A model generated the notes under the pieces. It was not told the origin of the DNA and ran no database searches. It worked only from the letters and a program-made list of their open reading frames with translations. Both the position numbers and the translations under genes were made by a program. A stretch of 64,000 nt of DNA from Bremia lactucae (taxonomy: Eukaryota > Oomycota > Peronosporomycetes > Peronosporales > Peronosporaceae): assembly GCF_004359215.1 (NCBI RefSeq), contig NC_090613.1, positions 297,166 to 361,165 on the forward strand, read 5' to 3'. This document shows, one piece after another, positions 1 through 64,000 of this stretch; the stretch's first letter is position 1; each line of letters begins with the position of its first letter.

Positions 1-310
1 AAATGAAAACTGTATTAATATAGTTAAGTGTCTCTTAATCTATCTTTGTAAATGCTGACTTAACTTTAATCTAATACTAAACATATAAATGAATTCTTAT
101 CTCTATCTTATCTTGTAACTCTCTTTGATTACTTCTACAGCTGATTAGTCTGCGGAATAAATACACATAATGGCCTATACCTATTTATGGATAAGAATCT
201 AGGATATTACTTTATAAAGTAATATCCTCCAAATATGATCTACCTTTTAGATAATATATTAATTAACAACCTTTAAGTGTTAATTTCATGTAACGATACA
301 CCCCGTTACA
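1..310 (-). repeat. Family-A LTR, partial (runs off the left edge)
   Basis: The sequence matches the family-A LTRs at 28741-29177 and 35869-36307 in the same orientation and ends with the family terminus CCCCGTTACA at 310. Its left part lies outside the window. On its right is the 5' region of the secreted-protein gene rather than element sequence, so this is either the 5' LTR of a minus-strand element lying to the left or a solo LTR. Confidence 0.85.
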
Positions 311-348
311 CTCCATCTAAGAGAAAATTGCCAGTCTCTATTATCCAG

Positions 349-1971
349 ATGTGGCATGGTAATTGCAATATCTTAAGCATGGTGATGCTTGTTGCGCACC
401 GACGTTGGTTCCTTTTCATGTGGTTGCTTGCTCTGGTGCTCTACATCAACACTACCACAGCGACGAATGCAGCAATTCGCGCTGTAGAAAACGTAGACGC
501 TAGTCGTTTTAAGATGCGCACGAATGCTACGATGGATAGAGGCAACAATGACACGGAGTCGAGAGATTTTCATAAACTCGAGACAAATTTAAAAGAGCTC
601 TTGGGGAGGGCTTTTATCCTCATGAAACAAGCAGGAAGAGACACGAATACCGTTAACTTTCTCGATCTCGCCGAGGCCACGGCGCAGCTTTCCCATGAGA
701 CCGCCGACGCTCAAAAAATCATCATGCAGAATACGTACCATAATCTAAAAGCACGCTATGGTGATTTGACGGTGGCATACTTTATCGCTGCAGCTAAATC
801 TAGACATGACATTGCTTCAGAACTTGAGCGCTGCCAGCTAGATGACTGGGCCTCGCAAGGACTCAAGCTACAGCAGGTCTTCTCTCTCTTGAATATAAAT
901 TCGGCGAACGGCAATGCCTTACTTAATCCATTGCTGCTCACGTGCCTCGCTTACGCCAAGAAGATTGAAAGTGTAACTTCGACGGATCTATTTTTTTTTT
1001 ATAACAGTCTAAGAAAGCGGTTCACCGATCTTGCATTCGCCAACATGGTCTCATCTTTAGACATTACTGATCATTCTATACTGAATGAGCTTGCTTTAAA
1101 CATGCGACACATGCTGATGGATGAATTGCGGAACGACGATCCGGTGGATTTATTTCATCGTCTTTTCAAGGAGGTTGACATGGGCAATATTATAAGAAAT
1201 TCGGCTATACTCATCTGGCTCGAGCTCGCATGGTCCCATAATGTTGATCCGTACCAGGTTCTATTGTTGGAATTGATAACTTCAAGAGACGCACATTATG
1301 TAGACATTGCTAAGATTGCAGCGGCGCCATACGAAGGTGAGGGCATTCGTGCCGTAGCTCTTAATCTGGAGATGGCGTTAGCACATCATTGGTACAAAGA
1401 GGACCTCAAGGATGAAGCAGTGTTTGCCATACTTGGACTCGACAAATTGACGGAAACGGATGTGATAAAAAGTCCATTTTGTGAAACGTGGTTTTATTAT
1501 TATTACTTGAAGAACTTCTATTCCTCCGTGGGCAATATTAAAATGCTGAAATCGTACTTCAAAGATGACATATTCGTATTGATTCTGTTTGCTTCAGTGA
1601 AACGAAATGACGATTTAGAGAACGCCGTTTATCCACTAATGGAAGAGGCTCTTATATCGAAAAACATCGATCCAGTTCAGCTATTCCGCATTTTCTGTTT
1701 AGATGAGGCACGTGGCCAGCTTTTTGAGAACTTGTTCTTTAAATTCTGGGCAAAGTATGTAAAGTCGGTTTACCCAGATGTGAATCCGGCCAAAATAATG
1801 GTCAACATTATGGTGAATGCAGGTTATAGTATTAATACTCTCGAGGAAATCATTGGTCGAGTAATCCACGCATCAAGCCGTGAATTGGAAAGCTCGGTCC
1901 CGTTATTGAGAAACGCGGAGTTTGCACCAGATTTGTGGGCGGTGGTATTAGAGGCAAAGCAAAAGCAATAA
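349..1971 (+). CDS. Secreted WY-like helical protein, copy 1 (candidate oomycete effector)
   Basis: Predicted secreted protein of 540 residues in one intronless frame. The open frame extends upstream to a GTG at 277, but that part is LTR sequence. I chose the ATG at 349 because the paralogue at 18288-19958 has the same Met-Trp-His start; ATGs at 379 and 385 are alternatives. A hydrophobic signal segment covers residues about 20-33, followed by NTTTATNA as a plausible cleavage region. No RxLR or EER motif is visible. The rest is alpha-helical with repeated W/L/Y spacing, for example DDWASQGLKLQQVFSLL near residue 167, which resembles WY/LWY modules of Peronosporales effectors; WY proteins lacking RxLR are known in downy mildews. 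Virulence function is inferred only. It is about 60% identical by eye to copy 2. A family-A LTR abuts its 5' side and a solo family-B LTR follows 0.33 kb downstream. Confidence 0.75.
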   Translation: MWHGNCNILSMVMLVAHRRWFLFMWLLALVLYINTTTATNAAIRAVENVDASRFKMRTNATMDRGNNDTESRDFHKLETNLKELLGRAFILMKQAGRDTNTVNFLDLAEATAQLSHETADAQKIIMQNTYHNLKARYGDLTVAYFIAAAKSRHDIASELERCQLDDWASQGLKLQQVFSLLNINSANGNALLNPLLLTCLAYAKKIESVTSTDLFFFYNSLRKRFTDLAFANMVSSLDITDHSILNELALNMRHMLMDELRNDDPVDLFHRLFKEVDMGNIIRNSAILIWLELAWSHNVDPYQVLLLELITSRDAHYVDIAKIAAAPYEGEGIRAVALNLEMALAHHWYKEDLKDEAVFAILGLDKLTETDVIKSPFCETWFYYYYLKNFYSSVGNIKMLKSYFKDDIFVLILFASVKRNDDLENAVYPLMEEALISKNIDPVQLFRIFCLDEARGQLFENLFFKFWAKYVKSVYPDVNPAKIMVNIMVNAGYSINTLEEIIGRVIHASSRELESSVPLLRNAEFAPDLWAVVLEAKQKQ

Positions 1972-2305
1972 ATAAAAATATTGCTTGTTACAATGTCGAA
2001 CGCTAACGAGTTGGCAATTCCGAGATCCAGGATCTCTAGTGTCATTCTATCGAAATGATATGAAGAGTATCGTTTTGATTGGTTCGGTTGAAAATTTGTC
2101 ATTCCAGCATCTAGTGATGTTATCCGAGACGAGATATCCATAATGGTAATAAATATCTTTTACGACATTGATGAACAGGGTTATCGTCAGTAACAGTTTC
2201 AATTTATTATATTTATGCACAGAATTACTTTTGTGTCTGCTCTACATATGTCAGCCTCTCGAGTTAAAGATTTGTAACCGAAATAAAATAGCCCACTGCG
2301 TGGTA
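1972..2305. other. 3' flank of secreted-protein gene 1
   Basis: No gene is seen. The stretch is AT-rich and aligns, with gaps, to the 3' flank of copy 2 (18287 down to 17976), so the duplication that produced the two genes extends well past the stop codons. It ends at the TGGTA target-site copy of the solo LTR. Confidence 0.6.
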
Positions 2306-2719
2306 TGTAACAAGGTGTACCGTTACATAAGTATTATTTCCTATAAAAGGAAATACGCAAATAAATACTAAATTATTATCTTTATTAATTTTTACTTAAA
2401 TTGTTCCAGTTATACCAAATTTGATATCTCGTTTCAAGATACGATTGCGCGGTGCGCAAGGAGGCGCCATAATTAATCAGATAATAAGTTTCGTAGAAGA
2501 TAGACGATCGTTACGTAGGAAACTAATTATATTAATACAGTTTTACTGTTTGCTAACTCTAATTCTTTAAGCTACCTTTAGTAGCTAAAGTCCCTTAGCT
2601 AATTAAAAATCCTTCCTCTGTACCCCTGTGTACGTGAACTTTCGATGCACTGTAATCAGTGCCCCGGTCGTAATCGTTATCATGTTATTACCAGTACTAG
2701 TGAAAGGTGCCCCGTTACA
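2306..2719 (+). mobile_element. Solo family-B LTR with target-site duplication
   Basis: A 414-bp LTR beginning TGTAACAAGG and ending CCCCGTTACA. It is flanked by a perfect 5-bp direct repeat, TGGTA, at 2301-2305 and 2720-2724. It is the reverse complement of the family-B LTRs at 11002-11511 and 52232-52743. The duplication shows that a complete element inserted here and was later reduced to one LTR by LTR-LTR recombination. Confidence 0.85.
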
Positions 2720-2772
2720 TGGTATGTATTTCTTCGGCACTCTAGCATCGTTCGCTTAAATGTCCTTTCTGG

Positions 2773-3150
2773 TGTAACGAGGCTACTTTCAATAGTGATG
2801 GTAATATCTAGTTGACCTTACACTGATTACAGTGTAGGTGAGAGGCCTCGAAATTTCGTACACAAGGGTACAGAGAAAGCTTCCTTTGAAGCTAAATGTA
2901 CTTAGCTTTAAGAATTTGACTGAGGCTATAATTAGGGAAAATGTAAAACTGTATTAATATATTTAGTTTCCTACGTAACGACCTTCTATCTCCTACTGAA
3001 CTTATAATATTAACAACTAACTAAGTATGGCGCCTCGTTGCGCGCCGCACAATCATGTCTCACAACGATTGGCGGTGTTGATTTCATCTTCAATCAACCA
3101 ATCAATAAAATAGTGTCTTATTGCATCAAGATTACCTGATTTTATAATAT
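2773..3150 (-). repeat. Family-B 3' LTR of B1, truncated
   Basis: It starts TGTAACGAGGC and matches 11002 onward and 52232 onward. Similarity stops near 3150, so the last third of the LTR and the first part of the aORF have been lost. It lies head-to-head with the solo LTR at 2306-2719, forming a large inverted repeat with a 53-bp spacer. Confidence 0.75.
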
Positions 3151-3199
3151 TATATGTGCGAAAGTACGAAAAACTTACGTCCCTTGTCCCTTACGCAAC

Positions 3200-4845
3200 C
3201 CGTGCAAAGCTCGAAGGAGAATCAATTCCGACCTAATGGAACCGTCTACTGTGGGGATTCGTCACCTCCTACTACCATTGGAGGTGTCTGGAATATGCCA
3301 TCTGTTGATGCCACTGCAGATGACGGTGACAAGTCACCTGCTAGACCAATTGTAGATGACTGGTCCAAGTCACCGTCATTGCTTGACTCAGTGGCTACAG
3401 TGAAGGCCGTCGGATCACCCGTGGCTAGTCCGTTAAACCTTTGGGCTCTAACGTGACTATTAAAGAGGCGATGACTAGGTTGTTGGATTCGTCGGACCTC
3501 TTTGGTGAGGAGTCATCTGATGATGACTCCATGGGCGACGATAACTCTGGTGACGTTAATATGCTTCACCAGGAGCAATGTGATCGTGCAGAGAAGAATG
3601 CTGCTAATGGTGCTAGTTTTTATCACCAGGAAAGAGTGATTCTAAGGATCGCTCCAGGAGCCATGTTAGCGTTAGCGTTAACAAGAGTCAACAGGAGAGG
3701 GGTCGCAATACGCTGCGACTCTCTCCTGCAAAGAAGCCCTGGTTGCCCTCTAAGGATGACCTAGCTCATTGGTTTGGTATGAGCAACGATCGATTCCATT
3801 ATCCGTTGCCGTTGTTCGACCCATTCAGGCTTCACAAGCCTGGTAAGGATGAAGCGGAATTCATCATCGATGCCTTTTCCGGCATCGGTGGTACACTTGT
3901 AAGCGGGCAAAGGATGTTACACCTTTGTTCCAAGCTTCGACAGCATTTGTACAGAATCTGCAAAACATAGGCTGCGAGCCTTGCTTGACAAACTGGATGT
4001 TTTCCGGGATTGGTTCGAAAAACGGACCGTAGTCGGTGCACGCTATAAGTTGCACCGTTTGCGTTGCCTCTCGTGGGGAGAATCATGCCCATGCTGTTTT
4101 AAGGGAGCAGGTCATGCCCCTTAAAAAAGCATTTTCCCTTAAAGACCCTCATTGGAAGATGCTCATCTCTTACGAAATGCGCGTAGGAATTGATTATACC
4201 CAATCCTTTCACGAGCGCGGGAAGCGCTCGTTCTCTGTAGACCCTCTGTCAAGGAGGATGGGTCTCGTCGTACTGTTAATCGAGACCCGGAACGTCCATA
4301 ATCAGTTGGGAACGAGGTTCCCAACTATAACGCGAGAATGGATACCCTCGTGAACGAACGAGATTTCTCGCTCGAACCCCTTTACCTCACGGTAATTTGA
4401 GAGGTGTTCAGCAAAAAAACGCTTTCCACCACTCGAATCCTTCACTGTATGTGGAGGGGGAGTAAAAATCGGGCTCGCCTCGGTTGACGAATCCGATTCA
4501 ACATCGTGATTTGAATCGCACCATTAACCGTCGCCGCGATTTAGCGGTGACAGTTGATAATGATTCTCGTCATAAGTTAAGATATTATGCGCAGGTTGCG
4601 ATTGATCAACTAGCGAACGAAAGGAAACATCAGTCCCTTTAAAACGAGCTGGTGACAGATCCTCAGAAGATACTTCTTTGGAGGAAATAGTGGATCGACT
4701 GGTTCATGAGAATTAGACTCTGTCCCGAGACCATAAGGCTTCTGCTCAGGGCCATCAGGCTTTGGCGGATGCTCTAGACCGTTCCGGTGTAATCCAGAAT
4801 CGGAAGATGCCTCGTACAGGCGGAGACACCCAACATAAAACGTAG
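3200..4845 (+). pseudogene. Antisense gene (aORF) of element B1, degenerate
   Basis: Decayed plus-strand copy of the unrecognised aORF, opposite to pol. The N-terminal part starting MATNKSV in B2 and B3 is missing. Recognisable are a Ser/Asp-rich acidic linker (3441-3560), the core with FEKRTVVGARYKLHRL near 4014-4062 followed by a Cys-containing CLSWGESCPCC stretch, and a C-terminal helical part ending in a basic RNRK-type tail near 4795-4845. Several frameshifts separate the blocks. The last 0.6 kb lies opposite the pol C-terminus and chromodomain. Coding status rests on conservation with the other copies, not on this one. Confidence 0.6.
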
Positions 4846-6026
4846 GATGCGTACGCATCCTACGAGGCAGCTCGATCGTGTACGCATTGCTTTGGCGAAG
4901 TAGTGCACGAAATGAACCGATATACCTGGCAGTAATTTATTACTGCCTACATTCGTCACTATATGTTTTGGTAGGTTTACCGTAGCCAGTGACTAGGTCG
5001 TTATGATTAAATGAAAGGATGTTTGCTCTTCCATTTTTGTCAGAGTTTCGTTCTATCCACCGCATCAGCGATAAAATTCTGCACGAAAAGGACCACTGCT
5101 TCTCTAGCCAACAAAAAATCACCTGTGAATCAATTTTATTTTTATTTTTAGTGCGACCGGTTCGCACTGCGGAAATGTTAATCTCCTCCTCTTATCAAAG
5201 CATTATTGTTCTTACTGAGTTTGTTCACTTCAATGTTGGTATCCTTCGCATTGACCGTAGGGTCTATGGGTGATGAATAAGAGCTAGAAAGTTCTTGGCT
5301 CGAGCGAGTCCCCCCCCGAATAAAACTCACTTTTAAACAAGTTAAGTATACGTGGATGGCGTAAGCCGTTCACGTAAAACGGTGTATTCTTCGTAGAAGC
5401 ATGCACTGGATTGTTGATGGCAAATTCTACCATCGGCAAGACTCGCTCCAACTCGTAAAGTGGACGCATCCGCGAAGTATCTCTGCGACGATACAGTTTG
5501 CCCGCTCGGTCTGGCCATTTGTTTCAGGATGGTCGGAAGTTGACATTTTAAACTGTGTTTTAAGTGATTTAAACACAGCCGAAATTGCGCCGTGAAACTA
5601 GGGTTTCGATTGTGACCAGTTCACAGGGTGATCCATCGAGTCAAATTATCGTGTCAACAATGACACGAGCACAGCCTGTGGCTGCGGTCGACTCCGGGAC
5701 TGCAGCAAGATGTAAAGTTTATAAAACGATCAATAAAACAATATTATCATTGCTCTTATGTTCGTCGTCGGGAAATCCGAAGACGGAGTCCATCAAGACA
5801 GACTGCCAACACTCTACCGGAACAGGCAGAGGATATAACGGAGCACGGATGAAGCAATGGGCTTCATCCGTTGACAAATTTTGCTAGCACGTGTGTATTT
5901 GCGACGAACTCATATTGGCGTGGCCAGTAGAAGGCGAGACTTATCGTGAAATAAGTCTTCTCACGTCCACGATGACCACTTATTGGTGTATCGTGGCACT
6001 TCTACATGATGCGGAAATGCAAATTA
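4240..6026 (-). pseudogene. Integrase and chromodomain of B1, degenerate
   Basis: In the minus direction: a decayed zinc-binding integrase N-terminus (about 5880-6020), a decayed catalytic core, the integrase tail with NNPVHASTKNTPFYVNGLRH (5284-5469), a linker (4860-5230), a piece reading HPTFYVGCLRLYEASSDSGL (4610-4858), and a chromodomain remnant near 4270-4390 with RSRGYPFSRYSWEPRSQL. The product would insert element cDNA, with the chromodomain binding modified histone tails. The reading frame is broken many times. It overlaps the aORF on the other strand. Confidence 0.65.
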
Positions 6027-6840
6027 TTATGGGTGGGGATGACGACACGAGGTGTGTCGCCAACAAAGGCTGTTTAACCCATTGCATGTTGTGTATCGAT
6101 CTGTTGAGGATCTTAATAATTTCGACAATCCTTTTAAGGATTGTTGGGATGGATTCCTAAGGTAGTCCATCATTCCTTCAAGAGCCTTATCTTCTTGATA
6201 AGCTTCTTGATAAGCTTCTTGATAAGCTTCTTGATAAGCTTCTTGATAAGCTTCTTGATAAGCTTCTTGGTAAGCTTCTTGATAAGCTCTTCTAACGTCG
6301 TCGGGTAATGTTGATGGTCGAACACTTATTGTTGCGACAGTTGCCTTATGTTCACTGTTCATTTGCGCAGCCGGCTCAAGATCGGGCCGGCGCAAAAGGT
6401 TATCAGCGACCACGATAAGTTGTCCTGGAATATACTTTAGAAAAGTTACTTCGAAAAAGTTATACTCCGCGAAGAAAGTCAACCATCTCGCCATTCTTTG
6501 CGAGAGGTGTGGACTTTTTACGGCCGTGCGTAAAGACCCATGGTCCGTGTATACAATAAACGGTCTATCTCCCAAGAGATAGACCCCAAACTTAGCCAAT
6601 GCGTATTTCACGGCAAGCAGTTCATTGTCATGCACTGGATAGCTGCGTTCAGTTGGTTAAAGCTGACGCAATTGATACCAGACGACACACTCTGCGCCGT
6701 CTGTGTCATATTGCATTAACGCACAGCCGATTGCAAATGCTGGCGTTACGGATCACATGAAAAGGTCGATCTTGGTCCGCAATCGCCCGGATTGGCGGTT
6801 GCATCAAGCTTTGCTAGATAACCTCAAAGGAGCGCTGACA
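6027..6840 (-). pseudogene. RNase H region of B1 pol, with AYQE repeat insertion
   Basis: One 202-codon open stretch contains the RNase H block KYALAKFGVYLLGDRPFIVY and the tether residues before integrase. The family-typical end of the domain is followed by a tandem run of Ala-Tyr-Gln-Glu encoded by a 12-bp repeat (6191-6290), absent from the family-A copies here. RNase H would remove genomic RNA during reverse transcription. Upstream parts (6640-6840) are shifted out of frame. Confidence 0.7.
6191..6290 (-). repeat. 12-bp coding minisatellite (AYQE repeat)
   Basis: About eight direct copies of the 12-bp unit TTGATAAGCTTC on the plus strand, nearly identical to each other. Read on the minus strand in the pol frame each unit gives Ala-Tyr-Gln-Glu. 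The unit includes a HindIII-like AAGCTT palindrome. The low divergence between units contrasts with the decay of the surrounding element. Confidence 0.9.
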
Positions 6841-6844
6841 ATCA

Positions 6845-7960
6845 GTGCTCCCTGACCACTTTACATTTTTTCTTAACAAAAAGAAGAAAGATATACTTTC
6901 ACTTCTGCATAATTGCGCGAGTTCTTGTGCAGGTACGTCGCTAAGCCGAGTAATTTTCGAAGTCCCCATACATCGACTGGCACAGGCTAATCGTTGGTCG
7001 CCTTTGATTTATTCCGGATCCGGGCGTACACCGTGTTTACCCACGATGCTTCCAAGAAGTTGTATTTCGCTTGCAGCGAATATACACTTCTTGAGATATG
7101 GATACAGCTTGTGCTACGCATAAGTGTAAGAAGACATTATCAAAATAACTCGATGCGGAATCCCGCACCGATCTCAACATTGGTTACATATTCAATAAAA
7201 GTCGCACGGGCATTATTAAATCCCTGTGGCATGACTAGCCACTCCCATAGCATACCGCTTGGGGTACTTACTGCTATAAGCGGGATATACTGTTCACGCA
7301 TGAGGATCTGATAGAATCCATCTATCAGATCCATTGGCGAAAGATACTACTCTTTGACATACTATTAATAATTACGTCTTTTCGTGGTATCGGTGTTTAA
7401 GCGGGTACGGTTGCAGCATTCAATTAATTGAACGCATGCACAATCGCCACCCTCCTGATGCTTAACGCACAGAGAAGGTTGGAAAGCTGTGTGGATAGAT
7501 TGACTCCCTCGCATGGCCCGCTGGCAAGCGATCGCCAAAGAATTTTCGATCGCTAATACTTGTTCACGAGGCAATGGCCATTAATTGCTTCATGACACAG
7601 TAATTCGAATTTGGAATTAGGTCGATTTCGTGTTGAGTGCTTTTATCCTTAGGCAACTCGCACGGTACTGATTTAGAAAACATCATTATAATAATTAAAT
7701 TCTTATATGAACGGTTTTTCTTTAAAGACTCCCAGGATTGGGAGTTAAAACGTTCCGACCGAGTCTTCTCTTCGAGGACACTTTCGTCCATCGATTAGCT
7801 GATAAGAACCCGGTCGTCTTAGAAAATACTATTGCCGACCGAATATCGTCCACGTGGCTGTCATCTGTGACAAGTAAGCAAATCTGCTTTAATTTGCCAC
7901 GACGGAGATCACGCAAGAACCGTCCCGGTTCAAGCGTTAGCAATCGAGTCATCTCCGAAG
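6845..7960 (-). pseudogene. Reverse transcriptase region of B1, degenerate
   Basis: Blocks of the family RT are recognisable: the pre-RT linker with MDESVLEEKTRSERFNSQSW (7564-7791), MPREQVLAIENSLAI (7365-7574) and MDLIDGFYQILMREQYIPLI (7140-7334). The active-site box is damaged: the expected YFDD reads YFDN near 7140 and the sequence after it has lost roughly 80 bp compared with A3. Not functional. Confidence 0.65.
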
Positions 7961-8071
7961 GTGACTTCGGAGGCGCTATTAGATTAAGTGTATAAGCGCC
8001 TCCACTTGTACCATTGTTTACTAGACATTAAACATCTCAGTCTCCTCTTTAGAACTTATTTTCAAAGGTAC

Positions 8072-8524
8072 CTAGGTACCTTTGACCACAGGTTTCTGGG
8101 GACTGATTCCCGCAAATTTCTGGGCACTTATTCCTTTAAGATTTATTTGTAGAGTGTCCTCACCAACTGCCTCTAGCTGTGGTTGCGCGTTCACAGCGAG
8201 ATTTTCTTCTATCGACTCTCCAATCGATCTAGGACTTTCCCACTGCCTCTTATAGACAGGCATTTCAAACTTCTTTGGATGTTGCTTTCCAAGCAAGCAT
8301 CCTTGTTTCGTACCACTCAACTTTATCGAGTGGTCGAACTTCGACGCTGTCTGTGCTTGTGCACAGCCGTCGGGATCTAACTCCACAGTGTGATGGGTAT
8401 TCATACTGAGATCTTGTGCAGTCATGCTACCGACCGACCCATAAGTGAGGCCATCGCACTCACTCGTAGGACATACGCTTGTGGACGCTCCAAGACATTC
8501 ATCATTTGGACATCTGATAAATAA
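8072..8524 (-). pseudogene. Protease-RT linker of B1 pol
   Basis: The minus frame encodes the hydrophilic linker that separates protease and RT in families A and B, with the TSECDGLTYGS-type motif shared with A1, A2 and A5. Its function is unknown. The right part runs into the patchwork region. Confidence 0.55.
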
Positions 8525-9182
8525 GTGTACGGGGGCGTAAAGATTTGGACAATGCCGCGACCGGTAAATTTGACTCGAGCTGCGAGTCGGGCCCGACTTT
8601 TTCCGGGTTTGATTCCCGGTGAGGCCCGCTCTATGGCACGCATCGGAAGCGCTTTGCTTCTGCGGTCGACATGTGGATCTTGCTACTAGCAGCTCGAACA
8701 CATGTCGCCAAAATCCAGACTGGGTAAATGTGAGCGTTCAATAGACTTTGGGCCAACGATGGAATTATTAAGGGGCGCCTTCGTCTGCGGTTCGTGCAAC
8801 CGCGGGTGACGCTGATTTGAAACCTGGCACCAAGTATTGTGTGAGAACGGCAAAAGGTGGCTATGGCCATTTCCAAACTGGGAGGCGCCGATCGCGGCAT
8901 TGTCCAGAAATTAACGCTCCCGTATACTCCTGAACTCAACGGTCTTACGGATGGTCCCGTAAAGACCCATCTTTTCCGCTTGGAACCTGATACGCTTGAA
9001 TTTAAGTGCGTCACCCGCGGCTGCATGAACCGCAGCCGAAGGCGCAGCCGAATTTCCTCGAGTTATATGCTTGATTATGCTCGACATGACCACTGCCGCA
9101 ACTTTTGCAGCGCTGGACGCGCGCAAAGAGAGATAGACAGATAAGATCATGCGAGGCTCAACGCTTTGTGGATGAGCGATTA
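8525..9182. other. Patchwork of short retrotransposon fragments
   Basis: Short blocks match different places: 8525-8562 and 8889-8927 are inverted copies of each other; 8772-8812 and 9007-9045 are an inverted pair matching the aORF N-terminus (27610-27655); 8813-8844 matches family-C RT (46591-46622) with one mismatch; 8938-8998 matches family-A gag in antisense; 9109-9146 matches a family-A LTR; 9155-9178 matches family C near 49125. No coding function is inferred. Confidence 0.75.
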
Positions 9183-9282
9183 TGACTACACAAGAGCTGT
9201 TTGACTTTGTCTTTGCGCATCGCCGTCAAAAGTTCCGACTTGTCTCAGCTATGCACGAGCTTTAAAAAACTCTGATATAGGT

Positions 9283-9700
9283 TTAAAATTGCACGTTTGC
9301 ATGCAAGGTCACATAGAAGAGACCGGCATCGTCACGGCTTGATGCTGCCAATTTATACATGGCTCGTACAAAAATTTCTGAGCCATGGTAATCCAAGATT
9401 GACATCAAATTTGGTATCCAAATCCAGTACGATGAAATTATCATTATACTGTTTACCTTGAACGTGAATTGGATACCACTACACGTCTCTTGCTGTCTAG
9501 ATGCGCCTGTTGCTAGGCGCACTGTCATCCTTGTTAGAGGGATATCGCGCTCGACGAGCTTGAGCCTGCGATCTTCTAGCTATTGGCGTCGATAAATTGT
9601 TTGACGCCCCGCAATCGACTAAGACTTTAGTGTCAATTTCTTTGCCACTATAATTTTCATGATGATGAGTTTAACCTCAGCCCCTGGGGCAGTTACACAA
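9283..9700 (-). pseudogene. Protease region of B1, degenerate
   Basis: The minus frame has MTVRLATGAS followed by ILDYHGSEIF and MYKLAASSRDDA, which correspond to the end of the retropepsin-like domain and the following segment in A2 and A5. The catalytic Asp-Cys-Gly-Ala box lies upstream in a frameshifted part near 9600. Inactive. Confidence 0.5.
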
Positions 9701-9869
9701 AATGTTTGTGTGTGGGGAGCAACTTTCATTAAAAGGTCTGCCTATTCTTTTGACATTGCTAAATCAGTAGGTCGCTCCGCACCTAATAAACCGGCCGTTA
9801 TTTTAACGATCCGTATCACCGTTGCGATTTCGCAACAGCGTCGGATCCGCTTTCTCCGCTGTTTCTAGC

Positions 9870-10942
9870 GAGAGGTCGGCCTTTTCGCTCAATGCTTTTA
9901 GGCACTAGCCGTGGAACACTACACTTAAATGCGTAGTAGCCAATTTTGAAACGAATTTCATTTTTGTAATCGTTTGAAACTTGAAGAGCGATGTTTCTCG
10001 CTCTCTACATACGAGAGAGCCATGGGATCTCGACTCCATCTTCTTGTCGTATCGGTGGACGATATTGCCCCGAGTGGACGAAAGCCTTTTCCAGGCTGAA
10101 GTCGTCTTGTTTCGCTACAGAGATCACTTGGTCAAGCGTCTCTAATTCGAGCCGGAACAGGTTAGTATTGACAGGACCGTTTGTGAGTCCCTTGATGAAC
10201 ACAATAACTTGTGTGTGCAGGAATCGGATGATTCTTGATACAACTGACCAGATATTGTGTATGTTTGGCATAAGCGTGAAGGTCACGCTTGCCCTGCTTA
10301 AAATCCAGGAGCTCGGCTCGAGCCCTGAATCTGACACGCGGCAGCTCAAATGTTTGCCTGAGCCGGGTCTTGACCTCATACGACCTAAAAGCTAATGGGT
10401 TTTGAAGCTTGAGCCCCAAGGCCCAAGATTTGACACGTCCGGCTAAGTTGGACATGCCAAATTACCCGTTCGTCTCATCATCACTGATACGACGAGCTTT
10501 TATGATGTCGTCTAATTCGACGTACCATCTTAGAATGGAGTCGCCTTCGACTGCCGTAAACTTTGAGATTTCGATCTTTCAGCTTTCGGGTCGACGCGGA
10601 AGCGTCAGCCCATTAGCAGCATGTAAATGCTGCTAACGCAACAGCTCCACTTGTTGAGCACCCTGTTTTTTCTACACGCGGAGGTGTTTTGAGAGCCTTG
10701 CTGGTGAAGCAAGGCTACTTTCTTTCGGACCCCGTCGAGTTTGCGCTGTATGAAATCGGGCTATGGGCATGCTGCTCATTATTCTTAGAGTGAGTAGCAT
10801 GGCGCCAACGGCTGGCCGCTACGATCGAACTCATTCGTTCGATCGCTCTCCATTTAGGGTCACTCAAATGGGTAAACCCTTCACGCGTTGCTTGATAGCC
10901 TGCTTGAGGCGCTGTAAAGCCCCCTTCCTTTTCATCCAACAT
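9870..10942 (-). pseudogene. Gag of B1, degenerate
   Basis: Minus-strand gag fragments. The N-terminal part at 10715-10942 contains KWRAIERMSS. The retrotransposon-gag core (10162-10455 and 10005-10379) has NLAGRVKSWALGLKLQNP and RVRFRARAELLDFKQGKRD. The zinc knuckle near 9880-9950 is damaged. Gag would form the virus-like particle. Two overlapping frames show frameshifts. Confidence 0.7.
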
Positions 10943-11001
10943 GTCCGTGTTGAATAGAACGTGGGTTTTTGTCGTTGAATGGACTAAGAAGTGCTACCAG
11001 G
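10943..11001 (-). other. Primer-binding-site region of B1
   Basis: Next to the 5' LTR the minus strand reads CC then TGGTAGCACTTC, two nucleotides from the LTR edge, followed by the untranslated leader. The family version is TGGTAGCACTTTGTAG. The first eight bases resemble the 3' end complement of an initiator-Met tRNA, but the full match is not shown. Confidence 0.4.
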
Positions 11002-11511
11002 TGTATCGGGGCTTCTTTCACTAGTTCTGAAAAGAACTAGATGACCTTACCCTAATTACGGTGTAGGTGAGGTGCCCCCCAAACTTCACGTACACAAGAG
11101 TGGGGAGGAAGGTTTCTAATAAGCTAAAGAGACTTAGCTTTAAAAGTCTAGACTAAGGCTTTAAATTGTAAAACTGTATCAATATACTTAGTTTTTTAAG
11201 TAACGATCTTCTATCTCCTACTGAACTTATTATATATATAACTAACTGTGTATGGTGCCTTTTTTACGTACCGCACAGTCGTGCCTTATAACGATTAACG
11301 GGGTTAATTAAAAATTAAATCAACCAAATCAATAGAACTAATGTCATATTGCATTAATATTACCAGATTTGGAAATATTGGAACTATTTAGTCAAATAAT
11401 TAATAAAGGTTATTATTTATACGTTTTTTTGCTTATTTCCTTTCATAGAACATAATATTAATTATTAATCTTTTAGGAAACAATACTTATGTAACGGGAC
11501 ACCCCGTTACA
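11002..11511 (-). repeat. Family-B LTR shared by B1 and B2
   Basis: A 510-bp LTR starting TGTATCGGGGC and ending CCCCGTTACA. To its left is B1 gag leader and PBS; to its right is the aORF side of B2. It therefore acts as 5' LTR of B1 and 3' LTR of B2, the arrangement expected from unequal recombination between tandem elements. Confidence 0.85.
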
Positions 11512-11652
11512 TCACCCCCCTTAACTAACAGTCACTATATTGACTGATGTATGGTGACAGGATTTACTATTATCTCTTTCCCTGTAATTTGCATTATTGG
11601 TTTTAATTAAAATGCGATTTTAGTTGCATTATTGAGTTTGATTAAAATCAAC

Positions 11653-12740
11653 ATGGCGACAAATAAGTCTGTGGGTGTGGCCAGAGAGGCCGCAAAGCTG
11701 GTTGCTGCACGGATCAGTGCAGCTGTTGGTAATGTAAATGTTTCACTAGACGCTAATGCGTCTACTGTGGGGAATACATCACCTCTTGCTCTCATTGAGG
11801 TGGCTGGAATATGTCATCTATTGATAATATTGCATGTGACGGTGACAAGTCACCTGCTACTTCAATCGTAGGCGACTGGTTGAAGACACCGGCACCGCTA
11901 ACTCGCGGCGACGGGATCGCTCGTGATCAATGTTCGCCTTCAAAAATAAATGGTGTGATTCAAATCACGGTGTTGATTCGGATACGTCAAACGAGGTGAA
12001 CATGATTTTTCCTCCCGCGCCACATCCCTTGACGGATTCGAGTGGTGAGAAGCGTTTTCTTGTTTATAGCTTCTCGACACTGTGAGGTAAAGGGGGTTCG
12101 AACGAGTTATCTCGTTCGTTGGCGAGGGCATCCACCTACGCAGGATAGTTGGAAACCCCGTATCCAACTAATGTTGGACGTTCCGGGTATCGTCTTGCAG
12201 TACGACGAGACCCATCCTCCCCCACGGATTAGGCTACCCTTAGAGGGCAACCAAGAACTTTTTCCAGAAGCGATCCGCAACGTATTGCGGTCCCTCTCCT
12301 GTTGGTTCATCTTAACGTTAACGTCAACTTGGCCCTTGAAGCGATCCCTACAATCACTCTTTTCCTGATAATGCAAACTAGCACTACCAGCAACACTCTT
12401 CCTTCGCGACCACTTAGTTCCCGGTGACGCATACTAACTTTAGGCGATGACGGTTGATTCTGTTTCTCGTGATCAGTTAATAAATGTGCGCAGGTTGCGA
12501 CTGATCAGCTGGCGAACGCGAGTACACATCAGTCCCTACAAAACGTGCTGGTGACAGCTCGTCAGAAGATCTCTTCCTTCGAGGAAAGAGTGGATTGTAT
12601 GGTTCATGAGAATCAGACTCTGTTCCGAGACCTTATTTTTTTTTGGCTCGGAACCATCAAGCTTTGGCGGACGCCCTAGACCGTTCCGGTGTAATCCGGA
12701 ATCGGAAGAAGCCTCGTACTGATAATACAGGCGGAGACGG
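11653..12740 (+). pseudogene. aORF of B2, broken by an internal inversion
   Basis: The start MATNKSVGVAREAAKL at 11653 matches B3. After about 85 codons the sequence jumps near 11909 into the reverse complement of a distal part, returning to the normal direction near 12444. The C-terminal helix and tail (LADALDRSG, then IRNRKKPRT) are at about 12655-12720. The N-terminal Met-x-Asn-Lys-Ser start is shared with the family-A copies, which begin MVNKSM. Product unknown. Confidence 0.65.
11909..12444. other. Inverted segment within B2
   Basis: Compared with B3, this block is flipped: 11909-12230 is the reverse complement of about 53990-54300 and 12230-12443 of about 53269-53490, while 53490-53990 is missing. 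As a result the chromodomain (SYLVRWRGHPPTQDSW, about 12095-12150) lies on the plus strand although the element is on the minus strand. Confidence 0.8.
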
Positions 12741-13250
12741 CATACTACAAGGCAGATCGATCGTGTACGCCTTGTCTTGACGATGTAGTACACATATTGG
12801 GCCGATATACCTGAGCAGTAATTTATTACTGCCCACATTCGTCACTACATGTTATGGTAGGTTTACCGTAGACAGTAGGACTAGGTTATAAATATTAAAT
12901 GAAAGCATGTGTAATCTTCCATTTTTGTCAGAGTTCCATTTTGTCGGCCCACCACATCAGCGATGGAATCCTGTACGAAACATACCACTGCTTCTCTAGC
13001 CAACAATTAATCACCTGCTGCCTCGATTTTATTTTTGCTTGCAGTGCGACCGGCTCGCCCTGCGGAGATATCAACCTTTATACAATTGAGAGTATTAACG
13101 TTCTCATTTATAATATTGTTTTCGATGCTGAGTCTTTCAGCATCGTTATCAAAGTCAGAAATAGCATTATTGTTATTACTTAGTTTGTCCACTTCAATGT
13201 TAAAAAAATAAACATTGGTATCCTTCGCATTGACCTTAGGGCTTATGCGT
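12536..13250 (-). pseudogene. Integrase C-terminal region of B2
   Basis: Minus-strand pieces of the post-integrase region: MTNVGSNKLLLRYIGP (12657-12845), part of the GPY/F module, and a linker with NNNNAISDFDNDAERLS (13007-13192). The catalytic core is absent because the element is truncated. Confidence 0.6.
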
Positions 13251-13373
13251 GATGAGCAAGAGCTAGAAGATTTTTCGCTCGAGCGAGTCCCTCTCCCCCT
13301 TTAATAAGAGTCATCACTCCTATATTAGAGCTGTCTAATTTGGCTCGGCTTTTAGCAGCAATGGCACTTAGAN

Positions 13374-14462
13374 GAGCCAAGGATCAGCTGGCAGCATCGA
13401 TCCGTAAAGATGCCTGCCACTTGTTCATCAGATGGCCATCTGATGAACGTTTGGAGCGTCCACAAGCGTGTGAATGTACTACGAGTGAGTGCGATGGCCT
13501 CACTTGTGGTACGGTCGTTAGTACGACTGCACAAGATCACAATGGGATACTAATCACCCTGTGAGACAGCTGCCGGCGGCTGTGCGAATGCACAGGCAGC
13601 GCCAAAGGCCCACCACTCTAATAAGTCAAGTGGATTAGGACATGAATGTACGCCTGCCGGTTGACATCCAAGGAAGATACCGGTTGCACAAAAGGGACAT
13701 CACGGTGATCCTAGGTCGAGAAGAGAGTCGACCGTAGAGGGCCCGACTGTGGTAGCGCAATCACAGTCGGAAGACGTTGAAGAAATAAGTCCCCACGTAC
13801 TTGAGACGTAATCTCCTTAAATAGTTAATGCTGAAGTGACTAGACATCAGCATCCTGAGGGATTAATCCCTGAATAGTGACCGATATTTGGCAAGCGGAA
13901 TTTTTTGCAGAGAACAAACGGGTTCCGAGCAGCTCATCGATGGACGAAAGTGTCCTCGATGTGAAGGCTCGGATTGAAAGATATGCTACTCAAGGGAGTC
14001 ACTTAAGACAAATCCGCTATACAAGGTTTTGATTGAATTCAGAAATATATTTCCTGAAGCAGTTCCATGCGAGTTGACTAAGGATAAAGGCAGTCGACAT
14101 GAGATCAAGCTCAAACCGGGCTCGAAGTACTGTGTCATGAAGCTGTGGCCACTGCTTCGTGAACAAGCACTTGTAGGGAGGTTGACTCTCTTACATGGCC
14201 CGCTTTTAATCGATCTATAAATAATTTATCGATCGATTGAAAGCGTGCCGTGAAAGGGAGTCAACCTTTCAACATAGCTCTCCGACCTTATGTGTGCGAA
14301 AGGCCACAGGAGGGTGGCGGATAGTGCACGCATTCAACAAACTGAATGCTGCAACGGTACCGGCTCAAACGCCGATACCTAGAAAAGACGTAATAATAGA
14401 TAGTATGTCTAAGATTACCATCTTTTCGTCTATGAATCTGGTGGATGGATTTTATCAGACCA
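13374..14462 (+). pseudogene. Protease-RT linker and RT N-terminus of A1
   Basis: From 13374 the frame gives ASIRKDACHLFIRWPSDERL and the TSECDGLTCG linker motif. The RT N-terminus follows (14029-14485) with VPCELTKDKGSRHEIKLKPG, KATGGWRIVHAFNKLNAAT and the beginning of MNLVDGFYQ, where it stops abruptly. It lacks the YxDD box, so it cannot be an active polymerase. Confidence 0.75.
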
Positions 14463-15310
14463 ACAAGTGGGCATCGTGGACGTGAGAAAACTTATCTCAC
14501 AGTAATCGCGACTTTTACTGGCCCCGCCAGTATCAGTTCGTGCGCAAGCACATTCGTGCTTGCGTGGTATGTCAACGGGTGAAACCTAGCCCTTCATCCC
14601 GTACAGCTCTCCAACCTCTACCACTTCCGGCAGAATGTAGGCAGTCCGTATCTATGGACTTCGTCTTCGGATTTCCCGAAGACGATCACAAAAACAATGC
14701 AATCCTTGTTTTTGTAGACAGATTCCGCAAGATGGTACATCTTGCTGCAGTACCAGAGTCGATCACGGCTCCGAGCTGTGCCCGTATCTTTATCGACACG
14801 GTCTTCAAACTCCACGGTTACCCCGTGAACTGGTCTCGGATAGAGATCCACAGTTTACGGCGGAGTTTCGGCAATCCGTGTTCCGATCTCTCAGAACACG
14901 GCTGACTAAGTCAATTTCTGATCATTTAGATACAGATGGTGAGGCGGAACGCGTAAATAGCGTACTCAAATCGATAATTTGAGATTACGTCGAATCGTAT
15001 TCGAATTAAAGCGTCTTTTTACAGATGGTCAAATTCGCCATCAATAATTCGGTGCATGCGTCTACAACGCATACCCACCCAAGTAGAGGTATCCTCTACT
15101 TTAAAAGGAAGGTAGACTCGCACGAGCAAGCCATTTCTGGCTCATGCTCATCACGCGTCGAAGTTACCAACGACGCGAACGATGTCGATGTCGAAGCAAT
15201 CGACATCGAAGATGAGAAATTTCCATGGCAGTGCGCACAAAGCGCACTGGAAAAGACAGAACAAATGGGTAAGCAGAGGAATTTCTGCTGGCTCGAGAGT
15301 CAGTAGTCCG
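14463..15310 (+). pseudogene. Integrase of A1
   Basis: The junction fuses RT directly to the integrase zinc-binding region (SGHRG-type, frameshifted), continuing into FYWPRQYQFVRKHIRACVVC and the core with MDFVFGFPEDDHKNNAILVF (14540-14905). Frameshifts follow in the second Asp block near 14830, and the third catalytic residue lies near 14945 with part of the DGQTERVN block altered. Inactive. Confidence 0.75.
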
Positions 15311-16251
15311 TTCCGTACAGGATTCCATTGCTAACGCAATAGACCGTCAGGACGGAACGCAGACAAACATGGAAGAGCAAATTTGAAATTAATCATCTAG
15401 CACTACTGCCAACGGTAAACTTATCTAATCATTTCGTCAATAATGTGGGTAGCAGTAAACTACTACCCAAGTTCATTGGGCCTTTCCGTGTACTGCATTG
15501 CAGAGGCTAATCGTACACAATAGAATTGCCACGCAGAATGCGACGGCATCCTATGTTTTATGATGGTCGGCTCCGCCCGTACCATCAGTACGCGTTTTTT
15601 TCCGAGGACGGATCTGACCACCCTTTTCAAGAATCCCTAAAACATTCTTGTGGTCACGAAACAGATTCTCACGTTGAATCTAAAAATTCCCATGTCGGGT
15701 CCGAATGATCCTCGAAGCCGCGATGAGCTGACGACAGCTCATCACGAAGAGCATGATATTTCCGTTCGTACTCCAACATGAAGTACGCACTCTTTGAACG
15801 GTCTTCCAACCGTTCGATATAGTGAGCCTACACCGTCTGCTTCAACGAGCGACGCTTACCGCACTCGTGATAGAGTCCCTCCTTCAAATCATTGAGGAAG
15901 TGATCAAGTTTGTCGATCTTCGACTTTAGATCCGACCCATGTGTCGGATCTAATTTCTCCTCCTCCGCCACAACCATTGGTGGATTCCCACGGTGGTCAA
16001 CGTTTCCTTGTGGAACGTATCCAAAACCACCGTGATGTGAAGGGGCAGCGAACGAGTTAACTTGTTCGCTGGTGCGGTTATCCACCTTCACATGACAGCT
16101 GGGAGCCTCGTTCCCAGATCATGGTTGACGTTGAGGGCCTCATCTCTCAGTATGACGAGATCCATCCAGTGGATCAGAAGGTCCATCGGAAAACAAGCGC
16201 CTCTGGCGCTTGTAGATCGATTGCAAAACGTCAATCGCATCGCGCATCTCG
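15311..16251 (+). pseudogene. GPY/F module, linker and chromodomain of A1 pol
   Basis: IGPFRVL (about 15476-15496), HPMFYDGRLRPYHQYAFFSE (15543-15602), a linker, then the chromodomain RWCGYPPSHDSWEPRSQ at about 16067-16117 and a short tail ending in SHRASR and a TAG at about 16251. A stop lies just before the chromodomain. From 15551 to 16251 the opposite strand carries the aORF, so the two genes overlap tail-to-tail for about 0.7 kb. Confidence 0.7.
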
Positions 16252-17248
16252 ATAGAGATGCGAGCCCTTCCTTTGGGCGAAGAAAGGAAATAGACATCCC
16301 CTTTTCCTCACTTCGTGTTGTCAACACATCATGGACAGGGATCACCCCACGTGAGGCATGGAAGTCTTGCCTCACGTGACAACCGATGCAATTTATACCT
16401 TGCACCGGTTGGAGTTCGTTTCTCAAATTTAACGCGATTCGTGTTAAGTCTCTGAAGCCAGGCTTCGCGTCTTATGTCTTTGACATTGCGAATGAACGCA
16501 CTCCAGGCTTGCGTGAACGAGATTTTTTCTGGCTTGTTGTTGCCATGTACCATCGATGCTTTTTTTTTCTTAAGCATCGAGATAGAAATTTTTCTCATCG
16601 CGAAAGTTCTTCGCGCTGGATCAAGCCCATACAGCTTTGTCGCACTAAATTAAGGATATTTATTGCGAGGAATAGTCTCTCCAGACAAGCTATTGACAAG
16701 CCGTTCGGGCAAAAGCCATGGCTTCTTCTCAGGGAAATACAAGACATTTATGGTCTACGCCCCCCTGAGTGGTGGTACCCACTGAAGAAGGGCACCACAA
16801 GTACGTTTAATACGATGGATTACGCCATCGTTATCACCACGCACAGAAATATATGCGAGTGACGGCACGGGAGACGGTGCTGGCGATGAGGAATCATCCT
16901 CATCCTCGGAACCAAACATGCTATAGCGAACGCTATTCGCACGTCCATCCGATTGCCCCCCTCATTCGGAGAGTCATAGTCAGCCACTTGGCGATGATCA
17001 GGCGAATGTTCTGCTCTCTCCGATTCAGCCATTTCGTCCGACTCGCATTCGTAGTCGACCTCCAAAGAGGTGTCGCATTCACGTGGTGTATCACCACGTG
17101 CACCCGCAACATTTAGAGTCGCTGGAGAAGATGACACTACCACAGACGGAACGTCTGCCGCAAGAGACAATAATGCGTCGCCCGCGGCTGCATGAACCAC
17201 AGCCGAACGTGCCGCGCTATTCACATACCGCATGGACTTGTTAACCAT
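15551..17248 (-). pseudogene. aORF of family-A element A1
   Basis: Starts MVNKSMRYVNSAARSAAVHA at 17248, 119 bp inside the 3' LTR. Visible blocks in order: Ala/Ser-rich N-terminus, acidic Ser/Asp/Glu region, FEKRTPTGARYKLHRL with CLTWGDPCP (about 16340-16430), EMRDAIDVLQSIYKR (about 16210-16255), a linker with NSFAAPSHHGGFGYVPQGN (15828-16091), the coiled coil SKIDKLDHFLNDLKEG, and a basic RPRKKTRTDGTGG tail ending at 15551. Frameshifts separate blocks. No known family is recognised. Gag is excluded because a real gag is present elsewhere in the family. Antisense promoter in or near the 3' LTR is inferred from position. Confidence 0.65.
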
Positions 17249-17366
17249 GCGATAGAATTTAAAATGATGGCTCTGACCAATACAACACCGTTTTTAATAA
17301 AGTGGTCCTATAGTGACCACTCCCCCCAATGACAGTCAGAGTGATCGTCGTTTAAAGGAGGGGTGA
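17249..17366 (+). promoter_or_regulatory. Polypurine tract and aORF upstream region of A1
   Basis: Immediately before the 3' LTR the plus strand reads AAAGGAGGGGTGA (17354-17366), a likely polypurine tract for plus-strand DNA priming. The same short interval is the 5' flank of the aORF on the other strand, so any aORF promoter must lie here or in the LTR. Confidence 0.55.
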
Positions 17367-17805
17367 TGTAACAGGGTGTATCGTTACGTAAAATTAACAC
17401 TTAAAGGTTGTTAATTAGTATATTATCTTAAAGTAGATAATATTTGAGAAATATACTTTATGTAGTAATATTCGGAAAGCTTATCCATTGGTCGATATAG
17501 ACCAGTACATATACTTGCTCCGCAGTCCAGTCAGCGCTGGACGCGTGCAAAGAGAAAGACAGATAAGACTTTTAGTACATGTTTTGTATTAGTTTATAAT
17601 TAAGTTCGTATTAAGTAGATAGACAAGAAGAACTTAATTATATTAATACAGTTTTTAATTAACCCTCTTTAAAGCAAGTGTTTTAAAGAGTAGACTTCCT
17701 CTGCACGTAGTAGTGTACGTGAAGTGACGTGAGGCACCACTCGCACTGAGGCAGTGCGAAGTGGACTTGTACTGAAGCAGTACAAGTCGGCAGCCCCCCG
17801 TTCCA
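17367..17805 (+). repeat. Family-A 3' LTR of A1
   Basis: A 439-bp LTR beginning TGTAACAGGG. Near its end it has two perfect stem-loops: stem TCGCACTG with loop AGG (17741-17759) and stem CTTGTACTG with loop AAG (17766-17786). The terminus is slightly damaged (CCCCGTTCCA) and joins a family-B LTR remnant. Confidence 0.85.
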
Positions 17806-17975
17806 GGGTTGATTAGGCCTTAAATTAACCTATCAATAGAGCTAATATCCTATTGCATCAATATTATCCAAATTGGAAATTAGTACTATTTAAGTCAAAA
17901 TTATTGAAGATAATTTTGTACTTTTTTGCTTTTTTCCTCTTTTAGGAAATAATACTTATATAACGTGACACCCCG
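17806..17975 (-). repeat. Family-B LTR remnant downstream of gene 2
   Basis: Matches the right third of the family-B LTR, from GGTTGATT to ACACCCCG, and lacks the final TTACA. The left part is replaced by the family-A LTR. It lies downstream of secreted-protein gene 2 in the same relative orientation as the solo LTR downstream of gene 1. Confidence 0.75.
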
Positions 17976-18287
17976 GCTATTTATTACTAGAAATCATTGG
18001 CTCAAGAGGCTTTACAGAAGCGACGACAAATAGAGCAGAGATAAGAGTACATTCTGTGCAAAAATGTATTCGATCGAAGCTGTGGCAGAAGATGACATTG
18101 TTAATCAGTGTCGTAGGAAATATCGTTTTGCCACAATTAATATCTCGTCTCTAATAACATCACCAGTCGTGGTATGAAAGAGTTTCCACCCAAAAGCAAA
18201 AGTAATAATTTACTTCATTTGTAACGTGTCTTTTCTCCCTTCCAATAAAATGACCGTTTGAAATCCTAGAATTTCTGAATTGGCAAC
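17976..18287. other. 3' flank of secreted-protein gene 2
   Basis: No gene seen. It aligns in reverse to the 3' flank of gene 1 (about 2000-2294), including GAGACGAGATAT and TAAATAGCC-like blocks, so it belongs to the duplicated unit. Confidence 0.6.
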
Positions 18288-19958
18288 TCAAGCTTCAGAC
18301 AACGTAACCAGCCTTTTTTTTTTTGTTTTTTGCTTTGCCTCCACCACCGCCCATAACTCTGGTGCAAACTCTGCGTTTCTCGATAACGGGATGGAGCTTT
18401 CCAATTCATGGCTCGGAGTGTAAATCACTCGGCCAATAATTTCTTCGAGATAATCGATCGAATAATTTGCATTCTCCATAATGTTAATCATTTCTTCTGC
18501 CGGATTCAGATCTGGGTGACAGACAGACTTTACGAACTTTGCCCAAAATTTAAAGAATAAGCTCTCAAAAAGCTTAAAACCTACCAAATTCAAGTCGAAA
18601 AAGTAGAATAGATCGACTGGATCAATTTTTTTAGATAAAAGAAACTTTTCCGCGATTAGAAAAAGTTTATCCTCGAATTCGACGTCCCTTTTAGTTACAG
18701 CAAACAAAATTAAAAACTCCGCATCTGTAAGCTCCAAGTTCAACATGCCAAATCTCTTTATTGCAAAAGGCACTTTTTCCGTTGACATGTAGAAACGAAA
18801 CCACGTCTCACAGTGTGGACTCAACACCACATCCTCTTCCTTCAATTTTTTAAGTCCTAGTATTTGAAATACTGCTTCGTGCTTAACTTTTCGTCTTGTC
18901 CAATCTAGCAGTAACTCGTTTTCCAATCCAAGAGCAAAGACTCGCGTGTCCGCATTTTTTTGTGGCGCAGCTACTATTCTGGCAATGTCTGAATCCTCTG
19001 CATGTTTATATTCCCTCATTTGCAGGTATAGAATTTGATACGGATGAATGTCTCTTATTTCTCTTTGAAATGATAAGGCGAGGTAAATCCAGATGTGAAT
19101 AGCCGGTGTATTAAATATTTCGTCAACGTCAACGTTCTCAAATAGACGACGAAATAGATCTACCGGTTCAACGATGCGCCATTCATCCAACAGCATTTCT
19201 CGTAAGGCCAGTGCAAGCTCGTTCACTATAGAATGGTCATCGATGTCTAGTTGTGCCACCATGTTGGCGAAATCAAGATCGGTCAACCGTTCTCTTAGAC
19301 TGTCATAAAGAAGTTTAACATCCGTCGAAGGTCCTATATTAATCTTTTTTGCGTAAGCGAGACAAGTTAATAGCAACCGTTTGTTTAAGGCATTGCCGTC
19401 CACCGCATTAATTTTCAAGAGAGAGAGGATCCGTTCTAGTTGAAGTCCTTGCGAGGCCCAGTCATCTAGCTGGCAGCGCTCAAGTTCTGCAGCAATGTCA
19501 TGCCTAGTCTTAGCTGCAGCGATAAAATTTGCCACTGCCAAGTCATCATAGCGTGCTTTTAGATTACGGTACGTATTCTGTATGATGGTTTTTTGAACGT
19601 CGGCGGTCTCATGCGAAAGCTCCGACGTGGCCTCAGCGAGATCGAAAAAGTTGACGGCATCCGTTTCTCTTCCTGCTTTTTTCATTAGGAGAAAAGCCTT
19701 CCCCAAGAGCTCTTTAATATTTTTCTCGAGTTTATGAATATCTCTCGACTCCGTGTCATTGCTGCCTCCATCCATCGTAGCATTTGTGAGCATCTTAAAA
19801 CAACAGGCGCCTTGGTTTTCTATAGCATTAGGTGCTGCATTCATCGCTGTGGTAGTGTTAATGCAGAGCACCAAAGCAAGCCACCACAGTAAACGGAACC
19901 AACACCGGTGCGCAACAAGCTTCACCTTGCTTAAGTCATTGCGGTTATTGTGCCACAT
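18288..19958 (-). CDS. Secreted WY-like helical protein, copy 2 (candidate oomycete effector)
   Basis: Intronless gene of 556 residues from the ATG at 19958 (Met-Trp-His start shared with copy 1). An in-frame ATG at 20123 would add 55 residues before the signal segment, which would weaken secretion. The signal-like hydrophobic run WFRLLWWLALVLCI is followed by NTTTAMNA. Helical modules follow with W/L/Y spacing, for example DDWASQGLQLERILSLL. No RxLR or EER motif. The C-terminal tail TKKKRLVTLSEA is longer and more basic than in copy 1, after an A-rich stretch at 18310-18330. The whole reading frame is open, so it may be expressed. A family-A LTR lies 0.4 kb upstream, head-to-head. Role in host interaction is inferred from family resemblance. 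Confidence 0.75.
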   Translation of the reverse strand: MWHNNRNDLSKVKLVAHRCWFRLLWWLALVLCINTTTAMNAAPNAIENQGACCFKMLTNATMDGGSNDTESRDIHKLEKNIKELLGKAFLLMKKAGRETDAVNFFDLAEATSELSHETADVQKTIIQNTYRNLKARYDDLAVANFIAAAKTRHDIAAELERCQLDDWASQGLQLERILSLLKINAVDGNALNKRLLLTCLAYAKKINIGPSTDVKLLYDSLRERLTDLDFANMVAQLDIDDHSIVNELALALREMLLDEWRIVEPVDLFRRLFENVDVDEIFNTPAIHIWIYLALSFQREIRDIHPYQILYLQMREYKHAEDSDIARIVAAPQKNADTRVFALGLENELLLDWTRRKVKHEAVFQILGLKKLKEEDVVLSPHCETWFRFYMSTEKVPFAIKRFGMLNLELTDAEFLILFAVTKRDVEFEDKLFLIAEKFLLSKKIDPVDLFYFFDLNLVGFKLFESLFFKFWAKFVKSVCHPDLNPAEEMINIMENANYSIDYLEEIIGRVIYTPSHELESSIPLSRNAEFAPELWAVVEAKQKTKKKRLVTLSEA

Positions 19959-20359
19959 CTGAATAATCGAGACTAGCAACTTTCTGTTATATGGAAGTTC
20001 AGTTTTGTCTCTTGTTGTAAGGGAACGCTGGGACAATCTGCTAGCATTCATTCTGTTTGTTATCGGTTTCTCAAATAACAAGCAGTAATACCTGAATAAC
20101 TTCCGCTGTTGCATTTCATGCAAATTATAATCAGAATCTTACCGTCAATGGTGCTGCCTACAATTATCGTTTTAGCGAATAATTTAGCTCCTACAAAGGA
20201 ATTAAGGCCGTCGCAGAGGTGCGAAAGACGTGCAGCAAGGACCATTGATGCATAGTCAATGACGTTTTTGGACATCTAATTTAGGACACAATTTTACGCA
20301 TGGTTAATGATCCAGCTTCCGGAACGTCCTCATTAACGTGAGCGTAAAAATACCCAGCT
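19959..20359 (-). promoter_or_regulatory. Upstream region of secreted-protein gene 2
   Basis: About 400 bp between the chosen start and the family-A LTR. It is retained only for copy 2; in copy 1 the LTR cuts in at 310/311. It contains a 71-codon open frame (20060-20275, minus; starts MSKNVIDYASMVLAARLSHL) that I do not recognise. It may be an older exon remnant or chance. The promoter of copy 2 probably lies here. Confidence 0.4.
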
Positions 20360-20802
20360 TGTAACGGGGTGTATCATTACATGAAATTAACACTTAAAGG
20401 TTATTAATTAATATATTATCTAAAAGTAAGATAATATTTGGAGAATGTTACTTTACATAGTTGTATTAGAAAACCTTATTCATTGGTAAATATAGGCCTT
20501 TACATCTACTTGCTCCGCGGTCCAGTCAGCACTGGACGCGCGCAAAGAGAGAGACCAATAAGACTTTATTATATGTTCTGTATTAGTATATAATTAACAA
20601 GTTAGTTTTAAATAGATGGAAACGAAAGACCTTAACTTTATTAAATACAGTTTACCTTTAACCCTCTTTTAAGCAAGTTTTTAAAGAGAGTATTCCTTTG
20701 CACGGACTTGTGTACGTGAAGTGACATGAGATACCACTCGCACTGAAGCAGTGCAAAGTGAACTTGTACTGAAGCAATACAAGTCGGCAGTGCTCCATTA
20801 CA
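20360..20802 (+). repeat. Family-A 5' LTR of A2
   Basis: A 443-bp LTR starting TGTAACGGGGTG and ending CTCCATTACA. Its start folds back on itself (TGTAACG and, eight bases later, a near-match to CGTTACA). It abuts the upstream region of secreted-protein gene 2. Confidence 0.88.
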
Positions 20803-20858
20803 CCTGATAACACTCTAAAGTCCGTCCAAGGATCGCAGCTCTCTCATCTAATATATCC
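20803..20858 (+). other. PBS and leader of A2
   Basis: After the LTR the sequence reads CC then TGATAACACTCTAAAG, a mutated form of the family PBS TGGTAGCACTTTGTAG seen beside the LTRs of A3 and B3. The gag start follows at 20859. Confidence 0.45.
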
Positions 20859-21834
20859 ATGATAGATGATAGTGGAAATACGCATCAAGTTTCTCGTGAT
20901 AGCTACTCCTTTCTAAGTGACTTAGAAAGCAGTGCGATCGAACGAATAGTTCGACCGTAGGGAATGATGCCATCTTGGCCATGCTGTCCAATTTGGACAG
21001 AGATGCCCTCCATTCAGTCATCGCCGAGTTCCTACAACATGAAACTTGACGAGGTGAAGGAAAAGGTAGCCTTGCTTCTACAGCAAGGCTCTTAACAGGT
21101 AAAACTGTTGAGTTTGCAACAGGTACAGGACCCTGTACCTGAGATGACGCACATGCGTCGTCCCGAAACCTTAAAGAGAGGACGATGTGTTAAGGGCTCG
21201 TCACATCGTCGACGAGAAAATGCAAGTCATATTTGCTCAGTCAAATTTGGCAGGTCATGCCAAAACTTGGGCACTAGGCCTTCAGTTGTGCGACCCATAT
21301 GTCTTTGTGTCGCTAAAGGCTTTTAAAGCCCGGCTCAAACAGACGTTTGAACCACCAAGGGCTCAGTTCAGAGCTCGTTCAGAGCTTCTGAAACATAAGC
21401 AAGGCAAGCGTGATGTTCACGCATATGCCCAGCACATACGACTCTTAGCGAGTTGTATAACAAAAAACCCAGTCCATGAACACACGTTTATTACGGTGTT
21501 CATGCAAGGTCTTACGAATGCTACTGTAAAAGATGCACCGGTTCCGCTCCGCTTGGAACTGGATACGCTTAAAGAAACAATATTCGTTGCGGAACAGGAG
21601 GGCTTAAGCTTGAGACAGGCTCAAGCTAGTTCGTTATCGTATCGTCCTCCAAGACGACACGAGCTTGGAGGTTTAGAACCTATGGACCTCTATTATGTAG
21701 AAAGCGAGAAACCTCGCTTTTCGAACAACAAGCGATTGCCGAAACGCACTCGCTGTCAAAAGTTAGGACACGACGGTCATAAGTGTAATTCTCCACGCCC
21801 AGTACCGAGAGGTATGAACGCAATTATGGACTGA
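20859..21834 (+). pseudogene. Gag of A2
   Basis: Starts at ATG 20859 with the family N-terminus (SRDSYSFLSDLESSAIERI), then a stop near 20960 and frameshifts. The core at 21187-21834 reads QSNLAGHAKTWALGLQLCDP, RAQFRARSELLKHKQGKRDV and MQGLTNATVK. The zinc knuckle RCQKLGHDGHKCN (about 21750-21790) has lost its first cysteine compared with CNRCQKLGHYAHEC in the family. Gag packages the element RNA. Confidence 0.75.
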
Positions 21835-21973
21835 ATGCCAAAAAGGGCAACGGTCGCGGGTCCGACATTGTTGCGAAATCGCAACAGCGAGGCGGACCGC
21901 CAAAAAACGGTCGGGGTCAGTAGGGGCGCAACGCCCTACTGATCCAGCAACCTCAAGAGAATTTGCAAATCTC

Positions 21974-22540
21974 TTGACTAAAGTTGCTCTAGACACACAA
22001 TCATTATGTGTCTCCGCACCTGGTGATGAGGTATCCCTCATCACATTGAAATTAAAAGTGACAAATGATCTTTTACTTAGAGCTCTAGTGGACTGTGGGG
22101 CGTCGAGTAACTTTATTCGTCGTCAGTCGCTAGAGGGTCGTAGGCTCAAATATGTTGAGCGCGACATCCCTCCAACGAGGATGACGGTGCTTCTAGCGAC
22201 AGGCGCATCGATAACAATAATGAAGCGCGTAGTGAAATTTTACTGCACATTAAAAGATTAACAGTACGATGATGATTTCATCGTATTAATTTGGAGGACA
22301 AATTTGATGTCATCCTAGGTCTACCTTGGCTCAGAAAATATGAGCCAAGGATCAGCTGGCAGCATCGATTCGTAAAGATGCCTGCCACTTGTTCATTAGA
22401 TAGCCATCTGATGGACGTCTTGGAGCGTCCACAAGCGTGTGGATTTACTACGAGTGAGTGCGATAGCCTCACTTGTGGTATGTTTGTTGGTACGACTGCA
22501 CAAGATCACAGTATGACTACTAATCACCCTGTGGAGTGAA
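21974..22540 (+). pseudogene. Protease and following linker of A2
   Basis: Retropepsin-like domain with the catalytic box ALVDCGASSNFIRRQSL (about 22084-22134) and LATGASITIMKRVVKF, then after a frameshift ILGLPWLRKYEPRISW (22291-22539) and the linker motif TSECDSLTCG. It would process gag and pol. A stop at 22259 breaks the frame. Confidence 0.75.
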
Positions 22541-23436
22541 CTGCTGGTGGCTGGCCGAATGCACAGAGGCACGGAAAGTCCACCACTCGAATAAGTCGAG
22601 TGGATTGAGACATGAATGTACGCCTAGCAAGCGGCATTCAAGGAAGATACCGGTTGTTCAAAATGGACAACACGATGACCCTATGTCGAGTAGAGTCGAC
22701 CGTATAGGACCCGACTGTGATAGCGCAATCACACTCGGAAGACGTTGAAGGAAGAGGTCCCCACGTACTTGAGGAGAAATCTCCTCAAATAATTAATGCT
22801 GAAGTGGCTAGACTTCAGCATCCCGAGGAATTGATCCCTCGGCAGCCTGTCGACAAATCCCAGAAAGAAACCGAGACATTGAATGCCTTGGTTAATGACG
22901 GATCAAGAGTGGCGCTTATACTCTTGATCTGTATGCGCCTCCGAATTTAATTTCGAGATAACTCAATTACCAACCCTAGAACCCAAGCAGTTCCTGAGAG
23001 ATCTGCATAGTGGTTTAATCAAGCAGATCTGCGAACTCGTCACAGAGGACGAATACGTAACCGATATCGTGAGGTTGACTCCCTCACTTGGCTTACTTTA
23101 AATCTATCGATAAAAATTTTATCGATCACAAGACTTATTCAGAGTATTGGGATCGCCACGGTGGCCACTGCTTCATTATACAGTACTTCGACCGGTTTGA
23201 ACTGATCTCTGTGATGCCTTTTCCAGGCGACTCGCATGAAACTGCTCACGGAATACATCAAATTTAATCAATTCTTGTTTAGAGTATTTGCTTAAGTGAC
23301 TCACAGGATTGAGTAGTATATCTCTCAATCCGAGTCTTCACATCGAGGACACGTTCGTCCATCGGTGAGCTGCTGAGAACCCGTTCGTTCTCTGCAAAAA
23401 TTACCGCTTGCCGAATATAGCTCTCCGACCTTCTGT
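22541..23436 (+). pseudogene. Protease-RT linker of A2, with a flipped segment
   Basis: A hydrophilic linker typical of the family (EKSPQIINAEVARLQHPEEL at 22717-22950). From 23068 to 23416 the sequence is inverted: the pre-RT segment and RT N-terminus read on the minus strand (PMDERVLDVKTRIERYTTQS at 23279-23476), then normal order resumes at RT. Confidence 0.7.
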
Positions 23437-24674
23437 GTGCGAAAGGCCACAGGAGGGTGGTGGATAGTGCACGCATTCAATAAATTGTATGCTGCAACGG
23501 TACCGGCTCAAATACCGATACCTAGAAAAGATGTAATCACAGATGGTATGTCTAAGAGTACTATCGTTTTGTCTATGAATCCGATGGATGAATTTACCAG
23601 ATCCTTATGCGTGAACGCGAAATCCCGTACACAGCAGTGAGCACTTCCAGTGGGATGCTCTGGGATGGCTTGTAATGCCACAGGAGATTAGTAACGCCCC
23701 GGCAACATACAACAGATGCGTAACGGTCTGTTAAGACCGGTGTGAGAATTCGTGCCGAGTTATTTAGACGATGGATTCATTCATAGCCGGGCTATGGACG
23801 GAAAGACGGACGTGGAAGTTCATAAAGATCACATTCGTCAGGTTTTTACACTTCTGCGAAAGTATAAGTTGTAAGCAAATCTCAAGAAGTGAAGTTTCGC
23901 TGAAAGCGAAATACCACTTCTTGGGTGCATCGTCGGTAAGCACGGCGTGCGGCCAGATCCCGAAAAGATCAAGGCAATTACCGACTAGCCAGTTCCAGTC
24001 GATGTCAAGGGACTTAGAAAGTTCCTTAGGCTACTAGCGGCGTACTTGCACAAGTACTCACGTAATTATGCCGAGAAGACAGTTCATCTCACTCGTCTCT
24101 TGCAAAAGACGAGAAGGTTATGGAACGCTAATTGTCAGCGTTCCTTTGAAGGTATCAAGCAAAGCTTGATGCAATCGCCCATCATCGCGATTGCAGATCA
24201 ATACAGACCATTCCATCTGGTCTGTGACCTTAGCGATTTCGCAATCGGCTGTGCGTTGATGCAATACGATACAGACGGCGCCGAGCGCGTCGTCTTTTAC
24301 TAATCGTGTCAGCTGGAACCAGTTGAACGCAACTACCAGCGCATGACAAGGAACTCCTTGACATGAAATATGTGCTGGCTAAATTTAGGCTCTATCTCCT
24401 CGGAGATAGACCGTATATCGTATATATGGACCATGCGTCATTACGCACGGCCCAAAAAGTCGACATCTCTCGCAAAGAATGGCGAGGTGACTATCCTTCT
24501 TCGCGAAGAATAATTTCTCCGTGGAATATAAACCAAGACGACCTAATGTCGGCGCTGATGCGTTATCACGCTGACCCGATTTCGAGCCGGCTGCGCATCC
24601 CAACATTAAAAGTAATTCCACTCTTGCAACACTCATTACAAGTATTCCATCCTCAACTTTGTTTAATGACATAA
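23437..24674 (+). pseudogene. RT and RNase H of A2
   Basis: RT blocks: KATGGWWIVHAFNKLYAAT (23437 onward), the active-site box SYLDDGFIHSRAMDGKTDVE (about 23758-23817) and the RT-RNase H connection at 24046-24303. RNase H: LVCDLSDFAIGCALMQYD (24219-24272) and KYVLAKFRLYLLGDRPYIVY (24366-24425). The YLDD box is retained, but frameshifts occur between nearly every block. Confidence 0.75.
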
Positions 24675-24696
24675 AGAAAGCCTACACAGAAGTTAA

Positions 24697-25400
24697 ATGC
24701 CTTCGGCGTTTGATGGATTATCTGATGAATTCATTTACCGGCTCGATACCGATCGTCATCCGATCCATACACAACACGCAACGGCTTATTACACAGCCGC
24801 TGCCGGCGTCACTCTACAAGTCGTCGTCCCAACTCACATTGAATTGCGCTTGCGCATCATGCATGAGTGTCACGATGCACCAACAAGTAAGCATTGTGGA
24901 CGTGAGAAAACTTGTCTTACAGAAGGTTGCGATTTTTACTGGCCCCGCCAGTATCAGCTCGTCCGCAAGTACATTCGTGCTTGCGAGGTATGTCAACGGG
25001 TGAAGCCTAACCCCTCATTCCGTACACCTCTCCAACATCTGCCCCTTTCGTCTGAACGTTGGCAGCCTGTAGCTATGGACTTCGTCTTCGGATTTTCGAA
25101 GCGATCACAAAAACAACGGAATCCTTGTTTTTGTAGCAGATTCAGCAAGATAATACATCTTGTTCGAGAAACAGAGTTGATCACCGCTCCGGGCTGTACC
25201 CGTGTCTTTATCGACACGATATTCAAACTCCACGGCTTGCCCCGTAAAACTGGTCTCGGATAGAGATCCACGGTTTACGGTGGAGTTTTGGCAATCCGTG
25301 TTCCGTCTCTCGGAAGGCTGACTATGTTAACTTCTGATCATCCTGAGACAGATGGTCGGACGGAACGCGTCAACGGCTTCCTCGAAGAGATACTTCGAGG
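24697..25400 (+). pseudogene. Integrase of A2
   Basis: Zinc-binding HHCC region with MHECHDAPTSKHCGREKTCL and ACEVCQRVKP (24859-25010), the core first Asp in MDFVFGF (25075-25095), and the third catalytic block HPETDGRTERVNGFLEEILR (25339-25398). The region around the second Asp is frameshifted near 25260. Confidence 0.75.
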
Positions 25401-25622
25401 TTACGTCCAATCGTATCCGAAGTCTATCGAGCTCTTACGATGGTCGAATTCGCCAGCAATAATTTGGGACATGGGTCTACAACGCATACCAACATTTAGT
25501 TTAGGGGAAGGTCTTGCACGAGCAAGACCAGCTCTGGCTCATGCTCGTCACACATCGAAGTTACCAACGACGCGAATGATGTCGATGTCGAATAAATCGA
25601 CATCGAAGATGAGATAGATATC

Positions 25623-26680
25623 ATGGCAGTGCGCACAAATCGCACTGGAAAAGACAAAACAAATGAGTCAGCAGAAGAATCTTCGCTGGCTCGAGAATCA
25701 TTATTCCGATTCGTACAGGATTATTTTGCTAACGCAGTGCACCGGCAGAAACGGAACGCAGACAAACATGGAAGAGCAAATGTTCTTTTATTCAAAATAA
25801 ATGATCTAGTACTACCGTCTACAGTAAATTTACCTAAGCGCGTAGTCACTAATGTGGGTAGCAGTAAACTACTATCCAAGCTTATTGGGCCATTCCGTGT
25901 TCTGTATCGCAGAGGCAATGCGTACACAATAGAATTGCCACGAACGATGCTAACGCATCCTACGTTTAACGTTGGTCTGATCTACCTGTACCATCAGTAT
26001 GCGGTCTCTTCCGTCGACGGATCTGACCAGCCCTTTCAAGATCCTTTAAGTATCTTGTGATCACTAGCCAGACTCTCATGTTGAGTGTGGAGATTCTCAT
26101 GCCGAATCCGAAGTTCCTCGAAATCGCGACGTGCTGACGAGAGCTCTTCACGAAGAGCGTAATACTTCCGTTCGTACTCTAACATTGCGTACGCATGTTT
26201 TAAACGGTCTTCCAACCATTCGATACGGTGAGTCTGCACCCCTGTTCCAAGAAGTGACGAATACCGCTCAAGTGATCAAGACCGTCCTCCAATACATGGA
26301 GGTAGTGGTCGAGTTTGTCTATCTTCGACTCTAGATCCAACTCATAGGTCGGATCTAATATTCCTTCCTCCACCATAACCAATGGTGATTTCCTACGGTG
26401 GTCAACGTTTCCTTGTGGAACGTTGTTAAACCACCGTGATATGAAGGGGCAGCGAACGAGTTGTCTGGTTCGCTGGCGAGGTTATCCACCTTCGCATGAC
26501 AGCTGGGAACGAGGTTCTCAGCTGGTTGCTGACGTTGAGGGCCCCGTCAGTCAGTATGACGAGACGCATCCGATGGATTAGAAGATTCATCAGAAAACAC
26601 GCGCCCTGGCGCGTGTAAATCGATTGCGAAACTGGCTATCGCATCGCCCATCTCGATTGAGATGCGAGTCCATCCCCAGG
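25623..26680 (+). pseudogene. GPY/F module, linker and chromodomain of A2 pol
   Basis: SKLIGPFRVLYRRGNAYTIE and HPTFNVGLIYLYHQYAVSSV (25853-26005), linker, then an intact chromodomain CLVRWRGYPPSHDSWERGS at about 26461-26517 and QYDETHPMD ending at a TAG near 26579. Chromodomains steer integration to modified histones in chromoviruses. The last 0.6 kb lies opposite the aORF. Confidence 0.75.
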
Positions 26681-27692
26681 GCGAAGAAAGGGAATAAACA
26701 TCCCTTTCCTCATTTCGTGTTGTTGACACAACACGGACAGAGATCACTCCACGTAAGGCATAGAAGTCCTGCATCACGAGACAACGATGCAATTTAAACC
26801 TTGCACCGGTTGAAGTTAACAACAACGATGCAATTTAAACCTTGCACCGGTTGAAGTTCGTTTCTCAAACTTAACGCAAATCGCGTTAAGTCTTTAAAAC
26901 CAGGCTTCGCGTCCAATGTCTTTGCATTGGACGCGAATTAATGCGTTCCAGGATTGCATCAACGAGAGCTTATTTGGCTTGTTGTTGCCACTATAACATC
27001 GATGCCTAAGAAAAGCATCGAGATAAATATCTTCCTCAGCGCGGAAGTTTTTCGCGCTGGGATCAAAAAGGCCATGCAGCTTTGTCTCAATAAATAAGAC
27101 ATATTTATTGTGAGGAGTAGTCTCTCCAGCCAAGCTACTAACTAGCCGTTCTGATAAAAGTCACCGCTTTTCTCAGGGGCAAGACGAGACATTTTATTGT
27201 CTACGCTCCCCTGAGTGGTACCCGATGAAGCGGGTGTACCACAAGAACTTTAATTACGGTGGCTTACGTCATCGTCATTACCACGCAAAGAGATAAGTGC
27301 GGGTGACGGCACGGGAGACGGTGCTGGCGATGAGAATTCATCCTCATCGTCGGAATAAAACATGCGATAGCTAATGCTATTAGCACGTCTATCCAATTGA
27401 GCCCCTCATTCGAAGGCTCATAGTCAGCCGCCTGACGACATTCACGCAACTGTTCTGTTCTCCCCGAGTCGACCATTTCGTCCGACTCGCATTCGTAGTT
27501 GACCTCTAAAGAGGGGTCGTATTCACGTGGTGTATCACCACGTGCACCCACAACATTTAGAGTTGCGGGAGAAGATGACACTACGGCAGACGGAACGTCT
27601 GCCGCAAGAGACAATAATGCGTCGCCCGCGGCTGCATGAACCGCAGCCGAAGGCGCCGCACTATTTGCATACCGCATGGACTTGTTAACCAT
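25966..27692 (-). pseudogene. aORF of family-A element A2
   Basis: Starts MVNKSMRYANSAAPSAAVHA at 27692, 115 bp inside the 3' LTR. The N-terminal 143 codons are open in one frame (27264-27692). Further blocks: acidic SDDEDEFSSPAPSP-type region in another frame, GARFKLHR core (about 26790-26800), ESKIDKLDHYLHVLEDGLDH coiled coil (26200-26382), ERKYYALREELSSARRDFEE (26036-26239) and a basic tail IRRRKRPHTDGTG ending at 25966. A 41-bp direct duplication at 26781-26858 disrupts the core. Function unknown. Confidence 0.65.
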
Positions 27693-27807
27693 GCGATAGA
27701 ATTTAAAATGATGGTTCTGACCAATCAACATCGCTTTAATAAAGTGGTATTATAGTGACCACTCTCTTAATGCCAGTCAGAGTAATTGTCGTTTAAGGGT
27801 GAAGTGA

Positions 27808-28258
27808 TGTAACGGGGTGTATCGTTGCATGAAGTTAACACTTAAAGTTTATTGATTAATATATTATCTGAAAGCTAGATATTATTTGGGGAATATTACT
27901 TTACATAGTAATGTTGAGAAATCTTACCCATTGGTATATAAAATATTATATCTGGTTGGTTCGCGGTCCCGTCAGCACTGGAGGCGCGCAAAGAGAGAGA
28001 CAGATAAGACTTTATTACATCTTTTGTATTAGTTTAAAATTAACTTAGTATTAAACAGATAGAAACAGAAGAACTTAATTATATTAAATACAAATTAGTT
28101 ACTTCTCACCTTCTTTAAAGCAAGTTTCTTAAGAAGAGTATTCCTCTTAACGTACTAGTGTACGTGAAGCGACGTGAGGCGGCACTCGCACTGAAGCAGT
28201 GCGAAGTGGACTTATGAACTTAAATTAGAGCAGTACAAGCCGGCAGCGCCTTGTGACA
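27808..28258 (+). repeat. Family-A 3' LTR of A2
   Basis: A 451-bp LTR starting TGTAACGGGGTG, preceded by the purine-rich AGGGTGAAGTGA. The first U5 stem-loop (TCGCACTG, loop AAG) is kept; the second is interrupted by a short insertion (CTTAAATTAGAG) near 28220. It ends near TTGTGACA. Confidence 0.85.
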
Positions 28259-28740
28259 AAGTCGTGTTGTTCTTTCGATTTATTTTTTTAAATTAAGAAA
28301 ACAACTCGAGTTAATAAAGGTGCTAAGAAAATGATTTCTAATTTAAGTTATGACTTTATTTGTTTGATCAATATTAAGAAGCTCTTCATAGACAGTTCGC
28401 TTTAGCAAAGGACGTCTGTTGAATGCTCTGCAAGCAGCGATGGTTCGCCATTCCACCTTCTTCTACTTTCCGTCGTCATGATGTTTGCAATCCTGGTATA
28501 TATTTTTAATCTAGTCACGTACGGTAACCAATTTGTCAAGCCAGTCCTAGCGGGTGACGATTTGGAATCAAAAAGAATTAACAGCTCTCTCAGTTGTTAG
28601 TTAGAAAGCGGTATTGAGCACGACAGCGACAATTTTTGCGACTTCGGCACTTCTGGAGCTAAGATGAAGAAGCCGCCATTATAGAACCAGTATAGGCTTC
28701 CGATTGTTTCCATGCAAAGCTCTGATGATCCGTTAAACAT
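28259..28740. other. Non-element DNA between A2 and A3
   Basis: About 480 bp that resembles neither element family. It contains the broken secreted-protein gene at 28440-28684 and otherwise shows nothing recognisable. It is an island of older gene space between two LTR elements. Confidence 0.5.
28440..28684 (+). pseudogene. Small secreted-protein gene, broken
   Basis: An ATG at 28440 opens MVRHSTFF and then shifts frame; from 28466 the next frame gives SVVMMFAILVYIFNLVTYG, a signal-peptide-like run, and QFVKPVLAGDDLESKRINSS. An in-frame TAG at 28598 is followed by further aligned codons LESGIEHDSDNFCDFGTSGA to a second stop at 28684. It is related to the fragment at 60044-60232 (shared LESG-E--SD-F, TS and K-MK pattern). 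Likely a dead member of a small secreted-protein family; function unknown. Confidence 0.5.
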
Positions 28741-29177
28741 TGTACCGGGGCACTGCTGACATGCACTGCTTCAGTAAAGGTCCGTTTGCACTGCTTCAGT
28801 GCAAGTGGTGCCACCTGTAATTTCACGTACACTAGTACGTGCAGAGGAAGATTTCTTTTAAAGCACTTGCTTTACAGAGGATTAAAAGTAAACTGTATTC
28901 AATATAATTAAGTTCTTTTGTTCCTATCTATTTAATGCTAGCTTAATTATAAACTAATACAAAGCAATGTAAAAAAGTTTATCTGTCTCACTAATTGCAC
29001 GCGTCCAGCGGTGACTGGATCACAGAGCAAGCAGATGCAGTGGCCTATATCTACCAATAAATAAGCTTTCCAATAATTACTACGTAAAGTAAATTTTCCA
29101 AATATTATCTACCTTTTAGATAATATACTAATTAACAACCTTTTAGTGTTTTTTATGTAACGATACACCCCGTTACA
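28741..29177 (-). repeat. Family-A 3' LTR of A3
   Basis: A 437-bp LTR from TGTACCGGGGCA to CCCCGTTACA. The twin stem-loops near its left end are partly lost. Right of it on the plus strand is TCACCCCTCCC, the complement of the polypurine tract. Confidence 0.85.
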
Positions 29178-29293
29178 TCACCCCTCCCTTAAATGACAAT
29201 CACTCTGACTGTCATTGAGTAGAGTGATCACTAAAAAAACACTTAATTGATACGGTGTTGATTGTTCAGAACTATCATTTTTAATTCTATCGC

Positions 29294-30979
29294 ATGGTTA
29301 ACGAGTCCATGCAGTCAGCGAAATGTGCGTAACCCTCGACTGCGGTCCATACAGCCGCTGGCGACGCAGACATTTTGTATCATCTTCTCCCGCAACATTA
29401 AATGTTGCGAGTGCACGTGGTGAGTCGCCACGTGAGTGCGACCTCGGTCGACTATGAATGCGTGTCTGACGAGGTGGCCGACTCGGGGAGAACAGAACAG
29501 TTGCGTGAATGTCGTCAGGCGGCTGACTATGAGCCTTCGAATGAGGGGCTCAATCGAATAGACGTGCTAATAGCATTAGTTATCGCATGTTTAATTCCGA
29601 CGATGAGGATGAATTCTCATCGCCAGCACCGTCTCCCGTGCCGTCACCCGGTATTATTTCTCTGCGTGGTGATGACGATGGCGAAGCCATCGTAATTAAA
29701 GTTCTTGTGGTACACCCGCTTCATCGGGTACCACTCAGGGGAGCGTAGACAATAAAATGTCTCGTCTTGCCCCTGAGAAAAGCGGTGACTTTTATCAGAA
29801 CGGCTAGTTAGTAGCTTGGCTGGAGAGACTACTCCTCACAATAAATATGTCTTATTTATTGAGACAAAGCTGCATGGCCTTTTTGATCCCAGCGCGAAAA
29901 ACGTTCGCGCTGAAGAATTTTTTTGTCTCGATGCTTTAATCATCGATTGTACAGTGGCAACAACAAACGAGATAAAACTCGTTGATGCAAGCCTAGAGCG
30001 CATTATTCGCAATGTCAAAGAGATTGGACGCGAAGCTTGGCGTTAAGTTTGAGAAACGAACTCCAACCGGTGCAATGTATAAATTGCATCGGTTGTCTCG
30101 TGAGGTAGGACTTGTATGCCTCACGTGGGGTGATCCCTGTCCGTGTTCAGCTGACAACACGAAACGAGTGAGGATATGTTTATTCCCTTTCTTCGCCCAG
30201 GGGAAGGGCTCGCATCTTTATCGAGATGCGCGATGCGATTGACGCTTTGCAATCAATTTACAAGCGCCAGGAGTGCGTGTTCTACGATGGACCTTCAAAT
30301 CCATCCGATGGGTCTTGTCATACTGACGGACCATGCCCTAAACGCCAGGGAACGAGGCTCTCAGCTGCTGTCATGCGAAAGTGGTTAACCGCGCCAGCGA
30401 AGCAAATAATTCTTCCGCTGCTCCTTCACATCTTGGTGTCGTAGAATACGTTCCACAAGTAAACGTTGACCACCGTGGGAATCCACTAATGGTTGTGGTG
30501 GAGTAGGGAAAATTAGATCTATCGTGTGTGTCGGATCTAGAATCGAAGATCGACAAACTTGATTGCTACCTCCATGTAAAATTAGATCTATCGTGTGTGT
30601 CGGATCTAGAGTCGAAGATCGACAAACTTGATCGCTACCTCCATGTGAAGGAGAACTTTGGTCACGAGCGCGGTAAATGTCACTTGTTGGAGCAAACGGT
30701 GCAAGCACACTTTTTTAAACGGTTGGAAATTCGTTCGAAGAGTGCGTACTTAATGTTGGATTACGAGCAGAGATATCACGCTTTTCGTGATGACCTGTCG
30801 TTAGCTCATCGCGGTTTCGAGGATCTTTGGACCCGACATGAGATCTCCAGATTCAGCATGAGAATCTGGCTCGTGACCACAAGATTTTTTTAGGGATTCT
30901 TGAAAAAGGTGGTCAGATTCGTCCTCAGAAGAAACCGCGTACTGATGGTACGGGCGGAGCCAACCAACGTAAAACGTAG
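29294..30979 (+). pseudogene. aORF of family-A element A3
   Basis: Start MVNESM at 29294, 117 bp from the LTR. Blocks: DYECVSDEVADSGRTEQLRE (29440-29510), a frame with SDDEDEFSSPAPSPVPSPG (about 29595-29655), a middle part (29816-30046) with NVKEIGREAW, FEKRTPTGAMYKLHRLSREV and CLTWGDPCPC (30012-30242), EMRDAIDALQSIYKR (about 30217-30262), coiled coil SDLESKIDKLDRYLHVKENF, EQRYHAFRDDLSLAHRGFED, and the basic tail IRPQKKPRTDGTGGAN to a TAG at 30979. A 69-bp in-frame duplication lies at 30511-30648. The chain is broken by frameshifts. No homologue is recognised. Confidence 0.65.
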
Positions 30980-31420
30980 AATGCGCTCGCATCCTACGTG
31001 GCAATTCTATTGTGTACGCATCGGCCTCTGCGATCCAGTACACGGAATGGCTTAATGAACTTGGGCAGTAGATTACTGCTACCCACATTGGTGACTACAC
31101 GATTAGGTAAGTTTACCGTAGAGAGTAGTACTAGGATATTAATTCTAAATGAAATTACATTTGCTCTTCCATGTTTGTCTGCGTTCCGTTTCTGACGGTT
31201 CACTGCGTTAGCAATGGATAATTGACTCTCGAGCCAGCAGAAATTCCTCTGCTGACTCATTTATTTTGTCTTTTCCAGTGGACTTTGTGCGCACTGCCAT
31301 GAGATCTTTCTCATCTTCGATGTCGATTGCTTCGACATCGACATCAATCACTATGCGTGATGAGGATGAGCAAGAAATGGTTTTGGTCGTGCGAGTCCAC
31401 CCCCCCTTCAACTAGAGGAT
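30213..31420 (-). pseudogene. Integrase tail, GPY/F, linker and chromodomain of A3 pol
   Basis: Minus-strand blocks: KFIKPFRVLDRRG (30994-31260; the usual GPF is KPF here), HSTFYVGWLRPYHQYAVSSE (30801-31088), the linker APFAPTSDIYRARDQSSPSH with a duplicated GGS(D/N)QVCRSS unit, and the chromodomain beginning YLLRWRG near 30385. Pol ends near 30213 at a TAA after HRASR. It overlaps the aORF over about 0.75 kb. Confidence 0.7.
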
Positions 31421-31593
31421 TCCTCTTAATGGGTGGGTATGCGTGAATGGCGTTAACCATTCAAGAAGAACGGTGCATGCGTTGTAGACGCATGCACCGG
31501 ATTGTTGATAGCGAATTCGACAATCGGTAAAAACTCGCTTCAATTCGGATACAATTGGACGTAATCTCGAAGTATCTCTTCGAGGACGCGATT

Positions 31594-32211
31594 TTACGTG
31601 TTCTGTCTGACCATCTGTCTCTGATCAGAAGTTGACATAGTCAGCCGTGTTCCGAGCGATCGGAACACGGATTGCCAAGAGCTCCGCCGTAAACCGTGGA
31701 TCTCATCCGAGAACAGTTCGCGGGGTAGACCGTGGAGTTTTAACACCATGCCGTTATAGACACGGGGACAGCCCAGAGCCGTGATCGACTCTGGGACTGC
31801 AACAAAATGTACCATCTTGCTGAATCTGTTTACAAAATTAACTTTTCCATTAATTTTGTGATCTTCTTTGGGAAATCCGAAGACGAAGTCCATAGATACG
31901 GACTGCCAACATTCTGCCGGAAGTGGTAGAGGTTGGAGAGGTGGACGGGATGAAGAAATAGGCTTCACTCGTTGACATATCTCGGAGGAACGAATGTACT
32001 TGCGCACGAGCTGGTACTGTCGGGGCCAGTAAAAGTCGCGACTTACTGTGAGATAAGTTTTCTTACGTCCACGATGCCCGCTTGTTGGTGCATAGTGACA
32101 CTCATGCATGGTGCATAAGCGCAAATATTGTGAGTTGGGACGGCGGCACGTGGAGTGTCGCCGGCAGCGGCTGTGTAATGGAATAAGCCGTTGCGTGTTG
32201 TGCATCATCAT
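31594..32211 (-). pseudogene. Integrase of A3
   Basis: A 205-codon open stretch with the zinc-binding region MHECHYAPTSGHRGRKKTYL and ICQRVKP, FYWPRQYQLVRKYIR, the core start MDFVFGFPKEDHKINGKVNF, and KLHGLPRELFSD before the second catalytic block, which is altered. The third block near the start of the C-terminal helix follows in a shifted frame. Damaged but among the longest integrase frames in family A here. Confidence 0.78.
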
Positions 32212-32415
32212 ATGGCGATCGATATAAAGCCGGAAAATCCGTGAAAGATTAATCGGATGGATTCACCAGATGATCCATAAACGCAGAAGGTCCTTATTTT
32301 CTGCGTAGGCTTTCTTTTTGTCATCAAACAAGGTTGATGACGGATCACTTGAAATGAGTGTTGCAGCAGTGAGATTATTTTCACTGTTGGAATGCGCAGC
32401 CCGCTCGAAATCGGG

Positions 32416-32830
32416 TCAGCGTGATAACGTATCAACGATGACTTCAAGGCGTCCTGGTTTATATTCTACGGAGAAATTATTGTCAGCAAAGAAGGATAGC
32501 CACCTCGCCATTCTTTTCGAGAGTTGTGGGCTATTTGCGGCCGTGCATAATGACGCTTGGTCCGTATATACGATGAACGGTCTATGTTCGAGGAGATGGA
32601 CCCTAAACTTAGCCAGTGCATATTTCATGGCATGTCATGCACTGGGTAATTGCGTTCAGCTGATTGCAGCTGACGCGATTGGTAACAGACGACGCGCTCC
32701 GCGCGGTCTGTATCGTATTGCATTAACGCACAGCCGATTGCGAAATCGCTGGCGTCACAGACCACATGTAATGGTCTGTCTTGATCTGCAATCGCCAAGA
32801 TGGGCAATTGCATCAAGCTTAGCTTGATAC
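32416..32830 (-). pseudogene. RNase H of A3
   Basis: Two frames: LHVVCDASDFAIGCALMQYD with ERVVCYQSRQL (32625-32816) and MKYALAKFRVHLLEHRPFIV with SKRMARWLSFFADNNFSVEY (32416-32628). The metal-binding Asp in CDAS is retained. The two halves are split by a frameshift at about 32625. Confidence 0.75.
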
Positions 32831-32982
32831 CTTCAAAAAAACACTGACAATCAGCGTTCCATAACCATTTCTCGTCTTTTTCAAGAGGCGAGAGAGATGA
32901 ACTGTCATCTCGGCATAATTGCGTGAGTTCTTGTTTAAGAACGCAGCTAGCCTAAGGAACTTTCAAAATTCCTTGACATCGA

Positions 32983-33831
32983 CTAGAACTGACCAGTCAG
33001 TAATTGCCTTGATCTTTTCGGGATCAGGGCGCACGCCATGTTTTTTGACGATGACCCACAGAGTGCTATTACGCTTCCAGCGAATATACACTTCTTGAGA
33101 TTTGCGTACAGCTTATGCTTTCGGATAAGTATAAGAACCTGATGAATGTGAGTTTCATGAGCTTCCACGTCCGTCTTTCCGTTCATGGCCGGGCTATGGA
33201 CGAATACATCGTCAAAATAACTCGGTGCGAATTCTCGCACCGGTCTCAACAGATTTGTTACGCATCTGTTGAATGTTGCAGGGGCGTTACTAAGCCCCTG
33301 AGGCATCACTAGCCACTCCCAGAGCATCCCAATGGGAGTGCTTACTGCTGTGTACGGGATGTCCCGTTCACGCATAAGGATTTGATAGAACCCATCCATC
33401 AGATCCATAGACGAAAAGATCGTACTCTTAGACATACCATCTATGATTACGTCTTTTCTAGGTATCGGCGTTTGAGCCGGTACTGTTGCAGCATTCAGTT
33501 TGTTGAATGCGTGCACCATCCGCCACACTCCTGTGGCCTTTCGCACACAGAAGGTCGAAGAGCTATGTAGGGAGGTTGACTCCCTCACATGGCCCGCTTT
33601 TAATAGATTGATAAAGAATTTATCGATCGCAAGTACTTGTTCACGAGGCAGTGGCCACTGTTTCATGACACAATACATCGAGCCCGGTTTGAGCTTGATC
33701 TCATGTCGAGTGCCTTTATCCTCAGGCAACTCGCATGAAACTGTTTCAGGGAATACATCCCTGAATTCAATTAAATCCTTGTAAAGGGCTTGTCTTAAGT
33801 GACTTCCAGGATTGAGTAGTATATCTCTCAT
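32983..33831 (-). pseudogene. Reverse transcriptase of A3 (longest RT frame in the window)
   Basis: A 282-codon open stretch spanning most RT blocks: EDKGTRHEIKLKPGSMYCVM, KATGVWRMVHAFNKLNAATV, SIFSSMDL-type DGFYQILMRERDIPYTAVST, LWEWLVMPQGLSNAPATFNR, and the active-site box FAPSYFDDVFVHS. The thumb end near 33000 is damaged. This is the clearest evidence that the element family is Ty3/gypsy. Confidence 0.85.
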
Positions 33832-33929
33832 TCCGAGTCTTCACATCGAGGACACTTTCGTCCATCGATGAGCTGCTGAGAATTCGTTCGTTCTTTGCAA
33901 AAAGTTACCGCTGACCGCGTATCGGATAC

Positions 33930-34620
33930 TTATTCGTCCTCTGTGACGAGTACGCAGATCTGCTTGATTTTACCACCCTGCAGATCTCTCAAGAACCGTT
34001 TGGGTTCCAGGGTTTTTAATTGAGTTATCTCCGAAGTTAACTTTGGAGGCGCATACAGATCAAGAGTATAAGCGCCTACTCTTGATCCGTCATTAATCAA
34101 GACATACAATGTCTCGGTTTCATCGTGGAATTTATCCACAGGCTGCTGAGGGATTAATCCCTCGGGATGCTGAAGTCTAGTCACTTCAGCATTAACTATT
34201 TGAGGAAAAAAATTTCTCAAGAACGTGGGGACTTATTCCGTCAACGCCCTCCGACTGTGATTGCGCTATCACAGTCGGTTCCTCTACGACCGACTCTCTT
34301 CTTGACCTTGAATCATCGTGTTGGCCCTTTTTGACAATCGGTATATTACTTGAATGTCGCTCGCTAGGCGTATATTCATGTCTCAATCTTCTTGACTTAT
34401 TCGAGTGGTGGACATTCGGCGCTGCCTGTGCATTCTCACAGCCGCCGGCAGATGGCACCATAGTGCGATTTTATAATCCCACTGTGATCTTGTGCAGTCG
34501 TGCTAACGACCGTACCACAAGTGAGGCCATCGCACTCAGTCGTAGTTACATCCACACGCTTGTGGACGCTCCAGAACGCTCATAAGATAGCCATCTGATG
34601 AAAACTTAACAGACATATTT
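33930..34620 (-). pseudogene. Protease-RT linker of A3
   Basis: Linker pieces PQIVNAEVTRLQHPEGLIPQ (33930-34220) and NVHHSNKSRRLRHEYTPSER (34192-34461). It joins directly to the end of gag near 34633, where the whole protease seen in A2 is missing. Confidence 0.7.
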
Positions 34621-34639
34621 ACGGATCGATGTCTGGAGC

Positions 34640-35800
34640 AACTTTTGTCAAGAGATTTGCAAATTCTCTTGAGGTTGCTGGATCAGTAGGGCGTTGCGCC
34701 CCTACTGACCTCGACCGATTTTGGCGGTCCGCCTCGCTGTTGGGATTTCGCAACAACGTCGGACCCGCGACCGTTGCCCTTTTTGGCACACGGTCCAAAA
34801 TTACGTTCAGTACCTTTCGGTGCTGGGCGTGGGGCACTACACTCATGAGCGTAGTGGCCTAACTTTGACAGCGATTGCATTTCTTAAATTGCTTATTGTT
34901 CGAAAAGCGAGGTTTCTCACTTTCGATATAAGAGAGGTTCATAGGTTCTGGACCTCCAAACTCGTGTCGTCTTGGAGGACGATATGATGACGAACTAGCT
35001 TGAGCCTGTCTCGAGCTAAAGTTCCCTTGTTCCGCAACGGATTTTGTTTCTACAAGCGTATCCAGTTCCAAGCGGAACAGGTGGGTCTTTACGGGACCAT
35101 CCGTAAGACCTTGCATGAACACCGTAATTAACGTGTGTTCATGAACAAGGTTATTTGTTATACAACTCGCTAAGAGTCGTTTGTGCTGGGCATATGCGTG
35201 AACATCACGCTTGCCTTGCTTGAGTTTCAGAAGCTCTGAACGAGCTCTGAACTCAGCCCTTGGCGGTTCAAACGTCTGTTTGAGCCGGGCTTTGAAAGCC
35301 TCTAGCGTCTCAAAGACGTATGGGTCGCGCAACTTAAGGCCCAATGCCCAAGTTTTGGCACGACCTGCCAAATTTGATTGAGCGAATGCGACTTGCATTT
35401 GCTCGTCGACGATGTGACGTGCCCTTATGGCATCGTCCAACTTGACAAACCATCTTAAGAGGGAGTCTTCTTCGACTCCCCTATACTTAGAGATGTCAAT
35501 CTTTAAGGTTTCGGGACGACGCGTGTGCGTCATCCCAGGTACAGGGTCTGTACCTGTTGTAACCTCAACAGTTCTGCCTGTTGAGAGCCTTGCTGATTCA
35601 GCAAGGCTACCTTTTCATTCGTCAAGTTCATGTTGTATGAACTTGGCGATGGCTGAATGGAGGGCATCTCTGTCCAAACCGGACAGCATGGCCAAGATGG
35701 CATCGTTCCCTACGGTTGAACTCATTCGTTCGACCGCAGTCCTATCTATGTCACTTAGAAAGGAGTAGCTATCATTCGAAAAGTGATGTGAATTCACATT
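34640..35800 (-). pseudogene. Gag of A3
   Basis: The N-terminal part at 35615-35797 has DRTAVERMSSTVGNDAILAM. The core is a 224-codon frame (34859-35533) with MTHTRRPETLKIDISKYRGV, AQSNLAGRAKTWALGLKLRD, FRARSELLKLKQGKRDVHAY and MQGLTDGPVKTHLFRLELDT. The knuckle CNRCQ is followed by a stop, and GHYAHECSAP is in another frame (34683-34880). Best gag core in the window. Confidence 0.8.
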
Positions 35801-35868
35801 ATCATCTCACATGTCAATATTAAATGATATAATTGCGGTCCTTGGACGAGCTACAAAGTGCTACCAGG
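35801..35868 (-). other. PBS and leader of A3
   Basis: On the minus strand, two bases from the LTR, the sequence reads TGGTAGCACTTTGTAG, the candidate primer-binding site. The same 16 bases occur beside the B3 LTR, so both families appear to use the same primer. Confidence 0.5.
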
Positions 35869-36307
35869 TATAACGGGGCACTACCGACTTGTACTGCTTC
35901 AGTACAAGTCCACTTCGCACTGCTTCAGTGCGAGTGGTGCCTCACGTCACTTGACGTTCACTAGTACGTGCAGAGGAAGACTCTCTTTATACCACTTGCT
36001 TTAAAGTAGGTTAAAAGTAAATTGTATGTAACGTAATCAAGTTCTTCTGTTTCTATCTATTTAATACTAAATTAATTGTAAACTCATACAAAACATGTGA
36101 CAAATCCGTATCTGTCTCTCTCTTTGGGCGCGTCAAGCGCTGACTGGACCGCGGAGAAAGTAGATATAATGGCCTTTATGTACCAATCGATAAGCTTTCC
36201 AATAATTACTACGTAAAGTAAAATTTTACAAATATTATCTACCTTTTAGATAATATACTAATTAACAATCTATAAGTGTTTTTCATGTAACGATACACCC
36301 CGTTACA
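35869..36307 (-). repeat. Family-A LTR shared by A3 and A4
   Basis: A 439-bp LTR. Perfect stem-loops with stems CTTGTACTG (35888-35908) and TCGCACTG (35915-35933). The left neighbour is A3 PBS; the right neighbour is the polypurine-tract side of A4. Confidence 0.88.
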
Positions 36308-36422
36308 TCACCCCTCCCTTAAATGACAATCACTCTGCTGTCATTGAGTAGAGTGATCACTAAAAGAACACTTGATTGATACGATATTAATTGTTCAGAA
36401 CTATCATTTTTAATTCTATCGC

Positions 36423-38022
36423 ATGGTTAACGAGTCCATGCAGTCAGCGAATAATGCGGAACCCTCGACTGCGGTACATACAGCCTCTGGCGACGCAGAC
36501 ATTTAGTATTATCTTCTCCCGCAACATTAAATGTTGCGAGTGCACGTGGTGAGTCGCCACGTGAGTGCGACCTCGGTCGACTATGAATGCGTGTCGAACG
36601 AGGTGGCCGACTCGGGAAGAACAGAAAAGTTGCGTGAATGTCGTCAGGCGGCTGACTATGAGCCTTCAAATGAGGGGCGCAATCGAATAGACGTGCTACT
36701 AGCATTAGCTATCGCATGTTTAATTCCGACGATGAGGATGAATTCTCATCGCCAGCACCGTCTCCCGTGCCGTCATCCGGTCTTATTTCTCTGCGTTGTG
36801 ATGACGATGGCGAAGCCATCGTAATTAAAGTTCTTGTGGTACACCCGCTTCATCGGGTACCACTCAGGGGAGCGTAGACAATAAAATGTCTCGTCTTGCC
36901 CCTGAGAAAAGCGGTGACTTTTATCAGAACGGCTAGTTAGTAGCTTGGCTGGAGAGACTACTCCTCACAATAAATATGTCTTATTTATTGAGACAAAGCT
37001 GCATGGCCTTTTTGATCCCAGCGAAGAATTTCCGCGCTGAGGACGAATTTTATCTCGATACTTTTCTTAGGCATCGCTGGGATAGTGGCAACAACAAGCG
37101 AAATAAGTTCGCTTTGATGCAAGCCTGGAACACGTTTATTCGCAATGTCAACGACATTGGACGCGAGGCCTGGCTTTAAAGACTTAACGCGATTGGCGTT
37201 AAGTTTGAGAAACGAACTTCAACCGGTGCAAGGTTTAAATTGCATCGGTTGTCTCGTGATGCAGGACTTCTATGCCTCACGTGGGGTGATCCCTGTCCGT
37301 GTTGGGTCGACAACACGAAATGAGTGAAAGGGGATTTTTATTCCCTTTCTTCGCCCTGGGGAAGGAGCGATGCGATAGCCCGTTTGCAATCGATTTACAC
37401 GCACCAGGGCGCGTCTTTTCCGATGGACCTTCTGATCCATCGGATGGGTCTCGTCATACTGACGGACGGGGCCCTCAACGTCAGCAACCAGCTGAGAACA
37501 TCGTTCCCAGCTGTCATGCGAAGGTGGATAACCTCGCCTGCGAACCAGACAACTCGTTCGCTGCCCCTTCATATCACGGTGTTTTAACAACGTTCCACAA
37601 GGAAACGTTGAACACCGTAGGAAATCACCATTGGTTGTGGTGGAGGAAGGAATATTAGATCCGACCTATGTGTCGGATCTAGAGTCGAAGATAGACAAAC
37701 TCGACCACTACCTCCATGTATTGGAGGACGGTCTTGATCACTTGAGCGGTATTCGTCACTTCTTGGAACAGGCGGTGCAGACTCACCGTATCGAATTGTT
37801 GGAAGACCGTTTAAACGTGCGTACGCAATGTTAGAGTACGAACGGAAGTATCACGCTCTTCGTGAATAGCTGTGGTCAGCTCATCGCGGCTTCTAGGATC
37901 TTCAGACCCGGCATGAGAATCTGGTTCGGGACCACAAGAATCGTTTAAGGTTTCTTGAAAAGGGTGGTCAGATCCGTCCTCGGAAGAAACCGCGTACTGA
38001 TAGTACGGGTAGAGCCGATTAA
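36423..38022 (+). pseudogene. aORF of family-A element A4
   Basis: Start MVNESM at 36423, 115 bp from the LTR. Blocks: DYECVSNEVADSGRTEKLRE (36531-36824), KNFRAEDEFYLDTFLRHRWD and NVNDIGREAWL (36976-37179), FEKRTSTGARFKLHRLSRD-type core (about 37207-37260), VVEEGILDPTYVSDLESKID and HVLEDGLDHLSGIRHFLEQ (37631-37834), ending in a basic RKKPRTDSTG tail and a TAA at 38022. The coiled-coil part changes frame near 37812. Same order as A1-A3. Confidence 0.65.
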
Positions 38023-38245
38023 CGTACACGCTTAGGTAAATTTACCGTAGAGAGTAATACTAGGTCATTAACTTTAAATGACAGAACGTTTGCATTTCCA
38101 TGTTTGTCTGCGCTCCGTTTCTGCCGTGCACTGCGTTAGCAAAATAGTCCTGTACGAATCGGAATAATGATTCTCGAGCCAGCCGAAATTCTTCTGCTGA
38201 CTCATTTGTTTTGTCTTTTCCAGTGCGATTTGTGCGCACTGCCAT
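37270..38245 (-). pseudogene. Pol C-terminus and chromodomain of A4
   Basis: VNRLYPYHQYAVSSEDGSDH-like block (37811-38029; one residue differs) and the chromodomain CLVRRRGYPPSHDSWERCSQ with VRQYDETHPMDQKV (37270-37590). The aromatic cage region is changed to RRR where other copies have RWR. It lies opposite the aORF. Confidence 0.7.
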
Positions 38246-38250
38246 GATAT

Positions 38251-39250
38251 CTATCTCATCTTCGGTGTCGATTTATTCGACATCGACATCATTCGCGTCG
38301 TTGGTAACTTCGATGTGTGACGAGCATGAGCCAGAGCTGGTCTTGCTCGTGCGAGTTCACCCCCCTTAAACTTAAGGATCCCTCCAATTGGGTGGGTATG
38401 CGAGGATGGCGTGAGCCAATAACGAAGAACGGTGTATGCGTTGTAGACGAATGCACCGAATTGCTGATGGATAAGTCGAACATCGGTAAAATCTCGCTTA
38501 AATTCGGATACGATTCGACGTAATCGCAAATTATCTATTTGAGTACGCTATTTACGCGTTCCGTCTGACCATCTGTCTCTAAATGATCAGAAGTAGACAT
38601 AGTCAGCCAAGTTCCGGGAGATCGGAACACGGATTGCCAAAACTCCGTTGTAAACCGTGGATCTCTATCCGAGCCCAATTCACGGGGTGACCCATGGAGT
38701 TTGAATACCGTGTTGATGAAGACACGGGCACAACCCGGAGCCGTAACCGACTCTGGTACTGCAGCAAGATGCGCCATCTTGCTGAATCTGTCTACAAAAA
38801 CAAAAATTCCATTGTTTTTGTGATCGTCTTCAGGAACTCTGAAGACGAAGTCCATAGATACAGACTGCCAACATTCTACCGGAAGTGGTAGAGGTTGGAG
38901 AGGTGCACGGGATGAAGGGCTAGGCTTCACCCGTTGACATACCTCGCAAGCACGAATGTACTTGCGCACGAACTGATACTGGCGGGGCCAGTAAAAGTCG
39001 CGACTTACTGTGAGATAAGTTTTCTCACGTCCACGATGCCCACTTGTTGGTGCATCGTGACACTCATACTTGATGCGCAAGCGCAAATCATTGTGTGCAG
39101 GGACGACGACACGTGGAGTGTCGCCGGCAACGGCTGTGTAGTACAATAAGCCGTTGCGTGTTTTGTATCGATCGGATGACGATCGATATAAAGCCGGTAA
39201 ATCCTTAAAAAAATATTAAAAGGATTCATCAGATGATCCATTAAACGCAA
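38251..39250 (-). pseudogene. Integrase of A4
   Basis: A 203-codon frame (38535-39146) with CHDAPTSGHRGREKTYLTVS, FYWPRQYQFVRKYIRACEVC, MDFVFRVPEDDHKNNGIFVF and SDRDPRFTTEFWQSVFRS, ending in DHLETDGQTERVNSVLK. All three catalytic acidic blocks are present, making it the most complete family-A integrase frame here. The following region (38251-38529) is frameshifted. Confidence 0.8.
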
Positions 39251-39378
39251 AAGGTCTTTATTTTCTGTGAAGGCTTTCTTTATGTTATCAAGTAAGTTGA
39301 TGACGGAACTCTTGCAATACGTGTCGCAACAGTAAGATTATTTCCACTGTTGGAGTGCGCAGCCGGCTACAAATCGGG

Positions 39379-40584
39379 TCAGCGTGAAAACGCATCAGCG
39401 ACGACATTAAGTCGTCTTGGTTTATGTATCACGGAGAAATGATACTCTGCGAAGAAGAATAGCCACCTCGCCAGTCTTTGCGAGAGGTGTGGGCTATTTT
39501 CGGCCTTGCGTAATGACGCGTGGTCCGTATATACGATGAACGGTCTATCTCCGAGGAGATAGACCCTCAATTTAGCCAGTGCATATTTCACGGCAAAGAG
39601 ACCCTTGTCATGCACTGGGTAATTACGTTTAGCTGGTTACAGCTGACACGATTAGTAACAGAGGCGCGCTCCGCGCCGTCTGTCGTATTGCATTAACGCA
39701 CAGCCGGTTGCAAAATCGCTCGCGTCACAGACCACATGGAATGGTCTGTCTTGATGCAATCGCCCATCTTGGTGATTGCATCAAGCTTGATTTCCATCTT
39801 GTCTGTGACGCAGCGAATTCGCGTTCGGTGTGCGTTTCTGCCTTTTGAAGAGATGGCGCGATGCGCGTCTTCTTTGCCAATTGCGGGAGCTGCAACCAGC
39901 TAGCCGCAATTTCTTAGTGCCTGACATGGACTGGCTTGCCATGGTATTGCTTTGGTCTTTTCGGGTCATGTCGTACGCCGCGTTTACCAACGATGCATCC
40001 AAGAAGTGGTATTTCGCTTGCAGCGAAACTACACTTCTTGAGATTTCCGTACAACTTATACTTTCGCAAAAGTGTAAGAACCTGACGAACATGAGCTTTA
40101 TGAACTTCCACGTCCGTCTTTCCGTCCATAGCCCGGCGATGAATGAATCCTTCGTCAAAATAACTCGGTTTGAATTCTCGCACCGGTCTTAACAGATTCG
40201 TTATGCATTTGTTAAAATGTTGCCGGGGCGTTACTAAGCCGCTGTGGCATTACTAGCCATTCCCACAGCATCCCACTGAGAGTGCTCACTGCTGTGTAAG
40301 GGATGTCGCGTTCACGCATAAGATCTGATAGAATCTATCCATAAGATTAATAGACGAAAAGATGGTACTCTTAGACATACTATCTTTGATTACGTTTTTT
40401 CTAGGTGTCGGCGTTTGAGCTGGTACCGTTGCAGCTTTCAATTTATTGTATGCGTGCACTATCCGCCACCCTCCTGTGGCCTTTCTTTTAAAGAAGGTCG
40501 GAGAGCTATGTGGTAAGGTTACCTCCCTTACATGGCCTTCTTTTGATCGATCGACAAAGAATTTATCGGTCGCAAGTACTAGTT
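39379..40584 (-). pseudogene. RNase H and RT of A4
   Basis: RNase H end: KYALAKLRVYLLGDRPFIVY and RLARWLFFFAEYHFSVIHKP (39379-39615). RT: the active-site region FKPSYFDEGFIHRRAMDGKT (39914-40183; the usual YFDD reads YFDE) and KATGGWRIVHAYNKLKAATV (40286-40584). The region 39781-39900 is scrambled. Runs into the gap. Confidence 0.72.
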
Positions 40585-40684
40585 NNNNNNNNNNNNNNNN
40601 NNNNNNNNNNNNNNNNNNNNNNNNNNNNNNNNNNNNNNNNNNNNNNNNNNNNNNNNNNNNNNNNNNNNNNNNNNNNNNNNNNNN
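40585..40684. other. 100-base run of N
   Basis: Exactly 100 N, the usual placeholder for a gap of unknown size. The flanks are a minus-strand RT on the left and a plus-strand gag on the right, so the orientation switches across it. Confidence 0.95.
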
Positions 40685-41220
40685 CTCGCTTATGTCCAGC
40701 ACATACGACTCTCAGCGAGTTGTATCACGAGCAACCCAGTTCATGAACACACATTGATTACAATGTTCTTGCAAGGTCTTATGGATGGTCCCGTAAAGAC
40801 CCACCTGTTCCACTTGGAACTGGATACGCTTGAGGAAGCAATCCGTTGCGGAACAGGAGGACTTTAGCTTGAGACAAGCATAATACCTTAAATAAATTTG
40901 TGTAAAAATATGGGTAAAAGGGTATGAGCTCGTCATCGAATCGTCCCCCAAGACGACACGAGCTTGGAGGTCCAAAATCTATGGACCTCTCTTATGTCGG
41001 AAGCGAGAGACCTCGCTTTTTGACCAATAAGCGATTGCAGAGATGCAATCGCTGCAAAAGTGAGGTCACTACGCTCATGAGTGTAAGGCCCTACGCCCAG
41101 TACCGAGGGGTACGTACTTATGGACCGAATGCCAAAAAAAGCAACGGTCGAGGGTCCGACGTTGTTGCGAAAACGCAACAGCGAGGCGGACCGCCAAAAA
41201 ACTATCGGGGTCGGTAGAAG
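40685..41220 (+). pseudogene. Gag C-terminal part of A5
   Basis: Frames with PRRHELGGPKSMDLSYVGSE and RCNRCKS (40924-41217), followed by KKSNGRGSDVVAKTQQRGGP. The zinc knuckle breaks after its second cysteine. The N-terminal half falls in or beyond the gap. Confidence 0.7.
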
Positions 41221-41378
41221 CGCCCGGCCCTACTGATCTAGCAACCTCTAGAGAAATTGCAAATCTCTTGACTAAAGTTTGCCCCAGACACACAATCATT
41301 ATATGTCTCTGCACCTGGCGATGAGGTATCCCTCTGCTCCCGTATCCCTCATCACCTTGAATTTAAAGTGACAAAAGA

Positions 41379-42000
41379 TTGTCACATAGAGCCCAAGTGG
41401 ACTTTGGGGCGTTGAATAACTTTATTCGTCGCCAGTCGCTAAAGAATCATAGGCTCAAACATGTTGAGCGCGACATCCATTCAACGAGGATGACGGTGCG
41501 TCTAGCGACAGGCGCATCGATATCAGTAATGAAACGCGTAGTGAAATTTCACTACACGTTAAGAGATTTACAGTACGATGATGATTTCGTCGTACTGGAT
41601 TTAGATGACAAATTTGATGTCATCCTAGGTTTACCTTGGCTCAGAAAATATGAGCCCACGAATCAGCTGGCCGCATCGATCAATAAGATGCCTGTCATCT
41701 GATGAACGTCTTGGAGCGTCCACAAGTGTGTCGATGTACAACGAGTGAGTGCGATTGCCTCAATTGTGGTACGGTCGTTAGTACGACTGCACAAGATTAC
41801 AGTGCGATTACTAATCACACTGTAGAGTCAATTGCCGGCGGCTGTGCAAATACCCAGGCAGCGGCGAAGGTCCACCACTCGAATAAGTCGAGTGGATGGA
41901 GACATGAATGCACGCCTAGCGGGCGACATTCGGGAAGATACCGGTTGTCCAAAAGATAATCCTAGGTCGAGTAAAGAGCCGACCGTAGAGGACCAGACAG
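41379..42000 (+). pseudogene. Protease and shortened linker of A5
   Basis: QVDFGALNNFIRRQSLKNHR (41379-41702) is the retropepsin box with Asp-Phe-Gly-Ala, followed by LATGASISVMKRVVKFHYTL and DDKFDVILGLPWLRKYEP. The linker TSECDCLNCGTVVSTTAQDY follows, but about 0.4 kb is missing before RT at 42017. Confidence 0.75.
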
Positions 42001-42009
42001 TGATAGCGC

Positions 42010-43400
42010 AATCACTGGGAGTACTTAAGACAAATCTTTTAAACAAGGATATTATTGAATACAGGGATGAATTCCATGAAGCAGTTCCGTATGAGTTGCC
42101 TAAGGATATAGGCACTCGACATGAGATCGAGCTCAATTTGGGCTCGAAGTACTGTGTCATGAAGCAGTGGCCACTGCCTCGTGACCAAGTACTTGCGATC
42201 GATAAATTCTTTATCGATCGTTCAAAAGCGGGCCATGTAAGGGAGCCAACCTCCCCACATAGCTTTTGGACCTTCTGTGAGCGAAGTCACAGGAGGGTGG
42301 TGGGTAGTGCACGCATTCAATAAATGAATGCTGCAACGGTGCCGGCTTAAACGCCGGTACCTAGAAAAGACGTAATCATAGATGGTATGTCTAAGAGTAC
42401 CATCTTTTCGTCTATGGATCTGATGGATGGATTAATCAGATCCTTATGCATGAGCGGGGACATCCCGTACACAGCCGTGAGCACTCCAGTAGGATGCTCT
42501 GGGAGTGGCTAGTAATTCCACAGGGGCCTAGTAACGCCCCTGCAACTTTCAACAGATGCGTAACGAATCTGTTGAGACCGGTGCAAAAATTCGCACCGAG
42601 TTATTTTGACGATGAATTCGACCATAGCCGGGCCATGGACGGAAAGACGGACGTGGAAATTCATAAAACTCACGTTCGTCAGGCTCGTACACTTATACGA
42701 AGCATACATTGTACGCAAATCTCAAGAAGCGTATATTCGCGGCAAGCGGAATACTATTTCTTGGGTGCATCGTCGGAAAACACGGCTTGCGCCCTGATCC
42801 CGAAAAGATCAAGGCAATTACCGACTGGCCAGTTCCAGTCGATGTGAACCGACTTAGAAAGTTCTTTGGGCTAGCGGCGTACTCGCACAAGTACTCACGC
42901 AATTATGCCGAGATGAAAGTTCATCTCTCTCGTCTCTTGATAAAAGACGAGAAATGGTTATGGAACGCTTAAAGTCTGCGTTCCTTTAAAGGTATCAAGC
43001 AAAGCTTGATGCAATCGCCCATCTTGGCGATTGCAGATCAAAACAGATCATTCCATGCGGTCTGTGACGCCAGCGATTTTGCAATCGGCTCTGCGTTATA
43101 CAGACGGCGCAGAGCGCGTCGTCAGTTACCAATCGCGTCAGCTGCAACCAGCTGAACGCAATAACCGAGTGCATGAGAAGAAACGCCTTGCCATGAAATA
43201 TGCACTGACTAAATTTAAGGTCTATCTCCTCGGAGATAGACCGTTCATCGTATATACGGACCAGGCGTCATTACGCACGGCCGTAGACAGCCCACGCCTC
43301 TCGCAAAGAATGGCGAGGTGGCTGTCTTTCTTCGCGGAGTATAATTTTTCCTAGGAATATAAACCAGGACGACTGAATGCTGTCGCTGATGCGTTATCAC
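42010..43400 (+). pseudogene. RT and RNase H of A5
   Basis: RT start YELPKDIGTRHEIELNLGSK and YCVMKQWPLPRDQVLAIDKF (41832-42323); active-site block FAPSYFDDEFDHSRAMDGKT (42446-42847) with YFDD kept; connection RLRKFFGLAAYSHKYSRNYA (42709-42972); RNase H ERVVSYQSRQLQPAERNNRV and KFKVYLLGDRPFIVYTDQAS (43031-43354). Confidence 0.78.
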
Positions 43401-43423
43401 GCCGACCCGATTTTGAGTCAGCA

Positions 43424-44361
43424 GTGCAATCCAATAGTGAAAATAATCCCACTGTTGCAACACTCACTACGAGTGTTCCGTCATCAACCTTAGTTGATGA
43501 CATAAAGAAAGCCTACACAGAAGATAATGACCTTCTATGTTTGATGGATCATTTAATGAATTCATCCGATAAATCTTTTTTTAAAGATTTACCGGCTTTA
43601 TATCGATCTTCATCCGATCGATACACAACACGCAACGGCTTACTGTACTACACAGCCGTTGCAGGCGACACTCCACGTGTCGTTCGTCCATGCTCACAAT
43701 AATTTGCGCTAGTGCTTCACGTCAGTGTCACGATGCACCGGCAAGTGGGCATCGTGGACGTGAGAGAAACTTATCTCACAGTAAGTCGCGACCTCTACTG
43801 GCCCAGCCAGTATTAGTTCTTGCGCAAGTACATTCGAGCTTGCGAGGTATGTCAACGGATGAAGCCTAGCCCTTCATCTCGTGCACCTCTCCAACCTCTA
43901 CCACTTCCGGCAGAATGTTGGCAGTCCGTATCTATGAACTTCGTCTTCGGATTTCCCGGAAACGAACACAAAAACAATGGAATCTTTGTTTTGGTAGACA
44001 GATTCAGCGAGATGGTACATGTTGTTGCAGTACCAGAGTCAATTACGGCTCCGAGCTGTGTCCGTGTCTTTATCGACACGGTATTCAAACTCCACGGTTT
44101 ACCCGTGAACTGGTCTCGGATAGAGATCCACGGTTTACGGCGGAGTTTTAGTAATCCGTGTTCCGATCTCTCGGAACGCGGCGTACTATGTCAACTTCTG
44201 ATCATCCGGAGACAGATGTTCAGACGGAACGCATAAATCGCGTCCTCGAAGAGATACTTCGAGGTTATCGTATACGAATTGGAGCGAGTTATTACCGATG
44301 GTCGAATTCGCCATCAACAATTCGGTACATGCGTCTACAACGCATAAAATGTTCTTCGTGA
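43424..44361 (+). pseudogene. Integrase of A5
   Basis: Tether SDRYTTRNGLLYYTAVAGDT (43424-43702), zinc-binding part frameshifted near 43700-43790, core MNFVFGFPGNEHKNNGIFVL (43820-44236; the first catalytic Asp is changed to Asn here), DRDPRFTAEF (43915-44151 frame) and DHPETDVQTERINRVLEEIL (44158-44361). Confidence 0.75.
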
Positions 44362-44639
44362 ATGGCCTACACCACGCATACCCACCAATTAGAGGTACCT
44401 TTTAGTTAAAGGGGGGGTGAACTCGCACGAGCAAAACCATTTCTGGTTCATGCTCACCACGCGTCGAAGTTACCAACCACGCGAGTGAGGTCGATATCGA
44501 AGCAATCGCCATCGAAAATGAGAGGCAGTGCGCACAAAGCGCACTGGAAAAAACAAAACAAATAAGTCAACAGAGGAATTTCTGCTGGCTAGAAAATCAG
44601 TAATTCGTTAAGTACAGGATTCCATTACTAACGCAGTGG

Positions 44640-45142
44640 GCCGTCAAAAATGGAACGCAGACAAACAAGGAGAGCTTATGTTCTTCTATTTAGAATTAAT
44701 GACCTAGTACTACTACTCTACGGTACACTTACCTAAGCGTGCAGTACGCGGTTTCTTCCGGGGACGGATCTGACCACCCTTTTCAAGAATCCCTAAAAGA
44801 TTTTTGTGGTCACGAACCAGATTCTCATGCTGAATCTGGAGATTCTCATGTCGGGTCCGAAGACCCTCGAAACCGCGATGAGCTGACGATAACTCATCAC
44901 GAAGAGCTGACGACAGCTCATCACAAAGGGCTGACGATAGCTCATCACGAAGAGCTGACGATAGCTCATCACGAAGAGCGTGATATTTCCGTTCGTACTC
45001 CAACACTGTGTACGCACTCTTTGAACGATTTTCCAACCATCGATATAGTGAGCTTGCACCGTCTGCTCCAACGAGTGACATTTACCGCGCTCGTGTTCAA
45101 GGTTCTATCCAATACATGGAGGTAGCGATCGAGTTTGTCGAT
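44640..45142 (-). pseudogene. aORF C-terminal part of A5, opposite the pol C-terminus
   Basis: Minus frame 44713-45081 encodes a coiled coil with ERKYHALRDELSSALRDELS and further copies of the eight-residue unit, then RTRHENLQIQHENLVRDHKN and GGQIRPRKKPRTARLGK. The plus strand carries the pol linker VSSGDGSDHPFQESLKDFCG and repeated EELTIAHH units (44739-45125). Both frames cross the 24-bp repeat at 44880-44975. The N-terminal two thirds are lost at the junction with family C. Confidence 0.7.
44880..44975. repeat. 24-bp tandem repeat, four copies, inside the pol/aORF overlap
   Basis: Units at 44880-44903, 44904-44927, 44928-44951 and 44952-44975, differing at few positions. One unit adds eight codons to both strands: an ELTIAHHE-type unit in pol and RDELSSAL in the aORF. 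Confidence 0.9.
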
Positions 45143-45740
45143 CAGGTCCCTGCTGGTGCGAAGACACCCAGCAAGAGGAATCCCTCCCCAAAGGGCGATG
45201 GCAAGAATTAGCATGCGAGACGCATGAGTTCTGCATCGACCACTGAGGGGTCGGGAAATGCAGGAGCGCAGTAGCGGCGGGATGCCCTAATGACGCGGAC
45301 TCTGAAGCTTCCCCTAAGTTCAGAGTTGTCGAACAAATTGGTAGCATAGTCCCCGAGGTCTCGAAATTTCGGACCTCAACCCTGCTGATCTATAGCGCTC
45401 GAGTACGGAACTATGACCATGTGATGACCCTCTTAGTGGATTCGGGTGCAAAACAAATTCTGTAAAACTCGCGACTCTAGAACAGAGACCGGCGGTGTTA
45501 AGTCGCTTTACCAGGATGGCAAGCGAGAAGAGGCGACAGATCGTTTAGCGAACGGCGCGCTCGTGTAGTCTGAGGGAGTTCAGGTAGAACTCGCCTTCAG
45601 CTTTAGTGACTTCTCTTGTAAAGAGAAGTTTACAGTGCTAAGTATGGAGCGTCCATACGACCTCATCCTAGGCATGCCATGGTTGGCAAGACACCAACCA
45701 TGGATAGACTGGCGTTCACGCACAGTTGCTAACTTTTCGC
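45143..45740 (+). pseudogene. Gag tail and protease of C1
   Basis: Gag end GAKTPSKRNPSPKGDGKN (45150-45209), then the protease with LLVDSGAK (about 45430-45453) as the catalytic box and SMERPYDLILGMPWLARHQP (about 45640-45700) as the flap-distal motif. Stops interrupt the frame. Confidence 0.65.
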
Positions 45741-46271
45741 AGAACACTGAAAAGGATATGCTCCTGCGAGAGGCCTTTGCAACTGATGTCGTGTAAAAAC
45801 ACAGTTGAGAGTTCGTTGACGGGATGTCAAACGTCACAGAATTCTTCCCAGAACCGTAAGCCGGGTGTAGCTGAAAGTGTACCGACTGGATGTCAGGTGA
45901 CACTAATTCCTACCCAGCTCGTGGAGACTAGAGTAGTGAAAAGGACGATGACAAGTAGTCATGTTCCGAATGTTCTGAACAGAGCCAAAGCCTGTGGCAG
46001 TAGACGGTGATCTGACAGGAAGTCGAGCGTCGCATGAACCGGCACAGTGCCTAGAGTCTGGTGCGGTTGTAAGAAATGCGTTAATCAGGAGAGAAACGGC
46101 ACCCGCTTCCCAGTCAAGTGTCGTGGTGACTCGAAGAACGAGTACCAGACAGATGAGGACGATCAAAGACACGTAATAAATGACCTTTGGATCGGCACCA
46201 ATTAAAGAGGACGAGCCTTTGAACGAGGTGTTCGAGGCCATCACAATATAGCGGAGGCATCCTCAGTTGAG

Positions 46272-47400
46272 TTGCTCCAGCATGTCTTCAAATCTGCCGA
46301 GGAGATAGTAAAACTCCCAGAGTGTCGCGGGATCTGCTCATTGCCGAAATTAAGGAAGGAAGATTCCGAAATAATCACACCAGTTCCAGAAGAGAACTTG
46401 GTGGACTGTTACTCGTCGTCCACAATGGACGAGAGCGTCCTAGAAACGGACAAAAAGAAACGATTCGCTGCTGAAGGTTGGGATGCTTTGAGAGACAGTG
46501 CGTTCTTCAAGTTCTGTGGAAACATCGCGATGTGTTCCCAGAAGAAGTGCCGAGTTACCTACCAGCAGATAGGGGCATCGAGCACGAAATTGATTTGGAA
46601 CCTGGCACCAAGTATTGTGTGACCAGGCAATGGCCGTTGCCGAAAGAACAAGTCGATTATATCGATGAGTTCTTCGACAAACGAGCCAAGGCGGGACATG
46701 TCCGTGACAGTAAATCTTCCCACTGCAGTCCGACCTTTCGTGTGCGCTAAGCCACAGGTGGATGAAGCGTGGTTCATGCTTACAAATAAGTTGAGCACGG
46801 CGACCATACCGGCGCAAACGCCAATCCCGTGGAAAGCTGTCTTGTGAAACTCCGTCAATTATCTTTTCCGCGTTGGATTTAAAGGATTGCTACTATAAGG
46901 TACTCATGCGAGAGTCCGACGTAGCCAAAACTGCAGTAAGCACCCCAAGCTGTATGCTTTGGGAGTGGCTTGTAATGCCCCATGTTTGAAAGAACGCACC
47001 AGCGACATTCAACCGAGAGTTGGCTCGTGCTGCATCAGCACGGTCTCTACGCGCCCCATTACTATGACGATGTATTTGTTCATAGTAGGGTAGAAGACGG
47101 GCTGAGTGAGTTAGAGTGACACAACCGTCATTTAGATGCTGTGCTGCAGATTTTGGGTAACACCCAATTGTACGTCACTTGCAAAAGTGCGTCGTTGGTG
47201 TCCCCGAGATACCTATGCTGGGCTGCATCTTGGGTACACATGGTGTACGAGCATACACAGACAAGGTAAAATCGGTAAAAGAATGGCCAATCCCACGACA
47301 TGTGAAGGATTTGCGCCAATTCCTAGGGCTTGCTAATTAGTTGCATAAGTATAGCAAGAATTGTGCAGAGCGGACTAAAGCCCTTGTCAGATCTCCTTAA
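46272..47400 (+). pseudogene. RT of C1
   Basis: Frames with MDESVLETDKKKRFAAEGWD (46272-46622), LPADRGIEHEIDLEPGTKYC (46478-46750), KLSTATIPAQTPIPWK and the box PHYYDDVFVHS (about 47057-47089). The YYDD active site is retained but several frameshifts are present. Confidence 0.75.
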
Positions 47401-47439
47401 AGGACGCAGAATGAGTTTGGTTAAAAGAACAAGAAGATG

Positions 47440-48135
47440 CTTTCACATCAATGAAGCAATCTCTTGTAGAGGCACCGGTCATGGCATTGCCAGACGCGGA
47501 TAAGTTCTTTAGCGTCGTCTGCGATGCAAGCAATTTTGCAATTGGCAGCGCGCTCTTGCAAAAGGATGACGGCGGCGTTGACCGTGTCATTTCTTATCAG
47601 TCCCGGCTTTTAAAAGCCGCGGGACTGAATAACTCTGTGAATGACACGGAGTTACTTGCAATATAGTATGCTCTTGTTAAGTTTCGAGTGCACCTATTGC
47701 GCACCGAACCATTTGTAGTTTATACGGATCACGCATCATTGCGGACCGCAATAACTCACCGCACCTCTCGCTAAAACTGGCAAGATGGCTTACATTCTTC
47801 TCTGAATTTAATTTTAAAGTTGAATACAAGCCCAGTAAGTCGAATGTCTTGGCTGACGCGTTGTCGCCCAGATCAGATTTCGAGGTAAGACACCAGAAAA
47901 GTGTGTCTAGTGCTAAAGGACAATCTGAGCCATCAATATTGGCAGCCATTAAGGCCTACCACGTAACGAGCTCGTTAGCCTCTGACATACAAGAGAGCTA
48001 TAGTCCTGACGAACATTGTCGCCTGCTGTTTATTCACTTCGGTGGACGAAAGGTACCCCTTCCGTCTTACCTGAAGGCTAAGCTAAATTGCTTTAGCCTC
48101 AGCGATCGCCTGTTATGGTATCAGCTGTCACCTTG
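47440..48135 (+). pseudogene. RNase H and tether of C1
   Basis: SVVCDASNFAIGSALLQKDD with DRVISYQSRLLKAAGLNNSV (47451-47666), then after a stop near 47665 FRVHLLRTEPFVVYTDHASL and VEYKPSKSNVLADALS-type end (about 47680-47870). The tether with AIKAYHVTSSLASDIQESYS follows (47849-48136). Confidence 0.75.
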
Positions 48136-48735
48136 AGAATAAATGTGCCTTACGACACAGATCTCAAGCTGATGATCCTCCATGAGCTCCATGATGCACC
48201 ACCGAGTGGTCATCTGGGCCGTGTAAAGACATTTCTAAACGTGTCAGAGGAATTTTGGTGGCCACAGGTGGCCAACTATATTAGCTTCTGCGAACAGTGT
48301 CAGCACGTAAAGCCTGCACCGTCCAGCAGTGCGCCATTAAAGCCGCTACCGATTCCAACGAATTGTTGGATGTCGGTAAGTCTGGACTTCATGTTTAGCA
48401 TGCCGCCTGATCATAAGGGTCGGACAGGGCTAGTCGTCTTTGTAGACAGACTGAGCAAGATGGTGCATTTAGCACCATGTAAGACATCGATCACAGGCAA
48501 GGAGGCAGCTCTCTTGTTCCTGGATCATGTTTACCGACTACACGGGATGCCCGAGTCCATAGTATCGGACCGGGGTCCACGTTTTACGTCTGGGTTTTGG
48601 CGTCATGTGTTCGAGCTGCTAGGTAGCAAGCTCCACATGTCGACCGCAGATCATCCCCAGACCGATGGCCAAACAGAACGTGCCAATCGGATCGTGGCGG
48701 ATGTCTTACGCACTATAGCAACTCCCAAAGATTAG
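48115..48735 (+). CDS. Integrase of C1, uninterrupted domain
   Basis: A 206-codon open frame covers the whole catalytic integrase. The zinc-binding part has LHELHDAPPSGHLGRVKTF and FCEQCQHVKP; the catalytic acidic residues are in SLDFMFSMPPDHKGR, SDRGPRFTSGFW and TDGQTERANRI. Part of a larger pol that is interrupted before and after it, so an active element is unlikely. It would insert double-stranded cDNA into the genome. Confidence 0.8.
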   Translation: MVSAVTLRINVPYDTDLKLMILHELHDAPPSGHLGRVKTFLNVSEEFWWPQVANYISFCEQCQHVKPAPSSSAPLKPLPIPTNCWMSVSLDFMFSMPPDHKGRTGLVVFVDRLSKMVHLAPCKTSITGKEAALLFLDHVYRLHGMPESIVSDRGPRFTSGFWRHVFELLGSKLHMSTADHPQTDGQTERANRIVADVLRTIATPKD

Positions 48736-48749
48736 AGCAAGCAATTGTA

Positions 48750-50090
48750 CTTTGTGGAGCTCGCTAAAAATAACAGTGTCCACGCCAGTACGGTGAGACA
48801 TCGTTTTCTATAAACGGACTGCTCCATCCTCGGATGCCAGTCTCGTTTGTGCGCGCCCGAGTTTTAGTGGGGGAGGGCCCCTCACTACGCTCGGTGCGAA
48901 AGAGGGACATAGCTTCGTCAATATGACGATGACCCGCGAGGGTATCATCTCAACGACGAAACTTGCCTTAGTGACCCTGCCGGGTTGGCAGTGGTCAGTA
49001 TGTAGTCACGGCAAGGAATGCATGTGCTCTCACACAATAGCGATGTTTCGTTGCTTACAACTACGTCCTACGAACGATTCCGGCGATGTCATAGGCGAGT
49101 TGAATGCTAAAAGCCTGAGCGAGGCTTAACACTTTGTGGATGAGCGATTAGCCATCCCACGAAAAGTCCGTGACCGTGGCGCAACGGCAAGCGCACAAGA
49201 TAAACAAAAGAATGCTGACTGAAATGGTCGCAAAAATAATGAATGCTTAAGTGTTCGACATAAAGTACTGTTAAGTACTGTTACTCTACCTAAAATCGCA
49301 ATTTTTGTACTACCTGGGGGTACTTAAAATTATTGCTACGTTACATTGGGCCATTTACTGTGGTCGAGAAGGTCAAAGACCTAAATTATAGGCTCACCCT
49401 CCCGCCATATATGAAGATGCACCCCGTCTTTTACGTGGGTCGTCTCAAACGGTATGTGGACCCAGATGAGGTCACATATTCCCATCAGTCTAAGGAGACT
49501 GTTGGTGACACCGACCATGGGTTCAGTATTAAACAGATGGGGGAAATGAGGAAGGCGAAAGACTTGCCTCCGACCTTCTCTTCCCATGAGAACGTAACGG
49601 ACTCGGAGAGCGAGAGATACCACGCGCGTAATACGGTTCCTCAGCATTAACTTCTTAAAGATGTCCAGCCGAAGTTTCAAGCGTTCGTAACCCTGACGAT
49701 TTTTCGCGCGAGCATCATGAAGCCGAGGTCAGTAGCAAGACTTGACCCTCGAAATCCCCAATGCGTCGTTCAGCAGCGCTTAATGCCTGCAACTGAACGA
49801 TCGCGGGAAAGGCAGCAGCGATTATGTGGGCAAAATCGCCACTCCTATCGAGCGCCGCCTGCACTGATTGGATGCGGATGGGAATCAACGCTTCCTTGCT
49901 AAAAGTTTGCTTGCCCACCGCTCCGTGAGGAAGAAGCATCAAATCCTCGTCCAGTGGAGAGGATACCCGAAAATTCACCATGTCTTGTCAAAGCCTTAAA
50001 GTTGACTTAGTGACAAACAAGCCGGGCTTGCATTCACGTCCCATACCATTAAGCACAGAGGTCTTTGTAACTAAGCCCTGTTTATCCTCT
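48750..50090 (+). pseudogene. Pol C-terminus of C1 with GPY/F module and chromodomain remnant
   Basis: YIGPFTVVEKVKDLNYRLTL and KMHPVFYVGRLKRYVDPDEV (49333-49650) form the GPY/F module. A chromodomain remnant KKHQILVQWRGYPKIHHV follows at about 49927-49981. The region 48750-49150 is decayed. Confidence 0.65.
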
Positions 50091-50111
50091 CCTCCTAATG
50101 GTTTACCGACC

Positions 50112-50671
50112 CTAGTTCTTCCCCAGTAGACCGCCCGGCCCCACTCGGCGTTTCCCGCACCGTACAGCTTTCTGGTATAAGGTGGGATTGATGCTTCGAG
50201 CTTTGCGCGAATTGCGCAACGGACAAGCCGGGCGCAAGTGCTTAGTGCTTTCTCGCATATAACATCTACGATGTTTGAATGCTATTCCACAGCTTTTCTT
50301 CTCCTTACTAATAGACAAATCTGATGCGCTCGACGGGCTTTCCAATATTTCTGCGTACCAACGCGAGAGGACTTAAAGTCGAACTCAGCGCGTAACCCCA
50401 TGGCAATTGCCGCTTCTAAAGTAACGGGATGAGATTGGTACAATTCCGTTTGGGCAACCCCCGCATTAAGGTCTTCCATTATGAACGAATAATTTAACCA
50501 CTTCTTGCCCTCGGCCTTGATGTATAGCGGCAAAAAGAGCTCTTAACTCCTGGGCGTAGTCTCCTAGGATCGGTCTACCCTGACGAGCCGCTAAATATCG
50601 TGATCGTGTGCGAGAAATCTGATTAGATGGGACAAACATGCTAGTCAGATGATGTTTTGGCAAATCACACC
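50112..50671 (-). pseudogene. Family-C gag, C-terminal half (inverted piece)
   Basis: Minus frames: VGCDLPKHHLTSMFVPSNQI, SRYLAARQGRPILGDYAQEL (50466-50684), then VAQTELYQSHPVTLEAAIAM and GLRAEFDFKSSRVGTQKYWK (50282-50533). This is a typical oomycete gypsy gag core. Its N-terminal half is found at 51815-52080 on the plus strand, consistent with an inversion between them. Confidence 0.75.
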
Positions 50672-51300
50672 CCACGAGAGGCAAGGTAAACCTGCCTACT
50701 TGGACGAGCGGTGCAACTTATAGGGTGCACCAACTAAGTACCTGTTTTCAATCCTGTCACATGCCATAACCAGTTTGTCAAACTAGGTCTCGCAGCCTAC
50801 GATTTGCACATTCTGTATGAATGCTCCCGAAGCGTAAAACTAAAAGGAGTTGCATCCTTAGCACGCGTCCAAGTGTAACATCGATGCCAAAAACGCATCG
50901 ATGAAGAATTCGTTTTTGTTGTCACCAAACTGTGAAGTCTGGATGAGTGACGACGGGATCTTATACCGCTCGTTGGTCATATACCGTTCGTTGGTCATAG
51001 CAGACCAACGAACCAAGTTGCCCTTTGCAGGCAACCAAGACTCTTTTCGGGAGCGAACCGCAACGAATTGCGGTCTCCGTTCCTTTGGTTAATGCTAAGT
51101 TGCAGACTAACATTCTGTTGAAGTGATCTTTACAATCCTTCGTTCCTGGTGGTACATTTTAGCATTCCCGGTACGGGGGCTCTTTAGATCGGAGTCATTA
51201 CAAGATGACTCCTCATCAATATAGTCCGAGGAATGGAACATCTTGGAGATTAATATCTGATCTCTCTCGTCTTAACCCACCGTTTTATGACAAAATTGCT
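50672..51300 (-). pseudogene. Family-B-type aORF fragment (inverted piece)
   Basis: The minus strand aligns to the B1 and B3 aORF: an acidic part near 51200, the block before WLPSK (about 51020), and a core ending in a SCLSWG-type stretch at 50672-50700. It stops exactly where the gag fragment starts. The continuation (a CCFKGAGHAP equivalent) is at 52081 on the plus strand. Confidence 0.65.
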
Positions 51301-51814
51301 CAGATAAAGATCTGGAGGCCAAAATTATATTTAAATGAAATTAGAGTAAGGTCGTAATATTAAATATAGTTCAGTTCCCCGTTTGATCTAAAACCGTCAA
51401 ATGCGTTACTAAGGCTTGCCAATGATCTGTGATAGTACAAAGCCGCATGTACACACTCGCAAGCATAGATATCGCTCAGGTCTACGAACCATTGGTCCCT
51501 TGAACTAGGATTCATTAAGTTATACGAGCTTGTACGACTTACGAAGTTGTTAAACTTCTTAAGACTATAGAACTAAGCGACTCTTTAAGTATAGAGGAGC
51601 GAAGTAGCTTCGCTACACCTGGAAGCACTCGCAGGCAATTTACACTTGATAATTAATTAAATTTAGCCTCTTCTGGCATGGATATCTTCCCCAAACTTTC
51701 AAAGCGAAACGAGTAGCATATAAGAAGCTCAGAACTTTGTATGGGCTCGATCACATAGATCACAACCTTTCCCAGGCCCAGATGTTCTTGATGCAAGGCC
51801 TAAAGACTTAATAT
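51301..51814. other. Leader or LTR-like DNA 5' of family-C gag
   Basis: About 500 bp, AT-rich, no coding signal. Its position directly before the family-C gag start suggests a decayed LTR or leader of family C, but I see no second copy in the window to define LTR ends. Confidence 0.4.
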
Positions 51815-52080
51815 GAATCCTCTCTTATCGGGCAGCAAAGGATCACTTAGCGGAACTCGGTACAATCCTGTACCTGATCCGGAGCCTAAGGCTCGCCCTC
51901 TTGCTGTCAGTGTTAACACATATGAGGGCAAAGAGGAAGGAAATCTCCTTTTCTGGATTAAATAAACGAAAACGTCCATAGCCTCCGTCATGGCTATATT
52001 TAAGCTCGGTAGGAAAGCGAGTAAGTAAGCACTCACATGTAGCACGTCTAAAGACGTCGCACTTCCCGCGTCTCCTGCTG
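51815..52080 (+). pseudogene. Family-C gag, N-terminal half
   Basis: Starts [20 protein letters not shown] at 51815, then [20 protein letters not shown], the hallmark start of the gag core, with a stop and small gap near 51962, then FKLGRKASK and ALTCSTSKDVALPAS ending at the inversion breakpoint near 52080. Confidence 0.7.
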
Positions 52081-52226
52081 CTTTAGGGTGAAGCCCATGC
52101 CCCTAGAATTGCGTACTCCCTTAGAGACTCTCACTGGAGGACGTGCATCTCTTCTGAGAAGCGCGAAGGGATTGATAGCTTACAATTCTTTTACGAGCTC
52201 ACGAAGCGCTCGTTTTCCCAAGGTTT
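52081..52226 (+). pseudogene. Family-B-type aORF fragment, distal half
   Basis: Begins with the equivalent of the CCFKGAGHAP block and carries EKREGIDSLQFFYELTKRSF (about 52155-52214), homologous to EMREGIENLQSYYER in B3 and EMRDAIDALQSIYKR in A3. It ends at the B3 3' LTR. This diverged copy conserves the protein motif. Confidence 0.65.
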
Positions 52227-52231
52227 TTTTG

Positions 52232-52743
52232 TGTAACAAGGCACATTTCACTAGTGCTGACCAGTACTAGTTAATCATACACTGATTACAGTGTAGGATA
52301 GGTGCCTCGAAGCTTCACGTACACAAAGGTACCGAGGACGATTTCTTAAGAAGCTAAGGGTCTTCAGAGTAAAGGTCTAGACTAAGGCCTTAGAATAGAG
52401 AAAAGGTAAGACTGTATTAATCTATTCACATTCCTACGAAACGATCTTCTACTTACTACTGAACCTATTATATTAATAAGTAACAAGGTATGGCACCTTC
52501 TTGCGCACCGCACAATCGTGTCTTAAACCGATTGGCGGGGTTGATTTAAACTTAAATCAACCAATCAATAGAACTAATGTCTAATTGCATCAATATTACC
52601 AAATTTGGTATTAATGGAACTATTGAAGTCAAAATTAATAAAGATAATAATTTTAAACTTCTTCATTTATTTCCTCTCATAGGAAATATTATTTCCTATT
52701 CCTCCTATAGGATATAATACTTGTGTAACGGGACCCCGTTACA
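52232..52743 (-). repeat. Family-B 3' LTR of B3
   Basis: A 512-bp LTR, TGTAACAAGGCA to ACCCCGTTACA. It contains the stem-loop-like CTAGTGCTGACCAGTACTAG near its left end (52251-52270). Reference copy for family B. Confidence 0.88.
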
Positions 52744-52889
52744 CTCACCACCACTTAACCAACAGTCACCATAGTGACTGATGTAGGGTGAAACGATATA
52801 CTATTATGTCTTTCCCTTTAATTTTTGTATGTTGATTTTAACAATAATTCCGATTTTATTTTCATAAATTGATTTTGACCGAAATCAAC

Positions 52890-54621
52890 ATGGCGACTAA
52901 TAAGTCTGTGCGCGTGGCCCGTGAGGCCGCAAAGCTGACAGCTGCACGGTACAGTGCAGCTGTTGGTAATGAAATTTATCAATGGACGCTAATACGTCTA
53001 CTGCGGGGAATACGTCACCTACTCCCATTGGAGGTGACGATGACAAGTCATCTGCTACACCGACTGTAGGTGAGTGGACCAAGTCACCGGCATCGCCGGA
53101 CTCAGTGTCTACTGTAAAGGCCGCTGGATCACCCGGGGCCGAGTCCGTTAAGCCTTCAGGTTCTAACGTGACAACTAGAGGGGTGATGACGAGGTTATTC
53201 GACTCGTCGAACCTCTTTGGTGAGGAGTCATCATCCGATGACTCCGTGAGCGATGACCACTCTGGTAACGTTAGCATGCGTCACCCAGAAAATTAAGTGG
53301 TCGCGAGGGGAAGAGTGCTGCTGGTGGTGATAGTTTGCATCACCAGGAAGGGAGTGATTCTAGAGATCGCTCCAAGGGCTAAGTTAACGTTGACGTTAAC
53401 ATGAGCCAACACGAGAGGGATCGCAATACGTTGCGGTTCGCTCCTGAAAATCGGCCTTGGTTGCCCTCTAGGAGAAACCTCATTCGTTGGTCTGTATGAA
53501 CAACGATCGATGTCATATTCCGCTATTCAACTCATCCAGGTTTCACATGCCCGGTGAGGATGAGACGAAATTCCTCACCGATGCCTTTTCCGGCATCGGT
53601 GGTACTCCTCTAAGCTGACAAAGGATGTCAAACCTTTGCGCTAAACTTCGACAGCTTTTATACAGCATGTACAAAAATAGGCCGTGAGGTCTGGCTTGAC
53701 AAGCTAAATGCTTTCCGTGAGCGGTTCGAGAAACAGACCGTAGTCGGTGCATGATATAAGCTGTACTGTTTGTCTTAGGAGACAGGGATTCCTTGCCTCT
53801 CGTGGGGGGACCCATGCTCCTGCTGTTTTAAGGGTGCAGGTCATGCCCCAAAAGAAAGCATATTTCTTAAAGATCTTCATTGGAGAACGCTCATCTCTTA
53901 CGAGATGCGTGAAGGGATTGAGAACCTCCAATCCTATTACGAGCGCGGAAAGCGCTCGTTCTCCGATGGACCTTCTGTCAAGGAGGATGGGGCTGTTCGT
54001 ACTGCAAGACGAAACCTGGAACGTCCAACATCAATTGGGAACGAGGCTCCTAGCTATCATGTGAGGGTGGATACCCTCGCCAACGAACGAGATATCTCGT
54101 TCGAACTCTATTTACCTCTGGGTGGTTCGAAAAGCTTTCAACAAGAAAATGCTTCTCACCACTCGAATCCGTCAATGGATGTGGAGGGGGGGGGTCGGGT
54201 TCGCCTCGTTTGACGAACCCGAATCAACATCATGATTCGGATCACGCCCTTTATTTTTTGAGAAAGGATTCTGATCACGAGCGATCCCGTCGCCGCGAGT
54301 TAGCGGTGATGGCTAATAATGTTTCTCGTGACCAGTTGGTAGATTAAAATTGTGTGCAGGTTGCGACGGATCAACTGGCGAACGAGAGGACACATCAGTT
54401 CCTTCAAAACGAGATGGTGACAGCTCGTCAGAAGATCATTCCCTTGGAGAAAAAATGAGTGGATCGTCTGATTCAAGACAATCAGAGTCGGTACCGAGAA
54501 GATACGGCTTTGGCTCGGAACCATGAAGCTTTGGTGAATGCCCTAGACTGTTCCGGTGAAATCCGGAACCGGAAGAAGTCTCGTACTGATGGTACGGCGG
54601 AGACGCTGAACATAAGACGTA
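52890..54621 (+). pseudogene. aORF of family-B element B3
   Basis: Start MATNKSVRVAREAAKLTAAR at 52890, 147 bp from the LTR. Then, after a frameshift, PTVGEWTKSPASPDSVSTVK and LFGEESSSDDSVSDDHSGNV (52982-53296), a block near 53297-53480, the core FEKQTVVGA with CLSWGDPC (about 53730-53815), EMREGIENLQSYYER and SFSDGPSVKEDG (53905-54213 frame), helical DRLIQDNQSRYREDTALARN, and the basic IRNRKKSRTDGT tail (54459-54621). The most complete family-B copy. Product not recognised. Confidence 0.68.
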
Positions 54622-54740
54622 GGATGCGTACGCATACTAAGAGGCAGCTCGATCGTGTACACATTGCCTTGGCGATGTAGTACACGAAACGGGCCGATAG
54701 ACCTGGGTAGTAATTTATTACTGCCTACATTCGTCACTAC
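53985..54740 (-). pseudogene. GPY/F module and chromodomain of B3 pol
   Basis: KLLPRSIGPFRVLHRQGNVY and HPTSYV (54543-54737), then the chromodomain RYLVRWRGYPPSHDS with a TAG inside it and EPRSQLMLDVPGFVLQYEQ (about 53990-54105). It lies opposite the aORF. Confidence 0.68.
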
Positions 54741-55888
54741 ATGTTTTTTAGGTTTACAGTAGACAGTACCACTAGGTCATTAACATTAAATGAAAGTATT
54801 TTTGCTCTTCCATTTTTGTGAGAGTTCTATTTCTATCGGTCTACCGCATCAGCAATGGAATCCTGTACAAAACGGGCCACTGCTTTTCTATCCAACAGGA
54901 AATCACCTGCTGACTGGGTTTTATTTCTGTTTCAGTGCGACCGGCTCGCACTGCGGAGATATTAATCTCCTCATTATTGAGGGTATTATCGTTCTCATTA
55001 ATATTATTGTTTTCGGTGCTGAGTCTTTTAGCATCGTTGTCAAAGTCTGTAATATCATTATTGTATTACTGAGTTTGTCAACTTCAATGTTGATTAAATC
55101 AACATTCGTATCCTCGCATTGACCTTACCGCTAATGCGTGACGGCAAGAGCTAAAATGTCCTTACTCGAGTGAGTTCTTTCCCACGTAAATAGAATTCCC
55201 TCCAAACAAGGTGGGTGGCGTAAGACATTTACCAAAAATGGGGTATGCTTGAAGAAGCATGCACTGAATCGTTGATGGTAAATTCTATTATCGGCAAGAA
55301 CTCGCTCCAACTCGTTAAAAAATGGACGAATCCGCGAAGTACTTTTCGAGAATACGTTTGCCCGCTTCGTCTGACCATCTGTTTCAGGATGATCAGAAGT
55401 TGACATTTTCAACTGGGTTCGAAGTGATTTAAACACTGTTTGCCAATTTTTCGCCGTGAATCTAGGGTCTCGATTTGAGACCAGTACGCGGGGTAACCAT
55501 GGGAGTCGAAATAAAGACACGAGCACAGCCTTTGGCTTTGATCGACTCCGGGACTGCACCAAAACGTGGCATTGTGCTGTAAAAATCAAAAACAGGAATA
55601 AAATTGTTTTTATGTTCTTCGTCTGAAAAACCGAAGAAGAAGCCCATGGATACAGACTGCCAACATTCTGCCGGAACATGCAGATGTTGTAACATAGCAC
55701 GAAATTTAGCATTGGGCTTCACCTGTTGTCAAAATTCGCAAGAACGTATGTACTTGCGGACGAACTCATACTGGCGCGGCCAGTAGAAGTCGCGACTTGT
55801 TGTGAGATAAGTCTTTTCACATCTACTATGATCACTTATTGGTGCATCGTGGCACTCATACATGATGCGTAACGCAAATCATTATGGG
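54741..55888 (-). pseudogene. Integrase of B3
   Basis: Minus frames MGFFFGFSDEEHKNNFIPVF (55462-55722) and VSNRDPRFTAKNWQTVFKSL with DHPETDGQTKRANVF (55131-55712): the second catalytic Asp is kept but the third block reads QTKRAN instead of QTERVN. Part of the zinc-binding region is at 55740-55885. The segment 54790-55130 is the AT-rich linker. Confidence 0.7.
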
Positions 55889-57250
55889 TGGAAATTTTTC
55901 TTATCAATTGGGTACTTAATGCTTTTCAAGCAAGCATCCTGTTTCGTACCACTCAACTTGTTCGAGTGGTCGAGCTTCAACGCTGCCAGTGCTTGTGCAC
56001 AGCCTCGGTAATTATGTCCACGTCACCCTTGCCTGGGCTTGTACACAGCCGTCGGGATCAAACTCCTTAGTATGATTGGTATTCACACTGAAGTCTTGTG
56101 CATTTATGCAAACGACCGACCGCCAATGCACTCGTTTGTATGACATCAACGTGCTTGTGGACGCTTCAAGACATTCAATAGAGGACTCTCTGCTGAACGA
56201 GAGACAGGCATCGTCACAGCTTGATGCTGCCAACTTTATGAATGGCTCGTACTTTCTGAGCCATGATAATCCAAGAATGACATGAACTTTGTCAACCAAA
56301 TCAAGTACGATGAAATCATCACCGTTTTTTTTCCCTTTAACGTGTATTGGATACCAACTACACGTTTCTTTTCTGTTGCAGATGCGCTTGTTGCTAGGCG
56401 CTATCGCGATCAATAATTTTGAATCTGCGCTCTTTTAGCACTGGCCGTGGGGCACTACACCCACAAGCGTTGTGGCCCGTCTTTTGACAACGATTAGATT
56501 TTTGTAACCGATTGAAACTGGAAGAGCGAAGTTTCTCGCTCTCTTTATACGAGAGGTCCATCGGTTCTGGAACTCCGTTATATTGTCGTCTTGGAGGACG
56601 ACAAACTCCAGTGTAGACGAAAATCTATTCCAGACTGAAGCCCTACTGTTTCAATACAGAGATTGCTTGTTCTAGCGTCTCTCGTTCGAGCCGGAAAAGT
56701 GAGTCTGAACAAGACCGTCCGCAAGACCATTCATAATCACAATTACTACTGTTTGCGCATCTATTGGATGACTCACGAAACAGCTCACAAGTGTTCGTGG
56801 TTGTTGGGCATAAGCTCGAAGACCACGCTTGCCCTGCTTCAAATTCGGAAGTTTGGCTCGATCCCTGAACTTTGCACGTGGTAGCTCAAACGTTTGTCTG
56901 AGCCGGTCTGAAAGACTTTATACGACCCAAAGACTAATAGGTCGTAAAGCTTGAGCTCCAAGGCCCAGCATTTGGCACGTCCAGCTAGGTTGGACATACC
57001 AAATTTCACTTTCACTTTCGTCGCGTCATCAATGATACGACGAGCTTTTATGGCGTCTAACTCTGCGAACCATCTCAAAAGGGAGTCGCCTTCGATTGCC
57101 TTGAACTTAGAGATTTCGATCTTTAAGCTTTCAAATCGATGCGGAGCTTCGGCTCATTAGCAGCATTTACATGCTGCTGTCTCAACATTTCCAATTGTTA
57201 AGCACCCTATTCTCTCCTTAGCGTGTTGAGGTGAAGCAGGGCTACTTTCT
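55889..57250 (-). pseudogene. Linker, protease and gag of B3
   Basis: Linker and protease end: DLVDKVHVILGLSWLRKYEP (56012-56413). Gag: MRWFAELDAIKARRIIDDAT, MSNLAGRAKCWALELKLYDL (56839-57078) and a decayed N-terminus to about 57250. The RT and RNase H region is missing between this and integrase. Confidence 0.68.
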
Positions 57251-57533
57251 CTCAGGCCGCGTCGAGTTTGCAATGAATGAACTTGGCTAGGGCCGCATCC
57301 TCTTCACCTCTTCCCAGAGTGTACGGCATGGCGCCAACGGCTGGGCCGTCTACGAACTCATTCGTTCGATCGCTCTCCATTCAATATCATTCAAATGAGT
57401 AAACCTTTACGCGTGGCGTAATAGCCTTCTTGATGGGATGGAAATCTCCCTCCTTCTTTATCCACACGTCACACACGTCCATGTTGGATGGAACGTGCTT
57501 AGGCCATTGAACGGACTACAAAGTGCTACCAGG

Positions 57534-57861
57534 TAAAATGGGGCACCTTTTACTAGTACTGATCAGTACAAGTTAACCTTAAACCGATTACAGTGAAGGA
57601 AGGGTGCCTTGGAACTTCAGTACAGAGAAAGGTCTCTAAGTAGCTAAGGGGCTTCAGCTACATAAGGTAATTCAAAGGATGATGATAAAAATACTGTATT
57701 AATATATTTAGTTTCCTACGTAACGATCTTCTATCTTATTGCATCAATATTATCCAATTTGGAAATATTGGAACTTCTTTATTTATTTCCTCTCATAGGA
57801 ACTAATATTTAATTTTTCTCTTAAAGGAAATAATACTTATGTAACGGTACACTCCGTTACA
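57534..57861 (-). repeat. Family-B 5' LTR of B3, internally deleted
   Basis: 328 bp instead of about 510. The middle, between CTTCTATCT and ATTGCATCAATATTA, is missing. Left of it, on the minus strand, is the candidate PBS TGGTAGCACTTTGTAG. Stem CTAGTACTG and CAGTAC lie near the left end. Confidence 0.82.
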
Positions 57862-58576
57862 GCAACCCTGCCTTTGTTCGATGCAGTGATGAAGTGAGCT
57901 CTTTAAAACACACTGTTTCGTGAGAGGCAAATTCTGCAGTTGCTTAAGTGCACAAAGGAGAAATGTTTGTCGATTGCCACTTTAAAAGAGCCACGCATCG
58001 CTGTGTTACTATTCGTTTACTATCCCATCGCTGTGCTACCAGTCACTTGCTATCGATTCTATTTCATTTTCTTAATCGGCCTTGTAAGGATAAAATACAC
58101 ACTTTCGAGCTGATGCAATTCTTCAGTTAACCAAATGTGGTAAGTCGATATTACCAAATTTGCACTCACTTCAGATGTCAGATCACAATTATATGTAATA
58201 TATATAAATATAATAAAAATGAATTCAAGGCAATTGTTCAAGTAAACGTCGAAAAAAGAAGTAAGTTTCGTCATGAAGAAACATAATTCTAATAAAATCG
58301 ACAACTTCTTCATGCCAACATTTCTGCAAATCAAAAGTATGGACAGCATCAAATGCAGCGATTTCGTGTGGTATTAGAGTGCGTAGCAAAGCGCTACGGC
58401 GTCAATCAACCAACGCATCTGCAGACATCCCAGACACCATGATGAGATTCACCTTGGTACGCCTAAAAATGAGAGCAAAATGCGCCGACCCCGTGAAAAG
58501 TGGCAAGACTGGAATAAGCAGCCCCCACTCGAATCAGAAGATCCCACGATTCAGCCCGCTCGAGCTTGTATCGCTC
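57862..58576. other. Gene-free stretch between B3 and the cystathionine lyase-like gene
   Basis: AT-rich intergenic DNA. A 30-bp direct repeat occurs at 57996-58025 and 58026-58055. Open frames here and antisense to the next gene look accidental. It probably includes the 3' flank of the enzyme gene. Confidence 0.5.
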
Positions 58577-59039
58577 TCACGGAGCTACGTACGATTGCAA
58601 GGCCTGCGACAGATCTTTTATGAGATCCTTCGCGTCCTCAATACCAATCGATAGACGCACAAGATCCTCCGGAAACTCGCGTGCCTTCCGCACTTCTTCA
58701 GGAATACTAGCGTGCGACATCGCCCCCGGCAACGAAATCAATGAGTTCACACTGCCAAAACTCACGGTAATTTTAAAGAGCTTCGTGACCGTAAGCAAGT
58801 GCTGTGAAAAGGCGAGTGATCCAGTGCGAAAACATACGACCGATCCACAGCCACGGGCCTGTGAATCGTGAATCATCGACTCCGGCGACTTTTTCGGCAG
58901 CAAGGCCGTATAGTGGACCGTCTTGATCAACGGGTGATCTTTTAAAAAGCTGGCGACCTCCGCGGCGTTTTTCTGGGCAGTTAAGACGCGCAGACTCATT
59001 GTCTTAACGCCTCGCAAAAGCAGCCAACAGTCAAAGGGC
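58577..59039 (-). CDS. C-terminal part of a PLP-dependent cystathionine lyase/synthase-type enzyme
   Basis: About 154 codons of the Cys/Met-metabolism PLP-enzyme family, C-terminal domain. Hallmarks: PFDCWLLLRGVKTMSLRV, KTVHYTALLPKKSPES, GCGSVVCFRTGSLAFSQHL, KITVSFGSVNSLISLPGAMS, HASIPEEVRKAREFPEDLVR and LSIGIEDAKDLIKDL. The family handles transsulfuration or methionine synthesis in the cytosol or mitochondrion; subtype (beta-lyase, gamma-lyase or gamma-synthase) cannot be set from this part. The N-terminal domain with the PLP lysine should lie to the right but is lost at the N run, beyond which is retrotransposon. Either the gene is interrupted by A6 or the scaffold join is wrong. Confidence 0.85.
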
Positions 59040-59139
59040 NNNNNNNNNNNNNNNNNNNNNNNNNNNNNNNNNNNNNNNNNNNNNNNNNNNNNNNNNNNNN
59101 NNNNNNNNNNNNNNNNNNNNNNNNNNNNNNNNNNNNNNN
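59040..59139. other. 100-base run of N
   Basis: Exactly 100 N, most likely a scaffold gap of unknown length. It separates the enzyme fragment from element A6. Confidence 0.95.
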
Positions 59140-60027
59140 GAGCCCTTATGGCATCGTCCAACTCGACAAACCATCTTAAGAGGGTGTCTTCTTCGACTCG
59201 CCTATACTTAGAGATGTCAATCTTTGAGGTTTCGGGACGACGCGTGTGCGTCATCCCAGGTACAGGGGTCTATACCTGCTGTAACCTCAACGGTTGTGCC
59301 TGTTGAGAGCTTTGCTGATCAAGCAAGTCTAACTTTTCCTACGCCTCGTCAAGTTCATGTTGTATGAACTTGGCGATGGCTGAATGGATGGCATTTCTGT
59401 CCAAACCGGACAGCATGGCCAAGATGGCATCGTTCCCTACGGTCGAACTCATTCGTTCGACCGCACTCATTTCTATGTCACTTAGAAAGGAGTAGCTATC
59501 ACGCGAAACGTGATGCGTATTTCCATTGGCATCTAACATGTCCATGTTAGATGATGGAACTGTGGTCCTTGGACGGACTATATAGTGATTCCAGGTGTAA
59601 CGGGGCACTGCCGACTTGTACTGCTTCAGTACAAGTCCACTTCGCACTTCTTTAGTGCGAGTGGTGCCTCACGCACTTCACGTACACTATTACGTGCAGA
59701 GAAGACCCTCTTTAAAATACTTGCCTTGAAGAGGGTTTATTTAAAGCTATATTAATAATTTCGTCTTGTCTATCTACTTAATAATAATTTAATTATAAAC
59801 TTATACAAAACATGTGCTAAAAGTCTTATCTGTCTTTCTCTTTGCGCGCGTCCAGCGCTGACTGGACCGCGGAGAAAGTAGATATAATGGTCTATATCTA
59901 CCAATGGATAAGATTTTAGAATATTACTATGTAAAGTAATATTCTCCAAATTTTATTTTGCCTTTGAGATAATATATTAATTAACAACCTTTTAGTGTTT
60001 ATTTCATGTAACGATACACCCTTTACA
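59140..60027 (-). mobile_element. 5' end of family-A element A6
   Basis: Minus strand: 5' LTR 59596-60027, PBS variant (TGGAATCACTATATAG), and gag N-terminus with MDMLDANGNTHHVSRDSYSF from 59545, TVGNDAILAMLSGLDRNAIH, and MTHTRRPETSKIDISKYRRV (59140-59254). Cut by the gap. Confidence 0.82.
59596..60027 (-). repeat. Family-A 5' LTR of A6
   Basis: A 432-bp LTR from TGTAACGGGGCA to ACCCTTTACA. The stem-loop with CTTGTACTG stems is intact near 59615; the second has TCGCACTTCTTTAGTGCGA, still able to pair. Confidence 0.85.
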
Positions 60028-60043
60028 CATAGGACCTTCCGAT

Positions 60044-60232
60044 ATGATGTCTAACCAGTCGAAAATAAGAAACAGCCTGGAAAGCGGCAACGAGAAAGGT
60101 AGCGACTTATTTGCGACTTCTGAAATTAAGAATATGAAGCCAGCAAGCACGAGGCGGGGAAGTTGGTCACGGTCTTCTGCTCCACTTTATAGTTTCTCAA
60201 ATTTTCAACAAAATGAGCTTCCAGTAAACTAA
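60044..60232 (+). pseudogene. Remnant of a small secreted-protein family gene
   Basis: A 62-codon frame starting MMSNQSKIRNSLESGNEKGS right after the A6 LTR. It matches the C-terminal part of the broken gene at 28440-28684 and has no signal peptide, which suggests the LTR insertion removed the 5' part. The tail RRGSWSRSSAPLYSF is Ser/Arg-rich. Function unknown; it could be an independent short gene. Confidence 0.45.
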
Positions 60233-60362
60233 TGCAGCATAGTTTATGATGATGGCCGGATTTATAGCTGACTATGACACGTACATTTTTTTAAGTTTCT
60301 ATCACTACCAAACTCTATCCAAAATAATACAATTTTGCGAAGGTAAAACAAAATCACGCACA

Positions 60363-62153
60363 TTATTCTCGAGCATCGTCGACAAACATAATCGACAGTG
60401 TTGAGTCCTTATACTTTGCTTTGGGCCCACCGTTAATCACGCGGTGGTAAGTGCTAGAACCTTGTCCTTTTACACCTGCACGACCCGTTGTCAAATACAA
60501 GAACAAACATGCGGCCACCAAGAGTAAGAAACTAAAATTCCAGCCAAGAGGGAGTCCAGCACTTAGCTGTTCGGCCAGCAATTCCGATGCGATGGAAAAC
60601 GTGACTTTGCGTTGAAGCGCCTCCAGATACAAAAATGCACCAGTGAGCCAAGCCACGAGTTCGGCTGGGTTGCCATGTTCTACCTCATCATTTGATCCGC
60701 GACCTGATAGAACTGGCTCCTTCTCGAAACGATCAACGAAATAAATACGATGATCCGTATCTTGAACGCCAAGTTGTTCGAGTAGCACAATGGTATAGCA
60801 CAAGTCGAAGCATAGAATGTTTAATGAAGAGCTACTACTTTCGACCGTCGAATTCAAAGTCACATTTGCGGCAGCAGAGACATGAGTCAGTGTGGCCCCA
60901 CTGACAATATCTTCATAAGGCAGCATACATAGTGTAATAGCAGCTTTACGAAGAGACCAAAGCGTTGGATTCGGGAGAAGCAGTGGCTCCACATGTGATT
61001 CCTGACGCTTGTCTTTTATAGATTTCAACACGCAATGGGTCCTTAACACAGCCTCTCGAAGCACTCCAGATGCGTAAAACGATTCGCCACCTTGAAGCTG
61101 TGGAGCGCTGCCTATAAAGCAAAAGGTCTCCGGTGGACAATTCGCATTGCTTGAAAGAACATGTGACTTGAGTAGCGTCAGACACTTGACAGCATCTCCT
61201 GTGCCTTTCAGCGTCACATTGACACCCTCGACCATCAAAACATGATCTTTGAAGAAACACGGATGCTCCAGAGAAGTCAAAGCGCCGTGTTTTTCCTCAG
61301 GATGAATCAAAGCCTGCAGAGTTGCATGTCGTCCAAAGCCTGGATATTCCCGCCCATAAAAGTCGCTCATGTTTAGCGCCACATTCACTTGACGCTGTCG
61401 TTTTCCGCGTCTCCATCGCTCTCGCACGTCAAAAATCATTTCAACCGCATCCGAGTCGGATTCAGAGCTCAACTTACCAACTTGTCCCCCTGCGTCCACG
61501 TGCATTACCCCAAAGACTTCCACTTGCCCGGGGCTGAGCGACGGAGCCACTTTTCCAGAGAGATAATTCGTTCCTACTACGTAAAAGTACAGGCGCCAAG
61601 TAGATGGGACAACACGCAAGTCGCCACTCGAAATGACACTTTCATGGTCGTCTTGAGGCTTAATAGATGGCATATTGAGTGCAAAAGGAAAATGTTTGTC
61701 ACGTTTTGCACGAACTCGTAGCCAATCAAGGCGTTCGATAACACGTGTGGCCACAGTCTTGTCCTGTGAAGTGGAATCAGGGGTTGTCTCGGACTCCGCC
61801 ATAACAAAATGTGCAAAACACAGCGATGGATCGACCCGGTTAAGTAGCCACTTCACTGCTTGGTCGAACGCTGGCCGCAAGATCTGATAAATCTCATCAG
61901 ACCGATACTTATCTTTTAGTGTCGCATCGAAAACGTCCTCTATAATCGAAGGCAATAGAGGAAAGTGGTCGTAAACGTTAATACCGTCCTGCTCGTAAGC
62001 GTTTTGAAGGACTAATACACGTGTGCGTGTCCTCGCTAGTACAACAAACACACGGCAATGCGCACGCGCTGGTGGTGGCATGGGCGCATCCTGCACAGCC
62101 AGAGTGCGGCCCAGCACCGTCAACAACAGCAGCAAAAGCGCTCCTTGCTTCAT
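60363..62153 (-). CDS. GDA1/CD39-like (apyrase-like) single-pass membrane protein
   Basis: 596 residues, one exon. N-terminal signal peptide (about 1-19) and one C-terminal membrane helix (WNFSFLLLVAACLFLYL, 538-554), so mostly lumenal or extracellular. Apyrase-like blocks in the family order: GVMHVDAGGQVGKLSS (215-230), resembling the glycine-rich fourth apyrase region; EHPCFFKDH (296-304); GSAPQLQGGESFYASGVLRE (348-367); LCFDLCYTIVLLEQLGV (447-463); AWLTGAFLYLEAL (501-513). The first region reads LARTRTRV (39-46) where active enzymes have a DAGS-type motif, and the catalytic Glu of the third region near NYLSG (196-200) is not obvious. It may be inactive or highly diverged. Family members hydrolyse nucleoside di- and triphosphates. 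Divergent with the next gene. Confidence 0.6.
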   Translation of the reverse strand: MKQGALLLLLLTVLGRTLAVQDAPMPPPARAHCRVFVVLARTRTRVLVLQNAYEQDGINVYDHFPLLPSIIEDVFDATLKDKYRSDEIYQILRPAFDQAVKWLLNRVDPSLCFAHFVMAESETTPDSTSQDKTVATRVIERLDWLRVRAKRDKHFPFALNMPSIKPQDDHESVISSGDLRVVPSTWRLYFYVVGTNYLSGKVAPSLSPGQVEVFGVMHVDAGGQVGKLSSESDSDAVEMIFDVRERWRRGKRQRQVNVALNMSDFYGREYPGFGRHATLQALIHPEEKHGALTSLEHPCFFKDHVLMVEGVNVTLKGTGDAVKCLTLLKSHVLSSNANCPPETFCFIGSAPQLQGGESFYASGVLREAVLRTHCVLKSIKDKRQESHVEPLLLPNPTLWSLRKAAITLCMLPYEDIVSGATLTHVSAAANVTLNSTVESSSSSLNILCFDLCYTIVLLEQLGVQDTDHRIYFVDRFEKEPVLSGRGSNDEVEHGNPAELVAWLTGAFLYLEALQRKVTFSIASELLAEQLSAGLPLGWNFSFLLLVAACLFLYLTTGRAGVKGQGSSTYHRVINGGPKAKYKDSTLSIMFVDDARE

Positions 62154-62230
62154 GAAGAACTAAAATCGAATTTTTTGTACACCACATTAAAATGATGTGT
62201 CTAACACAATCATATCTAAACCAGCTTCGC
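62154..62230. promoter_or_regulatory. Very short divergent intergenic region
   Basis: Only 77 bp separate the two start codons (38 bp if the glycosyltransferase starts at 62192). It must hold both core promoters, or the promoters overlap the coding regions. No TATA box or clear oomycete initiator is obvious. Confidence 0.45.
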
Positions 62231-63832
62231 ATGGCCGAGTCGTCGGGGCCACGCTTCTTACTGCACGCTTGTGTATTCCTACTGGCACTCATTAGCAGCT
62301 TATTGCAGCTAGCTTTCTTTGCATTACTGCCTCAGATTAATCTTCACACTGATTATTGCAATGCTACGTTGGCATCGCGTTCGCTGCTGGAAACCACGAG
62401 CGCTGAGCTCGCGGCGCCCATGAAGCTGCTATTCCAGTCGCTGTTCTTGTCTCCGCACGATCTTGAACAGGAAGAGTTGCGGCGCAATGAAATGATTCAA
62501 GAACCGAAGCTGACAATCCGTGGCAAACAAAGTCACGCTCCAGACACGCAATCTGAGAAATTTCGGGATCCCATGTGGGGCGAGGGCGAGACGTTTACAA
62601 CCGAGGCCATGGCAGACGAACAGATGATCAGATTAAAGCAACTGGAAGAATTGGAAAAGGAATTAGAATTTGAGCGCCAACTTAGTTTGCATGCAGGCTT
62701 CTTCCTCCAGACAAGAGGACAGGGTCATGAAGCTATTAACTCCAAGTCTGCTTACTGTATCAATATCGTCACGCCAAATGACTCACCTGGAATTTTGTTA
62801 GACTCGGAATTATACTTGAGTGTATTACCCTCGGCTCGACCCGTGTACTCGTTCCAAGGTAATTACGAACAGGAGTCTGACAGCAGCAATGGAAAGCCTA
62901 TGCAGCAACTGGAGATGCCTCCATCCGTCATTGACATTTATTTGGAACGACATCCCGTGGATCGAAAGTATTACCCAAATTTCCATGCTCCAAAAGAGAA
63001 AACAATTTGGATGATGCAAAACGTCGAGTTTTTTGATCGACACGAGTTCGAAAATCCTACAGTAGGAGTAATGATAGTAAAAAATCGCATTGGTCTGAAA
63101 AAAGTGCTCGAGTACAGGCTTCGCCACCAACTCTCGTATTCCGTATTCTATGCAAAGCACACGAGTCGCGATGTGTACCAGCCAGCAATCAAGCGCGATT
63201 GGACCTCATTTTTACATTTGGCCGGATGGAGTCCGTTTAAAAATACGCGAGTGATTCTGCAGGCCTGGGCGTTGCATCCCGAGTGGCCACACCTGGTTCT
63301 TCGTGTGATTAAAGCGAGTTTATGTGAATGGATTGAAGAGCAATTTGGCCCAAAGGAATCGTGGCGACTGCTTAATGTCGACTATACGTGTGGCTCTGTG
63401 CCAGCTGAAGAGAAGGATCGACTGCAGAATGAAATGGGACTGCACTTGTGTCCAAGTGAAACAGAAGGGTTTGGCCATTATATTAACGAAGCGCGAAGTG
63501 TTGGTGCGCTCATTGTGACATCAAATGTACCGCCAATGAACGAGCTGGTGGACGAAAAGAATGGAATACTGATAGGGGAGCCGCACGCGTGGTGGTGGCA
63601 GACAAAGGGCGACTTGTTTATGCCTTTAGCGCTCGTGACGGTGGCTGATATTGAGCGCAGCGTTGAAAAAATCTTGCTGCTTTCCATTGAAGAGCGGCAA
63701 CGAATGGGTCGGCGTTCAAGATCGAGATTTCTGGAGGACCGCGTATATTTTCTTAATGCGATGGCCGTGTTGGAAGAAAGTTTATGTCAAGATGAGATTC
63801 AAATTAAAAAATTAAAACCATATCTGTACTAG
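62231..63832 (+). CDS. Group-1 (GT4-type) glycosyltransferase, membrane-anchored
   Basis: 533 residues from the ATG at 62231 (MAESSGPRF), chosen because it places the hydrophobic anchor FLLHACVFLLALISSLLQLA close to the N-terminus; an in-frame ATG at 62192 would add 13 residues. A charged coiled-coil stretch (RLKQLEELEKELEFERQLSL) precedes the catalytic part. The C-terminal Rossmann domain has HLAGWSPFKNTRVILQAW and the nucleotide-sugar signature CPSETEGFGHYINEARSVGA, with the two Glu of the EX7E motif, then NVPPMNELV. It probably transfers a sugar in the Golgi or ER lumen; donor and acceptor are unknown. Intact and apparently single-exon. Confidence 0.8.
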   Translation: MAESSGPRFLLHACVFLLALISSLLQLAFFALLPQINLHTDYCNATLASRSLLETTSAELAAPMKLLFQSLFLSPHDLEQEELRRNEMIQEPKLTIRGKQSHAPDTQSEKFRDPMWGEGETFTTEAMADEQMIRLKQLEELEKELEFERQLSLHAGFFLQTRGQGHEAINSKSAYCINIVTPNDSPGILLDSELYLSVLPSARPVYSFQGNYEQESDSSNGKPMQQLEMPPSVIDIYLERHPVDRKYYPNFHAPKEKTIWMMQNVEFFDRHEFENPTVGVMIVKNRIGLKKVLEYRLRHQLSYSVFYAKHTSRDVYQPAIKRDWTSFLHLAGWSPFKNTRVILQAWALHPEWPHLVLRVIKASLCEWIEEQFGPKESWRLLNVDYTCGSVPAEEKDRLQNEMGLHLCPSETEGFGHYINEARSVGALIVTSNVPPMNELVDEKNGILIGEPHAWWWQTKGDLFMPLALVTVADIERSVEKILLLSIEERQRMGRRSRSRFLEDRVYFLNAMAVLEESLCQDEIQIKKLKPYLY

Positions 63833-64000
63833 CGACTCGAAGAAAGCTCCGTGCCTTGTTTGATTAAAGAGAATTGTAGGAGCATTTAATATTTTAAGCT
63901 TATTGAAAATAATATATCGCGACACTTGGTGGTATTATGATCTACACATCGATGGAATTAATAAATTACAATGGAGCATAGGTCGTCGATGGTTTAGTAA
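63833..64000. other. 3' flank of the glycosyltransferase gene
   Basis: AT-rich sequence with AATAAT-like stretches that could serve in polyadenylation; nothing else is recognised. Confidence 0.4.

What the first reader, a model, noticed from the sequence alone, without database searches (positions are those of the whole stretch)
29178..30979. Two retrotransposon families share an unrecognised antisense gene (aORF) next to the 3' LTR
Between the chromodomain and the 3' LTR of every family-A and family-B copy that keeps this region, the strand opposite to pol carries the same protein blocks in the same order: start MVNKSM or MATNKSV, an acidic Ser/Asp linker, the FEKRT--GARYKLHRL core with CL-WG--CPC, the EMR-I--LQS-Y-R block, a coiled coil, and an IR-RKKPRT tail. 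LTR bodies of A and B are unrelated, yet the EMR block reads EMRDAIDALQSIYKR in A3, EMREGIENLQSYYER in B3 and EKREGIDSLQFFYEL at 52.15 kb, so selection acted on this strand's protein. Established parallel: HTLV-1 HBZ is an antisense gene started in the 3' LTR, and some plant LTR elements have extra antisense ORFs. I know of no described oomycete equivalent. Function (chromatin, RNA binding, copy control) is speculation.
Basis: partly seen in the sequence, partly recalled or inferred. Interest (0 to 1): 0.9.

Follow-up and report, generated by a model that had tools for sequence, protein, structure and literature searches.

The report
Antisense gene in oomycete retrotransposons
A large family of jumping genes in downy mildews carries a second, backwards-running gene for a roughly 560-residue protein that partly shares its DNA with the element's own enzyme gene; it has been kept by selection, but what it does is unknown.

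Summary
At the 3' end of Ty3/Gypsy chromodomain elements, the strand opposite to pol encodes a protein family of about 520-590 aa. The named copy is decayed (14 stops, 17 frame changes). So are 33 of 34 near-complete copies examined, but 12 of 55 are intact over the part outside pol, 43 of 115 genome matches to the N-terminal half are stop-free, and an intact 559-aa homologue (P0001) is 99.4% identical to copy L050 over 352 codons. In 69 non-redundant copies the antisense frame has the lowest dN/dS of six frames in 300 of 300 bootstraps, outside pol (0.64) and in the coiled coil opposite the pol linker (0.61; pol 0.93). Opposite the chromodomain pol is better conserved (0.72 against 0.81), not decisively. 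Homologues occur in Peronospora and Hyaloperonospora, and 16 of 18 inspected still permit a chromodomain on the opposite strand. No Pfam, PDB or fold match. The class (antisense accessory ORFs) is known from plants and Botrytis; this is a new family and variant, in oomycetes, with about 700 nt of conserved overlap with pol. Most likely role: a nuclear regulator of the element (inferred).

The parts
29294..30979 (+). antisense ORF (aORF) of the named family-A copy, decayed
   Evidence: blocks and ends; 14 stops, 17 frame changes against P0001
29275..29293 (+). leader just before the ATG, beginning with an INR-like TCATTTT
   Evidence: YCAYTYY in 50 of 59 family-A-type copies, nearly all starting 19 nt before the first ATG
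29596..29649 (+). acidic Ser/Asp/Pro linker; the matching part of homologue P0001 is predicted disordered
30048..30146 (+). end of the helical core with the H..C..C..C set (nearly invariant in homologues)
30223..30273 (+). EMR..LQS.Y.R block
30513..30704 (+). coiled-coil segment with a 69-bp tandem duplication in this copy
30917..30976 (+). basic C-terminal tail, NLS-like K-[KR]-x-[RK]
30388..30486 (-). pol chromodomain opposite the aORF
   Evidence: the corresponding pol tail in L065:2669-3298 hits PF00385 Chromo, E 1.6e-10
30221..30286 (-). C-terminal end of pol opposite the aORF
30939..30974 (-). integrase tail FYVGWLRPYHQY opposite the aORF C-terminus
31594..32211 (-). integrase zinc-binding domain of the element
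   Evidence: PF17921
32983..33831 (-). reverse transcriptase
   Evidence: PF00078
34859..35533 (-). gag
   Evidence: PF03732
15714..17281 (-). family-A aORF copy
26120..27764 (-). family-A aORF copy
36348..37893 (+). family-A aORF copy
3620..4454 (+). family-B aORF copy, partial
50618..51286 (-). family-B-like aORF copy, partial
52890..54623 (+). family-B aORF copy (start block and body taken as one copy)

Best explanation
These chromodomain Ty3/Gypsy elements carry a genuine third gene on the strand opposite to gag-pol. It starts about 115 nt inside the 3' LTR edge, reads back through the 3' internal region, and ends opposite the integrase tail, so that about 230 codons are read on both strands. 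SHOWN: the frame is conserved as protein among copies of this genome and in related downy mildews; the part opposite the chromodomain is predicted disordered, while the part opposite the pol linker (coiled coil) is conserved in the antisense frame rather than in pol. INFERRED: it is transcribed antisense from a promoter inside the element (INR-like site just before the ATG in family A); the protein enters the nucleus through its K-[KR]-x-[RK] tail, oligomerises by its long coiled coil, binds nucleic acid or a partner through a helical core with a conserved H/C/C/C set and an acidic N-terminus, and acts in trans on the element's own copies as an accessory regulator of expression, chromatin state or integration.
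For: dN/dS of the antisense frame is lowest of six in 300 of 300 bootstraps in aa 1-340 (0.64, 95% 0.58-0.69) and in aa 450-559 (0.61, 0.53-0.69, against 0.93 for pol); 0.35 in the closest pairs. 17 of 60 copies are stop-free over the unique region in this frame, 0 of 60 in each other frame; 12 of 55 are free of stops and frame changes over aa 1-327. Homologues in Hyaloperonospora arabidopsidis, Peronospora effusa and P. matthiolae plus unnamed ENA contigs. Opposite-strand chromodomain compatibility is kept in 16 of 18 inspected homologues, against 1 of 462,000 positions in shuffled sequences. Core model pLDDT 85.8, pTM 0.80; helix 429-536 mostly at pLDDT 88-97 and a disordered stretch 349-416. 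Basic tail motif in 56 of the 58 proteins picked as having a tail, of 146 held then. INR-like site in 50 of 59 family-A-type copies. Nuclear location and own promoter are reported for the plant counterpart, Grande GENE23 (PMC7264820).
Against: No RNA data: antisense transcription is not shown. The INR-like site is absent before the one family-B start inspected, and its identity (0.93) is only moderately above that of the leader (0.85). No domain or fold match gives a function. Opposite the chromodomain the antisense frame is not clearly selected (0.81 against 0.72 for pol; it is below pol in 64 of 300 bootstraps). Most copies were fetched by protein similarity, which favours conserved ones; in nine copies chosen by DNA or lying in the window the signal is weaker (aa 80-340: 0.71 against 0.81-0.96). 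33 of 34 near-complete copies in this genome are broken, so the values mix selection with decay after insertion.
Confidence: 0.6

Rival explanations
1. The antisense protein is a structural or integration cofactor (nuclear import of the pre-integration complex, or a partner of integrase and the chromodomain) rather than a regulator.
For: In the copies examined it lies opposite the integrase tail and chromodomain; it has an NLS-like tail and a predicted coiled coil. PMC7264820 raises a nuclear-import or accessory role for the plant counterparts.
Against: No interaction evidence; expression together with pol is not shown.
Confidence: 0.22
2. Copy control by antisense RNA or dsRNA: the transcript matters, the protein is incidental.
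For: An antisense transcript over the pol end would form dsRNA; small RNAs in both senses from P. infestans Gypsy elements are reported (PMC3522703, passages).
Against: Selection falls on the amino-acid frame, including the region outside pol, and protein homology along the length spans genera. An RNA-only role predicts no frame preference.
Confidence: 0.06
3. By-product: openness and similarity come from pol coding on the other strand and from shared descent of DNA.
For: In the chromodomain part pol selection is as strong or stronger; a mirror frame (-1) also shows reduced dN/dS, as the geometry of the frames predicts.
Against: Codons 1 to about 325 lie outside pol and show a clear signal; the coiled-coil part is conserved in the antisense frame and not in pol.
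Confidence: 0.02
4. The protein's main role is outside the element, for example a captured host gene or a host-facing protein; one Hyaloperonospora homologue is labelled RxLR effector candidate.
For: Source label of P0052.
Against: The label is a source's, not a test; opposite-strand chromodomain compatibility ties most inspected homologues to the element; among the rows listed no relative is named as an ordinary cellular protein, apart from the 'Core-binding (CB) domain' label of P0006, which no search here supports.
Confidence: 0.08

Closest known systems
aORF-3R of plant LTR retrotransposons (maize Grande GENE23, rice RIRE2, Silene Retand ORF4, PvRetro13) and fungal Boty (PMC7264820, parts 1 and 2 of 3 of the text read; Retand also in PMC11963269, passages)
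   Same: Antisense ORF at the 3' end of an LTR element, conserved across copies and related species, function unknown; nuclear location and own promoter reported for Grande.
   Different: No TRP28 (PF04195) or other Pfam match above its cut-off; in oomycetes; about 700 nt overlap pol, whereas the review describes the plant ORFs as lying between pol and the 3' LTR.
HTLV-1 HBZ (details recalled; mentioned in passages of PMC11963269, and HTLV antisense promoter in PMC7264820)
   Same: Antisense gene of an LTR element; acidic N-terminal part and C-terminal coiled coil (HBZ's layout recalled).
   Different: No bZIP match; start codon and INR-like site inside the element and not in the LTR; no sequence relation found by Pfam.
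Chronos Ty3/Gypsy elements of oomycetes (PMC5348765, section 5 and passages)
   Same: Oomycete Ty3/Gypsy with a chromodomain at the end of pol.
   Different: No second (archaeal-type) RNase H found in the two copies examined; the held main text of the paper has no occurrence of 'antisense'.

Membership tests
aORF-3R (antisense accessory ORF near the 3' LTR) | ORF antisense to gag-pol at the 3' end of the internal region | tested here: met
aORF-3R (antisense accessory ORF near the 3' LTR) | present in most copies of a family and conserved like element proteins | tested here: inconclusive
   conservation seen; the share of pol copies that carry it was not measured
aORF-3R (antisense accessory ORF near the 3' LTR) | transcribed antisense from its own promoter (shown for Grande) | not testable with these tools
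   only an INR-like site in 50 of 59 family-A-type copies
Retand-type TRP28 protein | TRP28 domain PF04195 | tested here: not met
   0 of 36 proteins of alignment A1 match it at E <= 0.1
HBZ | bZIP domain | tested here: not met
   no bZIP family among the 19 families matched by any of 36 proteins at E <= 0.1
HBZ | antisense promoter in the 3' LTR | tested here: inconclusive
   ATG and INR-like site lie inside the element; the transcript start is not known
Chronos | chromodomain at the pol end | tested here: met
   PF00385, E 1.6e-10 in L065
Chronos | second, archaeal-type RNase H after the Ty3/Gypsy RNase H | tested here: not met
   in two window copies only PF17917/PF17919 in the RNase H pieces, no match in the pieces towards integrase, and about 290-300 nt between the two domains, short for another RNase H; both copies are decayed
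Core-binding (CB) domain of tyrosine recombinases (source label of P0006) | sequence or fold similarity to CB domains | tested here: inconclusive
   no Pfam match for P0006 and no significant Foldseek hit of the core; a missing fold match does not exclude it

The most novel reading that the evidence does not exclude
Downy-mildew chromodomain retrotransposons are obligately two-stranded: a nuclear regulator encoded on the opposite strand is needed for their success, and its gene and pol have been locked together over about 230 codons since before the Bremia-like, Hyaloperonospora and Peronospora lineages parted, with structure alternating between the strands (chromodomain against a disordered stretch, coiled coil against a pliable pol linker). 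It would be an independently evolved counterpart of the antisense regulator genes of deltaretroviruses.
Probability: 0.35. Interest if true: 0.82.

Novelty: new variant of a known kind. Interest (0 to 1): 0.66.

Why it matters
It adds a protein family without known relatives, in a clade where none was listed in the literature searched, to the small set of antisense genes of LTR elements, with direct evidence of selection on the frame and with dual coding over about 700 nt that is kept across genera. It gives a natural case for measuring how two strands divide constraint. It explains large sets of 'uncharacterized' downy-mildew proteins, and it makes the question of what antisense genes do for LTR retrotransposons testable in elements that are abundant in these genomes.

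Tried and rejected

Considered and rejected: an ORF open by accident of pol codon use; a sense-strand gene in the mirror frame (-1), whose dN/dS outside pol is higher than the antisense frame's in every divergence bin and whose unique region has 3.27 stops per 100 codons and no stop-free copy of 60. Long open frames in the genome tables were not taken at face value: many are assembly gaps. The 608-aa frame of L065 has, by eye, a locally out-of-frame stretch in the coiled coil and runs past the usual stop, and the last part of the 607-aa frame of L063 is out of frame with its homologues.

Full report
What is there. The window lies in a 115.9-Mb, 220-contig assembly, whose size and many N gaps resemble the Bremia lactucae SF5 assembly described in PMC6570648 (115 Mb with 24 Mb of gaps; passages seen); that identity is inferred, not shown. 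The element of the finding is a Ty3/Gypsy retrotransposon on the minus strand with gag (34859-35533), reverse transcriptase (32983-33831), RNase H, integrase (31594-32211) and a chromodomain. This copy is broken (14 stops and, by the script's count, 17 frame changes).

Other copies. A search of the same genome with the 76-aa core gives 150 matches, the number scored. The N-terminal half (358 aa) gives 115 matches, 43 of them without a stop over the match, counted by eye from the table. Some of the longest 'open frames' in those tables are assembly gaps read as open. Among 34 copies with at least 530 of 559 codons, one (L065) is free of stops and frame changes by the script's count; its 608-aa frame has a locally out-of-frame stretch by eye and runs past the usual stop. 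Over the part outside pol (aa 1-327), 12 of 55 copies are free of both. The intact 559-aa homologue P0001, from an ENA contig, has the same residue as copy L050 at 350 of 352 codons, so intact recent copies exist in this or a very near genome.

Homologues elsewhere. A protein search found 59 homologues, a profile search 166 and a third 191. Named sources among the rows listed are Peronospora matthiolae, P. effusa and Hyaloperonospora arabidopsidis; others are unnamed ENA contigs. Forms that reach both ends in the alignment are about 520-593 aa; those that keep the end share a basic tail. Two P. matthiolae clusters of 529-aa proteins hold 524 and 1,335 member sequences (members may include repeats between sources).

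Overlap with pol. In L057 pol ends opposite aORF residue 327 (P0001 numbering) and continues opposite the rest, about 230 codons; L065 agrees. Pol is read in the phase in which its third codon position faces the second position of the antisense codon. To ask whether this layout holds in species for which no DNA was at hand, I tested whether each homologue's residues permit, by any codon choice, a chromodomain signature (RWxGYxxxxxSWEP with some alternatives allowed) on the opposite strand in that phase. 16 of 18 inspected homologues do, at the corresponding place by eye; the two that do not are P0010 and P0020. In all 59 proteins held then there were 31 such sites in 21,968 positions; shuffled versions of the 18 gave 1 in 462,000 positions. 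A signature of the integrase tail is also permitted at the last codons of 7 of those 18; the P. matthiolae proteins stop a few codons earlier or are shorter.

Selection. Codons of 85 copies were tabulated against the intact homologue; 69 remained after near-duplicates were dropped. Pairs between 33 clusters were pooled and clusters bootstrapped. Outside pol (aa 1-340) the antisense frame has dN/dS 0.64 (0.58-0.69), the other five 0.75-0.96. In the coiled coil and tail (aa 450-559) it has 0.61 (0.53-0.69), pol 0.93 (0.85-1.02), the other four 0.70-1.04. In both parts it was lowest in 300 of 300 bootstraps. Opposite the chromodomain (aa 365-440) pol has 0.72 and the antisense frame 0.81, with overlapping intervals; the antisense frame is lowest in 60 of 300. 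Closest pairs give 0.35 outside pol. Position by position, differences gather at the third antisense position outside pol and in the coiled coil, but not opposite the chromodomain. Stops per 100 codons outside pol are 0.74 in this frame and 2.5-10 in the others; 17 of 60 copies have none in this frame, 0 of 60 in each other frame. In the coiled-coil part both the antisense frame and pol are open (0.87 and 0.93). Bias: most copies were fetched by protein similarity. In nine copies chosen by DNA or lying in the window the order is the same but weaker (aa 80-340: 0.71 against 0.81-0.96).

Protein anatomy. The full model (mean pLDDT 63) shows a disordered acidic N-terminus, a confident helical core (about 171-270, less sure to 290), a disordered stretch 349-416 that lies opposite the chromodomain, and a long helix 429-536 mostly at 88-97. 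The core alone folds with pLDDT 85.8 and pTM 0.80, and H117, C127, C134 and C137 of that piece are conserved in 90% or more of 38 sequences, a possible metal site. No match in PDB or viral model libraries reaches E 0.001. Of 58 proteins picked as having a tail, out of 146 held, 56 carry K-[KR]-x-[RK] near the end, which resembles a classical nuclear localisation signal (recalled).

Expression signals. The LTR edge lies near 29179 and the ATG at 29294. Just before the first ATG, 50 of 59 family-A-type copies have a match to the oomycete INR (YCAYTYY, PMC3599244; passages seen) within 60 nt, where 0.085 per 60 nt is expected. The copies are related, so this is one inheritance more than 50 observations; local identity is 0.93 against 0.85 for the leader in 56 of those 59 copies, and the one family-B start inspected lacks it. 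An internal promoter is therefore likely for family A but unproved.

Place among known things. PMC7264820 (parts 1 and 2 of 3 read) describes antisense ORFs between pol and the 3' LTR in Grande, RIRE2, Retand, PvRetro13 and Boty, with nuclear location and an own promoter for Grande. This is the same kind of gene. It differs in its protein family, its host clade and the long conserved overlap with pol. It is not shown to share ancestry with any of them. Chronos elements (PMC5348765) share the chromodomain, but the second RNase H that defines them was not found in the two copies examined.

Mechanism, with steps marked. Shown: the protein is under purifying selection, and the layout is shared between genera. 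Likely: antisense transcription from inside the element. Inferred: nuclear entry, oligomerisation, and action on the element's own copies as a regulator (confidence 0.6 for the whole), with an integration or import cofactor as main rival (0.22).

Noticed in passing
window 277-1971 (+) and 18288-20123 (-): Two large ORFs (564 and 611 aa) sharing an inverted 918-nt stretch, 81% identical; the first has a weak, below-cutoff WY-domain hit (PF22748, E 6.8e-5), so they look like paralogous WY-effector-like genes.
   Followed up: no
window 60363-62153 (-) and 62192-63832 (+): Two long divergent ORFs (596 and 546 aa) 38 nt apart; the first has no Pfam match at E 0.01, the second was not searched.
   Followed up: no
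window 30509-30646: A 69-bp tandem duplication (97% identical), a whole number of codons, inside the coiled coil of the named copy: a 23-residue repeat.
   Followed up: partly
window 20.36-20.80 kb, 59.6-60.0 kb and 206-310: Further relatives of the family-A LTR away from the aORF copies listed, perhaps solo LTRs or other elements.
   Followed up: no
homologues P0052 and P0006 (Hyaloperonospora arabidopsidis): Public labels 'RxLR effector candidate' and 'Core-binding (CB) domain-containing protein' sit on relatives of this retrotransposon protein and may be mis-annotations.
   Followed up: partly
homologue clusters P0060 and P0151 (Peronospora matthiolae): 524 and 1,335 member sequences of 529-aa proteins suggest a recent burst of one element family and an inflated gene set.
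   Followed up: no
G000:C107:985682-985888 and 989231-989437: Two aORF copies with the same score in opposite orientation about 3.3 kb apart, perhaps an inverted duplication.
   Followed up: no
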